A stretch of 49,385 nucleotides of DNA, taken from contig NZ_AOIL01000069.1 of assembly GCF_000337595.1 (NCBI RefSeq), positions 72,083 to 121,467 of the forward strand. Reading direction: 5' to 3'. The notes below the pieces were generated by a model, which had not been told where the DNA came from, ran no database searches, and was given only the letters and a program-made list of their open reading frames with translations. The position numbers and the translations under genes are program-made. Shown here in pieces: positions 1 to 49,385 of the stretch. Origin of the DNA: Natrialba taiwanensis DSM 12281 (GTDB taxonomy: Archaea > Halobacteriota > Halobacteria > Halobacteriales > Natrialbaceae). How positions within the stretch are numbered: position 1 is the first letter of the stretch; the number at the start of each line of letters is the position of its first letter.

Positions 1-143
1 AGATCCGACGGCGACCCGGAAAGAGCCGGTTGGACACTCATTCCGGCCATCACGGCGAACAGCAGCGCCAGCAGACCGGCAATCGGAACGACGAAACCAC
101 CCGTGATCGACGACCACCGCTCGTCGCTCGGTTCGTTGGTCAT
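1..143 (-). CDS. Partial membrane protein (N-terminus only)
   Basis: Reading from an ATG at 143 on the minus strand gives a 47-residue N-terminus that runs off the window. It has a short hydrophilic start (MTNEPSDERWSS) followed by one hydrophobic segment (about residues 16-34, VVPIAGLLALLFAVMAG) that looks like a membrane anchor. The family cannot be named from this much. AT-rich sequence at about 160-176 could hold its promoter. Codon use (GAC, GAG, CTG, GTC) fits a real haloarchaeal gene. Confidence 0.6.
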   Translation of the reverse strand, partial: MTNEPSDERWSSITGGFVVPIAGLLALLFAVMAGMSVQPALSGSPSD

Positions 144-314
144 ACCGTCTACTAGTCGTATGCTAACTAATATCAATCGCTTCGGCGCTCCGGGTCTCAC
201 GTGGAACTCGGGTCAACGAACGCGGAGACGCCGAGTTCAGCCGCGGGCCTCACCATCGGCCGGCGTACTGGCGACGCCGGCGGCCGTACCGAACGCGAAC
301 CGCTTCGGATCGCG

Positions 315-791
315 TTAGGAGTCCCAGTACTCCGTTTCGTCGTCGATCCGGTAGTAGCCGTGAAACGGTCGCTCGCCCCGTCCGCCCGGCGGCGAGCCGA
401 CGAAGACGCCGAATTTGTTCATCTCGGGGTATACCGTCACGTCAGGCTCGTTCATCGTCGACAGTGCCAGATAGCGAAGCGGGTCGTCGCCATCGTTGAC
501 GACGCGGTGGCCGCCCCGTTCGTCGGCCGGAAACGTCACGTAATCGCCCGCGGTCAGCGATTGCTCGCCGTCAGTACAGCGGAGTTGTCCCGCCCCTGCC
601 AGCACGTACAATGCCTCCTCGTTCGCCGTGTGATAGTGGTAGGGCCACGAGCGCATTCCCGGCGGCAGTTCGTAGAGGCTACAGCCGAGTTCACTCGCGC
701 CCACGGCGTTCGAGAGTTCTTTTCGGCGGAAGGCCGTGGCTCCGTGATCGTACTCGTCCCACTCGAGTGCGGCGTCGTTGATCTTGTCCAT
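315..791 (-). CDS. Cupin-domain protein
   Basis: A 158-residue protein starting MDKINDAALEW; the same frame is open to 986, but the upstream part is arginine-rich and overlaps the divergent trm56 gene, so the start at 791 was chosen. The cupin signature is clear: YHYHTANEEALYVLAG (H52, H54, E58/E59) followed by AGDYVTFPADERGGH (H95), the usual metal-binding set of a small beta barrel. The family includes sugar isomerases, dioxygenases and sensor proteins, and the substrate cannot be predicted. It is divergent from trm56 with about 108 nt between starts and shows no obvious functional link to it. Confidence 0.85.
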   Translation of the reverse strand: MDKINDAALEWDEYDHGATAFRRKELSNAVGASELGCSLYELPPGMRSWPYHYHTANEEALYVLAGAGQLRCTDGEQSLTAGDYVTFPADERGGHRVVNDGDDPLRYLALSTMNEPDVTVYPEMNKFGVFVGSPPGGRGERPFHGYYRIDDETEYWDS

Positions 792-899
792 GCGCGTATA
801 TTGCCATCGAGTCTCAAAGTAGTTCACCGACGATCGCTGGCCGCACAGGGCTGATTCGAAAGCGAAACCCCCTAACCCGATCCGGAACTGCATACGAGC

Positions 900-1481
900 A
901 TGAACGACGACGCTCCGAACGGCCCAGGGGTTGCCGTCCTCCGCCTCGGCCACCGCCCCGGTCGGGACGACCGGATGACGACCCACGTGGGATTGACCGC
1001 CCGCGCGCTCGGTGCCGACCGCGTCTGGTTCCCCGACAACGCCGGCCAGTCGAAAGAAACCGTCGACGACATCACGGATCGCTTCGGCGGCCCTTTCACG
1101 GCCGAACTGACGGATTCACCCCACTCCCTCATCCGCAACTGGGAGGGGCAAGTCGTCCACCTCACGATGTACGGCCAACGCGTCCAAGATGTCGAGGGCG
1201 ATATCCGCGAGGCCCACCGGGACGACGGCGAGCCGCTACTCCTCGTCGTCGGCTCCGAAAAGGTCTCATTCGACGTCTACGAAGAAGCCGACTGGAACGT
1301 CGGCGTCACCAACCAGCCCCACTCCGAAGTCGCCGGCCTGGCGGTCTTTCTCGACCGACTGTTCGAGGGCGCTGAACTCGAGCGCGAGTGGGCCGACGCC
1401 GATCGGACAGTCGTCCCGATGGAGACCGGCAAGCGGGTCGAATCGGTGTCAACAGACGACGATACCGACGCGTCCCCGTAA
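900..1481 (+). CDS. trm56: tRNA (cytidine(56)-2'-O)-methyltransferase Trm56
   Basis: A 193-residue SPOUT-fold methyltransferase. The archaeal Trm56 family methylates the 2'-OH of C56 in the T-loop of tRNA using S-adenosylmethionine. Recognisable features are the N-terminal VAVLRLGHRPGRDDR segment, THVGLTARALGAD, and the C-terminal knot region with LLVVGSEKVSFDVY and NVGVTNQPHSEVAGL. The length is normal for the family (about 180-200 residues). The tail after residue 180 is acidic (STDDDTDASP), as is common in halophiles. It is followed after 78 nt by the amphi-Trp gene. Confidence 0.93.
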   Translation: MNDDAPNGPGVAVLRLGHRPGRDDRMTTHVGLTARALGADRVWFPDNAGQSKETVDDITDRFGGPFTAELTDSPHSLIRNWEGQVVHLTMYGQRVQDVEGDIREAHRDDGEPLLLVVGSEKVSFDVYEEADWNVGVTNQPHSEVAGLAVFLDRLFEGAELEREWADADRTVVPMETGKRVESVSTDDDTDASP

Positions 1482-1559
1482 ATCTCGTACCACGGTTTCT
1501 CCGCGCGGCCTGCCCCTTCCCGGCCAACCTATTTGTGTCCGTTCGGTGCCAGGAGTCCT

Positions 1560-1937
1560 ATGGCCGACACGACGACGTACGAAGACGAAACGTCACGGGA
1601 AGCGGCCGCCGACCGACTGCGAGCGATCGCCGCTGAACTCGAGAGCGGCCCCACCGCGGACATTCAGGTCGGCAATAAACTCCTGGCGCTCTCGCCGGGA
1701 GAGCCCCTCGAGTACGCGATCGAAGTCGAGGAGCGATCGCCGATGCTCGGCGGAGAGCGCGAGGCGGTCACGGTCACCCTCGGCTGGGAGGAAGCCACTC
1801 CTCAGGAAGAACAAGATGCCGATCGCAGCCAGGACCAGAGCCACGATCACGGTCGAGATCAAGACATGGGCCAAGAACCCGCACACCGAAGCGGAGAATC
1901 CGAAACCCAGAGCGAGCAAGACGACAGCCTGCTCTGA
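1560..1937 (+). CDS. amphi-Trp domain protein
   Basis: A 125-residue protein. Residues 1-77 (MADTTTYEDETSREAAADR to VTVTLGWE) match my recollection of the small amphi-Trp domain common in haloarchaea, named for amphipathic strands ending in a conserved Trp; here the domain ends in LGWE. The rest is a polar Q/E/D/S-rich tail. Function is not established. The start at 1560 was chosen over an in-frame ATG at 1533 because the domain begins right after it. Its TGA stop overlaps the first base of the palindrome at 1937-2017, so that hairpin could act in 3'-end formation. Confidence 0.8.
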   Translation: MADTTTYEDETSREAAADRLRAIAAELESGPTADIQVGNKLLALSPGEPLEYAIEVEERSPMLGGEREAVTVTLGWEEATPQEEQDADRSQDQSHDHGRDQDMGQEPAHRSGESETQSEQDDSLL

Positions 1938-2017
1938 TACGGTCTGCTGTAACGATTTACCGGCGCAACCGCAGGACGGGCTCGGTTGCGCCGGAAATGA
2001 CTTACAGCAGTCCGTAT
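1937..2017. repeat. Long imperfect palindrome (35-nt arms, 11-nt loop)
   Basis: The left arm 1937-1971 begins ATACGGTCTGCTGTAA and ends CCGGCGCAACCG. The right arm 1983-2017, read in reverse complement, begins ATACGGACTGCTGTAA and ends with the same CCGGCGCAACCG. I count 29 of 35 matches, with the mismatches clustered mid-arm. It starts at the stop codon of the amphi-Trp gene and ends about 90 nt before tfe. It could be an intergenic mobile repeat (REP- or MITE-like) or a terminator hairpin. Confidence 0.8.
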
Positions 2018-2108
2018 GAACCGTCGACGCGCTGGGATCGACACCGCCGCCGGATTGAGGCGGCGTCCCTCAAAAGACTTAATTGCCACATGGCGTTACG
2101 GATAGGTA

Positions 2109-2645
2109 ATGGCTTTTGAGGACCTGCTCGAGGATCCAGTCATCCAGAAGTACTTGCACGAGCTGGTCGGTCCCAAGGGGATGCCCGTCGCGGCGGCACC
2201 ACCGGACGGGGAAGTGACCGACGAGGAGCTCGCAGAGGATCTAGATCTCGAGTTGAACGACGTGCGGCGTGCGCTGTTTATCCTGTACGAGAACGATCTC
2301 GCCAGCTACCGCCGGCTGCGCGACGAGGACTCGGGCTGGCTCACTTACCTGTGGACCTTCGAGTACGACAACATCCCCGAAAACCTCGAATCGGAGATGT
2401 ACCGACTCCACGAGGCCTTAGAACAGCGCCAGGAGTACGAACGCAACCACGAGTTCTATCTCTGTGAAATCTGCTCGATCCGGTTCGAGTTCGGCGAGGC
2501 CATGGACTTCGGCTTCGAGTGTCCCGAGTGTGGCTCGCCGCTCGAATCGATGGACAACGACCGGCTCGTGACGGCGATGGAAGACCGCCTCGCGGCGCTG
2601 GAGGACGAACTCAATATCGATGCCAACGTGGATGTGGACGCCTGA
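2109..2645 (+). CDS. tfe: Transcription factor E (TFIIE alpha homologue)
   Basis: A 178-residue general transcription factor that stabilises the open promoter complex with RNA polymerase, TBP and TFB. Residues 1-90 form the extended winged helix (LLEDPVIQKYLHELVG, then LELNDVRRALFILYENDLASYRR). A linker follows, and then a zinc ribbon at about 118-145 with two cysteine pairs (LCEIC and CPECG). The length matches the archaeal family. A TATA-like acttaatt at 2077-2084 lies 25-32 nt upstream of the ATG, suggesting a leaderless transcript. It heads a compact series with the DUF2110 gene (8-nt gap) and a lipoprotein gene. Confidence 0.95.
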   Translation: MAFEDLLEDPVIQKYLHELVGPKGMPVAAAPPDGEVTDEELAEDLDLELNDVRRALFILYENDLASYRRLRDEDSGWLTYLWTFEYDNIPENLESEMYRLHEALEQRQEYERNHEFYLCEICSIRFEFGEAMDFGFECPECGSPLESMDNDRLVTAMEDRLAALEDELNIDANVDVDA

Positions 2646-2653
2646 TCGATAGA

Positions 2654-3358
2654 ATGGTCGTACTCGCAACCAAACTGTACGTCGAGGGCGACGCCCGCGA
2701 ACGGGCACTTGACTCCTTGCGGTCGCTGGTCGGCAACGAAATCGGCGACCTCGAAGTCGAGTTCGAACTCGGGGTGCGCCACGACGACTTTCCCTCGGTG
2801 ACCATCGAGGGCGACGACGCGACCGTCGCGCGAAACGTGCTCCGCGAGGAGTTCGGCGAAATCGTCCCCGATCTCGAGGCCGGCGAGACTTACGTCGGCA
2901 CGCTCGAATCCTGGGACGAGGACGGGCTCGTCCTCGACGCCGGCCAGCCGGTCCGGATTCCGGCGGCCGAACTCGGGCTGGGCCCCGGCTCGCCGACGCA
3001 GATCCGCGATCGGTACGGGCTGGTCCAACACATGCCGATGCGGTTCGTCTACGGTGGTAGCGGCGGTGATGGCGAACCTGAGGCCGGAGCCGAAACCCCC
3101 TCGCGGCTCGCAGACGAAGAACGCGACCGCCTCTACGAGTGGAGCCGCGGCGACGGTCGGCTCAACGTCAACAGCGCGACCCGTGCGGAGGTTCGGGCCA
3201 CGCTCAACCGCGCGGGCCACGCCCACGACTACGTCACGATCGAACGGCTCGGACTCCTCGAACAGAGCGTCATCTGCACCGAGAACACGGACCCACCCGG
3301 GTTGCTCGCGAGCATCGGTGAGTACCTCCCGGCCGAACTGCGATGTGTCGTCCCCTAA
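2654..3358 (+). CDS. DUF2110 family protein
   Basis: A 234-residue archaeal protein (MVVLATKLYVEGDARERAL...) that I recognise as the DUF2110 family; its function is unknown. The N-terminal half is alpha/beta (ATKLYVEG, LEVEFELGVRHDDFPSVTIEG). The middle contains an OB- or S1-like stretch (AGETYVGTLESWDEDGLVLDAG) and the C-terminus ends IGEYLPAELRCVVP. The start at 2654 was chosen because the longer frame to 2519 lies inside tfe. The 8-nt gap after tfe implies cotranscription, and from memory this pairing recurs in haloarchaea, which hints at a role in gene expression (inference). Confidence 0.85.
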   Translation: MVVLATKLYVEGDARERALDSLRSLVGNEIGDLEVEFELGVRHDDFPSVTIEGDDATVARNVLREEFGEIVPDLEAGETYVGTLESWDEDGLVLDAGQPVRIPAAELGLGPGSPTQIRDRYGLVQHMPMRFVYGGSGGDGEPEAGAETPSRLADEERDRLYEWSRGDGRLNVNSATRAEVRATLNRAGHAHDYVTIERLGLLEQSVICTENTDPPGLLASIGEYLPAELRCVVP

Positions 3359-3359
3359 C

Positions 3360-4133
3360 ATGAACCGCCGGCTCGTTCTCGCTTCGGTCGCAGTCGTCCT
3401 CCTCGTCGGCCTGGCCGGCTGTTCGGCCTTCGGTGGCGGCATCTCCGACGACGAACTCGACCGCAACCAGTCCTACGACGATCTCCGCGACACCGATTCC
3501 GACGTGACGATCGACATCGAAGACGGCAACCTCATCAGCAACGGCGAGTTCCGCGCCGTCTACGATCTAAACGACACCGACGAACTCTCGTTGTACCGAT
3601 CGTCGTTCTACCAGGAGGAACCGCTCGACATCCACAGCGTCCGCTACTGGTATCCGAACGGCACCGAAGTGACGGGATCCGAACTCGAAGTTGACCAGGG
3701 TCAGTCCAGTACTACTGTCCAGGTACCGGACGGCAACGGAACGCTTGCGCTGTCGGGGCAGGCCGGGAGTAACACGTTCCAGTTGCCCGCTTACGTTTCG
3801 GGATCCTACGAGGTCACCGTGCCGGAGGGCCACCGCACGTCGAACTTCCTCCTCGGAAACGCCAGACCGGGCGGCTACGATCGGGAGGTCATCGACGACC
3901 GAGAGCGACTCACCTGGGACGAACTCGACAGTACGATCTCGCTTCGCTACTATCAGACGCGGAACATCCCGCTGTTCCTCGGGCTCGTCGGCCTGGTCGT
4001 CGTGATCGGCTCGATTGGGATCGCCTACTACTACCGGCAGGTCAAGCAACTCCAGCAGGAGCGCGAGGAGTTAGGACTCGATGTCGAACTCGAAGACGAC
4101 GACAACGACGGCCCGCCGCCAGGACTCCGGTAA
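3360..4133 (+). CDS. Membrane-anchored lipoprotein (probably DUF5803 family)
   Basis: A 257-residue exported protein. It starts MNRRLVLASVAVVLLVGLAGCSAFGG, a signal peptide with a lipobox (LAGC, Cys22) for lipid attachment. The middle is a polar beta-rich domain with many N/D/S residues. A second hydrophobic helix (about residues 203-223, FLGLVGLVVVIGSIGIAYYY) and an acidic cytoplasmic tail (ELEDDDNDGPPPG) follow. It starts one base after the DUF2110 stop, so the two are likely coupled. The family name is from memory and unverified. Function is unknown. Confidence 0.8.
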   Translation: MNRRLVLASVAVVLLVGLAGCSAFGGGISDDELDRNQSYDDLRDTDSDVTIDIEDGNLISNGEFRAVYDLNDTDELSLYRSSFYQEEPLDIHSVRYWYPNGTEVTGSELEVDQGQSSTTVQVPDGNGTLALSGQAGSNTFQLPAYVSGSYEVTVPEGHRTSNFLLGNARPGGYDREVIDDRERLTWDELDSTISLRYYQTRNIPLFLGLVGLVVVIGSIGIAYYYRQVKQLQQEREELGLDVELEDDDNDGPPPGLR

Positions 4134-4186
4134 CGGTCACACGCGGCGAGGCTGCACCAGTTCGCTATTCGAGAGACGGGTTCGAG

Positions 4187-4678
4187 TTAGCCGTGAATCG
4201 CTTCCTCGTCGAGCAGGACGACCGCCGTTCCATCGTCGTCCCCAGCCGCACTGAACTCGATTCGTCCGGTAACGAATCGGGTACTCGTTCGCGTCGGTTC
4301 GAGTTCAGTGCGAGAGATGGTTTTCGTAACGTCCACATCGTCGACGAGCCAGCCGTAGTGTCGCCCGTCGGCGTCGGTGTCGGTGAATACGAGGAGAAGC
4401 GGCTCCGAGAGTTCGGAGACGGGGCGACGTGTCGATTCGAAGATGCGGTGGAGATCGACGACACGAACTCGTTCACCGGAAACGGCGACGCTGCCGGCGT
4501 TCCACGGGTCGGCGGTTGCGTCGAGGCCGTCGGTATCCGCGATACTGAGAACGGAGGCGACGGCGGCGGTGCGGACGCAGTAGCGAGTGTCGCCGAGATC
4601 GAAGGTGAGAACGCGGAGCCGGTCGGAGTCGCTGGAGGACGCGGTGTCGACCGTGGGGTCGTCTGCAGCCGACGTCAT
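4187..4678 (-). CDS. CheW-like chemotaxis coupling protein
   Basis: A 163-residue protein on the strand opposite the main che operon. It has a CheW/SH3-like fold: VLTFDLGDTRYCVRTAAVASVLSI, GSVAVSGERVRVVDLHRIFE, LLLVFTDTDADGRHYGWLVDDV, then DGTAVVLLDEEAI. CheW scaffolds link chemoreceptors to CheA. This copy diverges more from the consensus than CheW at 4903 and is probably an accessory CheW of the kind haloarchaea often carry. The N-terminus (DDPTVDTASSSDSD) is disordered. A 224-nt divergent region separates the two cheW genes. Confidence 0.8.
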   Translation of the reverse strand: MTSAADDPTVDTASSSDSDRLRVLTFDLGDTRYCVRTAAVASVLSIADTDGLDATADPWNAGSVAVSGERVRVVDLHRIFESTRRPVSELSEPLLLVFTDTDADGRHYGWLVDDVDVTKTISRTELEPTRTSTRFVTGRIEFSAAGDDDGTAVVLLDEEAIHG

Positions 4679-4902
4679 AGTGCTGTGTGATCTTCGAGGG
4701 CGGTGCCAAGTACTTTGTGCAGTTCGAACGGAACCGGCGACGGTGAGAAAGGGAGACGGTGTGGGTGTAGGTGTGGCGAGGTGTAGATGAGCACACCGGC
4801 GGAATGACGCCTCGATAACTCGAGAGAGGTCAGCAAGTCAGCAAAGCGGACATCCACAGGAGTCAACGTTTTACCACTGGACTGGAATACACGAACAGGA
4901 AC

Positions 4903-5796
4903 ATGGCCCCGGATCTGCCCGAGAAACTGCTTGGAATCGATATTGACGATGCAGACGCCCGTTCACAGCAGTCGACGATCGATCAGGAGGAAGAAGAAGA
5001 CCAGGTTCGGGTCGTCGGGTTCGGGGTCGGCGGCTACCGGCTCGCCGTTCCCGTCGCCGACGTGCGGACGACGACCGACCGGCCAGACGACCTGACAAGC
5101 GTCCCGCGTACCCCCGAGGCGATCGCTGGCATCACGGACCTTCGGGGCGAGATCACGGCCGTAATCGACCCCACCGTGCACTTCCCGCCGAAGGCGGCGG
5201 ATGCGTCCGCCTCGAAAGCGGCTGCCGGTGCAGCGCAAAACGCGCTCCAGTCACCGTCCGAAACGGCCACGCACACTGCCGAGCGGGAACAGCTCCTCGT
5301 CTTCGACCGCGGCTCGGACGACCAGTCCGCTGCGATCCGCGTCGAGCAAGTCTACGGCGTCGATGCCGTCCCCGAAAGCAACGTCTTCGACTCGACCGCC
5401 ATCGACGACAGCGACCTCTCCGGCGACGCGCTCGAACACCCGCTCGTCGACGAACTCGTCACGACGGAGCGAACGGAGCGACGACCCGGCGACCGAACGC
5501 GGGGCTCGGAACCGACAGCACCCGACGCGGGCAGCGTCGGAACGAGCAATGCAGCCGTCATCGAATCGGCCGACGAGTTCAGCGCCGAGGGTGACGAACC
5601 TGGTAGTGATGCCGACGTCGACACTGCGCTGGAACCACCGACGGCCGCCAGCGCGGATCGCGCCAAAGACGACCGCGAAAACGAACGCGAGGACGATCCG
5701 CGGACGGTCATCGAGGTGACGCCAGTTATCGACGTTGAGAAACTCCTGCTCGCCTCCGGCCCGATCGAGCCCTCGTCGGCTGAACTCGAGTCCTGA
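4903..5796 (+). CDS. cheW: Chemotaxis coupling protein CheW with acidic inserts
   Basis: A 297-residue CheW. The core is readable: VRVVGFGVGGYRLAVPVADVR (35-55), RTPEAIAGITDLRGEITAVIDP (69-90), LLVFDRGSDDQSAAIRVEQVYGV (131-153), and the C-terminal strand VIEVTPVIDVEKLL (about 269-282). Usual CheW proteins are about 140-170 residues; the excess is an Ala/Ser-rich insert at 95-127 and an acidic disordered insert at about 188-264 that separates the last strand from the body. A TATA-like cgttttacc near 4867-4875 is suitably placed. It heads the che cluster, 102 nt before cheY. Confidence 0.88.
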   Translation: MAPDLPEKLLGIDIDDADARSQQSTIDQEEEEDQVRVVGFGVGGYRLAVPVADVRTTTDRPDDLTSVPRTPEAIAGITDLRGEITAVIDPTVHFPPKAADASASKAAAGAAQNALQSPSETATHTAEREQLLVFDRGSDDQSAAIRVEQVYGVDAVPESNVFDSTAIDDSDLSGDALEHPLVDELVTTERTERRPGDRTRGSEPTAPDAGSVGTSNAAVIESADEFSAEGDEPGSDADVDTALEPPTAASADRAKDDRENEREDDPRTVIEVTPVIDVEKLLLASGPIEPSSAELES

Positions 5797-5898
5797 CCCG
5801 AGAGGGCGTCGGATTGGTATCGACACTTATCACGTCTGATAATCGGGAGACAGCATTTATGGTAGTTGTATCGCTACCGGACTGTGGTGTACTAGTGA

Positions 5899-6261
5899 AT
5901 GTCGACAGGGGTGCTCATCGTAGACGACTCACATTTTATGCGGAATTTACTGCGACAGATCCTGGAACAGGATCACCGCATCATCGGGGAGGCGTCAAAC
6001 GGTGCTGAAGCGGTCAAGCTGTACAAAGAACACGATCCCGACATCGTGATGATGGACATCGTGATGCCCAAGTGCAACGGGATCAAGGCGACGGCGGCGA
6101 TCAAGAAGATCGATCCCGACGCTCGCGTCATCATGTGTACGAGTGTCGGGCAGCGAGAGAAGATGAAACTCGCCGTCAAGGCCGGTGCTGACGGCTACGT
6201 CACGAAACCGTTCGAGGAGCCAAGCGTCAGGAAGGCGCTGACAGACGTTATTGCGGCATGA
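5899..6261 (+). CDS. cheY: Chemotaxis response regulator CheY
   Basis: A 120-residue single receiver domain. The acidic pair D9-D10, phospho-acceptor D53 (MMDIVMPKCNG), switch Thr81 (CTSVGQ) and K103 (VTKPFEE) are all present, so it should be phosphorylated by CheA. In haloarchaea CheY-P acts on the archaellum motor through the adaptor CheF; no cheF or arl gene lies in this window. The last four bases overlap the start of cheB (ATGA), indicating translational coupling. AT-rich sequence near 5850-5875 (catttatgg) may hold the promoter. Confidence 0.96.
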   Translation: MSTGVLIVDDSHFMRNLLRQILEQDHRIIGEASNGAEAVKLYKEHDPDIVMMDIVMPKCNGIKATAAIKKIDPDARVIMCTSVGQREKMKLAVKAGADGYVTKPFEEPSVRKALTDVIAA

Positions 6262-7553
6262 CGCGAGTACTCGTTGTCGACGACTCGAGATTCATGCGAA
6301 CAGTCATCGGCAACGCGCTCACCGAGGCCGGCTACGAGGTTAAAACGGCAACGAACGGGGTCGAAGCGGTCGATATCGTTGCGTCGTTCGACCCAGCCGT
6401 CGTGACGATGGACGTCGAAATGCCCGAGATGAGCGGTATCGAGGCCGTAGAACGGATCATGGCCGATGATCCGACGTTGATTCTCATGCTCAGCGCCTAC
6501 ACCGGCGAGGGCACCAACGCGACGCTAGACGCCCTCGAACGCGGGGCGATCGACTTCCTGCACAAGCCCGACGGCTCGGGATCGCGAAACATCGGCCACC
6601 TCGCCGATGCTGTCGTCGCGAAGGTCGACGAACTCGCGGCCGCCGACGTGTCCTCGCTCGCACTCGCCCGCACTGCGGCGAATGCACACGCGACATCGAC
6701 GCACGTCGCCGACGCACCGTCTCGATCCGCGACACCGGCGAGGACGGCGAGAGCGGATGCGAGTACGAGTACGAGTATCGGCTCAACAGCCTCGTCGGTG
6801 AACTCGTCTCCGGCAGGCCCCGAGACGCCGTCAGCGCCGGCGACCGCAACGCCGGCGACTGACCGCGCTCGATCCGACACGGCCGAGTTCAGCGCGACCG
6901 ATGCGCCGGTTATCGTTATCGGTGCCTCGACCGGCGGCCCGAAGATCGTCGAACAACTGTTCGCTCGGTTGCCGCTTGCGCTCGAGGCGACGGTCGTCGT
7001 CGTCCAGCACATGCCGCCCGAGTTCACCGATCGGTTCGCGGCGCGACTCGACGCGCACAGCGAGTATGCGGTCCGCGAGGCGACGGACGGTGCTCGGATC
7101 GGACCCGGCGAGGCGGTCGTCGCCGCGGGCGGCTCCCATCTGCAGGTCGTGGATAGCGAGCGTGAGATCGATCCCAACACGACGGCGGGCCAAACGCGTA
7201 CACAGTCGCTTCGCGTTGCACTCGATGATGGCGAGCGTCGCCACGGGCTGCGGCCGGCGATCGACGTGACGATGGAGACCGCCGCCGAGCGGGTCGCGGG
7301 ACCGCTCTGTGGCGTCGTGTTGACGGGAATGGGCAGCGACGGAGCCGCCGGGATCGAAGCGATCCGGGCCGGCGGCGGCCACACCATCGCCCAGAACGAG
7401 GCGACGAGCCCGGTCTTTGGCATCCCCTGTCAGGCGATCGAAACGGGATGCGTCGACACGGTCGTTCCCGACACGGAAGTCGTGCCGACGATCCTGGATG
7501 CGTTTACGGCCGCTGATACCGGCAACGGCGGCGAGGGTGAGACCGATGACTGA
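6258..7553 (+). CDS. cheB: Protein-glutamate methylesterase/deamidase CheB
   Basis: A 431-residue response regulator that demethylates or deamidates chemoreceptors for adaptation. The receiver domain (1-125) has D9/D10, phospho-acceptor D52 (MDVEMPEM) and K103. A disordered Ala/Ser/Thr linker (about 135-215) includes the repeat STSTSIGST, encoded by a gagtac-type hexamer near 6759. The C-terminal esterase domain shows the catalytic triad S224 (GASTGGP), H251 (VVQHMPPEF) and D361 (GMGSDGA). It overlaps cheY by 4 nt and cheA by 8 nt. Confidence 0.96.
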   Translation: MTRVLVVDDSRFMRTVIGNALTEAGYEVKTATNGVEAVDIVASFDPAVVTMDVEMPEMSGIEAVERIMADDPTLILMLSAYTGEGTNATLDALERGAIDFLHKPDGSGSRNIGHLADAVVAKVDELAAADVSSLALARTAANAHATSTHVADAPSRSATPARTARADASTSTSIGSTASSVNSSPAGPETPSAPATATPATDRARSDTAEFSATDAPVIVIGASTGGPKIVEQLFARLPLALEATVVVVQHMPPEFTDRFAARLDAHSEYAVREATDGARIGPGEAVVAAGGSHLQVVDSEREIDPNTTAGQTRTQSLRVALDDGERRHGLRPAIDVTMETAAERVAGPLCGVVLTGMGSDGAAGIEAIRAGGGHTIAQNEATSPVFGIPCQAIETGCVDTVVPDTEVVPTILDAFTAADTGNGGEGETDD

Positions 7554-8361
7554 CTACTGGAGCGATTTCGTTCGCGAGAGCGAAGACCGGATTACCGAAC
7601 TGAACAACGCGTTGCTGACCTTAGAGCGCAACCCGGACGACGAAGCAGCGATGGACAATATCTTCCGGATCGCGCACACGCTCAAGGGAAACTGCGGTGC
7701 TGCAGGGCTCGAATCCGCAAGTAACCTCGCACACGCAATCGAGGACGTTCTCGATGCCGTTCGCCGAAACCGGCTGACGGTCTCGCCGGAACTGATGGAC
7801 GCCATCTTCGACGCCGTCGACGAACTCGAACGGATGGTCGAGGAGGTCGCCCTCGAAGGCGAGGTCGAAACCGATCCCTCGGCGACGATCGACTCCCTCC
7901 GGGCACAACTCGAGCCGGCCACGGAAACGGACGGTCTTTCCTCACCCTCGACGGCCGAAATAGAGCGCGTTCTCTCGCAGTTCGAGCCCCCGGCGGACGA
8001 CAACCACAACGCCTACCTCGCGCGAATCGAGGTGGCTGACGATGGAGAAAAAGACGACCACGAGGAGATCGACAACGGCATTCTGGTCGTCGAAGCGCTG
8101 ATCGACGCGTTCAATCTGATCGGGACCGACCCCGATCGATCGACCGTCGCGGACGGCGCTTACGGCACGACCTTCGACGCCGTCTTCGGCAGTGCAGTCG
8201 GCAAGGGCGCGATCGCCTCCGGACTCGATCCCGTCGGCGAAGTCGCCGACTTCGAACTCGTCGACGTAACGACACAGTTCGACAATCTCATCGCCGACAG
8301 CCAACACAACGACCACCGAACCCGGCAGCCAACTCAGCGCCGACGAGGCACAGGATCTTGA
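7546..8361 (+). CDS. cheA: Chemotaxis histidine kinase CheA, N-terminal part (P1-P2), frameshifted
   Basis: Starts MTDYWSDFVRESEDR, overlapping cheB by 8 nt. Residues 1-105 are the Hpt/P1 domain with phospho-accepting H44 (IFRIAHTLKGNC). About 145-250 is a P2-like response-regulator docking domain (LARIEVADDGEKDDHEE, IDAFNLIGTDPD). The frame then turns into Arg/Gln-rich nonsense (HNDHRTRQPTQRRRG) and stops at 8361. The sensible continuation lies in the next frame, open from 8270. One surplus base near 8298-8304 would restore a single protein of about 1,480 residues. It is either a real split CheA or a sequence error. Confidence 0.85.
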   Translation: MTDYWSDFVRESEDRITELNNALLTLERNPDDEAAMDNIFRIAHTLKGNCGAAGLESASNLAHAIEDVLDAVRRNRLTVSPELMDAIFDAVDELERMVEEVALEGEVETDPSATIDSLRAQLEPATETDGLSSPSTAEIERVLSQFEPPADDNHNAYLARIEVADDGEKDDHEEIDNGILVVEALIDAFNLIGTDPDRSTVADGAYGTTFDAVFGSAVGKGAIASGLDPVGEVADFELVDVTTQFDNLIADSQHNDHRTRQPTQRRRGTGS

Positions 8362-8455
8362 AGTCGATGACCTTCTTGACGAGTTCACCGAGTTCGACGA
8401 CTTAGACGAGAAAGTCGAGGAGGTCGACGATAGCGACCTCGATGTCTTCGACGAC

Positions 8456-11400
8456 ATGGGCGATGCGGGCGCGTTCGACGATTTGCTTGCAGACGCCGAC
8501 GCGGATGTCGACGATCTCGACCTCGGGAGTCCGGCACCGTCGGAGCCATCTGCAACGGCAGATACGGGCGTAAATACGGGTGCAGACCCAGAGTCAGCCA
8601 ACGGGAGCACAGAAACCGACGCCTCCGACACCTCCGGCACCTCGACTACGGCGACCGAGACGGAACAGGCCTCTGCGACGGCTGCCCCCGACGAAAGCGA
8701 CGATGTCGACGACGCGGAGGCCGTCTTCGCAGAACTCAAAGACGAGGTCGACACCGTCGGCTTCGACGAACTCCAGGCGGAACTCGCTGAACTCGAGTTC
8801 GACGAGTTCGACCAGGAGGACGAGGTCAGCATGGACGAGCTTCTCGGCGATGCGGCCGACGCAGACGAGCCGTTCCTCGCCGGTGACTCCCTGGGCACGG
8901 ACGAAGTCGAGTCCGTGTCCGATGCTGAACTCGATGAGTTGGTGATCGCTGACGACGCGTCGGTATCTGCGGACGATGACAGTGGTGAGACGCTGGCATC
9001 CAATGCTACTGTCGGTGAGGAGTCTGCTGGTGCAGACGAGACAGCCGATGCGCAGGAACTCGAGACTGGTGCTGGTGGGGTCGCCGAGTCCGCATCTGCA
9101 TCTGGATCCGCATCCACATCCGAGTCTGCGGCCGAATGTGATGCCGAATCCGACTCCGAGACCGACGCTGCGGACGGACTGGTCGAATCGGTTGAGTCGG
9201 CCGAATCAACCGAGTCAACCGAGTCAACCGAATCTCTCGAGGAGGCGGCCGAATCGGTTGCTGACGATACGTTCGAGTTCGATTCAGAAACGTCTGTAGA
9301 GACGTCTGGTGCGGACGACACCGCACCCGAAACAGCGTCCGCGTTCGAGTTCGAGTCGGATGCCGAGTCTCCAGCGGCCACAACACAGGAGTCAGCGACG
9401 GCATCGGAGACGGCGGCTAAGACTGACACCGATCCGCTCAATGTTTCGGCGATTGATGAGGGTGAGACTACGGCGTGGTTCGACGAGACGGACGAGGCGG
9501 ACGAGACAGCCGAGACGGACGAAACGAACGAGACAATCGGGTCAGATGAGACGGCATCACCCGCCACTGACGACACCAGTGTCGCCGCTGACACTGCGTC
9601 CGCGGTCGATGCCGAATCAGCAGAGAGTACCCAGCAATCGGATGCTGATATCGAGCTGAACGCTGAGGGCGATACTGGAGAGTTCAGTGAAGCCGCTCGT
9701 GGCGACGAATTCGAATCCGACTCGACGCTGTCGACGCCGGCAGATGACTCGACTGATGAGGCTGTGGCAAGCGAGGAGGGCGAGGAGATCGAGTCGGAAG
9801 CTGAGCCAGCGGTGACCGAGACAGCTGATACAGACGGTACAGCCGACACAGTCGAGACAGCTGACACAACCGATACAGCCGACACAACCGAGACAACCGC
9901 TACAACTGGTTTCGACGCCGAAGACAGCGATGCCACGGCCTTGGACGAGTCGGAACCTGTCACCGAGGCGTCCGGGTTCGATTCGCCGTCGGGATCGACA
10001 GCCCCCGAGTTCGAACCCACGGACGCCGACTTCGACACCACCGATGTCGAGAGCAGCAGTGATGAGGAGGCCGATGGAGACAGCGCGTTCAGCGAAGTCG
10101 AGACCGCTTTCGATCCGGCAGTCACCGACGATGACATCGCGTTCGACGACATCGATCGAGCGGACGCCGCCGATGCCGAGGCGTTCACGAACGGCCTCAA
10201 TGCAGAAGTCGACGATTCGTCGACGGCGGAAACAGAAACGCCAGCCGAATCAGATCCCGGGAGTGACTCCGCAACGGACGACCTGGACGGATTCGGTGGC
10301 TTCGACGACGACGCGTTCGCGGATCTCGACGAAGAACTCGAGAACGAGCCACAGCCGTTCGAATCCGACTTCGATTCAGCCGCCGATGTCGGGACCGATT
10401 CCGGGTTCGAGACGATACCCGAATCGAGCGCAGACAGTTCGGACGGTGGCGCTGCATCCAGCGGAGAATCCTCCGCGACGGATCCGCCACGCATCGACGA
10501 ACCGGCCCTCGAGATCCCCGACATCACCGTCCCCGAAACGGTCGAACGGCCGGACACGGACCAGGAGACTGACGAAATCCAGTCCGTCCGGGTCGATGTC
10601 GAGCAGATCGACGAACTGCTCACGCTCGTCGAGGGGCTGGTGACGAGTCGCGTCAGGCTCCGCCACGAGGTCGAATCCGGCCAGTTCGGCCAGTCCGTCG
10701 CCGACGCCGGTGCGATCACCGACGAACTCGACGACCTCGAGGACCTGACGACGGACCTTCAGGAGACGGTAATGGACGTTCGACTCGTTCCGCTACGGAC
10801 GGTCGCGAACCGACTGCCGCGCGTCGTGCGCGACATCGCCCGCGACCAGGGCAAGACCGTCGCCTTCGAGATGAGCGGCGAGGACGTTGAACTCGACCGG
10901 AGCATTCTCGACCGGCTTCGAGATCCGTTGATCCACCTCGTCCGAAACGCGGTGGATCACGGGATCGAATCCCCCGAAGAGCGGGACGCCGCCGACAAAC
11001 CGGAAGAGGGGACTGTCGAGGTTTCGGCGTCTCGCTCGCGGGATCGAGTCGTAATCACGGTGTCGGACGACGGCAGTGGTCTCGACCCCGAGCGGCTTCG
11101 CTCTGAAGCGGTCGAAGAAGGCGTTCTCTCTGCGGATGACGCCGCTGCACTGGACGACGAGTCGGTTGCAGATCTCGTCTTCCACCCTGGCTTCTCGACG
11201 ACCGAAGAGGTCACGGATGTCAGTGGCCGCGGCGTCGGCATGGACGTCGTCAAGCGGACGATCGAGGACCTCGATGGGTCAGTTTCGATCGAGACCGAAC
11301 CGGAGGAGGGAACGACCGTAACGATGTCGGTTCCTGTGTCTATCGCGATCGACGACGTGCTATTCGTCGAAAGCGGCGGCGAAGAGTTCGGTATTCCGAC

Positions 11401-11998
11401 GAAGGCGGTTTCGGATATCGTTCCGTTCGAGCTGATCGAGGACGTCGATGGTGAGGCGGTCTTGCTGGATAGTGCTGGAAGTAGCGAGGCGGACCGTGGT
11501 GTCGGCGTCGGGGCCGGAGCTGAGGCTGTAGAGACCGACGGAGATGATGTTGGTAACGATGATGATAATGCGACAGCCACCGACGATGACGATACCGACG
11601 AGAGTACGCAGGAACGGGGAACGCCGGTAGTTCGACTCGACAAAGAACTCGGTGTAACCGACGAGCCGGCAGCCGGCTCGGAGACGGATACCAGTGCCAG
11701 CACCGAGACGAGTTCAGGTAGAGCGCCTGACACAGCCACGACCGAAGCACGGTTTGGGCTGGCTGCGACGGGCAGCCGAGACGACAGGCCGGGGCCGCGA
11801 AGTCCGGCACGCGGGATGGTCGTTCGGATCCGCGAAGATGTGCGACCGATCGCGCTTCGCTGTGACGCCGTTTACGGCCAGCAAGAAGTAGTTGTCAAGC
11901 CTTTCGAAGGGTTCATGGCAAATCTGCCGGGACTCAGCGGGGCAACGGTTCGCGGTCGCGGGAAGATTGTCAATATTCTAGATGTGACGACACTATGA
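8456..11998 (+). CDS. cheA: Chemotaxis histidine kinase CheA, linker and P3-P4-P5 part
   Basis: This frame is open from 8270; the ATG at 8456 is only its first ATG, and the natural protein probably begins at 7546. An acidic D/E/S/T/A linker of about 700 residues runs to about 10570. It is followed by P3 dimerisation (VRVDVEQIDELLTLVEGLV), the P4 kinase with N box (HLVRNAVDHGIE), G1 (SDDGSGL), F box (FHPGFST) and G2 (GRGVGMDVV), and a P5 CheW-like domain. P5 carries its own acidic insert at about 11470-11800 before MVVRIREDVRPI. CheA autophosphorylates and passes phosphate to CheY and CheB. The stop overlaps the start of a 29-codon ORF (ATGA). Confidence 0.9.
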   Translation: MGDAGAFDDLLADADADVDDLDLGSPAPSEPSATADTGVNTGADPESANGSTETDASDTSGTSTTATETEQASATAAPDESDDVDDAEAVFAELKDEVDTVGFDELQAELAELEFDEFDQEDEVSMDELLGDAADADEPFLAGDSLGTDEVESVSDAELDELVIADDASVSADDDSGETLASNATVGEESAGADETADAQELETGAGGVAESASASGSASTSESAAECDAESDSETDAADGLVESVESAESTESTESTESLEEAAESVADDTFEFDSETSVETSGADDTAPETASAFEFESDAESPAATTQESATASETAAKTDTDPLNVSAIDEGETTAWFDETDEADETAETDETNETIGSDETASPATDDTSVAADTASAVDAESAESTQQSDADIELNAEGDTGEFSEAARGDEFESDSTLSTPADDSTDEAVASEEGEEIESEAEPAVTETADTDGTADTVETADTTDTADTTETTATTGFDAEDSDATALDESEPVTEASGFDSPSGSTAPEFEPTDADFDTTDVESSSDEEADGDSAFSEVETAFDPAVTDDDIAFDDIDRADAADAEAFTNGLNAEVDDSSTAETETPAESDPGSDSATDDLDGFGGFDDDAFADLDEELENEPQPFESDFDSAADVGTDSGFETIPESSADSSDGGAASSGESSATDPPRIDEPALEIPDITVPETVERPDTDQETDEIQSVRVDVEQIDELLTLVEGLVTSRVRLRHEVESGQFGQSVADAGAITDELDDLEDLTTDLQETVMDVRLVPLRTVANRLPRVVRDIARDQGKTVAFEMSGEDVELDRSILDRLRDPLIHLVRNAVDHGIESPEERDAADKPEEGTVEVSASRSRDRVVITVSDDGSGLDPERLRSEAVEEGVLSADDAAALDDESVADLVFHPGFSTTEEVTDVSGRGVGMDVVKRTIEDLDGSVSIETEPEEGTTVTMSVPVSIAIDDVLFVESGGEEFGIPTKAVSDIVPFELIEDVDGEAVLLDSAGSSEADRGVGVGAGAEAVETDGDDVGNDDDNATATDDDDTDESTQERGTPVVRLDKELGVTDEPAAGSETDTSASTETSSGRAPDTATTEARFGLAATGSRDDRPGPRSPARGMVVRIREDVRPIALRCDAVYGQQEVVVKPFEGFMANLPGLSGATVRGRGKIVNILDVTTL

Positions 11999-12084
11999 AC
12001 GGAACGGTATCGAAATCGAGACACGGAGAACCGGTTGCCGTTGCAGACGCAGACACTGACGCATATCGACGGAGGAATTCATGA
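11995..12084 (+). CDS. 29-residue minicistron between cheA and cheC
   Basis: ATG at 11995 shares ATGA with the cheA stop, and its own TGA at 12082 shares ATGA with the cheC start at 12081. The peptide (MNGTVSKSRHGEP... ending DAYRRRNS) has no recognisable domain. It fills the gap between cheA and cheC exactly, so it may couple their translation or be a small protein. It contains GGAGG (12071-12075), a strong Shine-Dalgarno sequence 5 nt before the cheC ATG. It could also be chance. Confidence 0.4.
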   Translation: MNGTVSKSRHGEPVAVADADTDAYRRRNS

Positions 12085-12686
12085 CGCTGATGGTCGACAT
12101 TCGGAAACTGAGTTTCATTAACGAAATGGCAAAGGTCGGGACGAACGGCGTCGCCGACAACATGACCAAACTAACCGGGGAGGACGCCCAGATGGAGGTG
12201 ATGAAGACGAACTTTATCGATGTCGACGACATCGATTCGCAACTCGAACCCGGCAAACGGGTCGGGGTGCGCGTTCGCCTTCTCAACCCGCCACACGGGC
12301 ACATTCTTATCCTGTTCCCGGAGGAGAGCGCGAAGAAGATCACGGCGATCATGCTCAACGATGTCGTCGATGATATGTCCGATGTCTCCGGAAAAATGGC
12401 CAGAAGCGCCGTCGAGGAGATGGGGAACATGATGGCGAGTGGCTTCATCGACGGCTGGGCCGACGTGATGGGGCGGATGATCGATACCGCGGCACCACAG
12501 CTCGTCTACGCCCCTGGCGAAGAAATCGTCACCCGGACAGCCGGGCTTGGAAACGACGATCTCGCCCTGTTCTTCGACTCGGACCTGACGGTGCCGAGCT
12601 ACCAGATCGAGGCCGAGATCTACGCGTTCCCGGACCTAGAAGAGTTCGTCGAACTGGTCAACGGCATCGACGTTCAAACCGCATGA
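12081..12686 (+). CDS. cheC: CheC-family CheY-P phosphatase/adaptation protein
   Basis: A 201-residue CheC. The signature phosphatase helix is SAVEEMGNMMASGFIDGWADV (about residues 113-133), with the E..N pair used by CheC/CheX/FliY proteins to dephosphorylate CheY-P. The N-terminal region (MVDIRKLSFINEMAKVGTNG) is also typical. CheC binds CheD and links CheY-P level to receptor modification. An upstream GGAGG at 12071-12075 supports this start. It overlaps the next gene by 4 nt. Confidence 0.92.
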   Translation: MTLMVDIRKLSFINEMAKVGTNGVADNMTKLTGEDAQMEVMKTNFIDVDDIDSQLEPGKRVGVRVRLLNPPHGHILILFPEESAKKITAIMLNDVVDDMSDVSGKMARSAVEEMGNMMASGFIDGWADVMGRMIDTAAPQLVYAPGEEIVTRTAGLGNDDLALFFDSDLTVPSYQIEAEIYAFPDLEEFVELVNGIDVQTA

Positions 12687-14011
12687 AACTCGACGTCAAC
12701 GCACTCGGGACGTTCTACCGAATGGCTCGAGAGGGGGCCGGCCTGGCAGCGGGGCGGTTGACACACATGACTGACGTCGAGACGCGGGCTGGCGTGACGA
12801 AACTCAACTTCATGCGCGGCCGGGAGATCCGGCGCGACTTCGAGGATTCGACATCGAAAGTCGGCGTTCGGGTCGAACTCACCGGGGCGATCGAGGGCTA
12901 CTCGGTCATCGTCTTCGAGCGCGAGAACGCCCTGCGGATCGTCGAGAGTTTACTCGAGGAGTCAGCTACGGATTCCGATCTGTCGGATGAGGCCGGTGAA
13001 CTCGACGAGTTCAACGAGATGACCCGCAGCGCTGCGACGGAGGTTGGAAACATCATGAACAACGGGTTCATCGACGGCTGGGCCGACGTGCTCGAAACCG
13101 TTATCGATGTCTCGACGCCGGAGTTCGTCGAGGGACGGTCAGCGGATACCTTCTTCGACGAGGTCGAGAAGGCACCTGCGGGCGACGACCTCGCGTTGCT
13201 CTTTCAGAGTCAGATCGAGACGGTCGAGACCCAGGTCGGGTTCAGCCACTATCTGTTTCCCGAGCGCGAGTCGATGGCGGCGTTGCTCGATCGGCTCCGG
13301 ACCAGCGGCGGTATCGAGTACGACAAACTCGACGGCTTCGACCGGATGGCCGAACGCGGTGCCGAAGAAGTTGCCAAGACGGCGACGACGCTGACCGGCA
13401 TCGATACGAGCGTCGAGATTCGCCGGCTCAATTTCGTTTCCTTGGAGACGATTCCCGAGCAGGTGCCCGACGAGCGACTCGTCGGCGTCGCCTTCGAGTT
13501 CGACGGCGTGCCAAGTGGCTACCTCTTATTCCTGTTCGACGAGGAATCCGCGAACGAAATCGTCGACGCCATGGTGCCGACGGGTGCTGGTGACACGGAG
13601 GAGACGGACGGCTTCGGCCAGATGGGCCAGAGCGCAATCCAGGAACTGGGCAACATCATGGCGAGCGGGTTTCTCGACGGCTGGGCGAACGTGCTCGATA
13701 CGACGATCGACCACTCGACGCCCGAGTTCATCCACGATATCGGGGCTGCGGCCGTCGATCCCGTCGTGATCCAACTCGGCGAGGACCAGGAGTTTGCGTT
13801 CGTCTTCGATACCGTTATCGTGGCCGCCGGACGCGAATTCGACTGTGAAGTCTATGCGATTCCGGACGAGTCTGACCTCGAACGGGCGCTAAACGATCTC
13901 GACGTGGATCGGATCGAAGAGGAACCGACGACGGCCGAATTCCAGAACGTTACCGGTACTGGCACTGACGGTGGCGCTGGTACTGGCACGGATACCGATA
14001 CCGACACATGA
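12683..14011 (+). CDS. cheC: Tandem double CheC protein
   Basis: A 442-residue protein made of two CheC modules. Module 1 (about 1-205) has SAATEVGNIMNNGFIDGWADV and module 2 (about 210-410) has SAIQELGNIMASGFLDGWANV; both keep the E..N phosphatase pair. Each module repeats the N-terminal pattern (FYRMAREGAGLAAGRLT; FDRMAERGAEEVAKTAT). The C-terminus is a Gly/Thr/Asp tail (GTGTDGGAGTGTDTDTDT) encoded by hexanucleotide repeats at about 13955-14005. The 4-nt overlaps with cheC before and cheD after indicate coupled expression. It resembles a gene duplication followed by fusion. Confidence 0.9.
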   Translation: MKLDVNALGTFYRMAREGAGLAAGRLTHMTDVETRAGVTKLNFMRGREIRRDFEDSTSKVGVRVELTGAIEGYSVIVFERENALRIVESLLEESATDSDLSDEAGELDEFNEMTRSAATEVGNIMNNGFIDGWADVLETVIDVSTPEFVEGRSADTFFDEVEKAPAGDDLALLFQSQIETVETQVGFSHYLFPERESMAALLDRLRTSGGIEYDKLDGFDRMAERGAEEVAKTATTLTGIDTSVEIRRLNFVSLETIPEQVPDERLVGVAFEFDGVPSGYLLFLFDEESANEIVDAMVPTGAGDTEETDGFGQMGQSAIQELGNIMASGFLDGWANVLDTTIDHSTPEFIHDIGAAAVDPVVIQLGEDQEFAFVFDTVIVAAGREFDCEVYAIPDESDLERALNDLDVDRIEEEPTTAEFQNVTGTGTDGGAGTGTDTDTDT

Positions 14012-14529
14012 AGACCTACGGCACAGAACCGGGCGCGCCGACGTCGGTTCAGGTCGGAATATCCGAACTGACCGTCAGCGACGGCGACGATACACTCAAA
14101 TCCTACGGGCTCGGGTCGTGCGTGGCGATCGCACTGTACGACCCGGAAACGGAGATCGGCGGCCTCGCCCACACCATGTTACCCGACGGCGACGAGGCCG
14201 AAAACAGCGACCGCAAACCCGGAAAGTACGCAGATACCGCTATCCGGGCCCTTTTGCGGCGCATGGTCGAACGCGGCGCAAGCTACACCACCGTCGAGGC
14301 GAAACTCGCCGGCGGCAGCGACATGTTCGAGTTCGATAGCTTCGGTGACGGCGTCGGCAAGCGCAATATCGACGCCGCCAAAGCTGAACTCGAGAAGTTA
14401 GGCGTCCCGCTCGTCGCGTCGGATCTCGGCGGCGACCGCGGCCGAACCGTCGAGTTCACACCTGAAACGGGAACCCTGCTCGTAAAAAGTTCCGACGAGA
14501 ACGGCGATCAGGGTGTGACGGAACTATGA
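14008..14529 (+). CDS. cheD: Chemoreceptor glutamine deamidase CheD
   Basis: A 173-residue CheD. It deamidates glutamines on chemoreceptors and binds CheC. The active-site region is intact: KSYGLGSCVAIALYD with catalytic C38, then GGLAHTMLP with H55, the Cys-His spacing of 17 expected for the family. S32 sits where I recall a threonine in the characterised Thermotoga enzyme. KLAGGSDMFEF and the GKRNI segment are also family marks. It overlaps the double cheC gene and cheR by 4 nt each. Confidence 0.95.
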   Translation: MKTYGTEPGAPTSVQVGISELTVSDGDDTLKSYGLGSCVAIALYDPETEIGGLAHTMLPDGDEAENSDRKPGKYADTAIRALLRRMVERGASYTTVEAKLAGGSDMFEFDSFGDGVGKRNIDAAKAELEKLGVPLVASDLGGDRGRTVEFTPETGTLLVKSSDENGDQGVTEL

Positions 14530-15611
14530 GCGGTGATACCGACGTCGACCCCGATGACATCCGTGGCGATCCCGAGCAATTCGCCGACCTGATCGGCTAC
14601 ATCGAGGACGAACTCGCGTTCGCGACGAGTCACTACAACGACAGCTATCTCGACCGACGGGTCGCTTCGCGGATGCGCCGAACGCGCAGCGATACGTATC
14701 TCGAGTACCTCGAGACGCTGCGCACCGACCCGGACGAGCGGGAGGCGCTGCTCGGGGCGTTGAGCATCAACGTAACCGGCTTTTTCAGGAACCCCGAGGT
14801 CTGGGACGGAATCCGGAAGATCCTTCGCCACTACAGCGCCGTGGGAGATGACGAACCGATCCGAATCTGGAGTGCCGCCTGTGCAGACGGCCGCGAACCG
14901 TACTCGCTATCGTTGCTCGCACACGTCGATCCGGCGATCGATGCTGAGCGGGTCGAGATTCTCGGAACGGACATCAGTGTCCCCGCACTGGAGACGGCCC
15001 GGACGGGCATCTACGAGGAACCACGCACCGTCGATCTGGGTGACCAACTGTCGTTTCTCGACGACTACGGGCCCTCCGATCAGTACATCCAGCAACGCGA
15101 CCGCACCTACCGAGTCGATGAGACGATTCGCCGCTCCGTCTCGTTCGAACGACACGACCTAATCAACGACGCTCCCAAATCCGGATTCGAACTCGTCGTC
15201 TGCCGAAACCTGTTTATCTACATCGACAACGCCTACAAACGGCCGATGTTGGAGACGATCTCCCGATCGCTCATGCCGGGCGGCTATCTGGTGATCGGGA
15301 AAGCAGAGACGATTCCACCGACGCTCAAATCCGCCTTCGAGGTCCGTGATGCCCGCCTTCGGATCTACCAGCGGGGCGATGCTCAACAGACTCGCCAGCA
15401 ACCGACCCAGACACGATCGGCCGGAAACGAGGGTGACACCGATACGGCTGGTGACGCGGCTCTGGCGACGAACACAGATTCCGCAGCCGACAGCAAGGCA
15501 GACACCACCGATGACGCCGACGATGCCGACGATGCCGACGGCGACACCGATTCTGACTCCGAAATGGACACCGAGACCGCTGTCGTCGAGTCAACAGGCA
15601 GCTCAGAGTAA
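14526..15611 (+). CDS. cheR: Chemotaxis protein methyltransferase CheR
   Basis: A 361-residue SAM-dependent methyltransferase that methylates receptor glutamates. The N-terminal helical domain has DRRVASRMRRTRSDTYLEYLE; NVTGFFRNPEVW and the SAM motif IRIWSAACADGREPYSL follow, then LVVCRNLFIYID and GGYLVIGKAETIP. After about residue 283 comes an acidic D/T/A tail with a DADDADDADGDTDSDSE-type repeat, absent from usual CheR proteins of about 270 residues. It is the last gene of the overlapping che series. Confidence 0.94.
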   Translation: MSGDTDVDPDDIRGDPEQFADLIGYIEDELAFATSHYNDSYLDRRVASRMRRTRSDTYLEYLETLRTDPDEREALLGALSINVTGFFRNPEVWDGIRKILRHYSAVGDDEPIRIWSAACADGREPYSLSLLAHVDPAIDAERVEILGTDISVPALETARTGIYEEPRTVDLGDQLSFLDDYGPSDQYIQQRDRTYRVDETIRRSVSFERHDLINDAPKSGFELVVCRNLFIYIDNAYKRPMLETISRSLMPGGYLVIGKAETIPPTLKSAFEVRDARLRIYQRGDAQQTRQQPTQTRSAGNEGDTDTAGDAALATNTDSAADSKADTTDDADDADDADGDTDSDSEMDTETAVVESTGSSE

Positions 15612-15709
15612 GAGGCGAGTAACAGTGCGCGTAAGATCCGTCCTCCACACCTGAGAGTAGTCGAGCGTTACATGATCCTCCACCGAGTACGCCCTCTCGA
15701 GACAGATTC

Positions 15710-16975
15710 ATGACTGGCGCTGCGCTTCAGTCGTTCATCGCTCGATCACAGTCCGTGATCGACTCCTCGCCGCCAGCCGACTGCCCCTCGACACGCGTCT
15801 GGCTCGTCGATCCACTCCTCGAAACGCTCGGCTGGAACGTCCACGCAGACTCGTGTACGACCGATACGACCATCGACGGCACGCCACTCGAGTACGTCCT
15901 CGAAATCGAAGGCGTCCCCGCCCTCCTCGTCGCCGTCGAACCAGCCGCGGCCACACTCGACCAATCCCGTGCCGCCTCCCTCCTCGAAACGATGACCTGG
16001 AGCGGTATCGACCGCGCTCTCTACACGAACGGCCACGAGTTCATCTGGCTTGCCGACGGTACTGGAACCACTGGCACCGGTACCGGCACCGACACCGACA
16101 CTGTCACCGTCGGTGTCGACCATCTCGTCTGTGATCTCACCTCGCTCGCCGACCACGCCACCTCGGTCGATCACTTCACCCGATCGACCATCGCCCAGCA
16201 ACTCGACCCCAGCGCCCGCGCTACAGTAGCCCGGAAACTTGCCCTCGAGCGCCGGACAGTCGTCGACGCCATCGTCGCTGAACTCGTTTCGACAACGCGG
16301 TCGGAAGGCGACAGGGCTGACGAACTCGAGGCGTTGACGGAGCGATTCGTCGAACAACTCATCGTGGTGTTTGCGGACGACGACAGCCATGTAGCGACAG
16401 CCAGCGAGGACTCGGCCGAAATATCGTTTCAGTTTACCGACTCGTCAACGACTGACTCGTCAACAACCGACGGGGAGACACCAGGAACGAGGGCAGGGAC
16501 AGCGACGCCGGATGTGCAAGGCTCGTCGGACACTAATAGTGACACCGATCGCCCGACGGAGACAACGGAGTCGGAGACCGAAGCGATCGATACCGAAACT
16601 GAATCCGGAACCGAGACGGAAACCGAAACGACCGACGGCAACGGCAGCTATGTCGTCCGCTTTTTCAATGACCGCGGTTCGATCGGCGCGATCGGCCATT
16701 CGAGTTCACGCCAGGCGCTCGTTCAGGCGGCGGAGTACCTCTTCGAACGCGGACTGAGTGGTGTCGCCGTGCCGTGGCAGCCGCCGGATGGCGAGCGGAC
16801 GGTCCTGAACGGTAAACCGATCGTCGCCGATGGGTCTCCGATGGAGTCGCCACAGCAACTCTCGAACGGACTGTATCTCGAGACGGCGGGCACTGCTGAC
16901 GAGCACGCTGCTCGCGTCGAGTCCCTTACGGCACGGGCCGGCTTGCGAGCGATGCTGACGGAAGCGTGGGGGTAG
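15710..16975 (+). CDS. Uncharacterised protein with HsdR-N-like (PD-(D/E)XK) fold, catalytically degenerate
   Basis: A 421-residue protein. Residues 28-110 resemble the type I restriction HsdR N-terminal domain: VWLVDPLLETLGWNV, then TPLEYVLEIEGVPALLVAVEP. In active enzymes this region reads D-Y-V-L ... E-x-K; here the first acid is E61 and the second motif is E77-P-A, so the catalytic lysine is missing. A Thr/Gly/Asp repeat interrupts it (about 118-130), an acidic linker spans about 245-308, and a C-terminal domain (YVVRFFNDRGSIGAIGHSS, ALVQAAEYLFERG) completes it. It sits 98 nt after cheR and converges on the pilus operon. Function is unknown; nucleic-acid or scaffold binding is possible. 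Confidence 0.65.
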   Translation: MTGAALQSFIARSQSVIDSSPPADCPSTRVWLVDPLLETLGWNVHADSCTTDTTIDGTPLEYVLEIEGVPALLVAVEPAAATLDQSRAASLLETMTWSGIDRALYTNGHEFIWLADGTGTTGTGTGTDTDTVTVGVDHLVCDLTSLADHATSVDHFTRSTIAQQLDPSARATVARKLALERRTVVDAIVAELVSTTRSEGDRADELEALTERFVEQLIVVFADDDSHVATASEDSAEISFQFTDSSTTDSSTTDGETPGTRAGTATPDVQGSSDTNSDTDRPTETTESETEAIDTETESGTETETETTDGNGSYVVRFFNDRGSIGAIGHSSSRQALVQAAEYLFERGLSGVAVPWQPPDGERTVLNGKPIVADGSPMESPQQLSNGLYLETAGTADEHAARVESLTARAGLRAMLTEAWG

Positions 16976-16990
16976 ATGCAGTATCTCAGA

Positions 16991-17767
16991 TCAGTACTCG
17001 ATCGTCGCTTCCACAACCATCACGAGCACTTCATCGACATTGTCACACGTCCCGCTGTTCCAGCCATTGCGATCGAGAACGCCCTCTTCCCAGGCTCGGT
17101 CGGCTGACGACTCCTCCACGGTGATCGAGACCGTACTCGAATCGTCGATAGTCTCGACGGTCCGATCAGTGGGAGTCAGCGTGAACTGCAGTCCATCACT
17201 GCTCTGGATCGACCGCTCGGTCGCATTGAGCGCCACCAGCGAGATTACTGCGCGATCGCGTTCTGGCGAACACATCACCTGCGGCTGTCTTACGACCGCA
17301 CTGCCGGTCTCGCCCTCTCGAACGACGGCACCGCCATCGTAGGCGATCGTCTCCGAGCCGGCCTCGTATCTGAACTCGCCGAGCGTAACGGTCTCCGTAT
17401 CAGGATCATAGAACTCGCTATCGTAGCGGTTTTTGATCGGAGTTCCATCGACGGAAATATTCAGTTCGGTTCCGCCGCTTCCGGTTGTCACTGTCCCCTC
17501 TCGTAACGAGAGTTCACTATCGCGTTCTTCGATCCCGCTGTACTGCAGTACGTCGTTGAAGTTCTCCGCGAGGGCGTCCATCGCCCGCTCGGCGTTTCGC
17601 AACTGTTCGTTCTCCTGATAGTCTTCCATCGCCTGGAAGCCGGTCACCGAGAGGAGCGCGACTGACGAGAGGATGATCCCAAAGACGAGGATAAACGCGA
17701 CGACTTCGGAAATCGCGCGCTCGTCGGTGTGGAACGAACGCGGCGGGTTTGGATCGTGCCTGCTCAT
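16991..17767 (-). CDS. Pilin-like secreted protein (class III signal; perhaps DUF7289)
   Basis: A 258-residue protein starting MSRHDPNPPRSFHTDERAISEVV; the longer frame to 17950 overlaps the neighbouring gene and was rejected. Residues 17-40 (RAISEVVAFILVFGIILSSVALL) form the charged-then-hydrophobic N-terminus of archaeal type IV pilin-like proteins, with a potential prepilin-peptidase site after RA. The extracellular part is Ser/Thr/Asp/Asn-rich and beta-like, with two cysteines in each of two places. It overlaps the upstream gene by 4 nt and is the last gene of the pil operon. The family name is from memory. Confidence 0.8.
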   Translation of the reverse strand: MSRHDPNPPRSFHTDERAISEVVAFILVFGIILSSVALLSVTGFQAMEDYQENEQLRNAERAMDALAENFNDVLQYSGIEERDSELSLREGTVTTGSGGTELNISVDGTPIKNRYDSEFYDPDTETVTLGEFRYEAGSETIAYDGGAVVREGETGSAVVRQPQVMCSPERDRAVISLVALNATERSIQSSDGLQFTLTPTDRTVETIDDSSTVSITVEESSADRAWEEGVLDRNGWNSGTCDNVDEVLVMVVEATIEY

Positions 17768-18240
17768 CGGTTCCCACCGTCGATCGTAAGGGAGTCCCCA
17801 TCGGCGCTGATCTCGATCGTTCCACCCGGTGCTGAACTCTCGTCGATATCTAATTCGGTGACGACAACGGGAACGTAAACGACAGTATCGGCTCCGTTCG
17901 ACGTGAGTTTGACACAGTCCGTTTCGCCGTCGAGAAGCGGTGCCTCGCACTTTTCGGCTATCTCGACGGTGTATCCGGAGTTCGCGACCGTTCGTGGGTG
18001 GGGCGCTCTAATCGTCACGGTATCGTCGCCAAGCCGGTCGACACTCTCGATTTCACCGGCAATTCGCTCACCGATCGTCTCTAACGAGTGCTCTGCAGAC
18101 CGATCCGTCTCCGTATCGAGCAACCCGCCAGCACTGGTGAGCAAGAGCGCGATCAAAATCGTCGTGATCCCGATCGTCAACACGTGCGTAACCGCGATCG
18201 ACATCGCTCGATCGGCATCGTTGTGCTCTCGGCTCAGCAT
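17764..18240 (-). CDS. Pilin-like secreted protein (perhaps DUF7266)
   Basis: A 158-residue protein starting MLSREHNDADRAMSIAV, with ATG at 18240 overlapping the stop of the gene before it (TGATG); a GTG at 18243 is an alternative. Residues 12-34 (RAMSIAVTHVLTIGITTILIALL) form a class III signal-like charged/hydrophobic N-terminus. The outside domain is short and acidic (ESVDRLGDDTVTIRAPHPRTV) with one cysteine pair (EKCEAPLLDGETDC). It is part of the conserved set of small exported proteins next to pilB/pilC; each may be a minor pilin or pilus assembly component (inference). Confidence 0.8.
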   Translation of the reverse strand: MLSREHNDADRAMSIAVTHVLTIGITTILIALLLTSAGGLLDTETDRSAEHSLETIGERIAGEIESVDRLGDDTVTIRAPHPRTVANSGYTVEIAEKCEAPLLDGETDCVKLTSNGADTVVYVPVVVTELDIDESSAPGGTIEISADGDSLTIDGGNR

Positions 18241-19118
18241 CACGTGTCACCGCCGTAGATCGGCACATCATCGGTTTGCTGGAACGTGATGGAGTTCGAT
18301 TCGTAGATCACTCTTGTGTCTACCTTCCACGCGCCCTCCGTGGTCCGTGTAGATAGCGCATCATCATGTCCACCGCTCCGATTCGTTACAAGTTCGTAGG
18401 TCCCGTCAACGCCGTTGAGGTCGATCGTTATATCCTCATATGACTCCGACGGATCGAAGAGTTCTGGAACTCGCTGATGTGGGGTTCCATTTACCGTTCC
18501 CGCTACGAGATCGACGCGGGCTGTGCCCGTTGAGACCGACTCACCATCGACGTTGATCTGACTGCCATCAACTTCGAACGTTGTTTCAGAGGTCGAGTTA
18601 TTGATGACAAGCGTCCCGTCATTGCTCGTATTGAGACGAAGAGTGAAGTGACCGACCTGCGATGTATCGCGACTCGCATCTGAAATATTACTATCTGTTA
18701 GCCCATCAAAATCACTGACGTTTCCAACAGCGCTTGTTGCTGACGTATTTCTGTCGATATATTCGACGGTAGTGATCGTCGGCGTATTATTTGTTGTTAC
18801 CTTTCGGAATAGATTATTGTATTCACCGATATCGAGATTATCATCATCAAGATCCTTTCCAGCGATATTCGACCGGTGAACGATCCCGGCAACACCCGTC
18901 TCGAGTTCGTGTTGGGTCACCTCGACATCGGCAGCGCTCTGGCTGGTTGAACTCGAGGAAATGGTTTCGGTGTAGAGAACGCCGTTGAAGACGACGACGA
19001 TACCGAGGATGATGAACGCGAGTGCGATAGCGCCGATGAGAATGATCTGACCGCGGTTATATGATTGAGCATAGTCGTCGCGATGTGCACTCTCGTGAGA
19101 AAGTTCATCTGCTACCAT
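18240..19118 (-). CDS. Pilin-like secreted protein (perhaps DUF7261), AT-richer gene
   Basis: A 292-residue protein with a clear class III-like signal: SYNRGQIILIGAIALAFIILGIVVV (about 19-43), with a cleavage-type R-G followed by Q and a long hydrophobic helix. The external domain is Asn/Ser/Thr-rich, with many N-x-S/T sequons (NNSTS, NTS, NRS), suggesting N-glycosylation. The DNA from about 18580 to 18860 is visibly AT-richer than its neighbours, with TTA, ATA and ATT codons, unlike most of the window. This could reflect transfer, recombination or diversifying change in a surface protein. Its 3' end overlaps the next gene and its 5' end overlaps the previous one. Confidence 0.82.
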   Translation of the reverse strand: MVADELSHESAHRDDYAQSYNRGQIILIGAIALAFIILGIVVVFNGVLYTETISSSSTSQSAADVEVTQHELETGVAGIVHRSNIAGKDLDDDNLDIGEYNNLFRKVTTNNTPTITTVEYIDRNTSATSAVGNVSDFDGLTDSNISDASRDTSQVGHFTLRLNTSNDGTLVINNSTSETTFEVDGSQINVDGESVSTGTARVDLVAGTVNGTPHQRVPELFDPSESYEDITIDLNGVDGTYELVTNRSGGHDDALSTRTTEGAWKVDTRVIYESNSITFQQTDDVPIYGGDT

Positions 19119-19759
19119 ACAATCAAACGAACCTCCACAACATTGTATATCGGATCTTCAACTCCCTTCGCAGGGGGAATCGTCTGATTGGCGTCGTCGT
19201 AGTCCTCGATCTGTTTTCCGTCCGGTTTGATATACTGATCATTGTAAAGCGTTACAGTATAGCTCGCTGTAATCGCGTCTGCCGACGGACTGCCCTGATA
19301 GACAGCCGTTTTGTGTGTCATGTCGTTCCCTTTATCCAGATAGTGGAACTCGAGGTTGTAGTTCCAGCCCTGGGCTGCGAATCGTTGGTTCAGGATCAGG
19401 CCCAGGACGGAAGCGTTCTCCAGATCGTTCTGCGTGAACGTCTCATACTCGTGGTCCTCACCGGGTGCAACGGACCCGTTTGTACCTGCGAAGCCGCCGT
19501 CTTCGTCCCAGTGGCGGAGCAACGCTGATACATTCTCGTCGTGGTCGGCGACGACGAGTGCATCCTGTGCTTCCTGTTGGACCTGCGACTGGACCGATCG
19601 GTCGGCCAGTCCACCGGATGATGGCGTGATGACCACCGACTGGAGCGCAAAGAGGACGGCCAGCAGCACGACCATCGCGCCGATGAACCCCTCGAGCGTG
19701 TAGGCCTGACCGCGATCGGTGTGAGTGGAGTCCGTGGGTAGTGACTGTCGGCTACTCAT
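19112..19759 (-). CDS. Pilin-like secreted protein (perhaps DUF7288)
   Basis: A 215-residue protein. The N-terminus is DSTHTDRGQAYTLEGFIGAMVVLLAVLFAL, a polar leader ending in R-G followed by Q-A-Y-T-L-E and a hydrophobic helix, the layout of archaeal prepilin-like signals. The external part includes HDENVSALLRHWDEDGGF and ends VVEVRLIVW. It overlaps the next gene by 7 nt and follows the previous one by 4 nt, so it belongs to the pilB-pilC transcription unit. The family assignment is from memory. Confidence 0.82.
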   Translation of the reverse strand: MSSRQSLPTDSTHTDRGQAYTLEGFIGAMVVLLAVLFALQSVVITPSSGGLADRSVQSQVQQEAQDALVVADHDENVSALLRHWDEDGGFAGTNGSVAPGEDHEYETFTQNDLENASVLGLILNQRFAAQGWNYNLEFHYLDKGNDMTHKTAVYQGSPSADAITASYTVTLYNDQYIKPDGKQIEDYDDANQTIPPAKGVEDPIYNVVEVRLIVW

Positions 19760-19763
19760 ACGA

Positions 19764-20396
19764 TCACCACGTCCTCACGACGAGTCTGCACGCTGGCTCA
19801 CAGTCACCGTCGTCGAGGATTCCCTCTTCATCGGCCACCGTAACGATTCTCGCAGTACTTGCTGCTGACTGATTGTTGTACGTCTCTCCGGCAGCCAGTG
19901 CCGTCGGGTCAACGAACTGCTCGTCGGGTGGTCCATCGGTGAGCGTCTCAACGCTTACGTTTACCCGGTCGAAAGCCACCGTTTCACCCCCGTTCTCACT
20001 CGCACGCAATCCGAGTTCAGTTCGCAACTCCGCGGCCGAGTGTCCTGTATAGCGCGCTTCGAACTCGCTGGCATTGATCTCGTTTGGCCGGTCACTATCG
20101 GAGAGGTTCGTGACAACCTGGTCTGCGATTCGGTCGGCCTGTGCGATCTCCGCACCGCCGGCCGACGAATCGAACGGCGTGATCAGCGAGGGAAGAAACG
20201 AGAACACGAACGCCATCGCCAGAATGAAGATTCCGATCCCGACCACGAAGTCCTGCGTGGTCTGTCCACGCTGTCCGCGGGTTAGAGACCGGCGTTCGAT
20301 TCCGGTTTCGGTTCCTGTTTCGGTTCCGATTCCGATCCTAGTTCGCGTTCTCGTTTCCGTCTCGACCGAACTCGTTTCTGTCCATTTCCCGTACAT
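19764..20396 (-). CDS. Pilin-like secreted protein (perhaps DUF7287) with repeat-encoded leader
   Basis: A 210-residue protein whose core starts RGQRGQTTQDFVVGIGIFILAMAFVFSFL, a class III-like signal with R-G before Q. Ahead of it lies an unusual leader of about 40 residues (VETETRTRTR, IGIGTETGTETGIE) encoded by degenerate hexanucleotide repeats at 20300-20364. The first ATG at 20396 is 1 nt after the pilC stop, which supports it as the start, but no in-frame ATG lies between the repeat and the signal, so a non-ATG start cannot be excluded. The external domain ends CEPACRLVVRTW, with a cysteine pair. Confidence 0.8.
   Translation of the reverse strand: MYGKWTETSSVETETRTRTRIGIGTETGTETGIERRSLTRGQRGQTTQDFVVGIGIFILAMAFVFSFLPSLITPFDSSAGGAEIAQADRIADQVVTNLSDSDRPNEINASEFEARYTGHSAAELRTELGLRASENGGETVAFDRVNVSVETLTDGPPDEQFVDPTALAAGETYNNQSAASTARIVTVADEEGILDDGDCEPACRLVVRTW
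20300..20364. repeat. Degenerate hexanucleotide repeat in a pilin-like gene
   Basis: On the plus strand, units of the type ggttTC/ggttCC/ gatTCC recur about every 6 bases. Read on the minus strand they encode alternating Thr-Glu, Thr-Arg and Gly-Ile/Gly-Thr dipeptides ahead of the membrane signal. Length changes by slippage would keep the frame. Confidence 0.7.
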
Positions 20397-20397
20397 G

Positions 20398-22452
20398 TCA
20401 GGCCACCATCGTCCAGCCGAGAAGGGCGATTGTCGCCAGGATGATCGCGTATTTGAGCCCGCTCAGTACGTCTGCATCACGGATATAGCCACAGATGAAT
20501 CCGGAGATGATTCCCTGCAGCGTCACCGCGTGGAAAAACAGCGCCGACAGCATATCGATCTGGATATTGTCACTCAGGTCGGCCTGTGCGAGTTCGCTGT
20601 TGGCCTCGCCGGCACCGCCGCTGTTGGTTTCGAGACCGGCCATCGTATCGATGAACTGCGTCTTGAGGATCGCGATGACGGCGAGGACAGTCAGGAACGT
20701 CATGACGATGATGACGACCTGCATCCGGGTGCGGGACTTGCGCTCGCGTTCGATGTCGTCGTGATTCTCGCTCGCGCTTGCGGCCGTCCGGAGCACGTCC
20801 GTAATCTGGTTCGAGGCCTCCTGTGCCTCCGTAATGAGCCGGGTCGTCCGGGCGAGTCGCGGAATGTGGTACTTGTTGTTGAACTCGATGAGCGCCGACT
20901 TCAGACTCGTCCCGTAGTTGACCTTCGTGTGCATGAGTTCGAACTCGCGGGCGAGTTTGCCACTCGTCGTGTCGGCGACGGACTTGAATGATTCGAGGAG
21001 TGTGAGTCCGGTGTCGTTTGCACTCGAGAGTTTCCGCAGGTCTTCCGAGAGCGTGTTGACGACGGTATTTCGGTGGCGGACGTTCCACTCGCGGAAGATC
21101 GAGAGCGGGATTGCAACGATATAGAACGGAATGTATACGTAGATGACGGTTCCCCAGATGACGTTATCGAGCAGGGCGCTCCACGAGAGTGGTGCGGAAC
21201 CGGTCATCATCGCTGTCGTCACGACGACAAGCGCGAGTGGGATAGTAAGTGCGACCGTGTACAGGGGGTTGTCCCTGAAGAAGATGTGCGGTCGCTTTAC
21301 GACCTCGATCGTTTCGTGGGTTCCCTCGCGGTTCTTGATCCGATCGAAGACGCTGTGCTCGCCGGTGAACTGTTCGACGAGGCCGAGATTGAGCAGTCCC
21401 TGTTCCGCCTTGCTCTCGACGTATCTGTTGCCGGTCGCATTTGAGAGGTAGCCGTCGCCGGGCTCGTCGTGTTTGACCGTCGAGACCAGTATGAGGAAGC
21501 CAATCCCGGTAAGCGGAATCAGGCCGTAGACGGTCATATACAGCATATTGTTGGTGACATCCGCCTGTGGAATCATCTGCATCACGACCATGATAATGAT
21601 GAGCAAGAGCGGAAACAGCGACAGCGTCATGTACATCTCCCCGAAGAGTTCGAGCGTCTCGAGGGTGAGTTCCTGTTCCTGCTTGGCCGTGCGCATGTGC
21701 TTTTCTTTCTTGTCTTCGAGGAAGCTCTCCATGTCACCGCCGCTGTTGACGATCGAGAGCATGTCTGTCAGAAACTGCGAGAGTTCATCACTCGGCGTTT
21801 CGATCGCTTGGGTGCGGATTGCAGTCCGGTAGTCGACGTCGAAGTACTCGGTTTCCTTGACGATGCTCTGGAACTCCTTTGCGACCTCGCCGTAGGTGTC
21901 GTCGGCCTGGGCCATCGCGTCGATGATCTCGAGTTGGTTTAGCCCGCCAACCGACAGTGCGTACATAAACGAGACGGAGTCGGTCAGCAACATGTTGATC
22001 TCGCGCTTCCGTGCCGACGCGCGCGAGTACGGGATCGCAGTGAGCGAGCCAAAGCCGAGTACAAAGCCGATCGTCCCGAATATGATTCCGGTGATGAAGA
22101 CGAGCGCCGGCACTCGAAGCGCCTCGATAATCGCGAGTAGCGTATCGTTCCCGACGGGGAACCCGATGATGGTATCGACGGCGATCAGCCCGGTCGCAAA
22201 GAGCGTATACCCGAGTGTGAGACCAATCAGCCACAGTGCGAGGCCGCTGATGAACCCGATGCCGAGCGCACGAGAGAGATAGAGTTCAACCGTGTCGGTC
22301 ATCCGGGCCTGGGCGAGTTTCGTCTCGACGTCGGCGACGAACTCGCTGTCCTCGCCGAAGAGGCGACTATACAGCGGGAAGAACGTTTCACCGAGGATAT
22401 CGGATCCACCGGTGACACTTCCGGAGTCGCCCGTGTCGGTTTGCAGGCTCAT
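20398..22452 (-). CDS. pilC: Type IV pilus inner-membrane platform protein PilC (TadC/FlaJ family)
   Basis: A 684-residue polytopic membrane protein of the type II secretion F superfamily, with two GspF-like domains. Cytoplasmic helical parts (SVSFMYALSVGGLNQLEII; ANDTGLTLLESFKSVADT) alternate with membrane helices (LALWLIGLTLGYTLFATGLI, LSLFPLLLIIIMVVMQMI, VVIIVMTFLTVLAVIAIL, YAIILATIALLGW). It anchors the pilus and works with the PilB ATPase. Its start overlaps the pilB stop (ATGA), so the pair is translationally coupled. The archaellum homologue ArlJ is usually nearer 550-600 residues, and the pilin-like genes downstream favour a pilus rather than an archaellum. Confidence 0.92.
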   Translation of the reverse strand: MSLQTDTGDSGSVTGGSDILGETFFPLYSRLFGEDSEFVADVETKLAQARMTDTVELYLSRALGIGFISGLALWLIGLTLGYTLFATGLIAVDTIIGFPVGNDTLLAIIEALRVPALVFITGIIFGTIGFVLGFGSLTAIPYSRASARKREINMLLTDSVSFMYALSVGGLNQLEIIDAMAQADDTYGEVAKEFQSIVKETEYFDVDYRTAIRTQAIETPSDELSQFLTDMLSIVNSGGDMESFLEDKKEKHMRTAKQEQELTLETLELFGEMYMTLSLFPLLLIIIMVVMQMIPQADVTNNMLYMTVYGLIPLTGIGFLILVSTVKHDEPGDGYLSNATGNRYVESKAEQGLLNLGLVEQFTGEHSVFDRIKNREGTHETIEVVKRPHIFFRDNPLYTVALTIPLALVVVTTAMMTGSAPLSWSALLDNVIWGTVIYVYIPFYIVAIPLSIFREWNVRHRNTVVNTLSEDLRKLSSANDTGLTLLESFKSVADTTSGKLAREFELMHTKVNYGTSLKSALIEFNNKYHIPRLARTTRLITEAQEASNQITDVLRTAASASENHDDIERERKSRTRMQVVIIVMTFLTVLAVIAILKTQFIDTMAGLETNSGGAGEANSELAQADLSDNIQIDMLSALFFHAVTLQGIISGFICGYIRDADVLSGLKYAIILATIALLGWTMVA

Positions 22453-25400
22453 TCGTCGCCCGCCTCGTCTTCGTCGGTTTGGCTGGCGGGTTCAGTCGGG
22501 GTCTCGTCGTCCGTACCGGCACTCGTCTCGTCCTCGGCTGCGAAAATACTCGAGTCGGATTCATTCGTTCGTTCTACATCAAACATCGACCCGCCGCCGG
22601 AATCGGCGCGACTCTCGTCCTCGGCGTCGCTAAAGACCGACTCCGATTGCTTGCCGAAGATCGAGTTCGATGTGTCGCCAGTCTCGTTCGCGTTCGGATC
22701 AGCAGTTCGGTCACTCGTCTCTACGGCCTTCTCCCTCTCCCTCTCCCTATCACTATCCGTATCTGTATCGGTGTCCATGTCCGCACCCGTGTCAGCGGAT
22801 GATTCGATCGTCGCCTCGTCGAACGTCACCACGTCGCCTGTGTCACCTGCGTCGTCCGTTTGATCGTCCTCCGTCCCGTTAGCAGGGATCGAAGACGGCG
22901 ATGACGGATCTGGATCGGGGTCGGACTCAGATTCTGATTCAGGGTCCTCAGCCGCCTCGTGCTCGTGTTCATGCTTGTCTGGCCAGTCCTGATCTGACGC
23001 CGAATCGGGCGACCCCGTCGAAACCTCCGTCGTCGGTCCGGGCCCTCGCTCTTCGACCGGTGTTCCAGAGCCGAGTTCGATCGACGGAACGGCGCTTTCG
23101 GGAATCGTCGGCTGCCCCGATTCTGTCGCCTCGTCGGCAGCAGTCGAGTCAGCGGCTGTTTTGTCGGCCTCCGCAGATGCTGACCCTGATCCTGACCCTG
23201 ACTGCGCGTTCGGCTCCGTTACCGACTCGTCGGTAGTCCGGCGGTCGCCCTCGGCACCATTCGGATCGGCCGACCCGCTCGACGCAGATGACGTCTCGCT
23301 CGGCGATTGTGACGATGCCTCGTTGGTTTCGCCACCTGCCGAGTCGTCCATCGAATCCGGATCTGGACCCGAACCTGGATCCGGATCGAACACGTCATCG
23401 AACTCGTCGCCGGCAAACACCTCATCCGAGGCGGTTGTATCGACGGTCCGGTCCGCTGACTCCGCACCCGCAGTAGCCGATTCGAGTTCATCGAGCGTCT
23501 CGCCCATGTCGTCGAAGAGACCGCCCAGATCACCGTCGGCATCGTCGGACGGGAAGACGGTAACGTCGCTTGTCTCTCCGGAACCGGACGCTGTTGCTCC
23601 GGCAGTCCCATCGCTCCAGGCCGGCGCTTCGCCCGCAGCGAACTCGTCCGCCGTCTCCAGGCTGTCTATCTCGGGGGATGTCGAGTTCGCAGACGCGGGT
23701 TCAGTCGTCGTGTCGGTTCCGGTGCCGGTCTCAGTTCCGGGGCTGACACCGGAATCGGCCGCTCCGGTGTCCGCACTAGAACCGTCACCGGCACCCGCAC
23801 TGGCACCACTGCCAGCGGTCGTCTCAGCAGTCGTCGCCTCGATACCAAACCCGCTGCTGTCCGTCTCTGCGAACCAGTCCGGCTCGTCGTCGTCGTCCTC
23901 ACCGACCGGCATCGTCGCCGCCGTCTCCGCAAAGTCAGTCGCCCCATCGCCGAACGTCCACTCCTCTGCGATGCCGTCCTCGATACCGCTCTCGAAGTCG
24001 AACTCGTCGTCCGTTCCGTCGACTTCGATCGGGTCTTCGTCGGCAACTTCTCCCAGTGCGCTCGCGAGGCCGCTTGGCACCTTCCCGCGATAGTCTTCGA
24101 ACAGCGACTCCTCGGCTCGCTCGAGGAGGTCCATAGAGAGGTTGTACGTTTCGGAGGTCGAATCCGGACGCGGAACGAGTTCTTCTTTCTCCCGGTCGAC
24201 GTCGATCAGGACGCTTTCCATCTCCCGGAGGTCGTCGAGGCTCTCCTCGAGTTGACCGTTCGCGATGAGTGTAAGAATTGTGTCAGGATCGTTGATGAAC
24301 GCCTGGACCGTCGCGGCGACCTCGGCGTAGGTGTTGAGACCGTTCTTGATGAGGTAGGCGAGGATGACCTCGCGTTTGAACAGTTCTTCCTCGAGTTTCT
24401 CCGTGCTCCAGCCGCGGTCGAACTGGATCTCCTCTAAGGTGTTCGAGTCCCCCATCTTGAGGAACTCGTCCGTTTCGGCCTGCCACTGATAGACGTCCTG
24501 AACGTTGATCTCGTCGTGTTCGGCCTCGTAGTGGTTGATCTCCGTGAGCGACTTGTTCCGGCGAACCTTCCGGCCCTGGACCCGGGTCTGGGTCTGGATC
24601 GATACCAGATCCAGCGCGGTGAACATCGTCTTCGAGACGTTGATCGGGTCCGTCGTGAATCGTTTGAGCACCTCGTCAACGGAGTCCGCGTGGAACGTGG
24701 TGTAAGTCGTGTGGCCCGTCGACATGACCTGGAACAGCGTCCGTCCCTCCTCACCGCGGATCTCGCCCATCACGATGTAGTCAGGCCGTTGGCGGAGGGC
24801 GGCTTCGAGCAGATCGAACTCGTCGACGTCGCCCTGCTCGTCGTCGGCGAACGAGGGGCGAGTGACGCTTGCAATCCAGTTACGCTGTGGCAGTTCGACC
24901 TCGCGTGTGTCCTCGATCGAGACGATCTTTGCGCTGCTCGGGATGAACAGCGAGACCGCGTTGAGGGAGGTCGTCTTCCCGGATGCGGTACCCCCAGCGA
25001 AGATCAGGCTCTTGTGGTTCTCGATCGCGAGCCAGAGGAACGCCATCTCGTCTAAGCTGAAGGTGTTCCAGTTGATGAGGTCGATCGGGGTAAACGGCAC
25101 GTCCTTGAACTGACGAATGGTGTAGTTCGTCCCGTGGTCGGACACCTCCTGTCCGAGCGTCAGTTGCGCACGCGAGCCGTCCGGCAGCGTCGCGTCGACC
25201 TGCGGCAGTCGCTTGCTGATCCCCTTGCCCGACCGCTGGGCGAGTTTGACGACGAAGTCGTCGAGTTCATCTTTGCCGTGGTAGATGTTCGAGATGATCT
25301 GTTCGTACTCGGAGTGATAGACGAAGACGGGCGAGTTGTAGCCGTCGACGGAGATGTCCTCGACGTTGATGTCGTGTTTGATTCCGTCGATGCGCTCGTA

Positions 25401-26666
25401 TCCGATGAAGTTCCGTTTGAGGAAGTACAGGAGCTTCTCGACCTGGTACTCGTTTAGCGTATCCGGGTCCTCCGCGAGGAGGATCGGTTCCGGACGGACT
25501 TCGATACCCTCGAGTTGGTTCTGGGAGAGAGCCACGTCGTCGTCCGCTGTCTCCTCGTCTTTGTCGGCATCCTCATCACCCTCATCATCGTCCAGCAGCG
25601 TCTGGACGGTCTCCAGAAGCCCCGCTTTCTTGCTCCCCGACTGCTTCTCGAAGAGATCGTAGCGCTTCAGTAACTCCCGCGTCTCGTCTTCGATGACGAC
25701 CCGGCGGCCGTCCTCATTTGCCTTCTCCTTGACACCGTCGTCGGAGTACTTGATCGCTTTCCTGAGCTTGCCCGAGAGGAACTCCTGGAGTTCCACCTCG
25801 ATCTCGTTCAGGTACGGCTCGACCATGTAGTACTTCTTCTCGTTTTCCTTCTCGGAGTGGAAGACGACGACGTAGGCGTACGGTTTGTTCACCCAGTAGC
25901 GCTCGACCTCTCGAAAGTGCGTCTTCTTCTCGAACGGCACCGTCTTCTCGAGGTCGTAGCGATTGCTGACCGTCGTGTTACCGGCCGCGGTCGAGAAGAA
26001 CTCGTCCTCGTCGATGTCCTCCTGGATGTTGACGGTCCGTTCCTCGACGACGTCGTCGAGTTCCATCGCGATATCGTCGGCGATCGAGAGCCGATCCTCG
26101 AGCGTGTCGGGATCGAAGCCGAGGGCTTCTTCTTTGTCGTGGCGAACGAGGTCACCCTCGTCATCGAGGGGTCGGTTTCCGTCCTCGTCGTAGTAGTACT
26201 CCCACTTGTAGTGCTCCCAGGTCCAGACGTCCTTGACGACCGGCGTCGTCTCCGGGTCGACGTACTCCAAGAACGGCGTCTCGAGAGCGTCCGCGTTCGA
26301 TCCGGCGATCGGCAATACCCGGTCGACTAACTCCTCGGGCTGGTAGCCGAGATACGGCTCCGGATCGAACGAAACGCGATCCCAGTCTCCGCCCGAGGGA
26401 ACCGCCGGCTCCGGTTCCTCGTCGGTGTCGAGACCGAGTTGATCCGTCGGCTCGTCGGTATCCCGCACAGCCGAATAGAGCGTCGAAACCTCGTCCCCGT
26501 ACCTATACTCCTCCATAAAATCCTCCCACGTATACTCGCCGACACGAACGCCGGATCCCGAACCGGCATCCGACTCGTCGGAGACCACGTCCCCCGACCC
26601 AGATGCGGACGCCCCAGCCGCAGACGCCTGTTTTGCATCCGGTTGGTCGGCTTCGTCAATAGCCAT
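22449..26666 (-). CDS. pilB: Type IV pilus assembly ATPase PilB (TadA/ArlI family) with long acidic C-tail
   Basis: A 1,405-residue secretion ATPase. ATG at 26666 (MAIDEADQPD) was chosen over 26687 because a T-rich promoter element lies 25-34 nt upstream of it. Conserved N-terminal regions include YTWEDFMEEYRYGDE and FLKRNFIGYERIDGIKHDINVEDISVDG. The ATPase core has Walker A FAGGTASGKTTSL (K564), a Walker B region PDYIVMGEIRGEEGR (about 630-644), and GHTTYTTFHADS. After about residue 870 the conserved part ends, and roughly 535 residues of D/E/S/T/G-rich low complexity follow, with DTDTDTDSDRERERE-type repeats. Known homologues are shorter, mostly 500-900 residues from memory. Confidence 0.92.
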   Translation of the reverse strand: MAIDEADQPDAKQASAAGASASGSGDVVSDESDAGSGSGVRVGEYTWEDFMEEYRYGDEVSTLYSAVRDTDEPTDQLGLDTDEEPEPAVPSGGDWDRVSFDPEPYLGYQPEELVDRVLPIAGSNADALETPFLEYVDPETTPVVKDVWTWEHYKWEYYYDEDGNRPLDDEGDLVRHDKEEALGFDPDTLEDRLSIADDIAMELDDVVEERTVNIQEDIDEDEFFSTAAGNTTVSNRYDLEKTVPFEKKTHFREVERYWVNKPYAYVVVFHSEKENEKKYYMVEPYLNEIEVELQEFLSGKLRKAIKYSDDGVKEKANEDGRRVVIEDETRELLKRYDLFEKQSGSKKAGLLETVQTLLDDDEGDEDADKDEETADDDVALSQNQLEGIEVRPEPILLAEDPDTLNEYQVEKLLYFLKRNFIGYERIDGIKHDINVEDISVDGYNSPVFVYHSEYEQIISNIYHGKDELDDFVVKLAQRSGKGISKRLPQVDATLPDGSRAQLTLGQEVSDHGTNYTIRQFKDVPFTPIDLINWNTFSLDEMAFLWLAIENHKSLIFAGGTASGKTTSLNAVSLFIPSSAKIVSIEDTREVELPQRNWIASVTRPSFADDEQGDVDEFDLLEAALRQRPDYIVMGEIRGEEGRTLFQVMSTGHTTYTTFHADSVDEVLKRFTTDPINVSKTMFTALDLVSIQTQTRVQGRKVRRNKSLTEINHYEAEHDEINVQDVYQWQAETDEFLKMGDSNTLEEIQFDRGWSTEKLEEELFKREVILAYLIKNGLNTYAEVAATVQAFINDPDTILTLIANGQLEESLDDLREMESVLIDVDREKEELVPRPDSTSETYNLSMDLLERAEESLFEDYRGKVPSGLASALGEVADEDPIEVDGTDDEFDFESGIEDGIAEEWTFGDGATDFAETAATMPVGEDDDDEPDWFAETDSSGFGIEATTAETTAGSGASAGAGDGSSADTGAADSGVSPGTETGTGTDTTTEPASANSTSPEIDSLETADEFAAGEAPAWSDGTAGATASGSGETSDVTVFPSDDADGDLGGLFDDMGETLDELESATAGAESADRTVDTTASDEVFAGDEFDDVFDPDPGSGPDPDSMDDSAGGETNEASSQSPSETSSASSGSADPNGAEGDRRTTDESVTEPNAQSGSGSGSASAEADKTAADSTAADEATESGQPTIPESAVPSIELGSGTPVEERGPGPTTEVSTGSPDSASDQDWPDKHEHEHEAAEDPESESESDPDPDPSSPSSIPANGTEDDQTDDAGDTGDVVTFDEATIESSADTGADMDTDTDTDSDREREREKAVETSDRTADPNANETGDTSNSIFGKQSESVFSDAEDESRADSGGGSMFDVERTNESDSSIFAAEDETSAGTDDETPTEPASQTDEDEAGDE

Positions 26667-26690
26667 TGCACCTACCCTCTCAGTCACCCT

Positions 26691-26700
26691 TCAAAAAATT
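26691..26700 (-). promoter_or_regulatory. TATA-like promoter element of the pil operon
   Basis: On the minus strand the sequence aattttttga lies 25-34 nt upstream of the pilB ATG at 26666. That is the spacing expected for a leaderless haloarchaeal transcript, and it supports the chosen start. Confidence 0.5.
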
Positions 26701-26900
26701 CATCCGCTCATTACCATATCTGATAACTTGGGCAGTCAAGGAATCAACATGTACTGCGATCCGGGTGTCTCCTTTCGGAACTCGTCGGTATGTCTCTCTC
26801 GCACAGTTGTTAGATGTCATATGTTTTCGGAATCGACTGCTCACCTCGGAGCCGAAGCCAGTTTGATATACGCCCCGCACAGGACTACAAATGAGACCCC

Positions 26901-27668
26901 ATGACAACCCCGTTCGACCTCGACGACACCGTCGCACTGGTTACCGGCGGGAGCCGCGGCATCGGCCGCGCCATCGCACTCGAACTCGCAACCGCCGGCG
27001 CTGCCGTCGTCCCCGCCGCTCGCTCGACACCTGAACTCGAAGCAGTCGCTCAGGAAATCGCCGCCGACGGCGGCGACGCCCTTCCCGTCACCGCAGATAT
27101 TACCGACCCGAACGCCGTTGTGGACGCCGTCGACCGAGCCGAAGCCGAGTTCGGCAGCGTCGACGTCGTCGTCAACAACGCCGGCTTCAACCCCGACGAC
27201 GCACTCGGCCGACCCGAAGACGTCTCGACCGCGGATTTCGAGCGGACACTCGGCGTCAACCTCACCGGTGCCTACGAGGTGACAACCGCTGCAGCCCAGT
27301 CCCTCCACGAAAACGACGGCGGCGCAGTCGTCAACGTCGCCAGCGTCGGCGGACTCGTTGGCCTCCCGCGCCAGCATCCCTACGTCGCCTCCAAACACGG
27401 CCTGGTCGGACTCACGAAGAGCCTCGCACTCGACTGGGCCCCCGACGTCCGCGTCAACGCCGTCGCCCCCGGCTACGTCTCGACCGACCTGACCACCGAA
27501 CTCGAGTCGAACGACCGCCTCCGCCAATCGATCCTCGATCGAACCCCACTCGATCGGTTCGCCGATCCGGAAGAGATCGCCGGCCCCGTCGTCTTCCTCG
27601 CGAGTTCAGCGGCGAGTTACGTCACGGGGTCGTGTCTGGCGGTCGATGGCGGATGGACTGCGCGGTGA
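26901..27668 (+). CDS. SDR-family NAD(P)-dependent oxidoreductase (FabG-like)
   Basis: A 255-residue short-chain dehydrogenase. The cofactor motif TGGSRGIG is at 15-22, NNAG at 93-96, and the catalytic Ser (about 149, VNVASVGG), Tyr162 and Lys166 (YVASK) are all present. The C-terminus (GSCLAVDGGWTAR) is the standard family ending. The likely reaction is NAD(P)-linked oxidation or reduction of a hydroxyl/ketone such as a 3-oxoacyl thioester or a sugar; the substrate is undetermined. A TATA-like gatata near 26865 would give a short or absent leader. It is divergent from the pil operon. Confidence 0.92.
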   Translation: MTTPFDLDDTVALVTGGSRGIGRAIALELATAGAAVVPAARSTPELEAVAQEIAADGGDALPVTADITDPNAVVDAVDRAEAEFGSVDVVVNNAGFNPDDALGRPEDVSTADFERTLGVNLTGAYEVTTAAAQSLHENDGGAVVNVASVGGLVGLPRQHPYVASKHGLVGLTKSLALDWAPDVRVNAVAPGYVSTDLTTELESNDRLRQSILDRTPLDRFADPEEIAGPVVFLASSAASYVTGSCLAVDGGWTAR

Positions 27669-27988
27669 AGGACCGTCGCATCGGCGCGAACAGTCGGAGT
27701 CGGGGGGTGAACTCGGTTGGTCGGATCGGTAGAGACGTCCGGAGAGACGCTGTGGTAGCCGTTGAGTGAGGTGGCGGGGTTCGTACTTGAGACGCGCCGC
27801 TGTGCGTAGAATCGATATCTCAACACGGCAGTTAGTCATTTGTATAGGCCGGCCGGGCAGGTATAGACCAGGTGTGGCAGGATTCGAACCGGAGCAAGAC
27901 GATCACCTCGCTTCGCTCGGCGCTGCGACTTGCAGGGTTCAAGAATCCCGCCATGCCGGTTCACTCGTCACTTTGTTCCTTGCTGCAC
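27669..27988. other. 320-nt gene-free region
   Basis: No convincing coding sequence was found. The left part (27669-27865) shows nothing recognisable. The right part holds the hairpin element at 27876-27952. Short peptides in its frames (VAGFEP, WRDSNPR) are the usual translation artefacts of tRNA 3' ends. Confidence 0.7.
27876..27952. repeat. tRNA-adjacent hairpin element with a T-arm-like motif
   Basis: The left arm 27876-27898 (GGCAGGATTCGAACC, then GCAAG) pairs with the right arm 27929-27952 (CTTGC, then GGTTC and GAATCCCGCC). Only a few bases bulge, around a 30-nt loop. The outer part, with flanking GGTGTGGCAGGATTCGAACC from 27871, resembles the 3' end of the tRNA-Arg gene about 110 nt further on (gcgtggcgggattcgaaccc). 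It could be a tRNA-derived remnant or a dispersed haloarchaeal repeat. It does not fold as a complete tRNA. Confidence 0.65.
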
Positions 27989-28060
27989 GGGCGTGGCGGG
28001 ATTCGAACCCACGATCAGAAGGTTAGGAACCTCCTGCCCTCTCCGCTAGGCCACACGCCC
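27989..28060 (-). tRNA. tRNA-Arg (anticodon CCT)
   Basis: On the minus strand a 72-nt cloverleaf can be drawn. The acceptor stem GGGCGTG pairs with CACGCCC. The D arm is GGCCTAGCGGAGAGGGC. The anticodon stem GGAGG pairs with CCTTC (one G-T pair) around loop TTCCTAA, giving anticodon CCT. The variable loop is TGATC. The T arm is GTGGG-TTCGAAT-CCCGC. No intron is visible and CCA is not encoded. It reads AGG codons. Its 5' end is only 12 nt after the tatA stop codon on the same strand, so it is either cotranscribed with tatA or uses a promoter inside tatA. Confidence 0.95.
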
Positions 28061-28072
28061 CGCAAAAGACGG

Positions 28073-28381
28073 TTAGTTGGTCGTGGTGTCTGTGCTGGTT
28101 TCCGTCTCCGTCTCGTCGTCTTCAGTGGTGACCGGCTCCGTGTCGACGAAATCGTCGTCCTCGTCGTCGAGGTCGCCCTCGAAGTCACCGTCGCGCATCT
28201 CTTCGAGTTCTGTTTCGACCTTCTCACGCCCTTTCTGGAACTCGCCCATGGCCTCGCCGGTCGAGCGTGCTAGTTGCGGGATCTTGTTCGCCCCGAACAG
28301 CAGAATGGCGATGAAAAGGATGATCAGTAGTTCTGGGCCCCCTGGAACAGGAGCGAACAGCGGTGCGATTTCGGCTACCAT
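28073..28381 (-). CDS. tatA: Twin-arginine translocase subunit TatA
   Basis: A 102-residue TatA/TatE-type protein, the pore-forming subunit for export of folded proteins, a major route in haloarchaea. It begins MVAEIAPLFAPVPGGPE, followed by the membrane helix LLIILFIAILLFGANKIPQLARS with the conserved FG hinge, then an amphipathic helix (TGEAMGEFQKGREKVE). The acidic C-terminus ends in an ETETETSTDTTTN repeat encoded by 6-bp units. The start at 28381 was preferred to 28408 because a TATA box (28407-28414) lies at leaderless spacing. Confidence 0.93.
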   Translation of the reverse strand: MVAEIAPLFAPVPGGPELLIILFIAILLFGANKIPQLARSTGEAMGEFQKGREKVETELEEMRDGDFEGDLDDEDDDFVDTEPVTTEDDETETETSTDTTTN

Positions 28382-28708
28382 CTCTATGCGTGGCTTACCC
28401 GCTGGCAATTATAACCTTTTTGGACCTCCCAGTCCTGCAGGGACCGCCAACAGGTCACTCTCTGATGAATTCAGCCAGCGATCACCACCAGTATTCACAA
28501 CGGGTTCTGTCCAGTGAATCGCACTGAGCAGCCGGTAAGAAAGAAACTGAGAGTCAGTAAGCAACTCTCTCCAGTCTGTTCAGTGTTGTACCGGTGAGAA
28601 AGCGGATGATCTATGCAAACGGTATCTCACGGAACTCATCACAATCTGCCATGTGGTTTCGGTCCGCGAACGAAACTGTCTTTCCTGCCTGTACATAAGG
28701 TGGTGACG
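28382..28708. other. 327-nt divergent intergenic region
   Basis: The region lies between tatA (minus) and the peroxiredoxin gene (plus). It holds the tatA TATA box near its left end and, just before 28709, a purine-rich ggtggtgacg that may serve as ribosome binding site for the peroxiredoxin. An in-frame extension to 28613 (MQTVSHGTHHNL...) has no similarity to the family and was not accepted. I see no other structure. Confidence 0.6.
28407..28414 (-). promoter_or_regulatory. TATA box of tatA
   Basis: Minus-strand ttataatt lies 26-33 nt upstream of the tatA ATG at 28381, the canonical position for a leaderless transcript. Confidence 0.65.
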
Positions 28709-29188
28709 ATGCCAGCAACTGGTGATGCCGCACCCGACTTTACCGCACCGCTCGCAAACGGCGATGTCGACGAGTTCAGTCTCTCGGCTGAACTCGACGA
28801 GGAGGCACCGATCGTCCTTGCGTTCTTCCCCGGTGCGTTCACGGGCGTCTGCACCGAGGAGATGTGTACGTTCCAGGATCGGCTGTCTGCCTTCGATGAA
28901 CTCGACGCGTCGGTCTACGGGATCAGCCGTGACTCGCCGTTCGCGCTTAACAAGTTCCGCGCGCAGAACGACCTCGAGTTTGGCCTGATCAGTGACTTCA
29001 ACAAGGAGATCATCGACGAGTACGGGATCGCGATGGACTTCGACGATCTCGGCGTCTACGGTGTCGCCAAGCGCTCGGTGTTCGTAGTCGATGCAGACGG
29101 CGAAATTACGTATTCCTGGGTCAGCGACGATCCGGGCGTCGAACCGGAATACGCGGAGGTCGAGGCGGCTGTCGAGGACGTCGCCTAA
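28709..29188 (+). CDS. Thioredoxin-dependent peroxiredoxin (Bcp/PrxQ type)
   Basis: A 159-residue peroxiredoxin that reduces hydroperoxides with electrons from thioredoxin-like partners. The thioredoxin-like fold starts MPATGDAAPDFTAPLANG. The active site is FFPGAFTGVCTEEMC with peroxidatic C48, and C53 five residues later is the resolving-cysteine position of the Bcp/PrxQ type. VYGISRDSPFALNKF and AKRSVFVVDADGEITYSWV complete the family pattern. With katG at 41398 it contributes to peroxide defence. Confidence 0.92.
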   Translation: MPATGDAAPDFTAPLANGDVDEFSLSAELDEEAPIVLAFFPGAFTGVCTEEMCTFQDRLSAFDELDASVYGISRDSPFALNKFRAQNDLEFGLISDFNKEIIDEYGIAMDFDDLGVYGVAKRSVFVVDADGEITYSWVSDDPGVEPEYAEVEAAVEDVA

Positions 29189-29252
29189 GCGCGTCGTCAC
29201 CAAATCGGCAACCGGCGTAGCGCTTTTTTAGCCTGCAACCGACGTGGATGGT

Positions 29253-30068
29253 ATGAGTGATACTGCTGGTGACGATAACGGAAGCCGTGTCTACGTTCCC
29301 GAGAGCGAGCACAACTTCCCCGACGAGAAACTGAATACGGTCCTCGAACGCATCGAAGAGGACGAGGAGATCCAGACGTATCTCGAGGCCCAGAACGTCA
29401 ACGCCGTCGACCGGATGCGGTACAACGATCACGGACAGAAGCACATCGAGATCGTTCGCAACCGCGCACTCTGTCTGTACGACCTCCTCAAAGCGGGCAA
29501 CGTCGACTTCAACGGCGCACGCCAGCAAGGACTCGCCGAGGCGGACGAATCGGTGATCATCGCCCTCGCGGCGACGCTGCACGACATCGGCCACGTCGTC
29601 CATCGGGACGAACACGTCTACTACTCGATTCCGCTCGCTGCCGACATTCTCGACCGGATCCTCCCCGAGTTCTACGAGCTCGCCGAACAGGTCCGCATGA
29701 AGGGGGAGGTTCTGCACGCGATCCTCTGTCACCACACGGCCGAGACGCCGCTGACGACCGAGGCCGGCATCATCCGCGTCGCCGACGCGCTGGACATGGA
29801 AAGCGGCCGCTCGCGCATCCCCTACGAACACGGCGGTCGCGGGATCAACACGCTCTCGAGTCAGGCGATCAGCCGCGTTTCGCTCTACGAAGGTGAAACC
29901 AGTCCGGTGATGGTCGAAATCGCGATGACCAACGCCGCCGGCGTCTATCAGGTGGACAATCTCCTCAAGGCAAAACTCCGCGACTCGGGGCTGGAGGACG
30001 AGATCCGTATCGTCGCGGTCAACACGAACGAGAACCACGATCAGTTGGTCGAGCGGATCGAACTCTAG
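29253..30068 (+). CDS. HD-domain metal-dependent phosphohydrolase
   Basis: A 271-residue HD-superfamily protein. Metal ligands are visible: H64 (NDHGQKHIEIV), the H110-D111 pair (LAATLHDIGHVVHRDEH) and D178 (IIRVADALDMESGR). HHTAETPLTTEAG lies between. The C-terminal about 80 residues are a mixed alpha/beta domain (VMVEIAMTNAAGVYQVDNLLKAKL). Such enzymes cleave phosphate esters, often of nucleotides; the substrate is unknown. A T-rich cttttttag at about 29223-29231 sits 22-30 nt before the ATG and may be its TATA box or the terminator of the peroxiredoxin gene. Confidence 0.88.
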   Translation: MSDTAGDDNGSRVYVPESEHNFPDEKLNTVLERIEEDEEIQTYLEAQNVNAVDRMRYNDHGQKHIEIVRNRALCLYDLLKAGNVDFNGARQQGLAEADESVIIALAATLHDIGHVVHRDEHVYYSIPLAADILDRILPEFYELAEQVRMKGEVLHAILCHHTAETPLTTEAGIIRVADALDMESGRSRIPYEHGGRGINTLSSQAISRVSLYEGETSPVMVEIAMTNAAGVYQVDNLLKAKLRDSGLEDEIRIVAVNTNENHDQLVERIEL

Positions 30069-30121
30069 GCGCTTCCCTGATCGATCAGCGTCCGGTTTCC
30101 ACCCACTGCCAATTATAGCCG

Positions 30122-30346
30122 TCAACAGAGCCGATACTGGCCCTCATCCCGCTCGACGTAGCCGCGCTTGCGAAGCGTCCGGATGATCGAAAGAACGGTC
30201 CCCTTGTTAATACTCAATGCCGCACAGAGGTCGTCGGCTGTCGATTCCGGCCAGACGTGCAAATAGAGATAGACGACTTTCGCCTGGGCCGAATCGAACT
30301 CGTCCGGGATCGAGACATCTGCCGTCGATCGTTCGCTGAGTTGCAT
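30122..30346 (-). CDS. Small winged-helix (TrmB/MarR-like) transcriptional regulator
   Basis: A 74-residue protein starting MQLSERSTADVS; the frame is open to 30481, but the promoter (TATA-like ttttaata near 30372-30379) sits about 27 nt upstream of the ATG at 30346, which fixes the start. The body is a winged helix: AQAKVVYLYLHVWPESTADDLCAALSI (helices 1-2), NKGTVLSIIRTLRKRGYV (recognition helix) and ERDEGQYRLC (wing). It has no sensor domain. Two nested inverted repeats surround its promoter and suggest autoregulation. It is divergent from the XapX-like remnant. Confidence 0.8.
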   Translation of the reverse strand: MQLSERSTADVSIPDEFDSAQAKVVYLYLHVWPESTADDLCAALSINKGTVLSIIRTLRKRGYVERDEGQYRLC

Positions 30347-30362
30347 ACTACACCATCCCTTG

Positions 30363-30400
30363 TTCGACGATATTAAAATTGAGTATCGTCGTTCGTCGAA
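30363..30400. promoter_or_regulatory. Symmetrical operator around the HTH gene promoter
   Basis: CGACGATA at 30365-30372 and TATCGTCG at 30384-30391 form a perfect 8-bp inverted repeat spaced by 11 nt (ttaaaattgag). TTCGACGA at 30363-30370 and TCGTCGAA at 30393-30400 form a second one. The spacer contains the minus-strand TATA element of the HTH gene, so binding would block TBP. Confidence 0.65.
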
Positions 30401-30498
30401 ATACGTAGGACGAGAACGGGGAATATCGCGTCGACGGAGAAAACGCTGGTCCGAGCAGAAGCCAGCGTACTTTTGTCGCATCCACCGTTCACACCAAT

Positions 30499-30861
30499 AT
30501 TGACTTCCAACTCGTCGTTCTGGGACTGCTCACCGGTACACTCACCGGCGCGTTCTTCGCACTGGTCGACGTACCGATTCCGGTCCCGACCGAGCTCCCC
30601 GGTCTCGTGGGTATCGTCGGAATCTCTCTCGGCTACAACGTCGTTACCGCAACCAGCCTCAGCCTCCGTTCTCGACTCGATCGGTTTCTGGCGCTAGTTC
30701 ACGTCGACTGTCGAACGACTATTCGTCACGCGGTGACATCCATCTCGGCCGCGAACTCGCGGGCTCGGTTCCTGATCGCGTCGGCGTCGGCGACGAGCAC
30801 CTCGCCGTCCCGCATGAGGACCTCCCCATCGACCATCGTGAACTGCACGTCGTCTCCGTGA
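30499..30861 (+). pseudogene. XapX-domain membrane protein, probably degraded
   Basis: The frame from 30499 encodes DFQLVVLGLLTGTLTGAFF, then FALVDVPIPVPTELPGLVGI and VGISLGYNVVTA, the two-helix XapX membrane domain. No ATG, GTG or TTG lies in frame before it; the codon where the start is expected is ATT (30499). At the other end the frame runs on without a stop through an Arg/Ser-rich tail into the convergent amidohydrolase gene. A +1-frame stop at 30695 (tag) follows directly after the domain. Missing start and missing stop together suggest decay, although initiation at ATT cannot be excluded. Confidence 0.55.
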
Positions 30862-32030
30862 GCGGCGAACGTGAGGTGTGAGAGGACATCGTGAAGCGGC
30901 GTCGCGCGGGTAATGTCAGTCTCGAGACCGACGATGTCCGCCTTCCAGCCCTCGCGGAGTTTCCCGACGCAGTCGAAGCCGGCCGCCTGCGCACCGTTGA
31001 CTGTTGCCATCTCGAACACCGTCTTAGCCGGCAGCGCCTCGGAATCGAGATGGTCGACCTTCTGGAGTAGACTGGCCTGTCGCATCTCCGTGAACGGGTC
31101 GAGCGTGTTGTTACACGGCGGCCCGTCGTTCCCCAGCGCGACGTTGATCCCGCGGTCCAGGTAGTCGAGCACCGGCGCGATCCCGCTTGCGAGTTTCATG
31201 TTCGACGACGGGCAGTAGGTGACGTTGGTCCCAGTCTCCGCGAGCACCTCGCGTTCTCCCTCATCGGTCCAAACGCAGTGAGCGAGCACGACATCTGCAC
31301 CGGTCAGCCCGACCTCGTCGAGCCAGTGGATGTTTCGCTTGCCGGTTTCGTCCTCGACAGTTTCGATCTCGCCGCGATTCTCGCTCGCGTGCGTGTGGAT
31401 CATCACCCCGTCGTAGGCGTCCGCGAGTTCTCTCGCGCCGCGGAGACACGCCTCGGTACAGCTCACGGCGAATCGTGGCGTCACGGCGTACTGAATACGG
31501 CCGTCGTCGACGCCGTGATACCGTCGAATGAGCCGTTCGCTCTCTTCGAGTGCCGCGTCGGTCTCTTCGAGCAGGCCGGCCGGTGAATCCTTGTCCATCA
31601 GCACCTTCCCGAGTCGACCGCGGATACCGAACTCGCGGGCCGCCTCGAAGGCTTCGTCGGCGTGAGCGACGGAGAGGTGGTCGATGCAGGTCGTCGTCCC
31701 GCTCTCGATCAGTTCGAGATATCCCAGTTCGGCGGCGGCGCGCATCCCGTCGGCCGAGAGGGAGGCCTCCATCGGGAGGACGTAATCGGAGAGCCATTCG
31801 AGCAGTTCGGTGTCGTCGGCGATGCCGCGACCGAGACTCTGGACGGAGTGAACGTGTCCGCCGACTGTGCCTGGCACGAGCACGTCACAGGCGTGGTGCT
31901 CGTGGCCCGGATACTGGTCGCGACACGTCGAACGGTCTCCAACGGCAACGATGATGTCGTCCTCGACGACGACGGCACCGTCCGGAATCACGGTGTCGGC
32001 GTCGGCGACGACGGTCCCCGACAGCAACAT
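30726..32030 (-). CDS. Amidohydrolase (5'-deoxyadenosine / S-adenosylhomocysteine deaminase-like)
   Basis: A 434-residue metal-dependent hydrolase. Zn ligands are H59-x-H61 (GGHVHSVQ), H214 (MIHTHASEN, with E217), H251 (LAHCVWTDE) and D302 (LGNDGPPCNN). The NDGPPCNNTLDPFTEMR segment and the loops around VTPRFAVSCTEA fit the adenosine/5'-deoxyadenosine/MTA-SAH deaminase and TrzA-like branch. The likely role is deamination of a purine nucleoside in salvage; guanine-deaminase-like alternatives remain. It lies downstream of the sdh operon on the same strand but is separated by a T-rich terminator-like tract, so it is probably an independent unit. Confidence 0.85.
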   Translation of the reverse strand: MLLSGTVVADADTVIPDGAVVVEDDIIVAVGDRSTCRDQYPGHEHHACDVLVPGTVGGHVHSVQSLGRGIADDTELLEWLSDYVLPMEASLSADGMRAAAELGYLELIESGTTTCIDHLSVAHADEAFEAAREFGIRGRLGKVLMDKDSPAGLLEETDAALEESERLIRRYHGVDDGRIQYAVTPRFAVSCTEACLRGARELADAYDGVMIHTHASENRGEIETVEDETGKRNIHWLDEVGLTGADVVLAHCVWTDEGEREVLAETGTNVTYCPSSNMKLASGIAPVLDYLDRGINVALGNDGPPCNNTLDPFTEMRQASLLQKVDHLDSEALPAKTVFEMATVNGAQAAGFDCVGKLREGWKADIVGLETDITRATPLHDVLSHLTFAAHGDDVQFTMVDGEVLMRDGEVLVADADAIRNRAREFAAEMDVTA

Positions 32031-32089
32031 ACCGGCCCAGGATAGCCTTGCGGGTGCCTTAGCTCTGGTGGTTGGTGGGCGTCGAGACC

Positions 32090-32161
32090 GGGAAAATCGA
32101 AAACGGGAATCGGAAACGTGAAACGGGAATTGGAGAACGGAAGAACAGAAAAACGGAAAAG
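32090..32161 (-). terminator. T-rich terminator tract after sdhA
   Basis: On the minus strand this 72-nt stretch is almost pure pyrimidine, with repeated runs (gcttttccg, tttttctg, cgttttcg, attttccc). Archaeal polymerases terminate at such U-rich runs. It lies 50-120 nt past the sdhA stop. The plus strand shows a degenerate cggaaa repeat of about 10-bp period. Confidence 0.55.
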
Positions 32162-32210
32162 CGAGTTCAGCGCATCGGTTGCGGGCAAAACCGCAGCGAG
32201 CCGTGAGCCG

Positions 32211-34043
32211 TTAGTAACTGCGCACTTTCGGCTCGTAGGTCTTGTCCTGGCCCTCGAGAATGACCGGGCGATAGAAGATGTCGGGCGCACCGTCGTCCCA
32301 GGAGACGAGCGTGTGTTTGAGCCAGTTCTCGTCGTCGCGGATCTGGTTCTCCTGTCGCCAGTGTGCGCCGCGGAACTCGTTTCGCACGAGTGCGCCGAGT
32401 GCGATCGTCTCGGCGACATCGATCAGGTTGCGCGTCTCGATCGTGTGCTGGAGGTCGGTGTTGAACGTCCGCGATGGATCGTCGACGTAGACGTTCTGGT
32501 ACTCCTCGCGGCACTCGCGGATGATCTTCAGCGCTTTCTTGATGCCGTCTTCGGTCCGGAAGACGTTGACGTAGTCGGTCATCGCTTTCTGGAGCTTTGC
32601 GCGAATCTCGGCGTGCTGGACGCCCTCGTCGCGCTCCATCAGGCGATCGACGCGCTCTCGCTCGCGTTCGACGGCGCGCTCGAGCGTTCCCGTCTCGGCT
32701 GCGACGCCACCGTCGGCGACGGCGTCAGACGAATCGAGTCCGGCCGCACCGGGAGCAACCGGTAACTCGGTGTCGTCTTCGTCCTCGACGTCGTCGCCGT
32801 AGCCGGTCCGAATCTCGGGCTCGCCGAGGTCCTCGCCGGCGGCGTGACGGCCCGCACGCTTGCCGAAGACGATGAGTTCGGGCAGCGCGTTGCCACCTAA
32901 GCGATTTCCACCGTGGACGGAGACGCAGGCGCACTCGCCGGCCGCGTAGAGGCCGTTGACGCAGGTCTGTCCGTTTTCGTCGACCTCGATACCGCCCATC
33001 GCGTAGTGTTGGCCGGGCTTGACCGGCATCGGCTCGATGAGGCCGTCGACCCCCTCGAAGTCCTCCGCGAGGTGCAGAATGTTCTCGAGTCGGTCCATGA
33101 TTCGCTCCTCGCCGAGGTGGCGCATGTCGAGGTGAACGTACTCGTCCTCGATCCCCCGACCCTCGTTGACCTCGGTGAGTTCGGCGCGGGCGACGACGTC
33201 GCGGGAGGCGAGTTCACCGGAGTTGTTCGCGTAGCCGTGCTCGAACATGAACCGCTCGCCTTCGTTGTTGTAGAGGATACCGCCCTCGCCGCGGACACCC
33301 TCGGAGATGAGGACGCCGGTCGATGGGAGCGAGGTCGGGTGGAACTGGATGAACTCCATGTCCTCGAGCGGCGCGCCCGCACGATATGCCATTGCGTGGC
33401 CGTCGCCGGTACAGGAGACGGCGTTGGTGGTGTGATCGAAGGCCTGGCCGGGGCCGCCGGTCGCGAGGATGACGCTCTGGTTGGCCTTGAATCCCTCCAC
33501 GGTACCGGACTGCACGTCGTAGGCGACGACGCCCTCGCACTGGCGGTCGTTGGGGTCGTCCTCGTCGGTCGTTGCCAGGTTCATCACGTACCACTCGTCG
33601 TAGACCTGGATGCCGCGTTTGACGACCTGCTCGTACATCGTGTGCAGCAGGTGGTGACCGGTCTCCGCGCCGGCGTAGGTGGTACGAGGGTACGAGAGGC
33701 CGCCGAACGGGCGCTGGGAGACGCGGCCGTCGTCCTCGCGGGAGAAAGGCATGCCCCAGTGTTCGAGCGTGATGGTGTCCTCGGGAGCGTCCTGGGCGAG
33801 GGTCTCGACCGCCGGCGCGTCGGCCAGGTAGTCGGACCCCTTCATCGTGTCGTAGGCGTGGAGTTCCCAGTCGTCGCCCTCCTGAAGTGCGGCGTTGATC
33901 CCACCTTCCGCCGCGCCGGTGTGGCTGCGGACCGGATGGAGTTTCGAGACGATCGCCGTGTCGGCTCCTGCCTCGTTCGCTGCGATCGCGGCTCGGAGGC
34001 CGGCGCCGCCAGCGCCGACCACGATGACGTCGTGTTCGTACAT
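32211..34043 (-). CDS. sdhA: Succinate dehydrogenase flavoprotein subunit
   Basis: A 610-residue FAD subunit of complex II, which oxidises succinate to fumarate and feeds electrons to SdhB. The FAD-binding motif VVGAGGAGLRAAIA is at the N-terminus. SHTGAAEGGINAAL contains the His normally bonded to FAD. FIQFHPTSLPSTG, SEGVRGEGGILYN and VHGGNRLGGNALPEL are further family marks. A divergent acidic insert (YGDDVEDEDDTELPVAPG) lies before the helical C-terminal domain. It is the last gene of sdhC-sdhD-sdhB-sdhA, 1 nt after sdhB. Confidence 0.97.
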   Translation of the reverse strand: MYEHDVIVVGAGGAGLRAAIAANEAGADTAIVSKLHPVRSHTGAAEGGINAALQEGDDWELHAYDTMKGSDYLADAPAVETLAQDAPEDTITLEHWGMPFSREDDGRVSQRPFGGLSYPRTTYAGAETGHHLLHTMYEQVVKRGIQVYDEWYVMNLATTDEDDPNDRQCEGVVAYDVQSGTVEGFKANQSVILATGGPGQAFDHTTNAVSCTGDGHAMAYRAGAPLEDMEFIQFHPTSLPSTGVLISEGVRGEGGILYNNEGERFMFEHGYANNSGELASRDVVARAELTEVNEGRGIEDEYVHLDMRHLGEERIMDRLENILHLAEDFEGVDGLIEPMPVKPGQHYAMGGIEVDENGQTCVNGLYAAGECACVSVHGGNRLGGNALPELIVFGKRAGRHAAGEDLGEPEIRTGYGDDVEDEDDTELPVAPGAAGLDSSDAVADGGVAAETGTLERAVERERERVDRLMERDEGVQHAEIRAKLQKAMTDYVNVFRTEDGIKKALKIIRECREEYQNVYVDDPSRTFNTDLQHTIETRNLIDVAETIALGALVRNEFRGAHWRQENQIRDDENWLKHTLVSWDDGAPDIFYRPVILEGQDKTYEPKVRSY

Positions 34044-34044
34044 A

Positions 34045-34923
34045 TTACCAGAACTTCAGGTTCTTCTTGACTGCCTCCCGCTTGAGCTCCTGAATGTGCT
34101 CGGTCAGCGGGATGTCCTTCGGACACACATCGGTACAGGAGAACTGGGTCTGACACCGCCAGACGCCGTGTTCCTGCTCTAGGATGCGGAGTCGGTGCTC
34201 CTTGACGTCCTCGGGTTCGCGATCGTCCATCGCGAACTTGTAGGCCTTGTTGATCGCTGCCGGCCCGAGGTACTCGTTGTCGCCCGCGGCGATATTACAC
34301 GAGGACATACACGCGCCACACCAGATACACCGCGTGGACATCTTGACCTTCTCGCGGTTCTCGCGGGACTGGCGCTGTTCCTCCAGGTCGCTCGAGTCGG
34401 GCGTGTCGTCGTTCTGGAAGTACGGCTCGACGGCGTGCATCTGGTCGTAGAAGTGGTCCATGTCGACGACCAGGTCCTTGACGACCTCCTGGTGGGGCAG
34501 CGGTTCGATGCGAACCGGCTGCTGTAGGTCCGAAATCTGTGTCTTGCAGCCGAGTCGCTGTTTGCCGTTGACGAAGAACGCGTCCGACCCACAGACGGCC
34601 TGCCGACAGGAGTGACGGAACGTCAGCGATGAATCGAACTCGTCGCGGGCGTACATGACCGCGTCGAGGACGGTCATCCCCTTCTCGAAGGGGACGTGGA
34701 AGTCGTCGAAGCGAGGTTCCTGCTTGTCGGCGACCTCCGGATCGTACCGGAAGACCTTGAGGTGGACCGTCTCACCCTCGACCTCGGTCTCCTTTTCGGC
34801 CTGGTCCTCGACCATACCCTCCTGTTTTTCTCGGAGTCGCCGCTGCTGGGGCGACTCGGTGCCTTTCATCTCCGGGTCCTGTGGCGATTCCTGGCTCTCC
34901 GGCTCTTGTTGCTGGGTACTCAT
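34045..34923 (-). CDS. sdhB: Succinate dehydrogenase iron-sulfur subunit
   Basis: A 292-residue electron-transfer subunit of complex II. The 2Fe-2S site has C106, C111, D114 and C126 (CRQAVCGSDAFF, LGC); the Asp in third place is also known from the Escherichia coli protein. The second cluster motif CIWCGACMSSC gives C199, C202, C205 and C209, followed by C257, C263 and C267 (CTDVCP) for the 4Fe-4S and 3Fe-4S centres. The first 50 residues form an acidic Gln/Glu-rich extension. It sits between sdhD and sdhA with 1-nt gaps. Confidence 0.97.
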   Translation of the reverse strand: MSTQQQEPESQESPQDPEMKGTESPQQRRLREKQEGMVEDQAEKETEVEGETVHLKVFRYDPEVADKQEPRFDDFHVPFEKGMTVLDAVMYARDEFDSSLTFRHSCRQAVCGSDAFFVNGKQRLGCKTQISDLQQPVRIEPLPHQEVVKDLVVDMDHFYDQMHAVEPYFQNDDTPDSSDLEEQRQSRENREKVKMSTRCIWCGACMSSCNIAAGDNEYLGPAAINKAYKFAMDDREPEDVKEHRLRILEQEHGVWRCQTQFSCTDVCPKDIPLTEHIQELKREAVKKNLKFW

Positions 34924-34924
34924 G

Positions 34925-35290
34925 TTAGATCATCTCCGCCATGACGAGCGCAACGTAGGTTCCCTGTGCGACGAGCGCGAGTCCTGCGAGGCTAAGCACT
35001 GCGAGCACAACCTTCTTTGGGGTGCCGCTCAGCCCCTGGTTGACGAGGGCGTTGTAGACGCCGTTGACGCCGTGGAAGGCACCGGCGACGAGGAACAGGA
35101 CCATCGTCAGGAAGTAGCCGATGTGGTCCATTCGCTGCTGGGTTCCCATGAAAGTGACTTCGGCGGCGTGGTTGACGAAGTGCAAGAGGAAGAAGTGGAA
35201 CGCGAGCACGACGATCAGAAACGCCGCCGTGACGCGCTGGAGGAACCACGCCGTGCCGCCGGGCGTGAACGAAGAGTACCGTTCCGCCAT
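34925..35290 (-). CDS. sdhD: Succinate dehydrogenase membrane anchor subunit
   Basis: A 121-residue membrane protein with three predicted helices: FLQRVTAAFLIVVLAFHFFLL, IGYFLTMVLFLVAGAFHGV and VVLAVLSLAGLALVAQGTYV. Histidines H32, H37 and H41 near the end of helix 1 are candidate haem or quinone ligands. It anchors SdhAB to the membrane and helps form the quinone site. Its ATG overlaps the sdhC stop by one base (TGATG). Confidence 0.93.
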   Translation of the reverse strand: MAERYSSFTPGGTAWFLQRVTAAFLIVVLAFHFFLLHFVNHAAEVTFMGTQQRMDHIGYFLTMVLFLVAGAFHGVNGVYNALVNQGLSGTPKKVVLAVLSLAGLALVAQGTYVALVMAEMI

Positions 35291-35721
35291 CAGAGGCCCA
35301 CCCCCGAGAGGAAGGTCGGCACGCTCGCAACGGTAATGGCACCCGTCAGAACGAGCGAGGCGTAAAAACTCTTATCCTGTGCAGTGAGACCGATACCGAG
35401 ATCGACCATCAGGAGTCGGATTCCGTTCAAGATATGGAAGACGGCGACCGCCAGCAGTCCGACCTCGAGTATGCGAACGATAAAGAGCCCCTCGAGGCCC
35501 TGAATCGTCCCGGTGTATGCGTTGACCTGTTCTCCGGCGAGCATCATCGTTTCTCCGTTCGCCGCTGCGATGGCGCTACTCAGCACGGCGATGTGGGTGA
35601 AGAGATAGCCGATAAGCATCCACCCGGTGAACTTGTGGAAGATCCACGCCCACATGCCGGCCGAGAACTCCTTCCAGCGACCGAAGTCCTCGATGAGGCC
35701 GCGATTGTAAGACTGACTCAT
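35290..35721 (-). CDS. sdhC: Succinate dehydrogenase cytochrome b556 subunit
   Basis: A 143-residue membrane subunit starting [19 protein letters not shown]; a longer in-frame start at 35778 was rejected because the family begins here. Helices include [20 protein letters not shown] (H29, H43) and [21 protein letters not shown] with a third His, the likely haem b ligand, plus [16 protein letters not shown]. It is the first gene of sdhCDBA. Minus-strand ttctatac at about 35750-35757 lies roughly 30 nt upstream and may be its TATA box. Confidence 0.93.
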
Positions 35722-35862
35722 ACGCTCATGTGGACGGTTAGACCGCGGGGGTATAGAAGTTACTTTTATCGCTCTCATTGCCTCTTCGTCCCGTCTCCCT
35801 TTCTACGGCCATCCGAATTCACTCGCACCCGAGTTCACCTCTCGAACGGTCGTGGATCTCGA

Positions 35863-36993
35863 TTACCGCAGCTCCGACCGCGACCGCTCGGTCCGCTGTT
35901 CGCGCTCTAATGCCGTGCGCGTGTCGCGTTCGAGGCCGACGAGGTGACAGAGCGGATTCCCGGGATACACGACCGGGTTCTCGAGGACGCCGACGATGAG
36001 CCCGGTGAACGGGGCCTCGACGGCGACGATATCGTCTTCCTCCTTGAACGGATTGGTGATCGTACAGATTACGTCGCCCTCTTCGACCAGCGCGCCGCGT
36101 CCGTGTTTCATATCGACGATTCCGCCCGCATCCGCACGCAACCACGTCTTCTCGTCGTCGTCGGTGATAACGACCCGCCAGCCGGGCCAGTGAACCGCGG
36201 ACTCGCGATGACAGCCGAACTCGGCGAGGACGCTTGCGACGCCGGTCAGAGCGCGATCGATCAGGCGGCGTTGAAACCGGTGGGCCTCCCCCATCTCGAC
36301 GGTAATGGTCGGGATGCCGGCCTCAGTCGCCTCGCTGCGGAGCGTTCCAGAAGGGCCATCGCCGCCGATGATGACGTTCGAACTGAACGCGTTCGCGAGC
36401 CGAACGACCGTTGGGTTATCGAGATCTGCTCGGACGTGTAGCATGTTCGTTCGCCCGCGAGTGGATGTGTGAAAGTCGATCCCCAGATCGCAGGGCTCGA
36501 TGAAGTTCGTAAAGATCTGGTATGCCATTCGCCGGGCGCTCGTCGACCCCTCGCGACCGGGAAACGACCGGTTGAGATCCCGATCGTAAATCGGCAAGTA
36601 CCGCTCCTGGGCGAGAAAGCCGGGGACGTTCATCACGGGCAGACAAACCAGCGTTCCGTGTAACTCCGAATGATCCCAGTCGTGGGCGACCTCGCGGACG
36701 ACCTCGATCCCGTTGAGTTCGTCCCCGTGAGCCGCAGCGGAGAGACAGACCGTCGGCCCCCGTTTCGCCCCGTTGATGATCGTCACCGGCACCCTGATCG
36801 GATCTCCCAGATACGTCTCGCTGATTCCATAGCGGATGTTTGCCGATTCACCGGGATCGACTCGGCCACCGTTGTATGTGAACGCATCATCGCTCTCAGC
36901 CGCGGTGCCATCTCCCCCCGTCGCCGCCGACGAGTTCAGCTCCGTGTCCGTATCCGTGTTCGACGAGCCATCGGTCGGCGTGTCGCCTCCCAT
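35863..36993 (-). CDS. Succinylglutamate desuccinylase/aspartoacylase-family protein
   Basis: A zinc carboxypeptidase-like hydrolase of 376 residues if it starts at MGGDTPTDG (36993); an in-frame ATG at 37071 would give 402. Zinc ligands are in SAAAHGDELNGIEVVREV (H and E) and LGIDFHTSTRGR (H). YDRDLNRSFPG and ITVEMGEAHRFQ fit the family, and the C-terminal beta domain (VEEGDVICTITNPFKEED, EAPFTGLIVGV) is lipoyl-like. It probably deacylates an N-acyl amino acid or related amide. The early residues (SNTDTDTELNSS) are repeat-like. The start is uncertain because the TATA at 37075-37082 is too close to 37071. Confidence 0.85.
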   Translation of the reverse strand: MGGDTPTDGSSNTDTDTELNSSAATGGDGTAAESDDAFTYNGGRVDPGESANIRYGISETYLGDPIRVPVTIINGAKRGPTVCLSAAAHGDELNGIEVVREVAHDWDHSELHGTLVCLPVMNVPGFLAQERYLPIYDRDLNRSFPGREGSTSARRMAYQIFTNFIEPCDLGIDFHTSTRGRTNMLHVRADLDNPTVVRLANAFSSNVIIGGDGPSGTLRSEATEAGIPTITVEMGEAHRFQRRLIDRALTGVASVLAEFGCHRESAVHWPGWRVVITDDDEKTWLRADAGGIVDMKHGRGALVEEGDVICTITNPFKEEDDIVAVEAPFTGLIVGVLENPVVYPGNPLCHLVGLERDTRTALEREQRTERSRSELR

Positions 36994-37074
36994 GGGCGTT
37001 TCTCGACCGGCAGTGACGTGAATCTTCGTCCGTACTGGCGCGCAGTGGAGACATTGTTCAAGCCGGGGCATACG

Positions 37075-37082
37075 TTTTATAC
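37075..37082 (+). promoter_or_regulatory. TATA box in the divergent promoter region
   Basis: ttttatac lies 22-29 nt before the GNAT gene ATG at 37104, matching a leaderless transcript and favouring that start over 37089. On the other strand the same bases read gtataaaa and could serve the gene starting at 36993 with a leader. Confidence 0.55.
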
Positions 37083-37103
37083 GAGGTCATGATACACTCG
37101 CGC

Positions 37104-37853
37104 ATGGAACTGCGCGAAGCAACTATCGACGATGTCGAGACGATTCGATCGATCGCACGTGATTCACTGCACTCGACGTATACCGACTTTCTCGACAGCG
37201 AGACGATCGATGACGCCATCGACCAGTGGTACAGCAATGGCTTCGCCGACGAACTCGAGAGCGACGATGCGGTCATCCTGGTGGTCGAACGCGACGACGA
37301 ACTCGTCGGCTACTCCCAGAGCGACCTCGTCGGCCAGCAGTACGGCACCGGGCGGATTCTCTGGCTTCATATCGACCCGGCTGCGCGCGGCAGCGGCACC
37401 GGCGTCCGCCTGCTCGTCCGCACTCGCGAGAAACTGCTCGATTCGGGGGCCGATCAGATCGAGTGTTTCGTCCTCGCGGACAACGAGGGCGGCAACGAGT
37501 TCTACCGGGAACACGGGTTCGAACAGGCCGGCCAGCGCGAGGTCGACATCGGCGAAGAGACGTTCACCGAGAACGTCTACGTCGAACAAGATCTTGGCGA
37601 CGAGGGGTGGGGAACTGTCGATGAACTCGATATCGACGGGACGACGGTCTACGTCAACTACGGCGAGGCGGCCCGCGGATCGAAGTCGCCGTTCTACGTC
37701 GCCTACGAGGACCAGGAGCGGACGACGCAGTACGGCTGGTTCTGCGGGAACTGCGATTCGCTCGAAAACGCGATGGGTTCGATGGGACAGATCGAGTGTA
37801 ACGTCTGCGGGAATCGGCGGAAGGCGACGCGCTGGGATGCGTCGTATCTGTGA
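37104..37853 (+). CDS. GNAT acetyltransferase fused to a zinc-ribbon domain (DUF5816-like)
   Basis: A 249-residue two-domain protein. Residues 1-158 are a GNAT N-acetyltransferase: MELREATIDDVETIRSIA, then ILWLHIDPAARGSGTGVRLL containing the acetyl-CoA loop (R-x-x-G-x-G-type), then FYREHGFEQAG. Residues about 170-249 form a second domain with two CxxC pairs (FCGNCDS and CNVCGN), a zinc ribbon that I associate with haloarchaeal DUF5816. The acetylated substrate is unknown; the ribbon may bind a protein or nucleic acid. Confidence 0.87.
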   Translation: MELREATIDDVETIRSIARDSLHSTYTDFLDSETIDDAIDQWYSNGFADELESDDAVILVVERDDELVGYSQSDLVGQQYGTGRILWLHIDPAARGSGTGVRLLVRTREKLLDSGADQIECFVLADNEGGNEFYREHGFEQAGQREVDIGEETFTENVYVEQDLGDEGWGTVDELDIDGTTVYVNYGEAARGSKSPFYVAYEDQERTTQYGWFCGNCDSLENAMGSMGQIECNVCGNRRKATRWDASYL

Positions 37854-38169
37854 TCACCAGCAGTCGTAATCCGTGATCTGAGTGCGGTGAACTCGGCCGC
37901 AGGAGAACTCGTGATTGGAGGGGAACTCGCGGTGGGTCGTGTGGATTGTGCGCCGGACTACTGATTGAGAGCCGTCACGCTGGTCTCTTTTCCGGTCGGT
38001 ACGCCGAGCCTACTCCTGTTGTCTGTGCATTACAATTGGCACCTCTCGCATTCGGACACGCAGTGCGTACTCGGCTGTGGTCGCGCCACTGCAACCGGTT
38101 CGTCGGACTCGCTCGACCGCTTGACGCAGCCTCTCGCCTACTGCACATCGGGATTACCGGATCAGTTCC
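37854..38169. other. 316-nt gene-free region
   Basis: It lies between the GNAT gene and the flippase gene. Frames through it (for example one from 37946 to 38173) give Arg/Leu/His-rich peptides with no family likeness and atypical codon use. No clear repeat, tRNA or TATA element was seen. Confidence 0.5.
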
Positions 38170-39645
38170 ATGAGCTCAGAGACACAGAATCACATCGTCC
38201 GCGGATTCAAGGCAACGCTCGTCGCTCGGGCCATCTATATGGTCTCGAGCGCCCTGCTGATGTTCGTCCTCGCCCGGTTTCTGCTCGATCCGGACGGCTA
38301 CGGCGCGCTCTACTGGGTGATCGGTATCCTCGCCGTCATCCAACTGTTCGCCGACATCGGACTCGGCAAGTCGAGCGCCCGGTATATCTCCGAATACAGC
38401 GAGCGAGACCCCGGACAGATACCCCACCTCCTCCGGACGACGATCATCGCCAAACTGTGTGTCGTTAGCGTCGTCGCCCTCGTTCTCCTACTGGTCTACG
38501 ACGACCTCGCCGCCGTTCTCGGCAATCCCGGCGTCGCCTCGTTCCTCGCTATCGGTGCGCTCTACATTGTGGTGAACTCGTTCAACGCCTTCTCGCAGGT
38601 TGCGTTCCAGGGATTCAACGCACTGGGCTATAGCGCTGCGGTTCAGGCGATCGCCGGCGTTGCTCGGTTCGCCTTCGTCATCGCGCTCGTTCTCGCAGGC
38701 TTCGGCGCGCTCGGCGCGCTCTTCGGTTACGTCATCGGCTATACGATCGCCGCCGCGGTCGGGATAACCATCCTCTACGAACGGTTTTACCGCACGTACG
38801 AGCCGGCCGACGAGTTCGAACCCGGACTGTCGCGTCGCCTCCTCAAGTACAGCGTTCCGCTGACGGCGACGCGAAGCGCCAACGTCATCGACAAGCAAAT
38901 CGACACGGTACTGGTCGGGGCGCTCCTGACGCCGACCGCGGTCGCCTTCTATACGCTCGGCAAGCAGATTACGGACTTCGTCCTCGCACCCGCGGAGGCG
39001 CTCGGCTTTACGATTTCGCCGAACTTCGGGGAACAGAAGGCCGCGGACCAACTCGAACAGGCCCGACAGATCTACGAAACCTCGCTCGTACAGACGATGC
39101 TCCTGTACGTGCCGGCCGCAGCCGGTCTCGTGATCGTCGCCGGGCCGTTCGTCAGAATGGTTTTCGGTGCCGATTACGCCGGTGCCGTCCCTGTCTTGCA
39201 GGTCCTCGCCGGGTTCGTCGTCCTGCAGGCGATTACGAACCTGACCAGCGACAGTCTCGACTACCTCGGTCGCGCACGCGCTCGTGCCATCGCGAAGGGA
39301 GGGACCTCAGCCGCTAATTTCGGCCTCAACCTCCTTCTCATCCCGATGCTCGGCGTCGTCGGAGCCGCGATTGCAACCGTCATCACCCACACGGTCTACG
39401 TCGCCGTGAACCTCTACATCGTTCACGCCGAACTCTCGCTCCACCTCGATCGGCTCGGGCGGTCGATGGGCCTGATCTGTGTCATTACCGGCGTGATGGC
39501 GGTCGCCGTCTTGCTCGTCACGCCGATGGTGTCGAACCTGGTAATGCTCTGTGGTGCAGTCGCACTCGGTGCGGCCACGTGGGCCGTTCTCGCCGTCGTG
39601 AGCGGCCTCGTCGATCCACGTGAGGTCCGTGCAGCGATCCGGTGA
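38170..39645 (+). CDS. Oligosaccharide flippase / polysaccharide biosynthesis membrane protein (MOP family)
   Basis: A 491-residue polytopic membrane protein of the Wzx/AglR-like group of the MOP superfamily. It has about 12-14 hydrophobic helices, starting FKATLVARAIYMVSSALLMF. A conserved element is DADIGLG-like FADIGLGKSSARYISEY; further helices include AIGALYIVVNSFNAFSQV and AAAGLVIVAGPFVRMVFGADY. Such proteins move lipid-linked sugars across the membrane for surface glycans or N-glycosylation. No glycosyltransferase gene is next to it here, so the substrate is open. Confidence 0.88.
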   Translation: MSSETQNHIVRGFKATLVARAIYMVSSALLMFVLARFLLDPDGYGALYWVIGILAVIQLFADIGLGKSSARYISEYSERDPGQIPHLLRTTIIAKLCVVSVVALVLLLVYDDLAAVLGNPGVASFLAIGALYIVVNSFNAFSQVAFQGFNALGYSAAVQAIAGVARFAFVIALVLAGFGALGALFGYVIGYTIAAAVGITILYERFYRTYEPADEFEPGLSRRLLKYSVPLTATRSANVIDKQIDTVLVGALLTPTAVAFYTLGKQITDFVLAPAEALGFTISPNFGEQKAADQLEQARQIYETSLVQTMLLYVPAAAGLVIVAGPFVRMVFGADYAGAVPVLQVLAGFVVLQAITNLTSDSLDYLGRARARAIAKGGTSAANFGLNLLLIPMLGVVGAAIATVITHTVYVAVNLYIVHAELSLHLDRLGRSMGLICVITGVMAVAVLLVTPMVSNLVMLCGAVALGAATWAVLAVVSGLVDPREVRAAIR

Positions 39646-39743
39646 GACAGCAATGTGATACGGCGGGTAGTCACGCCTGCACGACTCTCTCACTGCGAAC
39701 AGCGCCAGCCAATACTTTTCCCGTCCGTTGGTGTGGAAGTGGT

Positions 39744-41087
39744 ATGGCCGCTGCCGAGCCCGTCACTGTCGGCGTACTGAGTCTTCACACGAGCAAGGAG
39801 ACAAAAGCAATACTCAACGCCGTCGATGAACTCGGACACGATACCGAGTGGCTCCGCCACGAAAACACCTCGATCAGCGTCACGGATGGCCGCGTCGACC
39901 TCGAACCCGCCGTCGATGTCATCGCCAACCGAATGCTCCTTTCGAACACCGAACAACCCGCCGAAGAACTCGGTCTCGCGAACACGTTCGCCCAGGTCGT
40001 CCCGATGCTCAACGACCCGGCGACGGTGCTCACTGCAATGCACAAACTCTCGACAGCGACGGCACTCGCAACGGCTGCTGTGCAGGTCCCCAACGTCGTC
40101 CTCGCCCTCAGCAGCGACCAACTGAACGCGGTCCGCGATCGATACGGCGACGAAGCAGTCTATAAGACGGCGATCGGCACCCACGGCGGCGGCACCTGGA
40201 AAGTCGGCCCCGGCGATCCCGTGAACGCCAAAGTCGGCAACCGCTATGCGTTCCTCCAGGAACTCATCGACCGCGACGATCGACGCCACCGCGACGTACG
40301 CATCTACGTCGTCGACGGCACGATCATCGGGGCGATGTACCGCTACGCGCCCGACAACGACTGGCGGACGAACGTCGCCCTCGGCGGCACCGTCGAGGAC
40401 GCAACCGACGACCTCCCCGAACCCGCTCAACGGCTCGCCACCCGCGCCGCGGACGCCATCGGCCTCGACTACGCCGGCGTCGACCTCGTCGAAAGCGACG
40501 ACGGCTGGTACGTCCTCGAAGTAAACCCGACGGCCGGCTTCAAAGGCCTCTACGAAGCCACCCGGATCAGCCCCGCCCCCTACATCGCCAAACTCGCCAT
40601 CGAACACGCCGGCGGCACCGTCGACCAGGACCGCGTCGACGAACTCGCAACTGAACTCGACGACTCCCAGCCGGGCGCACAACCGATCAGGCAAACGCAA
40701 CCCGAAACGGAGCCGACAGTGATCGGCTACACCGAGGAAGTTATCCTCTCGGGAACGAGCGGGTCGACGGGGGTCCTGGCGAAATCGGACACGGGCGCGA
40801 CCAGAACGAGTATCGACACCGGCCTCGCAGCCGAGATCGGAGCCGGGCCGATCAAGTCGATTACGCGGGTCAAATCCGGCAGCAGCAAGACCACGCGGAG
40901 CCGTCCGGTCGTCGACGTCGTCGTTGGCATCGGCGGGAACCAACACACCGTGACGGCGAGCGTCGAAGATCGGGACCACATGGATTACCCGGTCTTACTC
41001 GGACGGGACATTCTCTCACACTACCGCGTTGACGTCGGCCGGCGTGCAGACCGCAACGCGGATGATCTTCCGGAGGAAGAAGAGTAG
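39744..41087 (+). CDS. RimK-like ATP-grasp ligase fused to a retropepsin-like domain
   Basis: A 447-residue fusion. The first about 300 residues are a RimK-type ATP-grasp ligase: VTVGVLSLHTSKETKAIL, TAIGTHGGGTWKVGPGD (nucleotide loop), DVRIYVVDGTIIGAMYRYA and YVLEVNPTAGFKGL (metal ligands E and N). The C-terminal about 115 residues contain VLAKSDTGATRTSIDTGLA and MDYPVLLGRDILSHY, the D-T-G-A aspartyl-protease-like (RimB/ATP-dependent zinc protease) pattern. In bacteria such domains act with RimK to add or remove glutamates. Start at 39744; the frame upstream to 39642 lacks similarity. Confidence 0.85.
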   Translation: MAAAEPVTVGVLSLHTSKETKAILNAVDELGHDTEWLRHENTSISVTDGRVDLEPAVDVIANRMLLSNTEQPAEELGLANTFAQVVPMLNDPATVLTAMHKLSTATALATAAVQVPNVVLALSSDQLNAVRDRYGDEAVYKTAIGTHGGGTWKVGPGDPVNAKVGNRYAFLQELIDRDDRRHRDVRIYVVDGTIIGAMYRYAPDNDWRTNVALGGTVEDATDDLPEPAQRLATRAADAIGLDYAGVDLVESDDGWYVLEVNPTAGFKGLYEATRISPAPYIAKLAIEHAGGTVDQDRVDELATELDDSQPGAQPIRQTQPETEPTVIGYTEEVILSGTSGSTGVLAKSDTGATRTSIDTGLAAEIGAGPIKSITRVKSGSSKTTRSRPVVDVVVGIGGNQHTVTASVEDRDHMDYPVLLGRDILSHYRVDVGRRADRNADDLPEEEE

Positions 41088-43581
<2,494 letters not shown>

Positions 43582-43724
43582 CGCCCGGAAGCTGAGCATC
43601 GCACGGCCGCAACTCGATACTTCGGTTCGAACGCTCGGTTTTTCCGGCGACGCTGACCCGCTCGAGGAACACCACTTGCGGTCTCCGAACGCACTCAAAT
43701 ACTCGTTCTCTCAGCGCGTGCCCT

Positions 43725-45449
43725 TCATTCGCTCCTGACGACCACCTCATCCTCTCTCACTGCCGTTATCTGTGCCGGCTCGACCGGATACTCGTCGTCG
43801 CTGTGACCGCCCCAGTCGAGTCGCGCCCGCAGCCGGTCCGTAAGCCCCGGCTTCGGATCGACGTACGCGGTCCCCTCCTCAACGGTCGAAATAATCCCGA
43901 TCTGATTCCCCGACTCGTCGACGACATTCTTTCCCTGATCCGAAGCCGAAATCGATGCCGTCGCATCCGGGTCTACGGCCGGGGTCTCCGACTCCGGCTC
44001 TCCCGGCTCTGACTCCGACTCCGCATCCATTTCGGGTTCTCCAGTTCCGTCTCGCGTTTCGTCCATCTCACCCGCACCCGTTTCCATCTCGCCACCGGCT
44101 GCCGACCCCGTTCCGGCCTCCGCCGAAGCCGATTCCGCACCGGCTCCACTCGGTTCAGCCATCTCCGCCCCTTCGCCGGCAGCAGTCTCCTCGTTACCGG
44201 CCGTTCCGGTCTCCAGCGCTTCCGTCTGATCGCTCCCGCCGGACTCCATCTCCGCCGTCTTCATCCCCCCGGGCTCTGCTTCTGCGCCCATTTCTCCTGT
44301 CGCACCCTCGCCTGACTCGGCACCTCCCGCCGCTCCGGCCGGCGAACGCATCTCTTCCGCCGACATCGTCTCGTACTCCTCGCTGTCGATGATCTCCCCC
44401 TCGAGAACCGTGCTGCTGACGAGTTCAGAATCGAGAATGTCGCTGTCCTCGAGCGCAAAGCGCATCACGAGCCGTTCGTCGATTTCGTCTTCGACGGTAC
44501 GACGTTCGATGAGGTCGCTCCGAACGGTATCGCCCTCGCCGCGCTTGCTCTCGATGACTTCCTGTTCGATGACTGCCTCGGGTTCGGCGTCCGTTCGGAC
44601 GATATCGCTCTCGAGAATCGATTCCTGGACGCGCTCGAAGGCATCGTCCATCTCGATCTCGTCTCGAGTGAGCGCGTCGTTGTGGTCGATATCGACGTTG
44701 ACGACGCGACTCTCGACCGTGTAGCGCTCGATCTCCTCGACCGTTTCGAGGCGGGCCTCGTCGGTCGTGACCTCGACGAGCGACTCGTCGATGAACTCGA
44801 TATCGATAGCCTCCCGATTGAGGAGTTCGGAGTCGACGATGCGGCGTTCGAGGAGTTCGGAGCCGATGACCTCGCTCTCGATAGTGTCGCGTTCGACGAT
44901 GTCGCGCTCGATTCGCTGCGTTTCGACGAGTTCAGTTGTGACGCGCTCGCCCTGTCGGAGTTGGTCCTCGAGTTCGCTCTCGCCGAGTTCGGCGCGATCG
45001 AAGGCCCGGGTTCGGTCGACGAGTTCGAAGGTGTCGAGTGAGAGATTGTCGGCGTCTGGTTGCGCATCGGCTTCGTCTTCGACGTCGGTTTCGGCCGTGT
45101 CCGTCGCGCCGTGGCCGCGGTCTTGCGCTGCGGGCCCTGTGGCCTCGTAGACGAACACCAGATCCTCGTTGCTGAACGTCTCGCTGAACTCGTCCCAGGA
45201 CTGCTCTTCGTGGTGGTCCTCGAGGTCGTCTCGACGGGCGAGCGTGTAGTCGTAACCGCCACCGCTGCCTTCGCCGCCGTACGTCGAGACGGGAACGGCG
45301 TCGCGGGACTCAGCCCACTCCCGGATTCGGTCGGGATCTGTAGTCAGTCTGCGGTGGGCGCGCCGTCGGTGGGTCCCCGAGTTCTCGGTCGGCCTCGCGC
45401 TCGCGCTCGCACTCGTGTTCGATGAACTGTCGGGTGGATCCTCGGACAT
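43725..45449 (-). CDS. Acidic period-5 repeat protein with C-terminal PRC-barrel
   Basis: A 574-residue protein starting MSEDPPDSSSNTS; the longer frame to 45686 is non-acidic and was rejected. Residues 38-103 form an unnamed domain (IREWAESRDAVPVSTYGG, SNEDLVFVYEAT). From about 174 to 359 hydrophobic pairs recur every five residues (ERDIV, ERDTI, ESEVI, GSELL, ERRIV, DSELL; later DSDIL, DSELV, SSTVL, EGEII), some 35 periods, suggesting a beta-solenoid. About 365-490 is Gly/Ala/Glu/Met low complexity. The last about 75 residues are a PRC-barrel (VVDESGNQIGIISTVEEGTAYV). Function is unknown; bacterial PRC-barrel/DUF2382 stress proteins are a loose parallel. Confidence 0.75.
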   Translation of the reverse strand: MSEDPPDSSSNTSASASARPTENSGTHRRRAHRRLTTDPDRIREWAESRDAVPVSTYGGEGSGGGYDYTLARRDDLEDHHEEQSWDEFSETFSNEDLVFVYEATGPAAQDRGHGATDTAETDVEDEADAQPDADNLSLDTFELVDRTRAFDRAELGESELEDQLRQGERVTTELVETQRIERDIVERDTIESEVIGSELLERRIVDSELLNREAIDIEFIDESLVEVTTDEARLETVEEIERYTVESRVVNVDIDHNDALTRDEIEMDDAFERVQESILESDIVRTDAEPEAVIEQEVIESKRGEGDTVRSDLIERRTVEDEIDERLVMRFALEDSDILDSELVSSTVLEGEIIDSEEYETMSAEEMRSPAGAAGGAESGEGATGEMGAEAEPGGMKTAEMESGGSDQTEALETGTAGNEETAAGEGAEMAEPSGAGAESASAEAGTGSAAGGEMETGAGEMDETRDGTGEPEMDAESESEPGEPESETPAVDPDATASISASDQGKNVVDESGNQIGIISTVEEGTAYVDPKPGLTDRLRARLDWGGHSDDEYPVEPAQITAVREDEVVVRSE

Positions 45450-45704
45450 AGTCGTCCCTGCAATCGGACCGTACTTCAGTCGGCAGGGCCGTCTCTTCGA
45501 CTCAGTTCTCGGTTTCCGTCCCTGAATCAGTACTCGTGTCGTGTCGGTACCGGGCGAAAAATCGTAATAACGGATTGCGAACTCGTCCCGACTTCGATGA
45601 CAGTCATCGGCCGCGAGGATCGACGCGGACAGTGATCGATTACCGGCACTGAACTCGACGGCTGGTACTGCTCGGCAGGTGCTCACCTGGATGGGGACCG
45701 TCGG

Positions 45705-46334
45705 TTAGCCGTCGGCGTTGACGAGGTCGGTAACGTCGATACTCGATTCCGCCTCGTACTCGGCCCAGATGTATCGCGTCGCCGCGCTCCGATAGGGCCG
45801 CCACGCCTCGGCGATCTCGCGCATTTCGGCCCGCGTCAACTCCGCGCCGTCGCCGTAGAGTTCGTCGATCCCGCGGCGCACGGCGAGGTCGCCGAGCGGC
45901 AGGATATCGGGTCGTTCCAGCACGAACAGGAGGTACATGCGGGCCGTCCACTCGCCGATGCCCTTGATCTCGGTGAGACGGCTGACGACGTCTTCGTTAC
46001 TGACGTCGGCCAGCCCGTCGCGGGTGTAATCGTCCTCCTGAAACGCCCGCGCCGCGTTTCGCACGTACTCGATCTTGCTGCGCGAGAGGCCGGCGTCCCG
46101 GAGCGCCCGATCCTCCGCCGTGAGGACGGTTTCGGGCGTGACTTCGTCCTCGAGCAGGTCGAACACACGCTCGCGAACGGCCGCCGCGCTCGCCGTCGAG
46201 AGTTGCTGGTTGATGATCGAGATACAGAGGCGCTCGTACTCGGTCTGGTTCGGTTTGACGTAGGGATCGTGCGTTTCGACCAGTCGGCTCATGACCGGGT
46301 CCTGGCGCAGCACGGGTTCGGCCTGGTCCATCAT
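45705..46334 (-). CDS. DNA-3-methyladenine glycosylase-like (AlkA/HhH-GPD)
   Basis: A 209-residue base-excision DNA glycosylase of the HhH-GPD superfamily. IINQQLSTASAAAVRERVF is the typical helical start. The helix-hairpin-helix is LTEIKGIGEWTARMYLLFVL (120-139), and the catalytic Asp is D149 in ILPLGDLAVRRGI. There is no C-terminal Cys cluster, which argues against the endonuclease III branch and for the AlkA-type alkyl-base branch. The C-terminus (WRPYRSAATRYIWAEYE) is also AlkA-like. The start could be either of two adjacent Met codons. Confidence 0.9.
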   Translation of the reverse strand: MMDQAEPVLRQDPVMSRLVETHDPYVKPNQTEYERLCISIINQQLSTASAAAVRERVFDLLEDEVTPETVLTAEDRALRDAGLSRSKIEYVRNAARAFQEDDYTRDGLADVSNEDVVSRLTEIKGIGEWTARMYLLFVLERPDILPLGDLAVRRGIDELYGDGAELTRAEMREIAEAWRPYRSAATRYIWAEYEAESSIDVTDLVNADG

Positions 46335-46419
46335 AGGGGATACTGTAATAGCGGGTTCGAGAAGGAAATCGATCTCGGTTTCGGCGACCGAGTCGGTGAG
46401 GACTACCGACCGTCTGCTG

Positions 46420-48993
46420 TTAGTTCGTCTCGGGCGAGTCCGGGCCGGTAGCTGGCGTCTCCGGTTCGATATTTGCCAGTCGCATCGCGTTACCGGTCAC
46501 GCCGAGACTCATGCCCATGTCGCCGATGATGACCGCGTGGATCACCGTCACGAGTCCGATCGGAGCACCGACCGCGAGCACGGCTTTCACCGCCAGACTC
46601 GCCCAGATGTTCTGTCGGATGACGCCGGTGGCCGTCTTCGAGAGGTCGAAGAGATACGGCAACCGGGTGAGATCATCACCCATCAGCGCCACGTCGGCGG
46701 TTTCGAGGGCCGTGTCCGTCCCCGCTGCGCCCATCGCGATCCCGACGCTCGCGGTGGCCATCGCGGGCGCATCGTTGATCCCGTCGCCGACCATCGCGAC
46801 GCGGGCCTCGTCGCTCTCGCCCTCGAGTCGCTCGATCCACGCGAGCTTCTCATCGGGAAGCAACTCCGCGTGGAACTCGTCGATACCGACCTGCTCGGCG
46901 ATGGCGCGGGCCGTCCCCTCGTTGTCGCCGGTGAGCATCACGACGCGAACGCCCTGCTCTTGAAGCCGCGAGACGGCCCATTCGGCGTCCGGTCGAACGC
47001 GGTCCGCGACGGCGATGACGCCGAGTGGGTCGTCTTCGGTCCCGACGACGACGACGGTCTTGCCGTCGCGCTCCAGTTCCGGAACGATGTCCTCGAGTAC
47101 GTCGAGACATCCTTCGCGCTCACACTGCGAGCGGGCGGGCGTGTCGACGACCGCGACGCCGCCGTCGGTCGTCGCGTGAACGTGCTCGAGATCCGTGAGT
47201 CCGTCGAAGAGGTCCGGCTTTCCGACGTAGTGTGTCTCCCCGTCGAGTTCAGCGCGGACGCCCTTGCCGGTCAGGGCCTCGAAGTTCGAGACGCTGGCGT
47301 CGCGACCGTCGATTCCCTGCTCGTCGGCGTAGCCGGCGATAGACCGGCCGACGGGGTGTTCGCTTCGCCGTTCCACGGCGCTGGCGCGGCGGAGGACGTC
47401 CGCCTCGGTGGCACCCTCGAGTGGAATCACGTCGGTGACGGAGAGATCGCCAGTGGTCAGCGTGCCGGTCTTGTCGACGGCGAGCACGTCGCTCTCGCCG
47501 GTGGTTTCGAGGTGGCGACCGCCCTTGATCAGGACGCCGTTGCGGGCGGCGCTCGTGATGCCCGAGACGACGCTGACGGGCGTGGAGATGACGAACGCGC
47601 AGGGGCAGGCGATGACCAGCAGCGTGAGCCCGCGCAGGAACCAGGTGTTCCAGGACGCGCCGGCGACCAGCGGCGGCAGCGTCGCGACGGCGAGCGCGAA
47701 TACGACGACGAGCGGGGTGTAGACGCTCGCAAAGCGATCGACGAACTGCTCGCGTTTCGTCTGGTCGCGCTCGGCGTCCTCGACGGTCCGGACGATGCGG
47801 GCGATGGTGGAGTCGTCGGCCTCGCTCTCGACTTCGACTTCGAGATAGCCCGATTCGGGGATCGTCCCGCCGAAGACCTCGTCGCCCTCGCGCTTGTCGG
47901 CGGGCACGCTCTCGCCCGTGATCGGAGCTTGATCGACCGCACTCTGGCCCTCGATGACGACGCCGTCGGCGGGAATCTTCTCGCCGGGCCGAACGACGAC
48001 CACGTCACTGACCGCGAGTTCGTCGGCGGAAACGGTTTCCGTCGAGCCGTCGTCGCGGCGGACGGTCGCGGTGTCGGGGGAGAGGTCCATCAGTTCGCGC
48101 AGCGAGTTCCGGGCGCGGTCCATCGAGAACCGTTCGAGGAGCTCCGCGACCGAGAACAGGACCGCGAGCATCGCCCCTTCGAAGGGGTGGTGTGCGGCCA
48201 CGCTGGCGACGATGCCGACGCCCATCAGGAAGTCGATATCCAGGCTCCGGTTGCGGACCGAATAGACGGCGTTCCGGAGGACCGGCGCGCCGGCGACCGC
48301 GGCGGCCACGATGAACAGGAGCTGTGAGAGCGCGTAGGGTCTGTCGGCGACGGTTCCGAGGGTCGGGTCGGCGGCCGGGACGACGAAGGCGAGGATCATC
48401 CCGACGGCTGCGATAGCCCCGCCGATCGCCGTGCCGATGGCGCGGCGGCTCCGCCAGATCGAGTCGTCGTCGCCGAACCCGATCTCGTCGCTGTCGCCGT
48501 CCATCGGCGTCGCCTCGTAGCCGGCCGAGCCGACCGCATCGACGACCGTGTCGGCGCTCGTCTCGTCGTCGACCGCGACCGTCACGCGGCCCGAGGTGGG
48601 TTGCGTCTCGATCTCGTCGACCCCGCCAACATCCGCGAGCGCGTTTTCGACCTTGTTCGCGCACGACGCACAGTCCATCTCGGGAACCGACAGCGAGAGT
48701 TCAGCCGCTCCGGCGTCGCTGCCCTCGTCCGCAATCTGATAGCCGGCTGCCCGCACACGGTCCCGAATCTCGGACTCGCTCGTCCGCGCCGGATCGTACC
48801 GGACGAGCAAGCGGCCGCTCGTCACCTGCGGGTCGAGGTCGTCGATGCCGTCGAGTCGCTCGACGCTCTTCGTCACCTTGCCGGCACAGGAGGGACAGTC
48901 CATTTCGGGGACCTGCAACTCGAGCGTTCGATCGGTGTCTGATGGTGTTGAATCAGACGAATCGGGCGGCACACTCGGTGGTGAATCTCTCAT
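46420..48993 (-). CDS. Heavy-metal P1B-type ATPase (Zn/Cd type) with two HMA domains
   Basis: An 857-residue metal exporter. Two N-terminal metal-binding domains carry MDCPSCAGKV (C33, C36) and MDCASCANKV (C108, C111). TGES is at 359-362, the membrane metal site C463-P-C465 in IACPCAFVISTPVS, the phosphorylated D507 in DKTGTLTTG, the HP motif in RSEHPVGRSI, and MVGDGINDAPAM near the end of the ATP domain. The CPCAFVISTP context resembles the ZntA (Zn/Cd/Pb) subgroup rather than CopA (CPCALGLATP). A TATA-like gtatac and an 18-bp palindrome precede it. Confidence 0.93.
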   Translation of the reverse strand: MRDSPPSVPPDSSDSTPSDTDRTLELQVPEMDCPSCAGKVTKSVERLDGIDDLDPQVTSGRLLVRYDPARTSESEIRDRVRAAGYQIADEGSDAGAAELSLSVPEMDCASCANKVENALADVGGVDEIETQPTSGRVTVAVDDETSADTVVDAVGSAGYEATPMDGDSDEIGFGDDDSIWRSRRAIGTAIGGAIAAVGMILAFVVPAADPTLGTVADRPYALSQLLFIVAAAVAGAPVLRNAVYSVRNRSLDIDFLMGVGIVASVAAHHPFEGAMLAVLFSVAELLERFSMDRARNSLRELMDLSPDTATVRRDDGSTETVSADELAVSDVVVVRPGEKIPADGVVIEGQSAVDQAPITGESVPADKREGDEVFGGTIPESGYLEVEVESEADDSTIARIVRTVEDAERDQTKREQFVDRFASVYTPLVVVFALAVATLPPLVAGASWNTWFLRGLTLLVIACPCAFVISTPVSVVSGITSAARNGVLIKGGRHLETTGESDVLAVDKTGTLTTGDLSVTDVIPLEGATEADVLRRASAVERRSEHPVGRSIAGYADEQGIDGRDASVSNFEALTGKGVRAELDGETHYVGKPDLFDGLTDLEHVHATTDGGVAVVDTPARSQCEREGCLDVLEDIVPELERDGKTVVVVGTEDDPLGVIAVADRVRPDAEWAVSRLQEQGVRVVMLTGDNEGTARAIAEQVGIDEFHAELLPDEKLAWIERLEGESDEARVAMVGDGINDAPAMATASVGIAMGAAGTDTALETADVALMGDDLTRLPYLFDLSKTATGVIRQNIWASLAVKAVLAVGAPIGLVTVIHAVIIGDMGMSLGVTGNAMRLANIEPETPATGPDSPETN

Positions 48994-49017
48994 TACTCCC
49001 TCATACTGCCCCCACCA

Positions 49018-49046
49018 GTATACGGGTTATTTGGCGTGCGCCAAAT
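49018..49046 (-). promoter_or_regulatory. Promoter and palindromic operator of the metal ATPase gene
   Basis: Perfect palindrome ATTTGGCGTGCGCCAAAT at 49029-49046 (8-bp arms, 2-nt centre) lies 36-53 nt upstream of the ATPase ATG. A TATA-like gtatac at 49018-49023 sits 25-30 nt upstream. The palindrome therefore abuts the upstream side of the TATA/BRE region, where an activator or metal sensor could act. Confidence 0.65.
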
Positions 49047-49107
49047 CCGGACTCGGGGCGCGACAATCTTCGAATCCTCGAGTTCTCGAGTCCCTGAGTT
49101 TCCGAGT

Positions 49108-49385
49108 TCACAACCCCGCCGCCAGTTCGATCGTTTCCATCTCGCCGACGAATGTCGACGCGAGCGTCGCCTCCGCCCGCCGAAGCCGATAGGAGAGCGT
49201 CGACCGCGGGACATCCAGTCGGTCAGCGAGCTCCGAGAGGTCGATCTGGCGCGGCGTCTCGTAGTAGCCGTACTCGACCGCCGCCTGCAACGCCGCCTGC
49301 TGTTCCTCGGGGAGTGCGTCGGTCGGATTGACCGCAGCCTCAACGGCGTTTCGCTCCGGATCGAGTTATTGCTCAGATCGGAAGA
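49108..49385 (-). CDS. Bacterio-opsin activator-type HTH regulator, C-terminal fragment
   Basis: Only the C-terminus is present. The readable part is DPERNAVEAAVNPTDALPEE, then QAAVEYGYYETPRQIDLSEL and ADRLDVPRSTLSYRLRRAEA, the HTH-10 domain that ends many haloarchaeal regulators of the bacterio-opsin activator (Bat) group. Just upstream an in-frame TAA appears at about 49366-49368, within 20 nt of the window edge, and the last 11 bases are adapter. The break is therefore probably an assembly-end artefact and the gene is truncated, not dead. It lies upstream of the metal ATPase on the same strand and could regulate it (inference). Confidence 0.75.
49375..49385 (+). other. Illumina adapter remnant at the contig end
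   Basis: The final 11 bases, AGATCGGAAGA, are identical to the start of the common Illumina TruSeq adapter. Their position exactly at the sequence end shows unclipped adapter, so bases here and just before are not reliable genome. Confidence 0.85.

Follow-up and report, generated by a model that had tools for sequence, protein, structure and literature searches.

The locus considered here raises the question of what a protein resembling a restriction nuclease is doing between a chemosensory operon and a type IV pilus operon. The window (the whole stretch of DNA that was analysed, 49,385 nucleotides from Natrialba taiwanensis DSM 12281) carries an open reading frame with an ATG start that encodes this protein, referred to below as X (Table 1). 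The nearest named loci are those of two Natrialba species, N. aegyptia and N. asiatica, whose best segments are 88% and 89% identical, respectively. The original prediction placed X between cheR and the pil operon, with no methylase or specificity subunit nearby. Both statements agree with the map: cheR lies upstream, the pil operon is convergent, and none of the 37 other open reading frames of the window matches the restriction-modification models of PADLOC at E values up to 1e-10. A sigma-70 type scan, which is unsuited to archaea, found no promoter at the start of the X gene. It should be added that cheA of the window appears to be split over two frames (7417-8361 and 8456-11998, plus strand), by either a frameshift of the strain or an assembly error; at three loci of the same genus (L062, L063 and L064) cheA is a single open reading frame of 1375-1437 aa.

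Table 1. Features of X and of the neighbouring genes, in window coordinates.
Feature	Position	Strand	Basis or remark
X, 421 aa, two domains	15710..16975	+	predicted dead HsdR-N-like nuclease fold plus SeqA-like domain
X, predicted N-terminal PD-(D/E)XK-fold domain with helical extension, residues 1-222	15710..16375	+	AlphaFold2 model; VIA match to DrdV 7lo5/7lvv, Z 10.6
X, putative former active site: E61 (D position), A75 (E position), E77 (K position)	15890..15940	+	alignment with 19 intact relatives; counts in 67 orthologues
X, low-complexity T/D/E-rich linker, residues 223-309, predicted disordered	16376..16636	+	pLDDT <50 at 224-309
X, predicted C-terminal SeqA-like domain, residues 310-420	16637..16969	+	model pLDDT 95; top four VIA rows are SeqA, Z 7.2-7.7
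cheW-like	4903..5796	+	PF01584
cheY (response regulator)	5899..6261	+	PF00072
cheB	6258..7553	+	PF01339, PF00072
cheA, main part; 5' part in another frame	8456..11998	+	PF02518, PF01584, PF02895
cheC	12081..12686	+	PF04509
two-domain cheC/X	12683..14011	+	PF04509 and PF13690, two stretches each
cheD	14008..14529	+	PF03975
cheR, directly 5' of X, 98-base gap	14526..15611	+	PF01739
DUF7289 pilin-like gene, convergent with X; probably begins further downstream than the listed ORF	16991..17950	-	PF23960
pilin-like gene, DUF7266	17764..18243	-	PF23928
DUF7261-like gene	18240..19118	-	PF23922, 23.2 bits, below the Pfam cut-off
DUF7288 and DUF7287, two genes	19112..20396	-	PF23959, PF23958
pilC (T2SSF)	20398..22452	-	PF00482
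pilB, PilB3-like ATPase	22449..26687	-	PF00437, PF23989, PF23990

The assignment of the N-terminal domain comes from structural models. Sequence searches of X against Pfam, NCBIfam, PADLOC and the PDB returned nothing useful, and profile searches of the PDB gave noise only; X of the window falls under the gathering cut-off of HSDR_N_2 (PF13588) and matches no Pfam family, while an early-branching X (L094) reaches 22.9 bits against the cut-off of 25. The AlphaFold2 model, built on a 20-row alignment, has a mean pLDDT of 72.5, with block means of 71-92 across residues 1-120. Its N-terminal domain matches the nuclease domain of DrdV (VIA Z 10.6; 133 residues, 3.5 A) and a Vibrio HsdR (Z 9.2); mitoribosomal matches at Z of about 7-8 ranked under these rows and were set aside. 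Foldseek alone gave no match at E <0.001 for the model of either domain. Structural residues P35, L40, G41, W42, Y62, P70, V74, T106, N107 and G108 are kept in at least 85% of X sequences. Structure prediction and fold search therefore returned a PD-(D/E)XK fold and not an unrelated one, and the models suggest that the HsdR-N-like fold proposed at the outset has been retained.

The active site can be followed residue by residue in comparison with relatives that carry HSDR_N_2, which were found by profile search in 392 genomes of the same order. Of eight relatives scanned, the six that have an intact motif match PF13588 at 1e-9 to 1e-13. The typical motif is VDYAL...PVVFVEAK in intact relatives (19 loci, none of which has lost D, E, K, Q or Y of the motif), as against LEYVL...PALFVAVE in X. 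Thus, by alignment, the catalytic D corresponds to E61, the E to A75 and the K to E77. The first reading of the sequence had taken E77-P78-A79 for the remnant of E-x-K, and this detail proved wrong, as E77 stands at the position of the lysine, A75 at that of the glutamate and E61 at that of the aspartate. The claim itself, that the fold is dead, has fared well: E-x-K is retained in none of the 67 distinct X orthologues. Position 77 is K in none of the 67 and E or D in 51, the only basic residue there being a single R; position 61 is E or D in 64, and position 75 is acidic in nine. The QxxxY motif is lost as well, with Q at 90 in 2/67 and Y at 94 in 0/67. On these residues X is predicted to be a catalytically dead descendant of a nuclease.

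The C-terminal domain, modelled alone (46 rows), reached a pLDDT of 95. The top four PDB rows in the VIA comparison are all SeqA (Z 7.7, 7.4, 7.4 and 7.2; 94-100 of 112 residues), followed by a fifth row at Z 4.4. Since a Z below 8 on a predicted model is in itself no proof, the sequences were compared. A first profile comparison with a single SeqA sequence was weak. When 20 intact C-domains were made into a profile and compared with six SeqA sequences (one broken SeqA fragment, L174, was left out), the score was 28.7, with E 5.5e-4, and the match is in register over the loop T149-N150-T151-N152; the highest score among 150 column shuffles was 19.9, and reversed SeqA scored 10.6. A profile of X sequences only gave no sequence support for SeqA (E 0.53), and the C-domain of an intact relative produced nothing but noise against the PDB. 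SeqA binds hemimethylated GATC. Its contact residues, as listed in PMC6225831, are R116, T117, R118, N150 and N152. The position of N152 is occupied in the intact rows by N (9), S (8), G (2) and A (1; n=20) and in the X rows by D (16), T (10), S (7), P (2) and E (1; n=36). Asparagine is thus found at this position in none of the 36 X C-domains, and it is absent among the residues listed for the N150 position; in general, the reader-loop residues and the loop lysine are mostly lost. X looks like a descendant of a nuclease and DNA-reader protein that has lost both signatures, that of cutting and that of reading.

The relatives indicate where X came from. In a tree built without the catalytic columns and without the near-copy L062, a single branch, supported at 100/100, separates the 40 X rows from the 19 intact ones. 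In a tree rooted on intact two-domain relatives outside the order, with catalytic columns kept and several long branches, X forms one clade (100/100) nested within the intact haloarchaeal nucleases (86/82). A single origin of X, and a single loss of the active site, is thus well supported. Three loci (L088, L089 and L095) score nearer an intact relative as single sequences; motif and trees place them in X, and they are counted among the 50 X loci below. The intact relatives sit at scattered loci: when 70 neighbouring proteins from 18 loci were screened against Pfam, the 25 most matched families contained none of the che or pil kind; they did contain two type IIG-like methylases, phage integrases, TFIIB and ribosomal L3. 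At one such locus (L111) homologues of pilB and pilC lie nearby. Intact E-x-K orthologues at random loci had been named beforehand as a finding that would count against a repurposed module; such relatives do exist, but they form a clade separate from X. Loci L102-L120, L153 and L159-L167 represent a family of HsdR-N-type nucleases that stand alone in archaea and in many cases carry a SeqA-like C-domain. Of the 19 loci L102-L120, eight have a second type of C-terminal domain, marked by the motif VAVFPTKESGLPFLKENEAWGFVRVG. By their domains, the intact relatives resemble proteins that combine a nuclease with a DNA reader, and they may possibly be modification-dependent restriction enzymes.

X is a real, conserved gene under purifying selection. 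Orthologues are present in 110 of the 125 genomes of the same family, after six weak matches out of 116 (G021, G086, G088, G090, G091 and G092) had been discarded; the 110 include the broken or truncated copies of G054, G035, G036 and G124. Against two relatives of the same genus, the window copy has dN/dS of 0.33 and 0.37 over the whole gene and of 0.19 and 0.17 over the C-domain. The gene is therefore maintained by selection, a recent pseudogene is rejected, and the second, conserved-looking C-terminal domain noted in the original prediction is indeed highly conserved. X evolves faster, under less strict selection, than cheD, cheC/X or pilC. In G054 (C1:2742332-2743152) X, adjoining cheR, appears broken, with two short frames and one TAG. 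In L032 (at 8697; N. asiatica contig NZ_AOIO01000030.1) and also in L003, the frame is split by a 19-base insert near an N, which we take to be the Nextera mosaic end; this split is an assembly artefact in the public record, and both loci were left out of the locus counts below, yet counted as X genomes.

Regions of about 17 kb that surround X genes or related loci, hand-picked from the matches and thus not a random sample, show that X is a fixed companion of the chemosensory operon cheW-Y-B-A-C-C-D-R. A guessed region without X (L121) and a truncated one without X (L138) were dropped before counting. Directly upstream of X in 50 loci are cheR (20), a divergent chemoreceptor gene (PF00015 with HAMP; 24), a pilin-like VWA/DUF7289 gene (2) or nothing recognised (4); downstream are a convergent pil operon (34), a glutathione S-transferase-like gene (14) or neither (2). 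The expectation that orthologues always sit beside che or pil genes thus stands in part: cheR or a chemoreceptor gene is upstream in 44 of 50, but the pil operon adjoins in only 34, and six loci have no adjoining che gene. Four X loci of family f7 lie beside the GST gene only and two beside a pilin-like gene only; the genomes of these six have CheR elsewhere. The GST-like gene, found 3' of X for example at L082, L088, L089, L092, L094, L096-L098 and L100, is often followed by a large VWA and DUF7289 surface protein. No published description of the X gene was recognised in the literature search, whose sources were available in part; the accessible portions of the account of the Nab. magadii cheYBACCDR operon (PMC3403918), and of PMC3579733 and PMC1913061, do not mention it.

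The presence of X across genomes follows CheR. Of the 125 family genomes, 109 have both, one has X only (G124, 53% complete), six have CheR only (G018-G022 and G115) and nine have neither (Fisher p 3e-9, not corrected for phylogeny). Genus g19 has both genes in three genomes and neither in six, a contrast that may rest on few events. The PilC homologue of this operon, on the other hand, is kept in all 18 genomes tested, including the nine without X and CheR. A pilus-specific partner role is thereby rejected, and the weight that the original prediction gave to the pilus as the context of X was misplaced, since X follows CheR rather than the pil operon and is absent together with CheR while PilC stays. 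Over the 392 genomes of the order, 99 have X and CheR, none has X without CheR, 200 have CheR without X and 93 have neither; with X called at E <1e-35 and four candidates scored per genome, absences of X in this count are weak. Genus g9 (G018-G022; L122-L124) seems to be losing its che cluster at the pil operon and no longer has X, while the archaellum and CheF remain. In G022 (L124) the pil operon comes straight after cheD-cheR, the slot of X is empty and no cheA was found within the 18.6 kb fetched; in G019 a cheR fragment with an in-frame stop lies about 3 kb from pilC.

What the cluster controls is suggested by the distribution of the archaellum. CheF is the adaptor that links the Che proteins to the archaellum. 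CheR is found in 115, CheF in 33 and ArlJ in 79 of the 125 family genomes. Among the 109 genomes with X and CheR, CheF is absent in 81 and ArlJ in 39, absence of ArlJ meaning no match or no more than a weak PilC cross-match; without the eight genomes less than 90% complete, the figures are 79/104 and 37/104. X does not follow ArlJ, which is absent in 39 of 110 genomes with X and 4 of 15 without it, and an archaellum-specific partner role is rejected on this ground. Ten loci from ArlJ-less genomes were read: eight have a run from cheA to cheR beside X and the pil operon, and the other two (L085 and L086) have a chemoreceptor gene there. In the genome of the window, a different contig (C49) carries a group made up of ArlJ, two CheF genes and a second CheR. 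This layout matches that described for Nab. magadii (PMC3403918), where a che-only cheYBACCDR operon is separate from the che-fla locus. In Haloferax volcanii, che genes were connected with adhesion through a transposon screen (PMC5198076). Makarova et al. 2016 (PMC4858521) state that evidence for control of other archaeal type IV pili by chemotaxis is lacking. With most X-bearing clusters lacking CheF and over a third of them lacking an archaellum, these clusters probably have an output other than swimming, at least in the 39 genomes without ArlJ, and the type IV pilus beside them is the most likely one.

We propose the following course of events. The ancestor of X would have been a stand-alone archaeal HsdR-N-type PD-(D/E)XK nuclease with a SeqA-like DNA-reading domain, as alignment, model and tree suggest. 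The X lineage has lost the metal-binding acid, the catalytic lysine, QxxxY and the SeqA-type reader residues, keeping those of the fold, and X then became fixed beside the chemosensory operon, with a chemoreceptor gene or cheR as its neighbour, to which Natrialbaceae add a PilB3-type pilus operon. The Che pathway containing X would drive an output other than swimming, for which the adjacent pilus is the likeliest candidate, and X would act by binding and not by cutting, as a cytoplasmic adaptor between the Che pathway and its output or receptors. That X is a domesticated dead nuclease serving as a non-cutting adaptor or scaffold of a chemosensory pathway is, in our opinion, about an even chance. 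A narrower version, in which X takes the place of CheF and passes the Che signal to PilB3/PilC in archaellum-less species as output adaptor of a pilus chemosensory pathway, appears rather unlikely.

The alternative we take most seriously, and still regard as doubtful, is that X is a DNA-binding transcription regulator, whose operator would lie within the che-pil region or in the gap that separates X from the divergent chemoreceptor gene. Both domains have predicted DNA-binding folds, the divergent arrangement occurs in 24 of 50 loci, and X carries less acidic charge than its intact relatives in the helical part of the N-domain (-0.069 vs -0.127 per residue); however, the reader-loop residues and the loop lysine are mostly lost, and over the whole N-domain basic residues are no more frequent than in intact relatives (0.102 vs 0.100). 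The comparison of net charge between X and intact relatives does not separate DNA binding from protein binding. A related idea, that X is a dead enzyme of a type IV-like kind which still reads DNA methylation and ties the expression of chemosensory genes to replication or methylation state, would fit the resemblance of the C-domain to SeqA, but it seems improbable to us given that none of the 36 X C-domains counted has N at either the N150 or the N152 position.

Two further readings appear more improbable still. BamHI has E-x-E, and X might be a nuclease with a rearranged active site in which, for example, E61 and E77 are metal ligands. The frequency of acids at these positions (64/67 and 51/67) would agree with this; the rarity of an acid at 75 (9/67), the lack of a basic residue at 77 except one R, the lack of an acid set common to all X and the loss of QxxxY speak against it. 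Equally far-fetched is a neutral or decaying remnant hitchhiking in a stable neighbourhood. The faster evolution of X compared with cheD, cheC/X or pilC and the seemingly broken copy in G054 point that way, but a C-domain dN/dS of 0.17-0.19, the presence of X in 110/125 family genomes and its joint absence with CheR where PilC stays do not.

Our verdict is that X, read as a non-cutting binding protein of the Che pathway, is the mark of a chemosensory cluster that is independent of the archaellum and adjoins a pilus operon. It supplies a marker gene for possible chemosensory control of pili in archaea. With a cluster or a chemoreceptor gene set against a PilB3-type operon in 34 of 50 loci, and with X and CheR in 39 ArlJ-less genomes, such control becomes directly testable. 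X is also a clear case of a restriction-like enzyme that would have been domesticated through loss of its cutting and reading residues, and its intact relatives are available for side-by-side comparison.

Comparison with known systems places X as follows. With the HsdR N-terminal and type IIG nuclease domains (PF13588; DrdV; EcoR124I HsdR) it shares the predicted fold and the structural signature residues P35, LGW, P70 and TNG, but not the catalytic D/E/K or QxxxY. Unlike type I restriction enzymes, it has no motor (421 aa, no Pfam domain), nor were methylase or specificity genes found among the 37 window ORFs. Its nearest relatives are the intact haloarchaeal stand-alone HSDR_N_2 nucleases (L102-L120, L153, L159-L161 and L167), and an X-type C-domain is also present in 10 of the 19 intact loci L102-L120; these nucleases have an intact active site and scattered loci, whereas X has neither. 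The DNA-binding domain of SeqA may share the fold predicted for the X C-domain (Z 7.2-7.7, below 8, on the model), but the GATC-contact residues are not conserved in X, which has a domain of predicted PD-(D/E)XK fold in place of the N-terminal oligomerisation domain of SeqA. Like CheF (PF04283), X is proposed to be an accessory protein of the archaeal Che pathway; unlike it in sequence (no Pfam match), X mostly occurs where CheF does not. A functional parallel may be the Pil-Chp system of Pseudomonas, which exerts chemosensory control of type IV pili. There, as proposed here from gene context, chemosensory genes serve a type IV pilus, with the difference that Pil-Chp is bacterial and the X cluster archaeal.

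Follow-up and report, generated by a model that had tools for sequence, protein, structure and literature searches.

A haloarchaeal protein domain with a strict five-residue hydrophobic period and predicted long beta-strands, located between a mobile N-terminal module and a PRC-barrel

The window, the 49,385-nucleotide stretch of Natrialba taiwanensis DSM 12281 analysed here, carries on its minus strand a gene for an acidic protein of 574 residues. Its ATG start is backed by ortholog alignment. Positions 44370-44930, which had drawn attention in an earlier note, correspond to residues 174-360. The gene and its parts, with structural elements taken from AlphaFold2 (AF2) models, are as follows.

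43725..45449, minus strand: whole gene, 574 aa, pI 4.05, 62 kDa
45141..45353, minus strand: N-terminal mobile domain, residues 33-103 (alignment, rhizobial stand-alone relatives, other fusions, AF2)
44364..45041, minus strand: period-5 domain, predicted beta, residues 137-362 (alignments, dN/dS, occurrence in Halobacteria)
44775..44954, minus strand: period-5 block 1, residues 166-225, with doublets where the residue number is 4 or 0 mod 5
44385..44627, minus strand: period-5 block 2, residues 275-355, with doublets where the residue number is 3 or 4 mod 5
44787..44906, minus strand: predicted beta-strand, residues 182-221 (40 aa; AF2, pLDDT ~90 or more from residue 190)
44691..44780, minus strand: predicted beta-strand, residues 224-253 (30 aa; AF2), putatively paired with 182-221
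44460..44528, minus strand: predicted beta-strand, residues 308-330 (AF2)
44388..44447, minus strand: predicted beta-strand, residues 335-354 (AF2), probable partner 308-330 (weak covariation at i+j ~667)
43953..44363, minus strand: linker of variable, low-complexity acidic/Gly-Ala-Ser sequence, residues 363-499, predicted to be disordered (AF2; poor alignment, fast evolution)
43728..43952, minus strand: C-terminal PRC-barrel domain, residues 500-574 (PF05239 in relatives, RimM fold match, strongest constraint)

The order N-terminal domain, period-5 domain, PRC-barrel holds in all period-5 loci checked domain by domain, except one (L131) whose open frame is short, truncated at the end, and lacks the PRC-barrel. 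In the window the gene lies between katG (catalase-peroxidase; 41398-43581) and an HhH-GPD DNA glycosylase gene (45705-46334). Most of the Natrialbaceae loci examined show the same arrangement, with the glycosylase upstream and katG convergent. In other haloarchaeal families the neighbors of the period-5 gene differ, and because they change outside Natrialbaceae no pathway was read from genome context.

The defining feature of the central domain is its periodicity. Each residue was scored as hydrophobic or not, and the power of each period was computed over residues 174-359. The top period is 4.97, with a power of 27.0. The power at exactly 5 was reached by none of 5000 shuffles, and the maximum over all periods by none of 500. 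Power at 3.6 residues is negligible, and a coiled coil or helix was rejected on this ground. Among 81 non-redundant relatives, 80 have a best period of 4.8-5.2, and the peak exceeds 40 shuffles in every one. In the family average, hydrophobic residues make up mostly 75-100% at the doublet positions and mostly 0-2% at the three positions between them, and the consensus unit is (E/D)-(T/S/R)-(E/D)-(V/I/L)-(V/I/L). The hydrophobic pairs that the earlier note saw at every fifth residue over about 174-359 are therefore real, as is the single phase shift it placed near residue 270: we find one shift, of one residue, between residues 250 and 278. The limits it gave need revision. Conserved positions begin at about residue 137, and a stretch of lower regularity lies between the clean periodic blocks, ~166-225 and ~275-355. 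Within that stretch (226-270), I240, V245 and V250 are still in phase, and residues 225-270 taken alone are not significantly periodic (p = 0.48).

Of 391 Halobacteria genomes, 109 have a relative of the period-5 protein; within the same family the figure is 77 of 125. When all GTDB species were scanned with short patterns, which work best at close relatives, the 43 loci recovered were all haloarchaeal. Over the period-5 domain, the nearest relatives are from N. asiatica (L061, 94% identity) and N. aegyptia (L062, 92%). The region is very acidic (D+E 32%) and has a low-complexity flavor. Within Natrialba, dN/dS is 0.19-0.25 in the period-5 domain, 0.42-0.90 in the linker and 0-0.15 in the PRC-barrel, which is the most constrained region of the protein. 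The period-5 domain is thus under purifying selection and evolves like a folded domain. R212, E231, G167, E176, E186 and E191 are invariant or nearly so across 81 sequences, and the alignment shows few indels in the domain within Natrialbaceae.

Searches of Pfam, NCBIfam, PHROGs and the PDB gave no family that covers the period-5 domain, and we found nothing in the literature on this protein family. Two known families invited comparison. Pentapeptide-repeat proteins (PF00805 and relatives) share with it a five-residue period and a beta prediction. DUF2382 (PF09557), the C-terminal domain of YsnF/AvaK, is often fused to PRC-barrels and resembles the period-5 domain as an acidic, beta-rich partner of that barrel. 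Neither the pentapeptide-repeat Pfam models nor DUF2382 matched 22 members at E<=10, and neither was among the first 25 of 31 families listed for 81 members at E<=1. Membership in DUF2382 is rejected on these profile searches. Ordinary pentapeptide-repeat membership is rejected too, since the consensus A-(D/N)-L-x-x, with a small residue at i-2 and L/F at i, is also not followed: the strict core occurs in only 14 of 810 units, and L/F occupies site i in 9-25% of units. The earlier note was right to set this repeat apart from the classic pentapeptide. The period-5 domain differs in its adjacent V/I/L doublets, in an i-2 site that is often charged, and in predicted long strands in place of coils. 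It is new to the family catalogs searched, yet it sits within a recognizable kind of protein.

At the other end of the protein, the C-terminal domain is a PRC-barrel superfamily member, as the earlier note had it. The window protein alone gives no Pfam match. PF05239 is matched by 18 of 81 members (best E 2.2e-5), with all individual matches examined against the cut-off falling below it. AF2 places the domain at pLDDT 76-95 in the element order bbb-a-bbb, and the RimM structure 2f1l is matched with probability 0.99, but with a weak E of 0.12. Compared by hhalign with two PRC proteins encoded in the same genome, the C-terminal domain scored 2% probability, from too few sequences. The same genome encodes several small relatives of the C-terminal domain. 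One small PRC-barrel-like protein there (L175:1480-2010) has an acidic tail with repeated DSGLMDDDD-like units.

The N-terminal domain, which the earlier note left unnamed, is indeed a real domain, and proves to be a mobile module with bacterial relatives in rhizobia. It carries the motif TTDPxxIRxWAExRDAxP...WDEFxExFxxxDLVFVY across residues 33-103, and its AF2 pLDDT is mostly 81-96. It is homologous to a hypothetical protein of ~88 aa found in rhizobia and haloarchaea (TTTDHxxIRKWAEERxGxPA...WDEFFxxFxxxxLAFLYQD...FxKFVERD), and this homology runs on to an FxLVERD motif at residues 141-147. In those small proteins, unlike the window protein, the domain makes up the entire chain. They are sometimes mislabeled '1,4-alpha-glucan branching enzyme'. 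In haloarchaea the domain also stands alone, directly precedes a PRC-barrel without any period-5 domain (L154, L155, L163 and L168), or precedes a lamin-tail domain (PF00932, E 9e-20; L156, L158 and L160). It is because of these three settings that we regard it as mobile. By sequence similarity, L157, L162, L166 and L167 likewise combine it with a lamin-tail, and in these lamin-tail proteins the N-terminal domain is sometimes in tandem. Two modules that can also be joined directly thus seem to have gained the period-5 domain between them. Resemblances of the N-terminal domain to Lsr2 DNA-binding and Prim-Pol domains were set aside, as the matches are mostly short or sub-threshold. In L158:428-1402 the second copy of the domain does match Prim-Pol PF09250 above the cut-off (28.5 versus 22.8 bits), and for two of the stand-alone rhizobial proteins the match lies below the cut-off; the PF09250 matches possibly reflect a remote relation or chance.

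We modeled the period-5 domain with AF2 twice, as the domain alone from 22 sequences and within the full-length protein from 81. The domain-alone model has a mean pLDDT of 59.7. The full-length model has 205 residues at pLDDT 90 or above and a pTM of 0.44; the period-5 domain lies mostly at 84-95, with ~90 or more over much of its length, and most of linker residues 373-491 lie below 50. The prediction for the domain is beta, not disorder or mainly helix. Strands run over ~170-180, 182-221, 224-253, 308-330 and 335-354, with helices near 267-280, 290-295 and 356-368, and the domain-alone run gives nearly the same elements. The strands continue for 20-40 residues with no break at each fifth residue. 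A 40-residue strand, a gap of two residues and a 30-residue strand read as a hairpin, and the predicted strands of 40+30 and 23+20 residues would most simply form two long antiparallel hairpins. The hydrophobic doublets of 308-330 fall opposite those of 335-354 at i+j 662 or 667.

Covariation was analyzed by mean-field DCA, mutual information and phylogenetic contrasts. In uncorrected mutual information on a reduced alphabet, the top-ranked sums were i+j = 445 and 667, which match the hairpin registers. After phylogenetic correction the signal at 445 was gone and that at ~666 was left, weakly. Because covariation did not establish the pairing, the preference for hairpins over a solenoid draws on the AF2 models and on residue make-up. 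Fold searches against the PDB and viral models returned nothing at E<=0.001.

The strongest rival is a genuine beta-solenoid, whether quadrilateral, pentapeptide-like or of a new tightly coiled type, in which each side would be one five-residue unit and the doublets would line the core. The strict period of five speaks for it, the T/S-E-V/L register has some resemblance to A-(D/N)-L with a small residue at i-2 in 63% of units, and a DSSP 'E' by itself is no proof of hairpins. Against this, i-2 is charged, mostly by Arg, in 32% of units in the best register and in 75% in the other, where a pentapeptide helix requires a small, buried residue; the fit to such a core is therefore poor, and the strict core is rare. 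The 81 members match no pentapeptide-repeat model among those listed, no pentapeptide-type solenoid appears among the fold matches listed, the predicted strands pass unbroken through fifth residues, and offsets of 15 or 20 do not stand out robustly in the covariation. We consider a solenoid unlikely, and the earlier proposal of a halophilic pentapeptide relative or new solenoid is not upheld.

An acidic halophilic filler that is flexible and lacks a defined fold, its period a side effect of repeat expansion, would account for the acidity and low complexity. It is less probable than the solenoid, given the near-invariant residues, a within-genus dN/dS of 0.19-0.25 against 0.4-0.9 in the true linker, few indels in Natrialbaceae and the high pLDDT. 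A lipid- or ligand-binding or pore-like sheet of long strands (TULIP/JHBP or MACPF style) is the least probable of the three: the best Foldseek matches (C9/MAC, CETP, juvenile-hormone-binding protein and gasdermin) all have long twisted strands, and short helices lie between the hairpins, but every E exceeds 0.001, TM-scores reach at most ~0.3 with rmsd mostly 10-35 Å, no transmembrane feature was seen, and the hydrophobic residues occupy both faces instead of one cavity-lining face.

We favor long straight ribbons. The repeated units would build two long ribbons, each of two antiparallel strands (~182-221 with 224-253, and 308-330 with 335-354), and short helices would connect the ribbons. 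Each doublet, in a strand that is extended, would place one aliphatic side chain on each face, and hence a hydrophobic band would recur on both faces at every fifth residue (~17 Å). The charged and hydroxyl triplets between bands would remain soluble in molar salt, and the ribbons probably stack on one another through these bands, either inside one protein or between copies. Such a domain would represent an uncatalogued class of beta domain, with 20-40-residue ribbons, a band per 17 Å, and use as a salt-stable, self-associating ruler from head to PRC-barrel. We put this forward tentatively, as somewhat less probable than its opposite.

For the protein as a whole we give roughly even odds to a cytoplasmic adaptor built of modules, with the period-5 domain serving as a rigid beta spacer or self-association element. 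The head domain (33-103) and the PRC-barrel (500-574) would be kept apart by the acidic beta domain (137-362) and the flexible acidic linker, and the stiff spacer or oligomerization element would display both to two partners. An adaptor head with an inserted period-5 spacer would fit the settings of the N-terminal domain: alone, before PRC-barrels lacking the spacer, and before lamin-tail domains. The PRC-barrel proteins CdpB1 and CdpB2 of Haloferax are found in complex with SepF in cell division (PMC12186497, PMC10936438), which shows, by analogy, that the PRC-barrel fold can serve as a protein-protein adaptor in haloarchaea. They belong to the same superfamily as the C-terminal domain of the window protein, whose barrel is tethered to two other domains; the parallel is an analogy, not evidence for a division role. 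For the RNA or membrane association suggested by the earlier note we found no evidence, and the 574-aa protein has no transmembrane stretch (maximum 19-residue hydropathy 0.61). The earlier note's underlying observation held, as did its reading of the region as beta and as no ordinary pentapeptide repeat and of the C-terminus as a PRC-barrel; the solenoid and the RNA or membrane role found no support.

The period-5 domain is thus present in more than a quarter of the sampled haloarchaeal genomes, under purifying selection and unmatched in the catalogs searched. Should the ribbon reading be correct, a strict period of five would specify long straight beta-strands and not a solenoid. Such a rule linking sequence to structure would be unusual and could help in understanding or designing beta fibers that are stable in salt. 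The mobile head domain, also present in bacteria and tied to both PRC-barrel and lamin-tail modules, offers a route toward partners.

In two genomes the period-5 protein is present twice, as diverged copies: at positions 777385 and 1185599 of G328:C1 in the first, and at 353623 and 3128712 of G395:C1 in the second.
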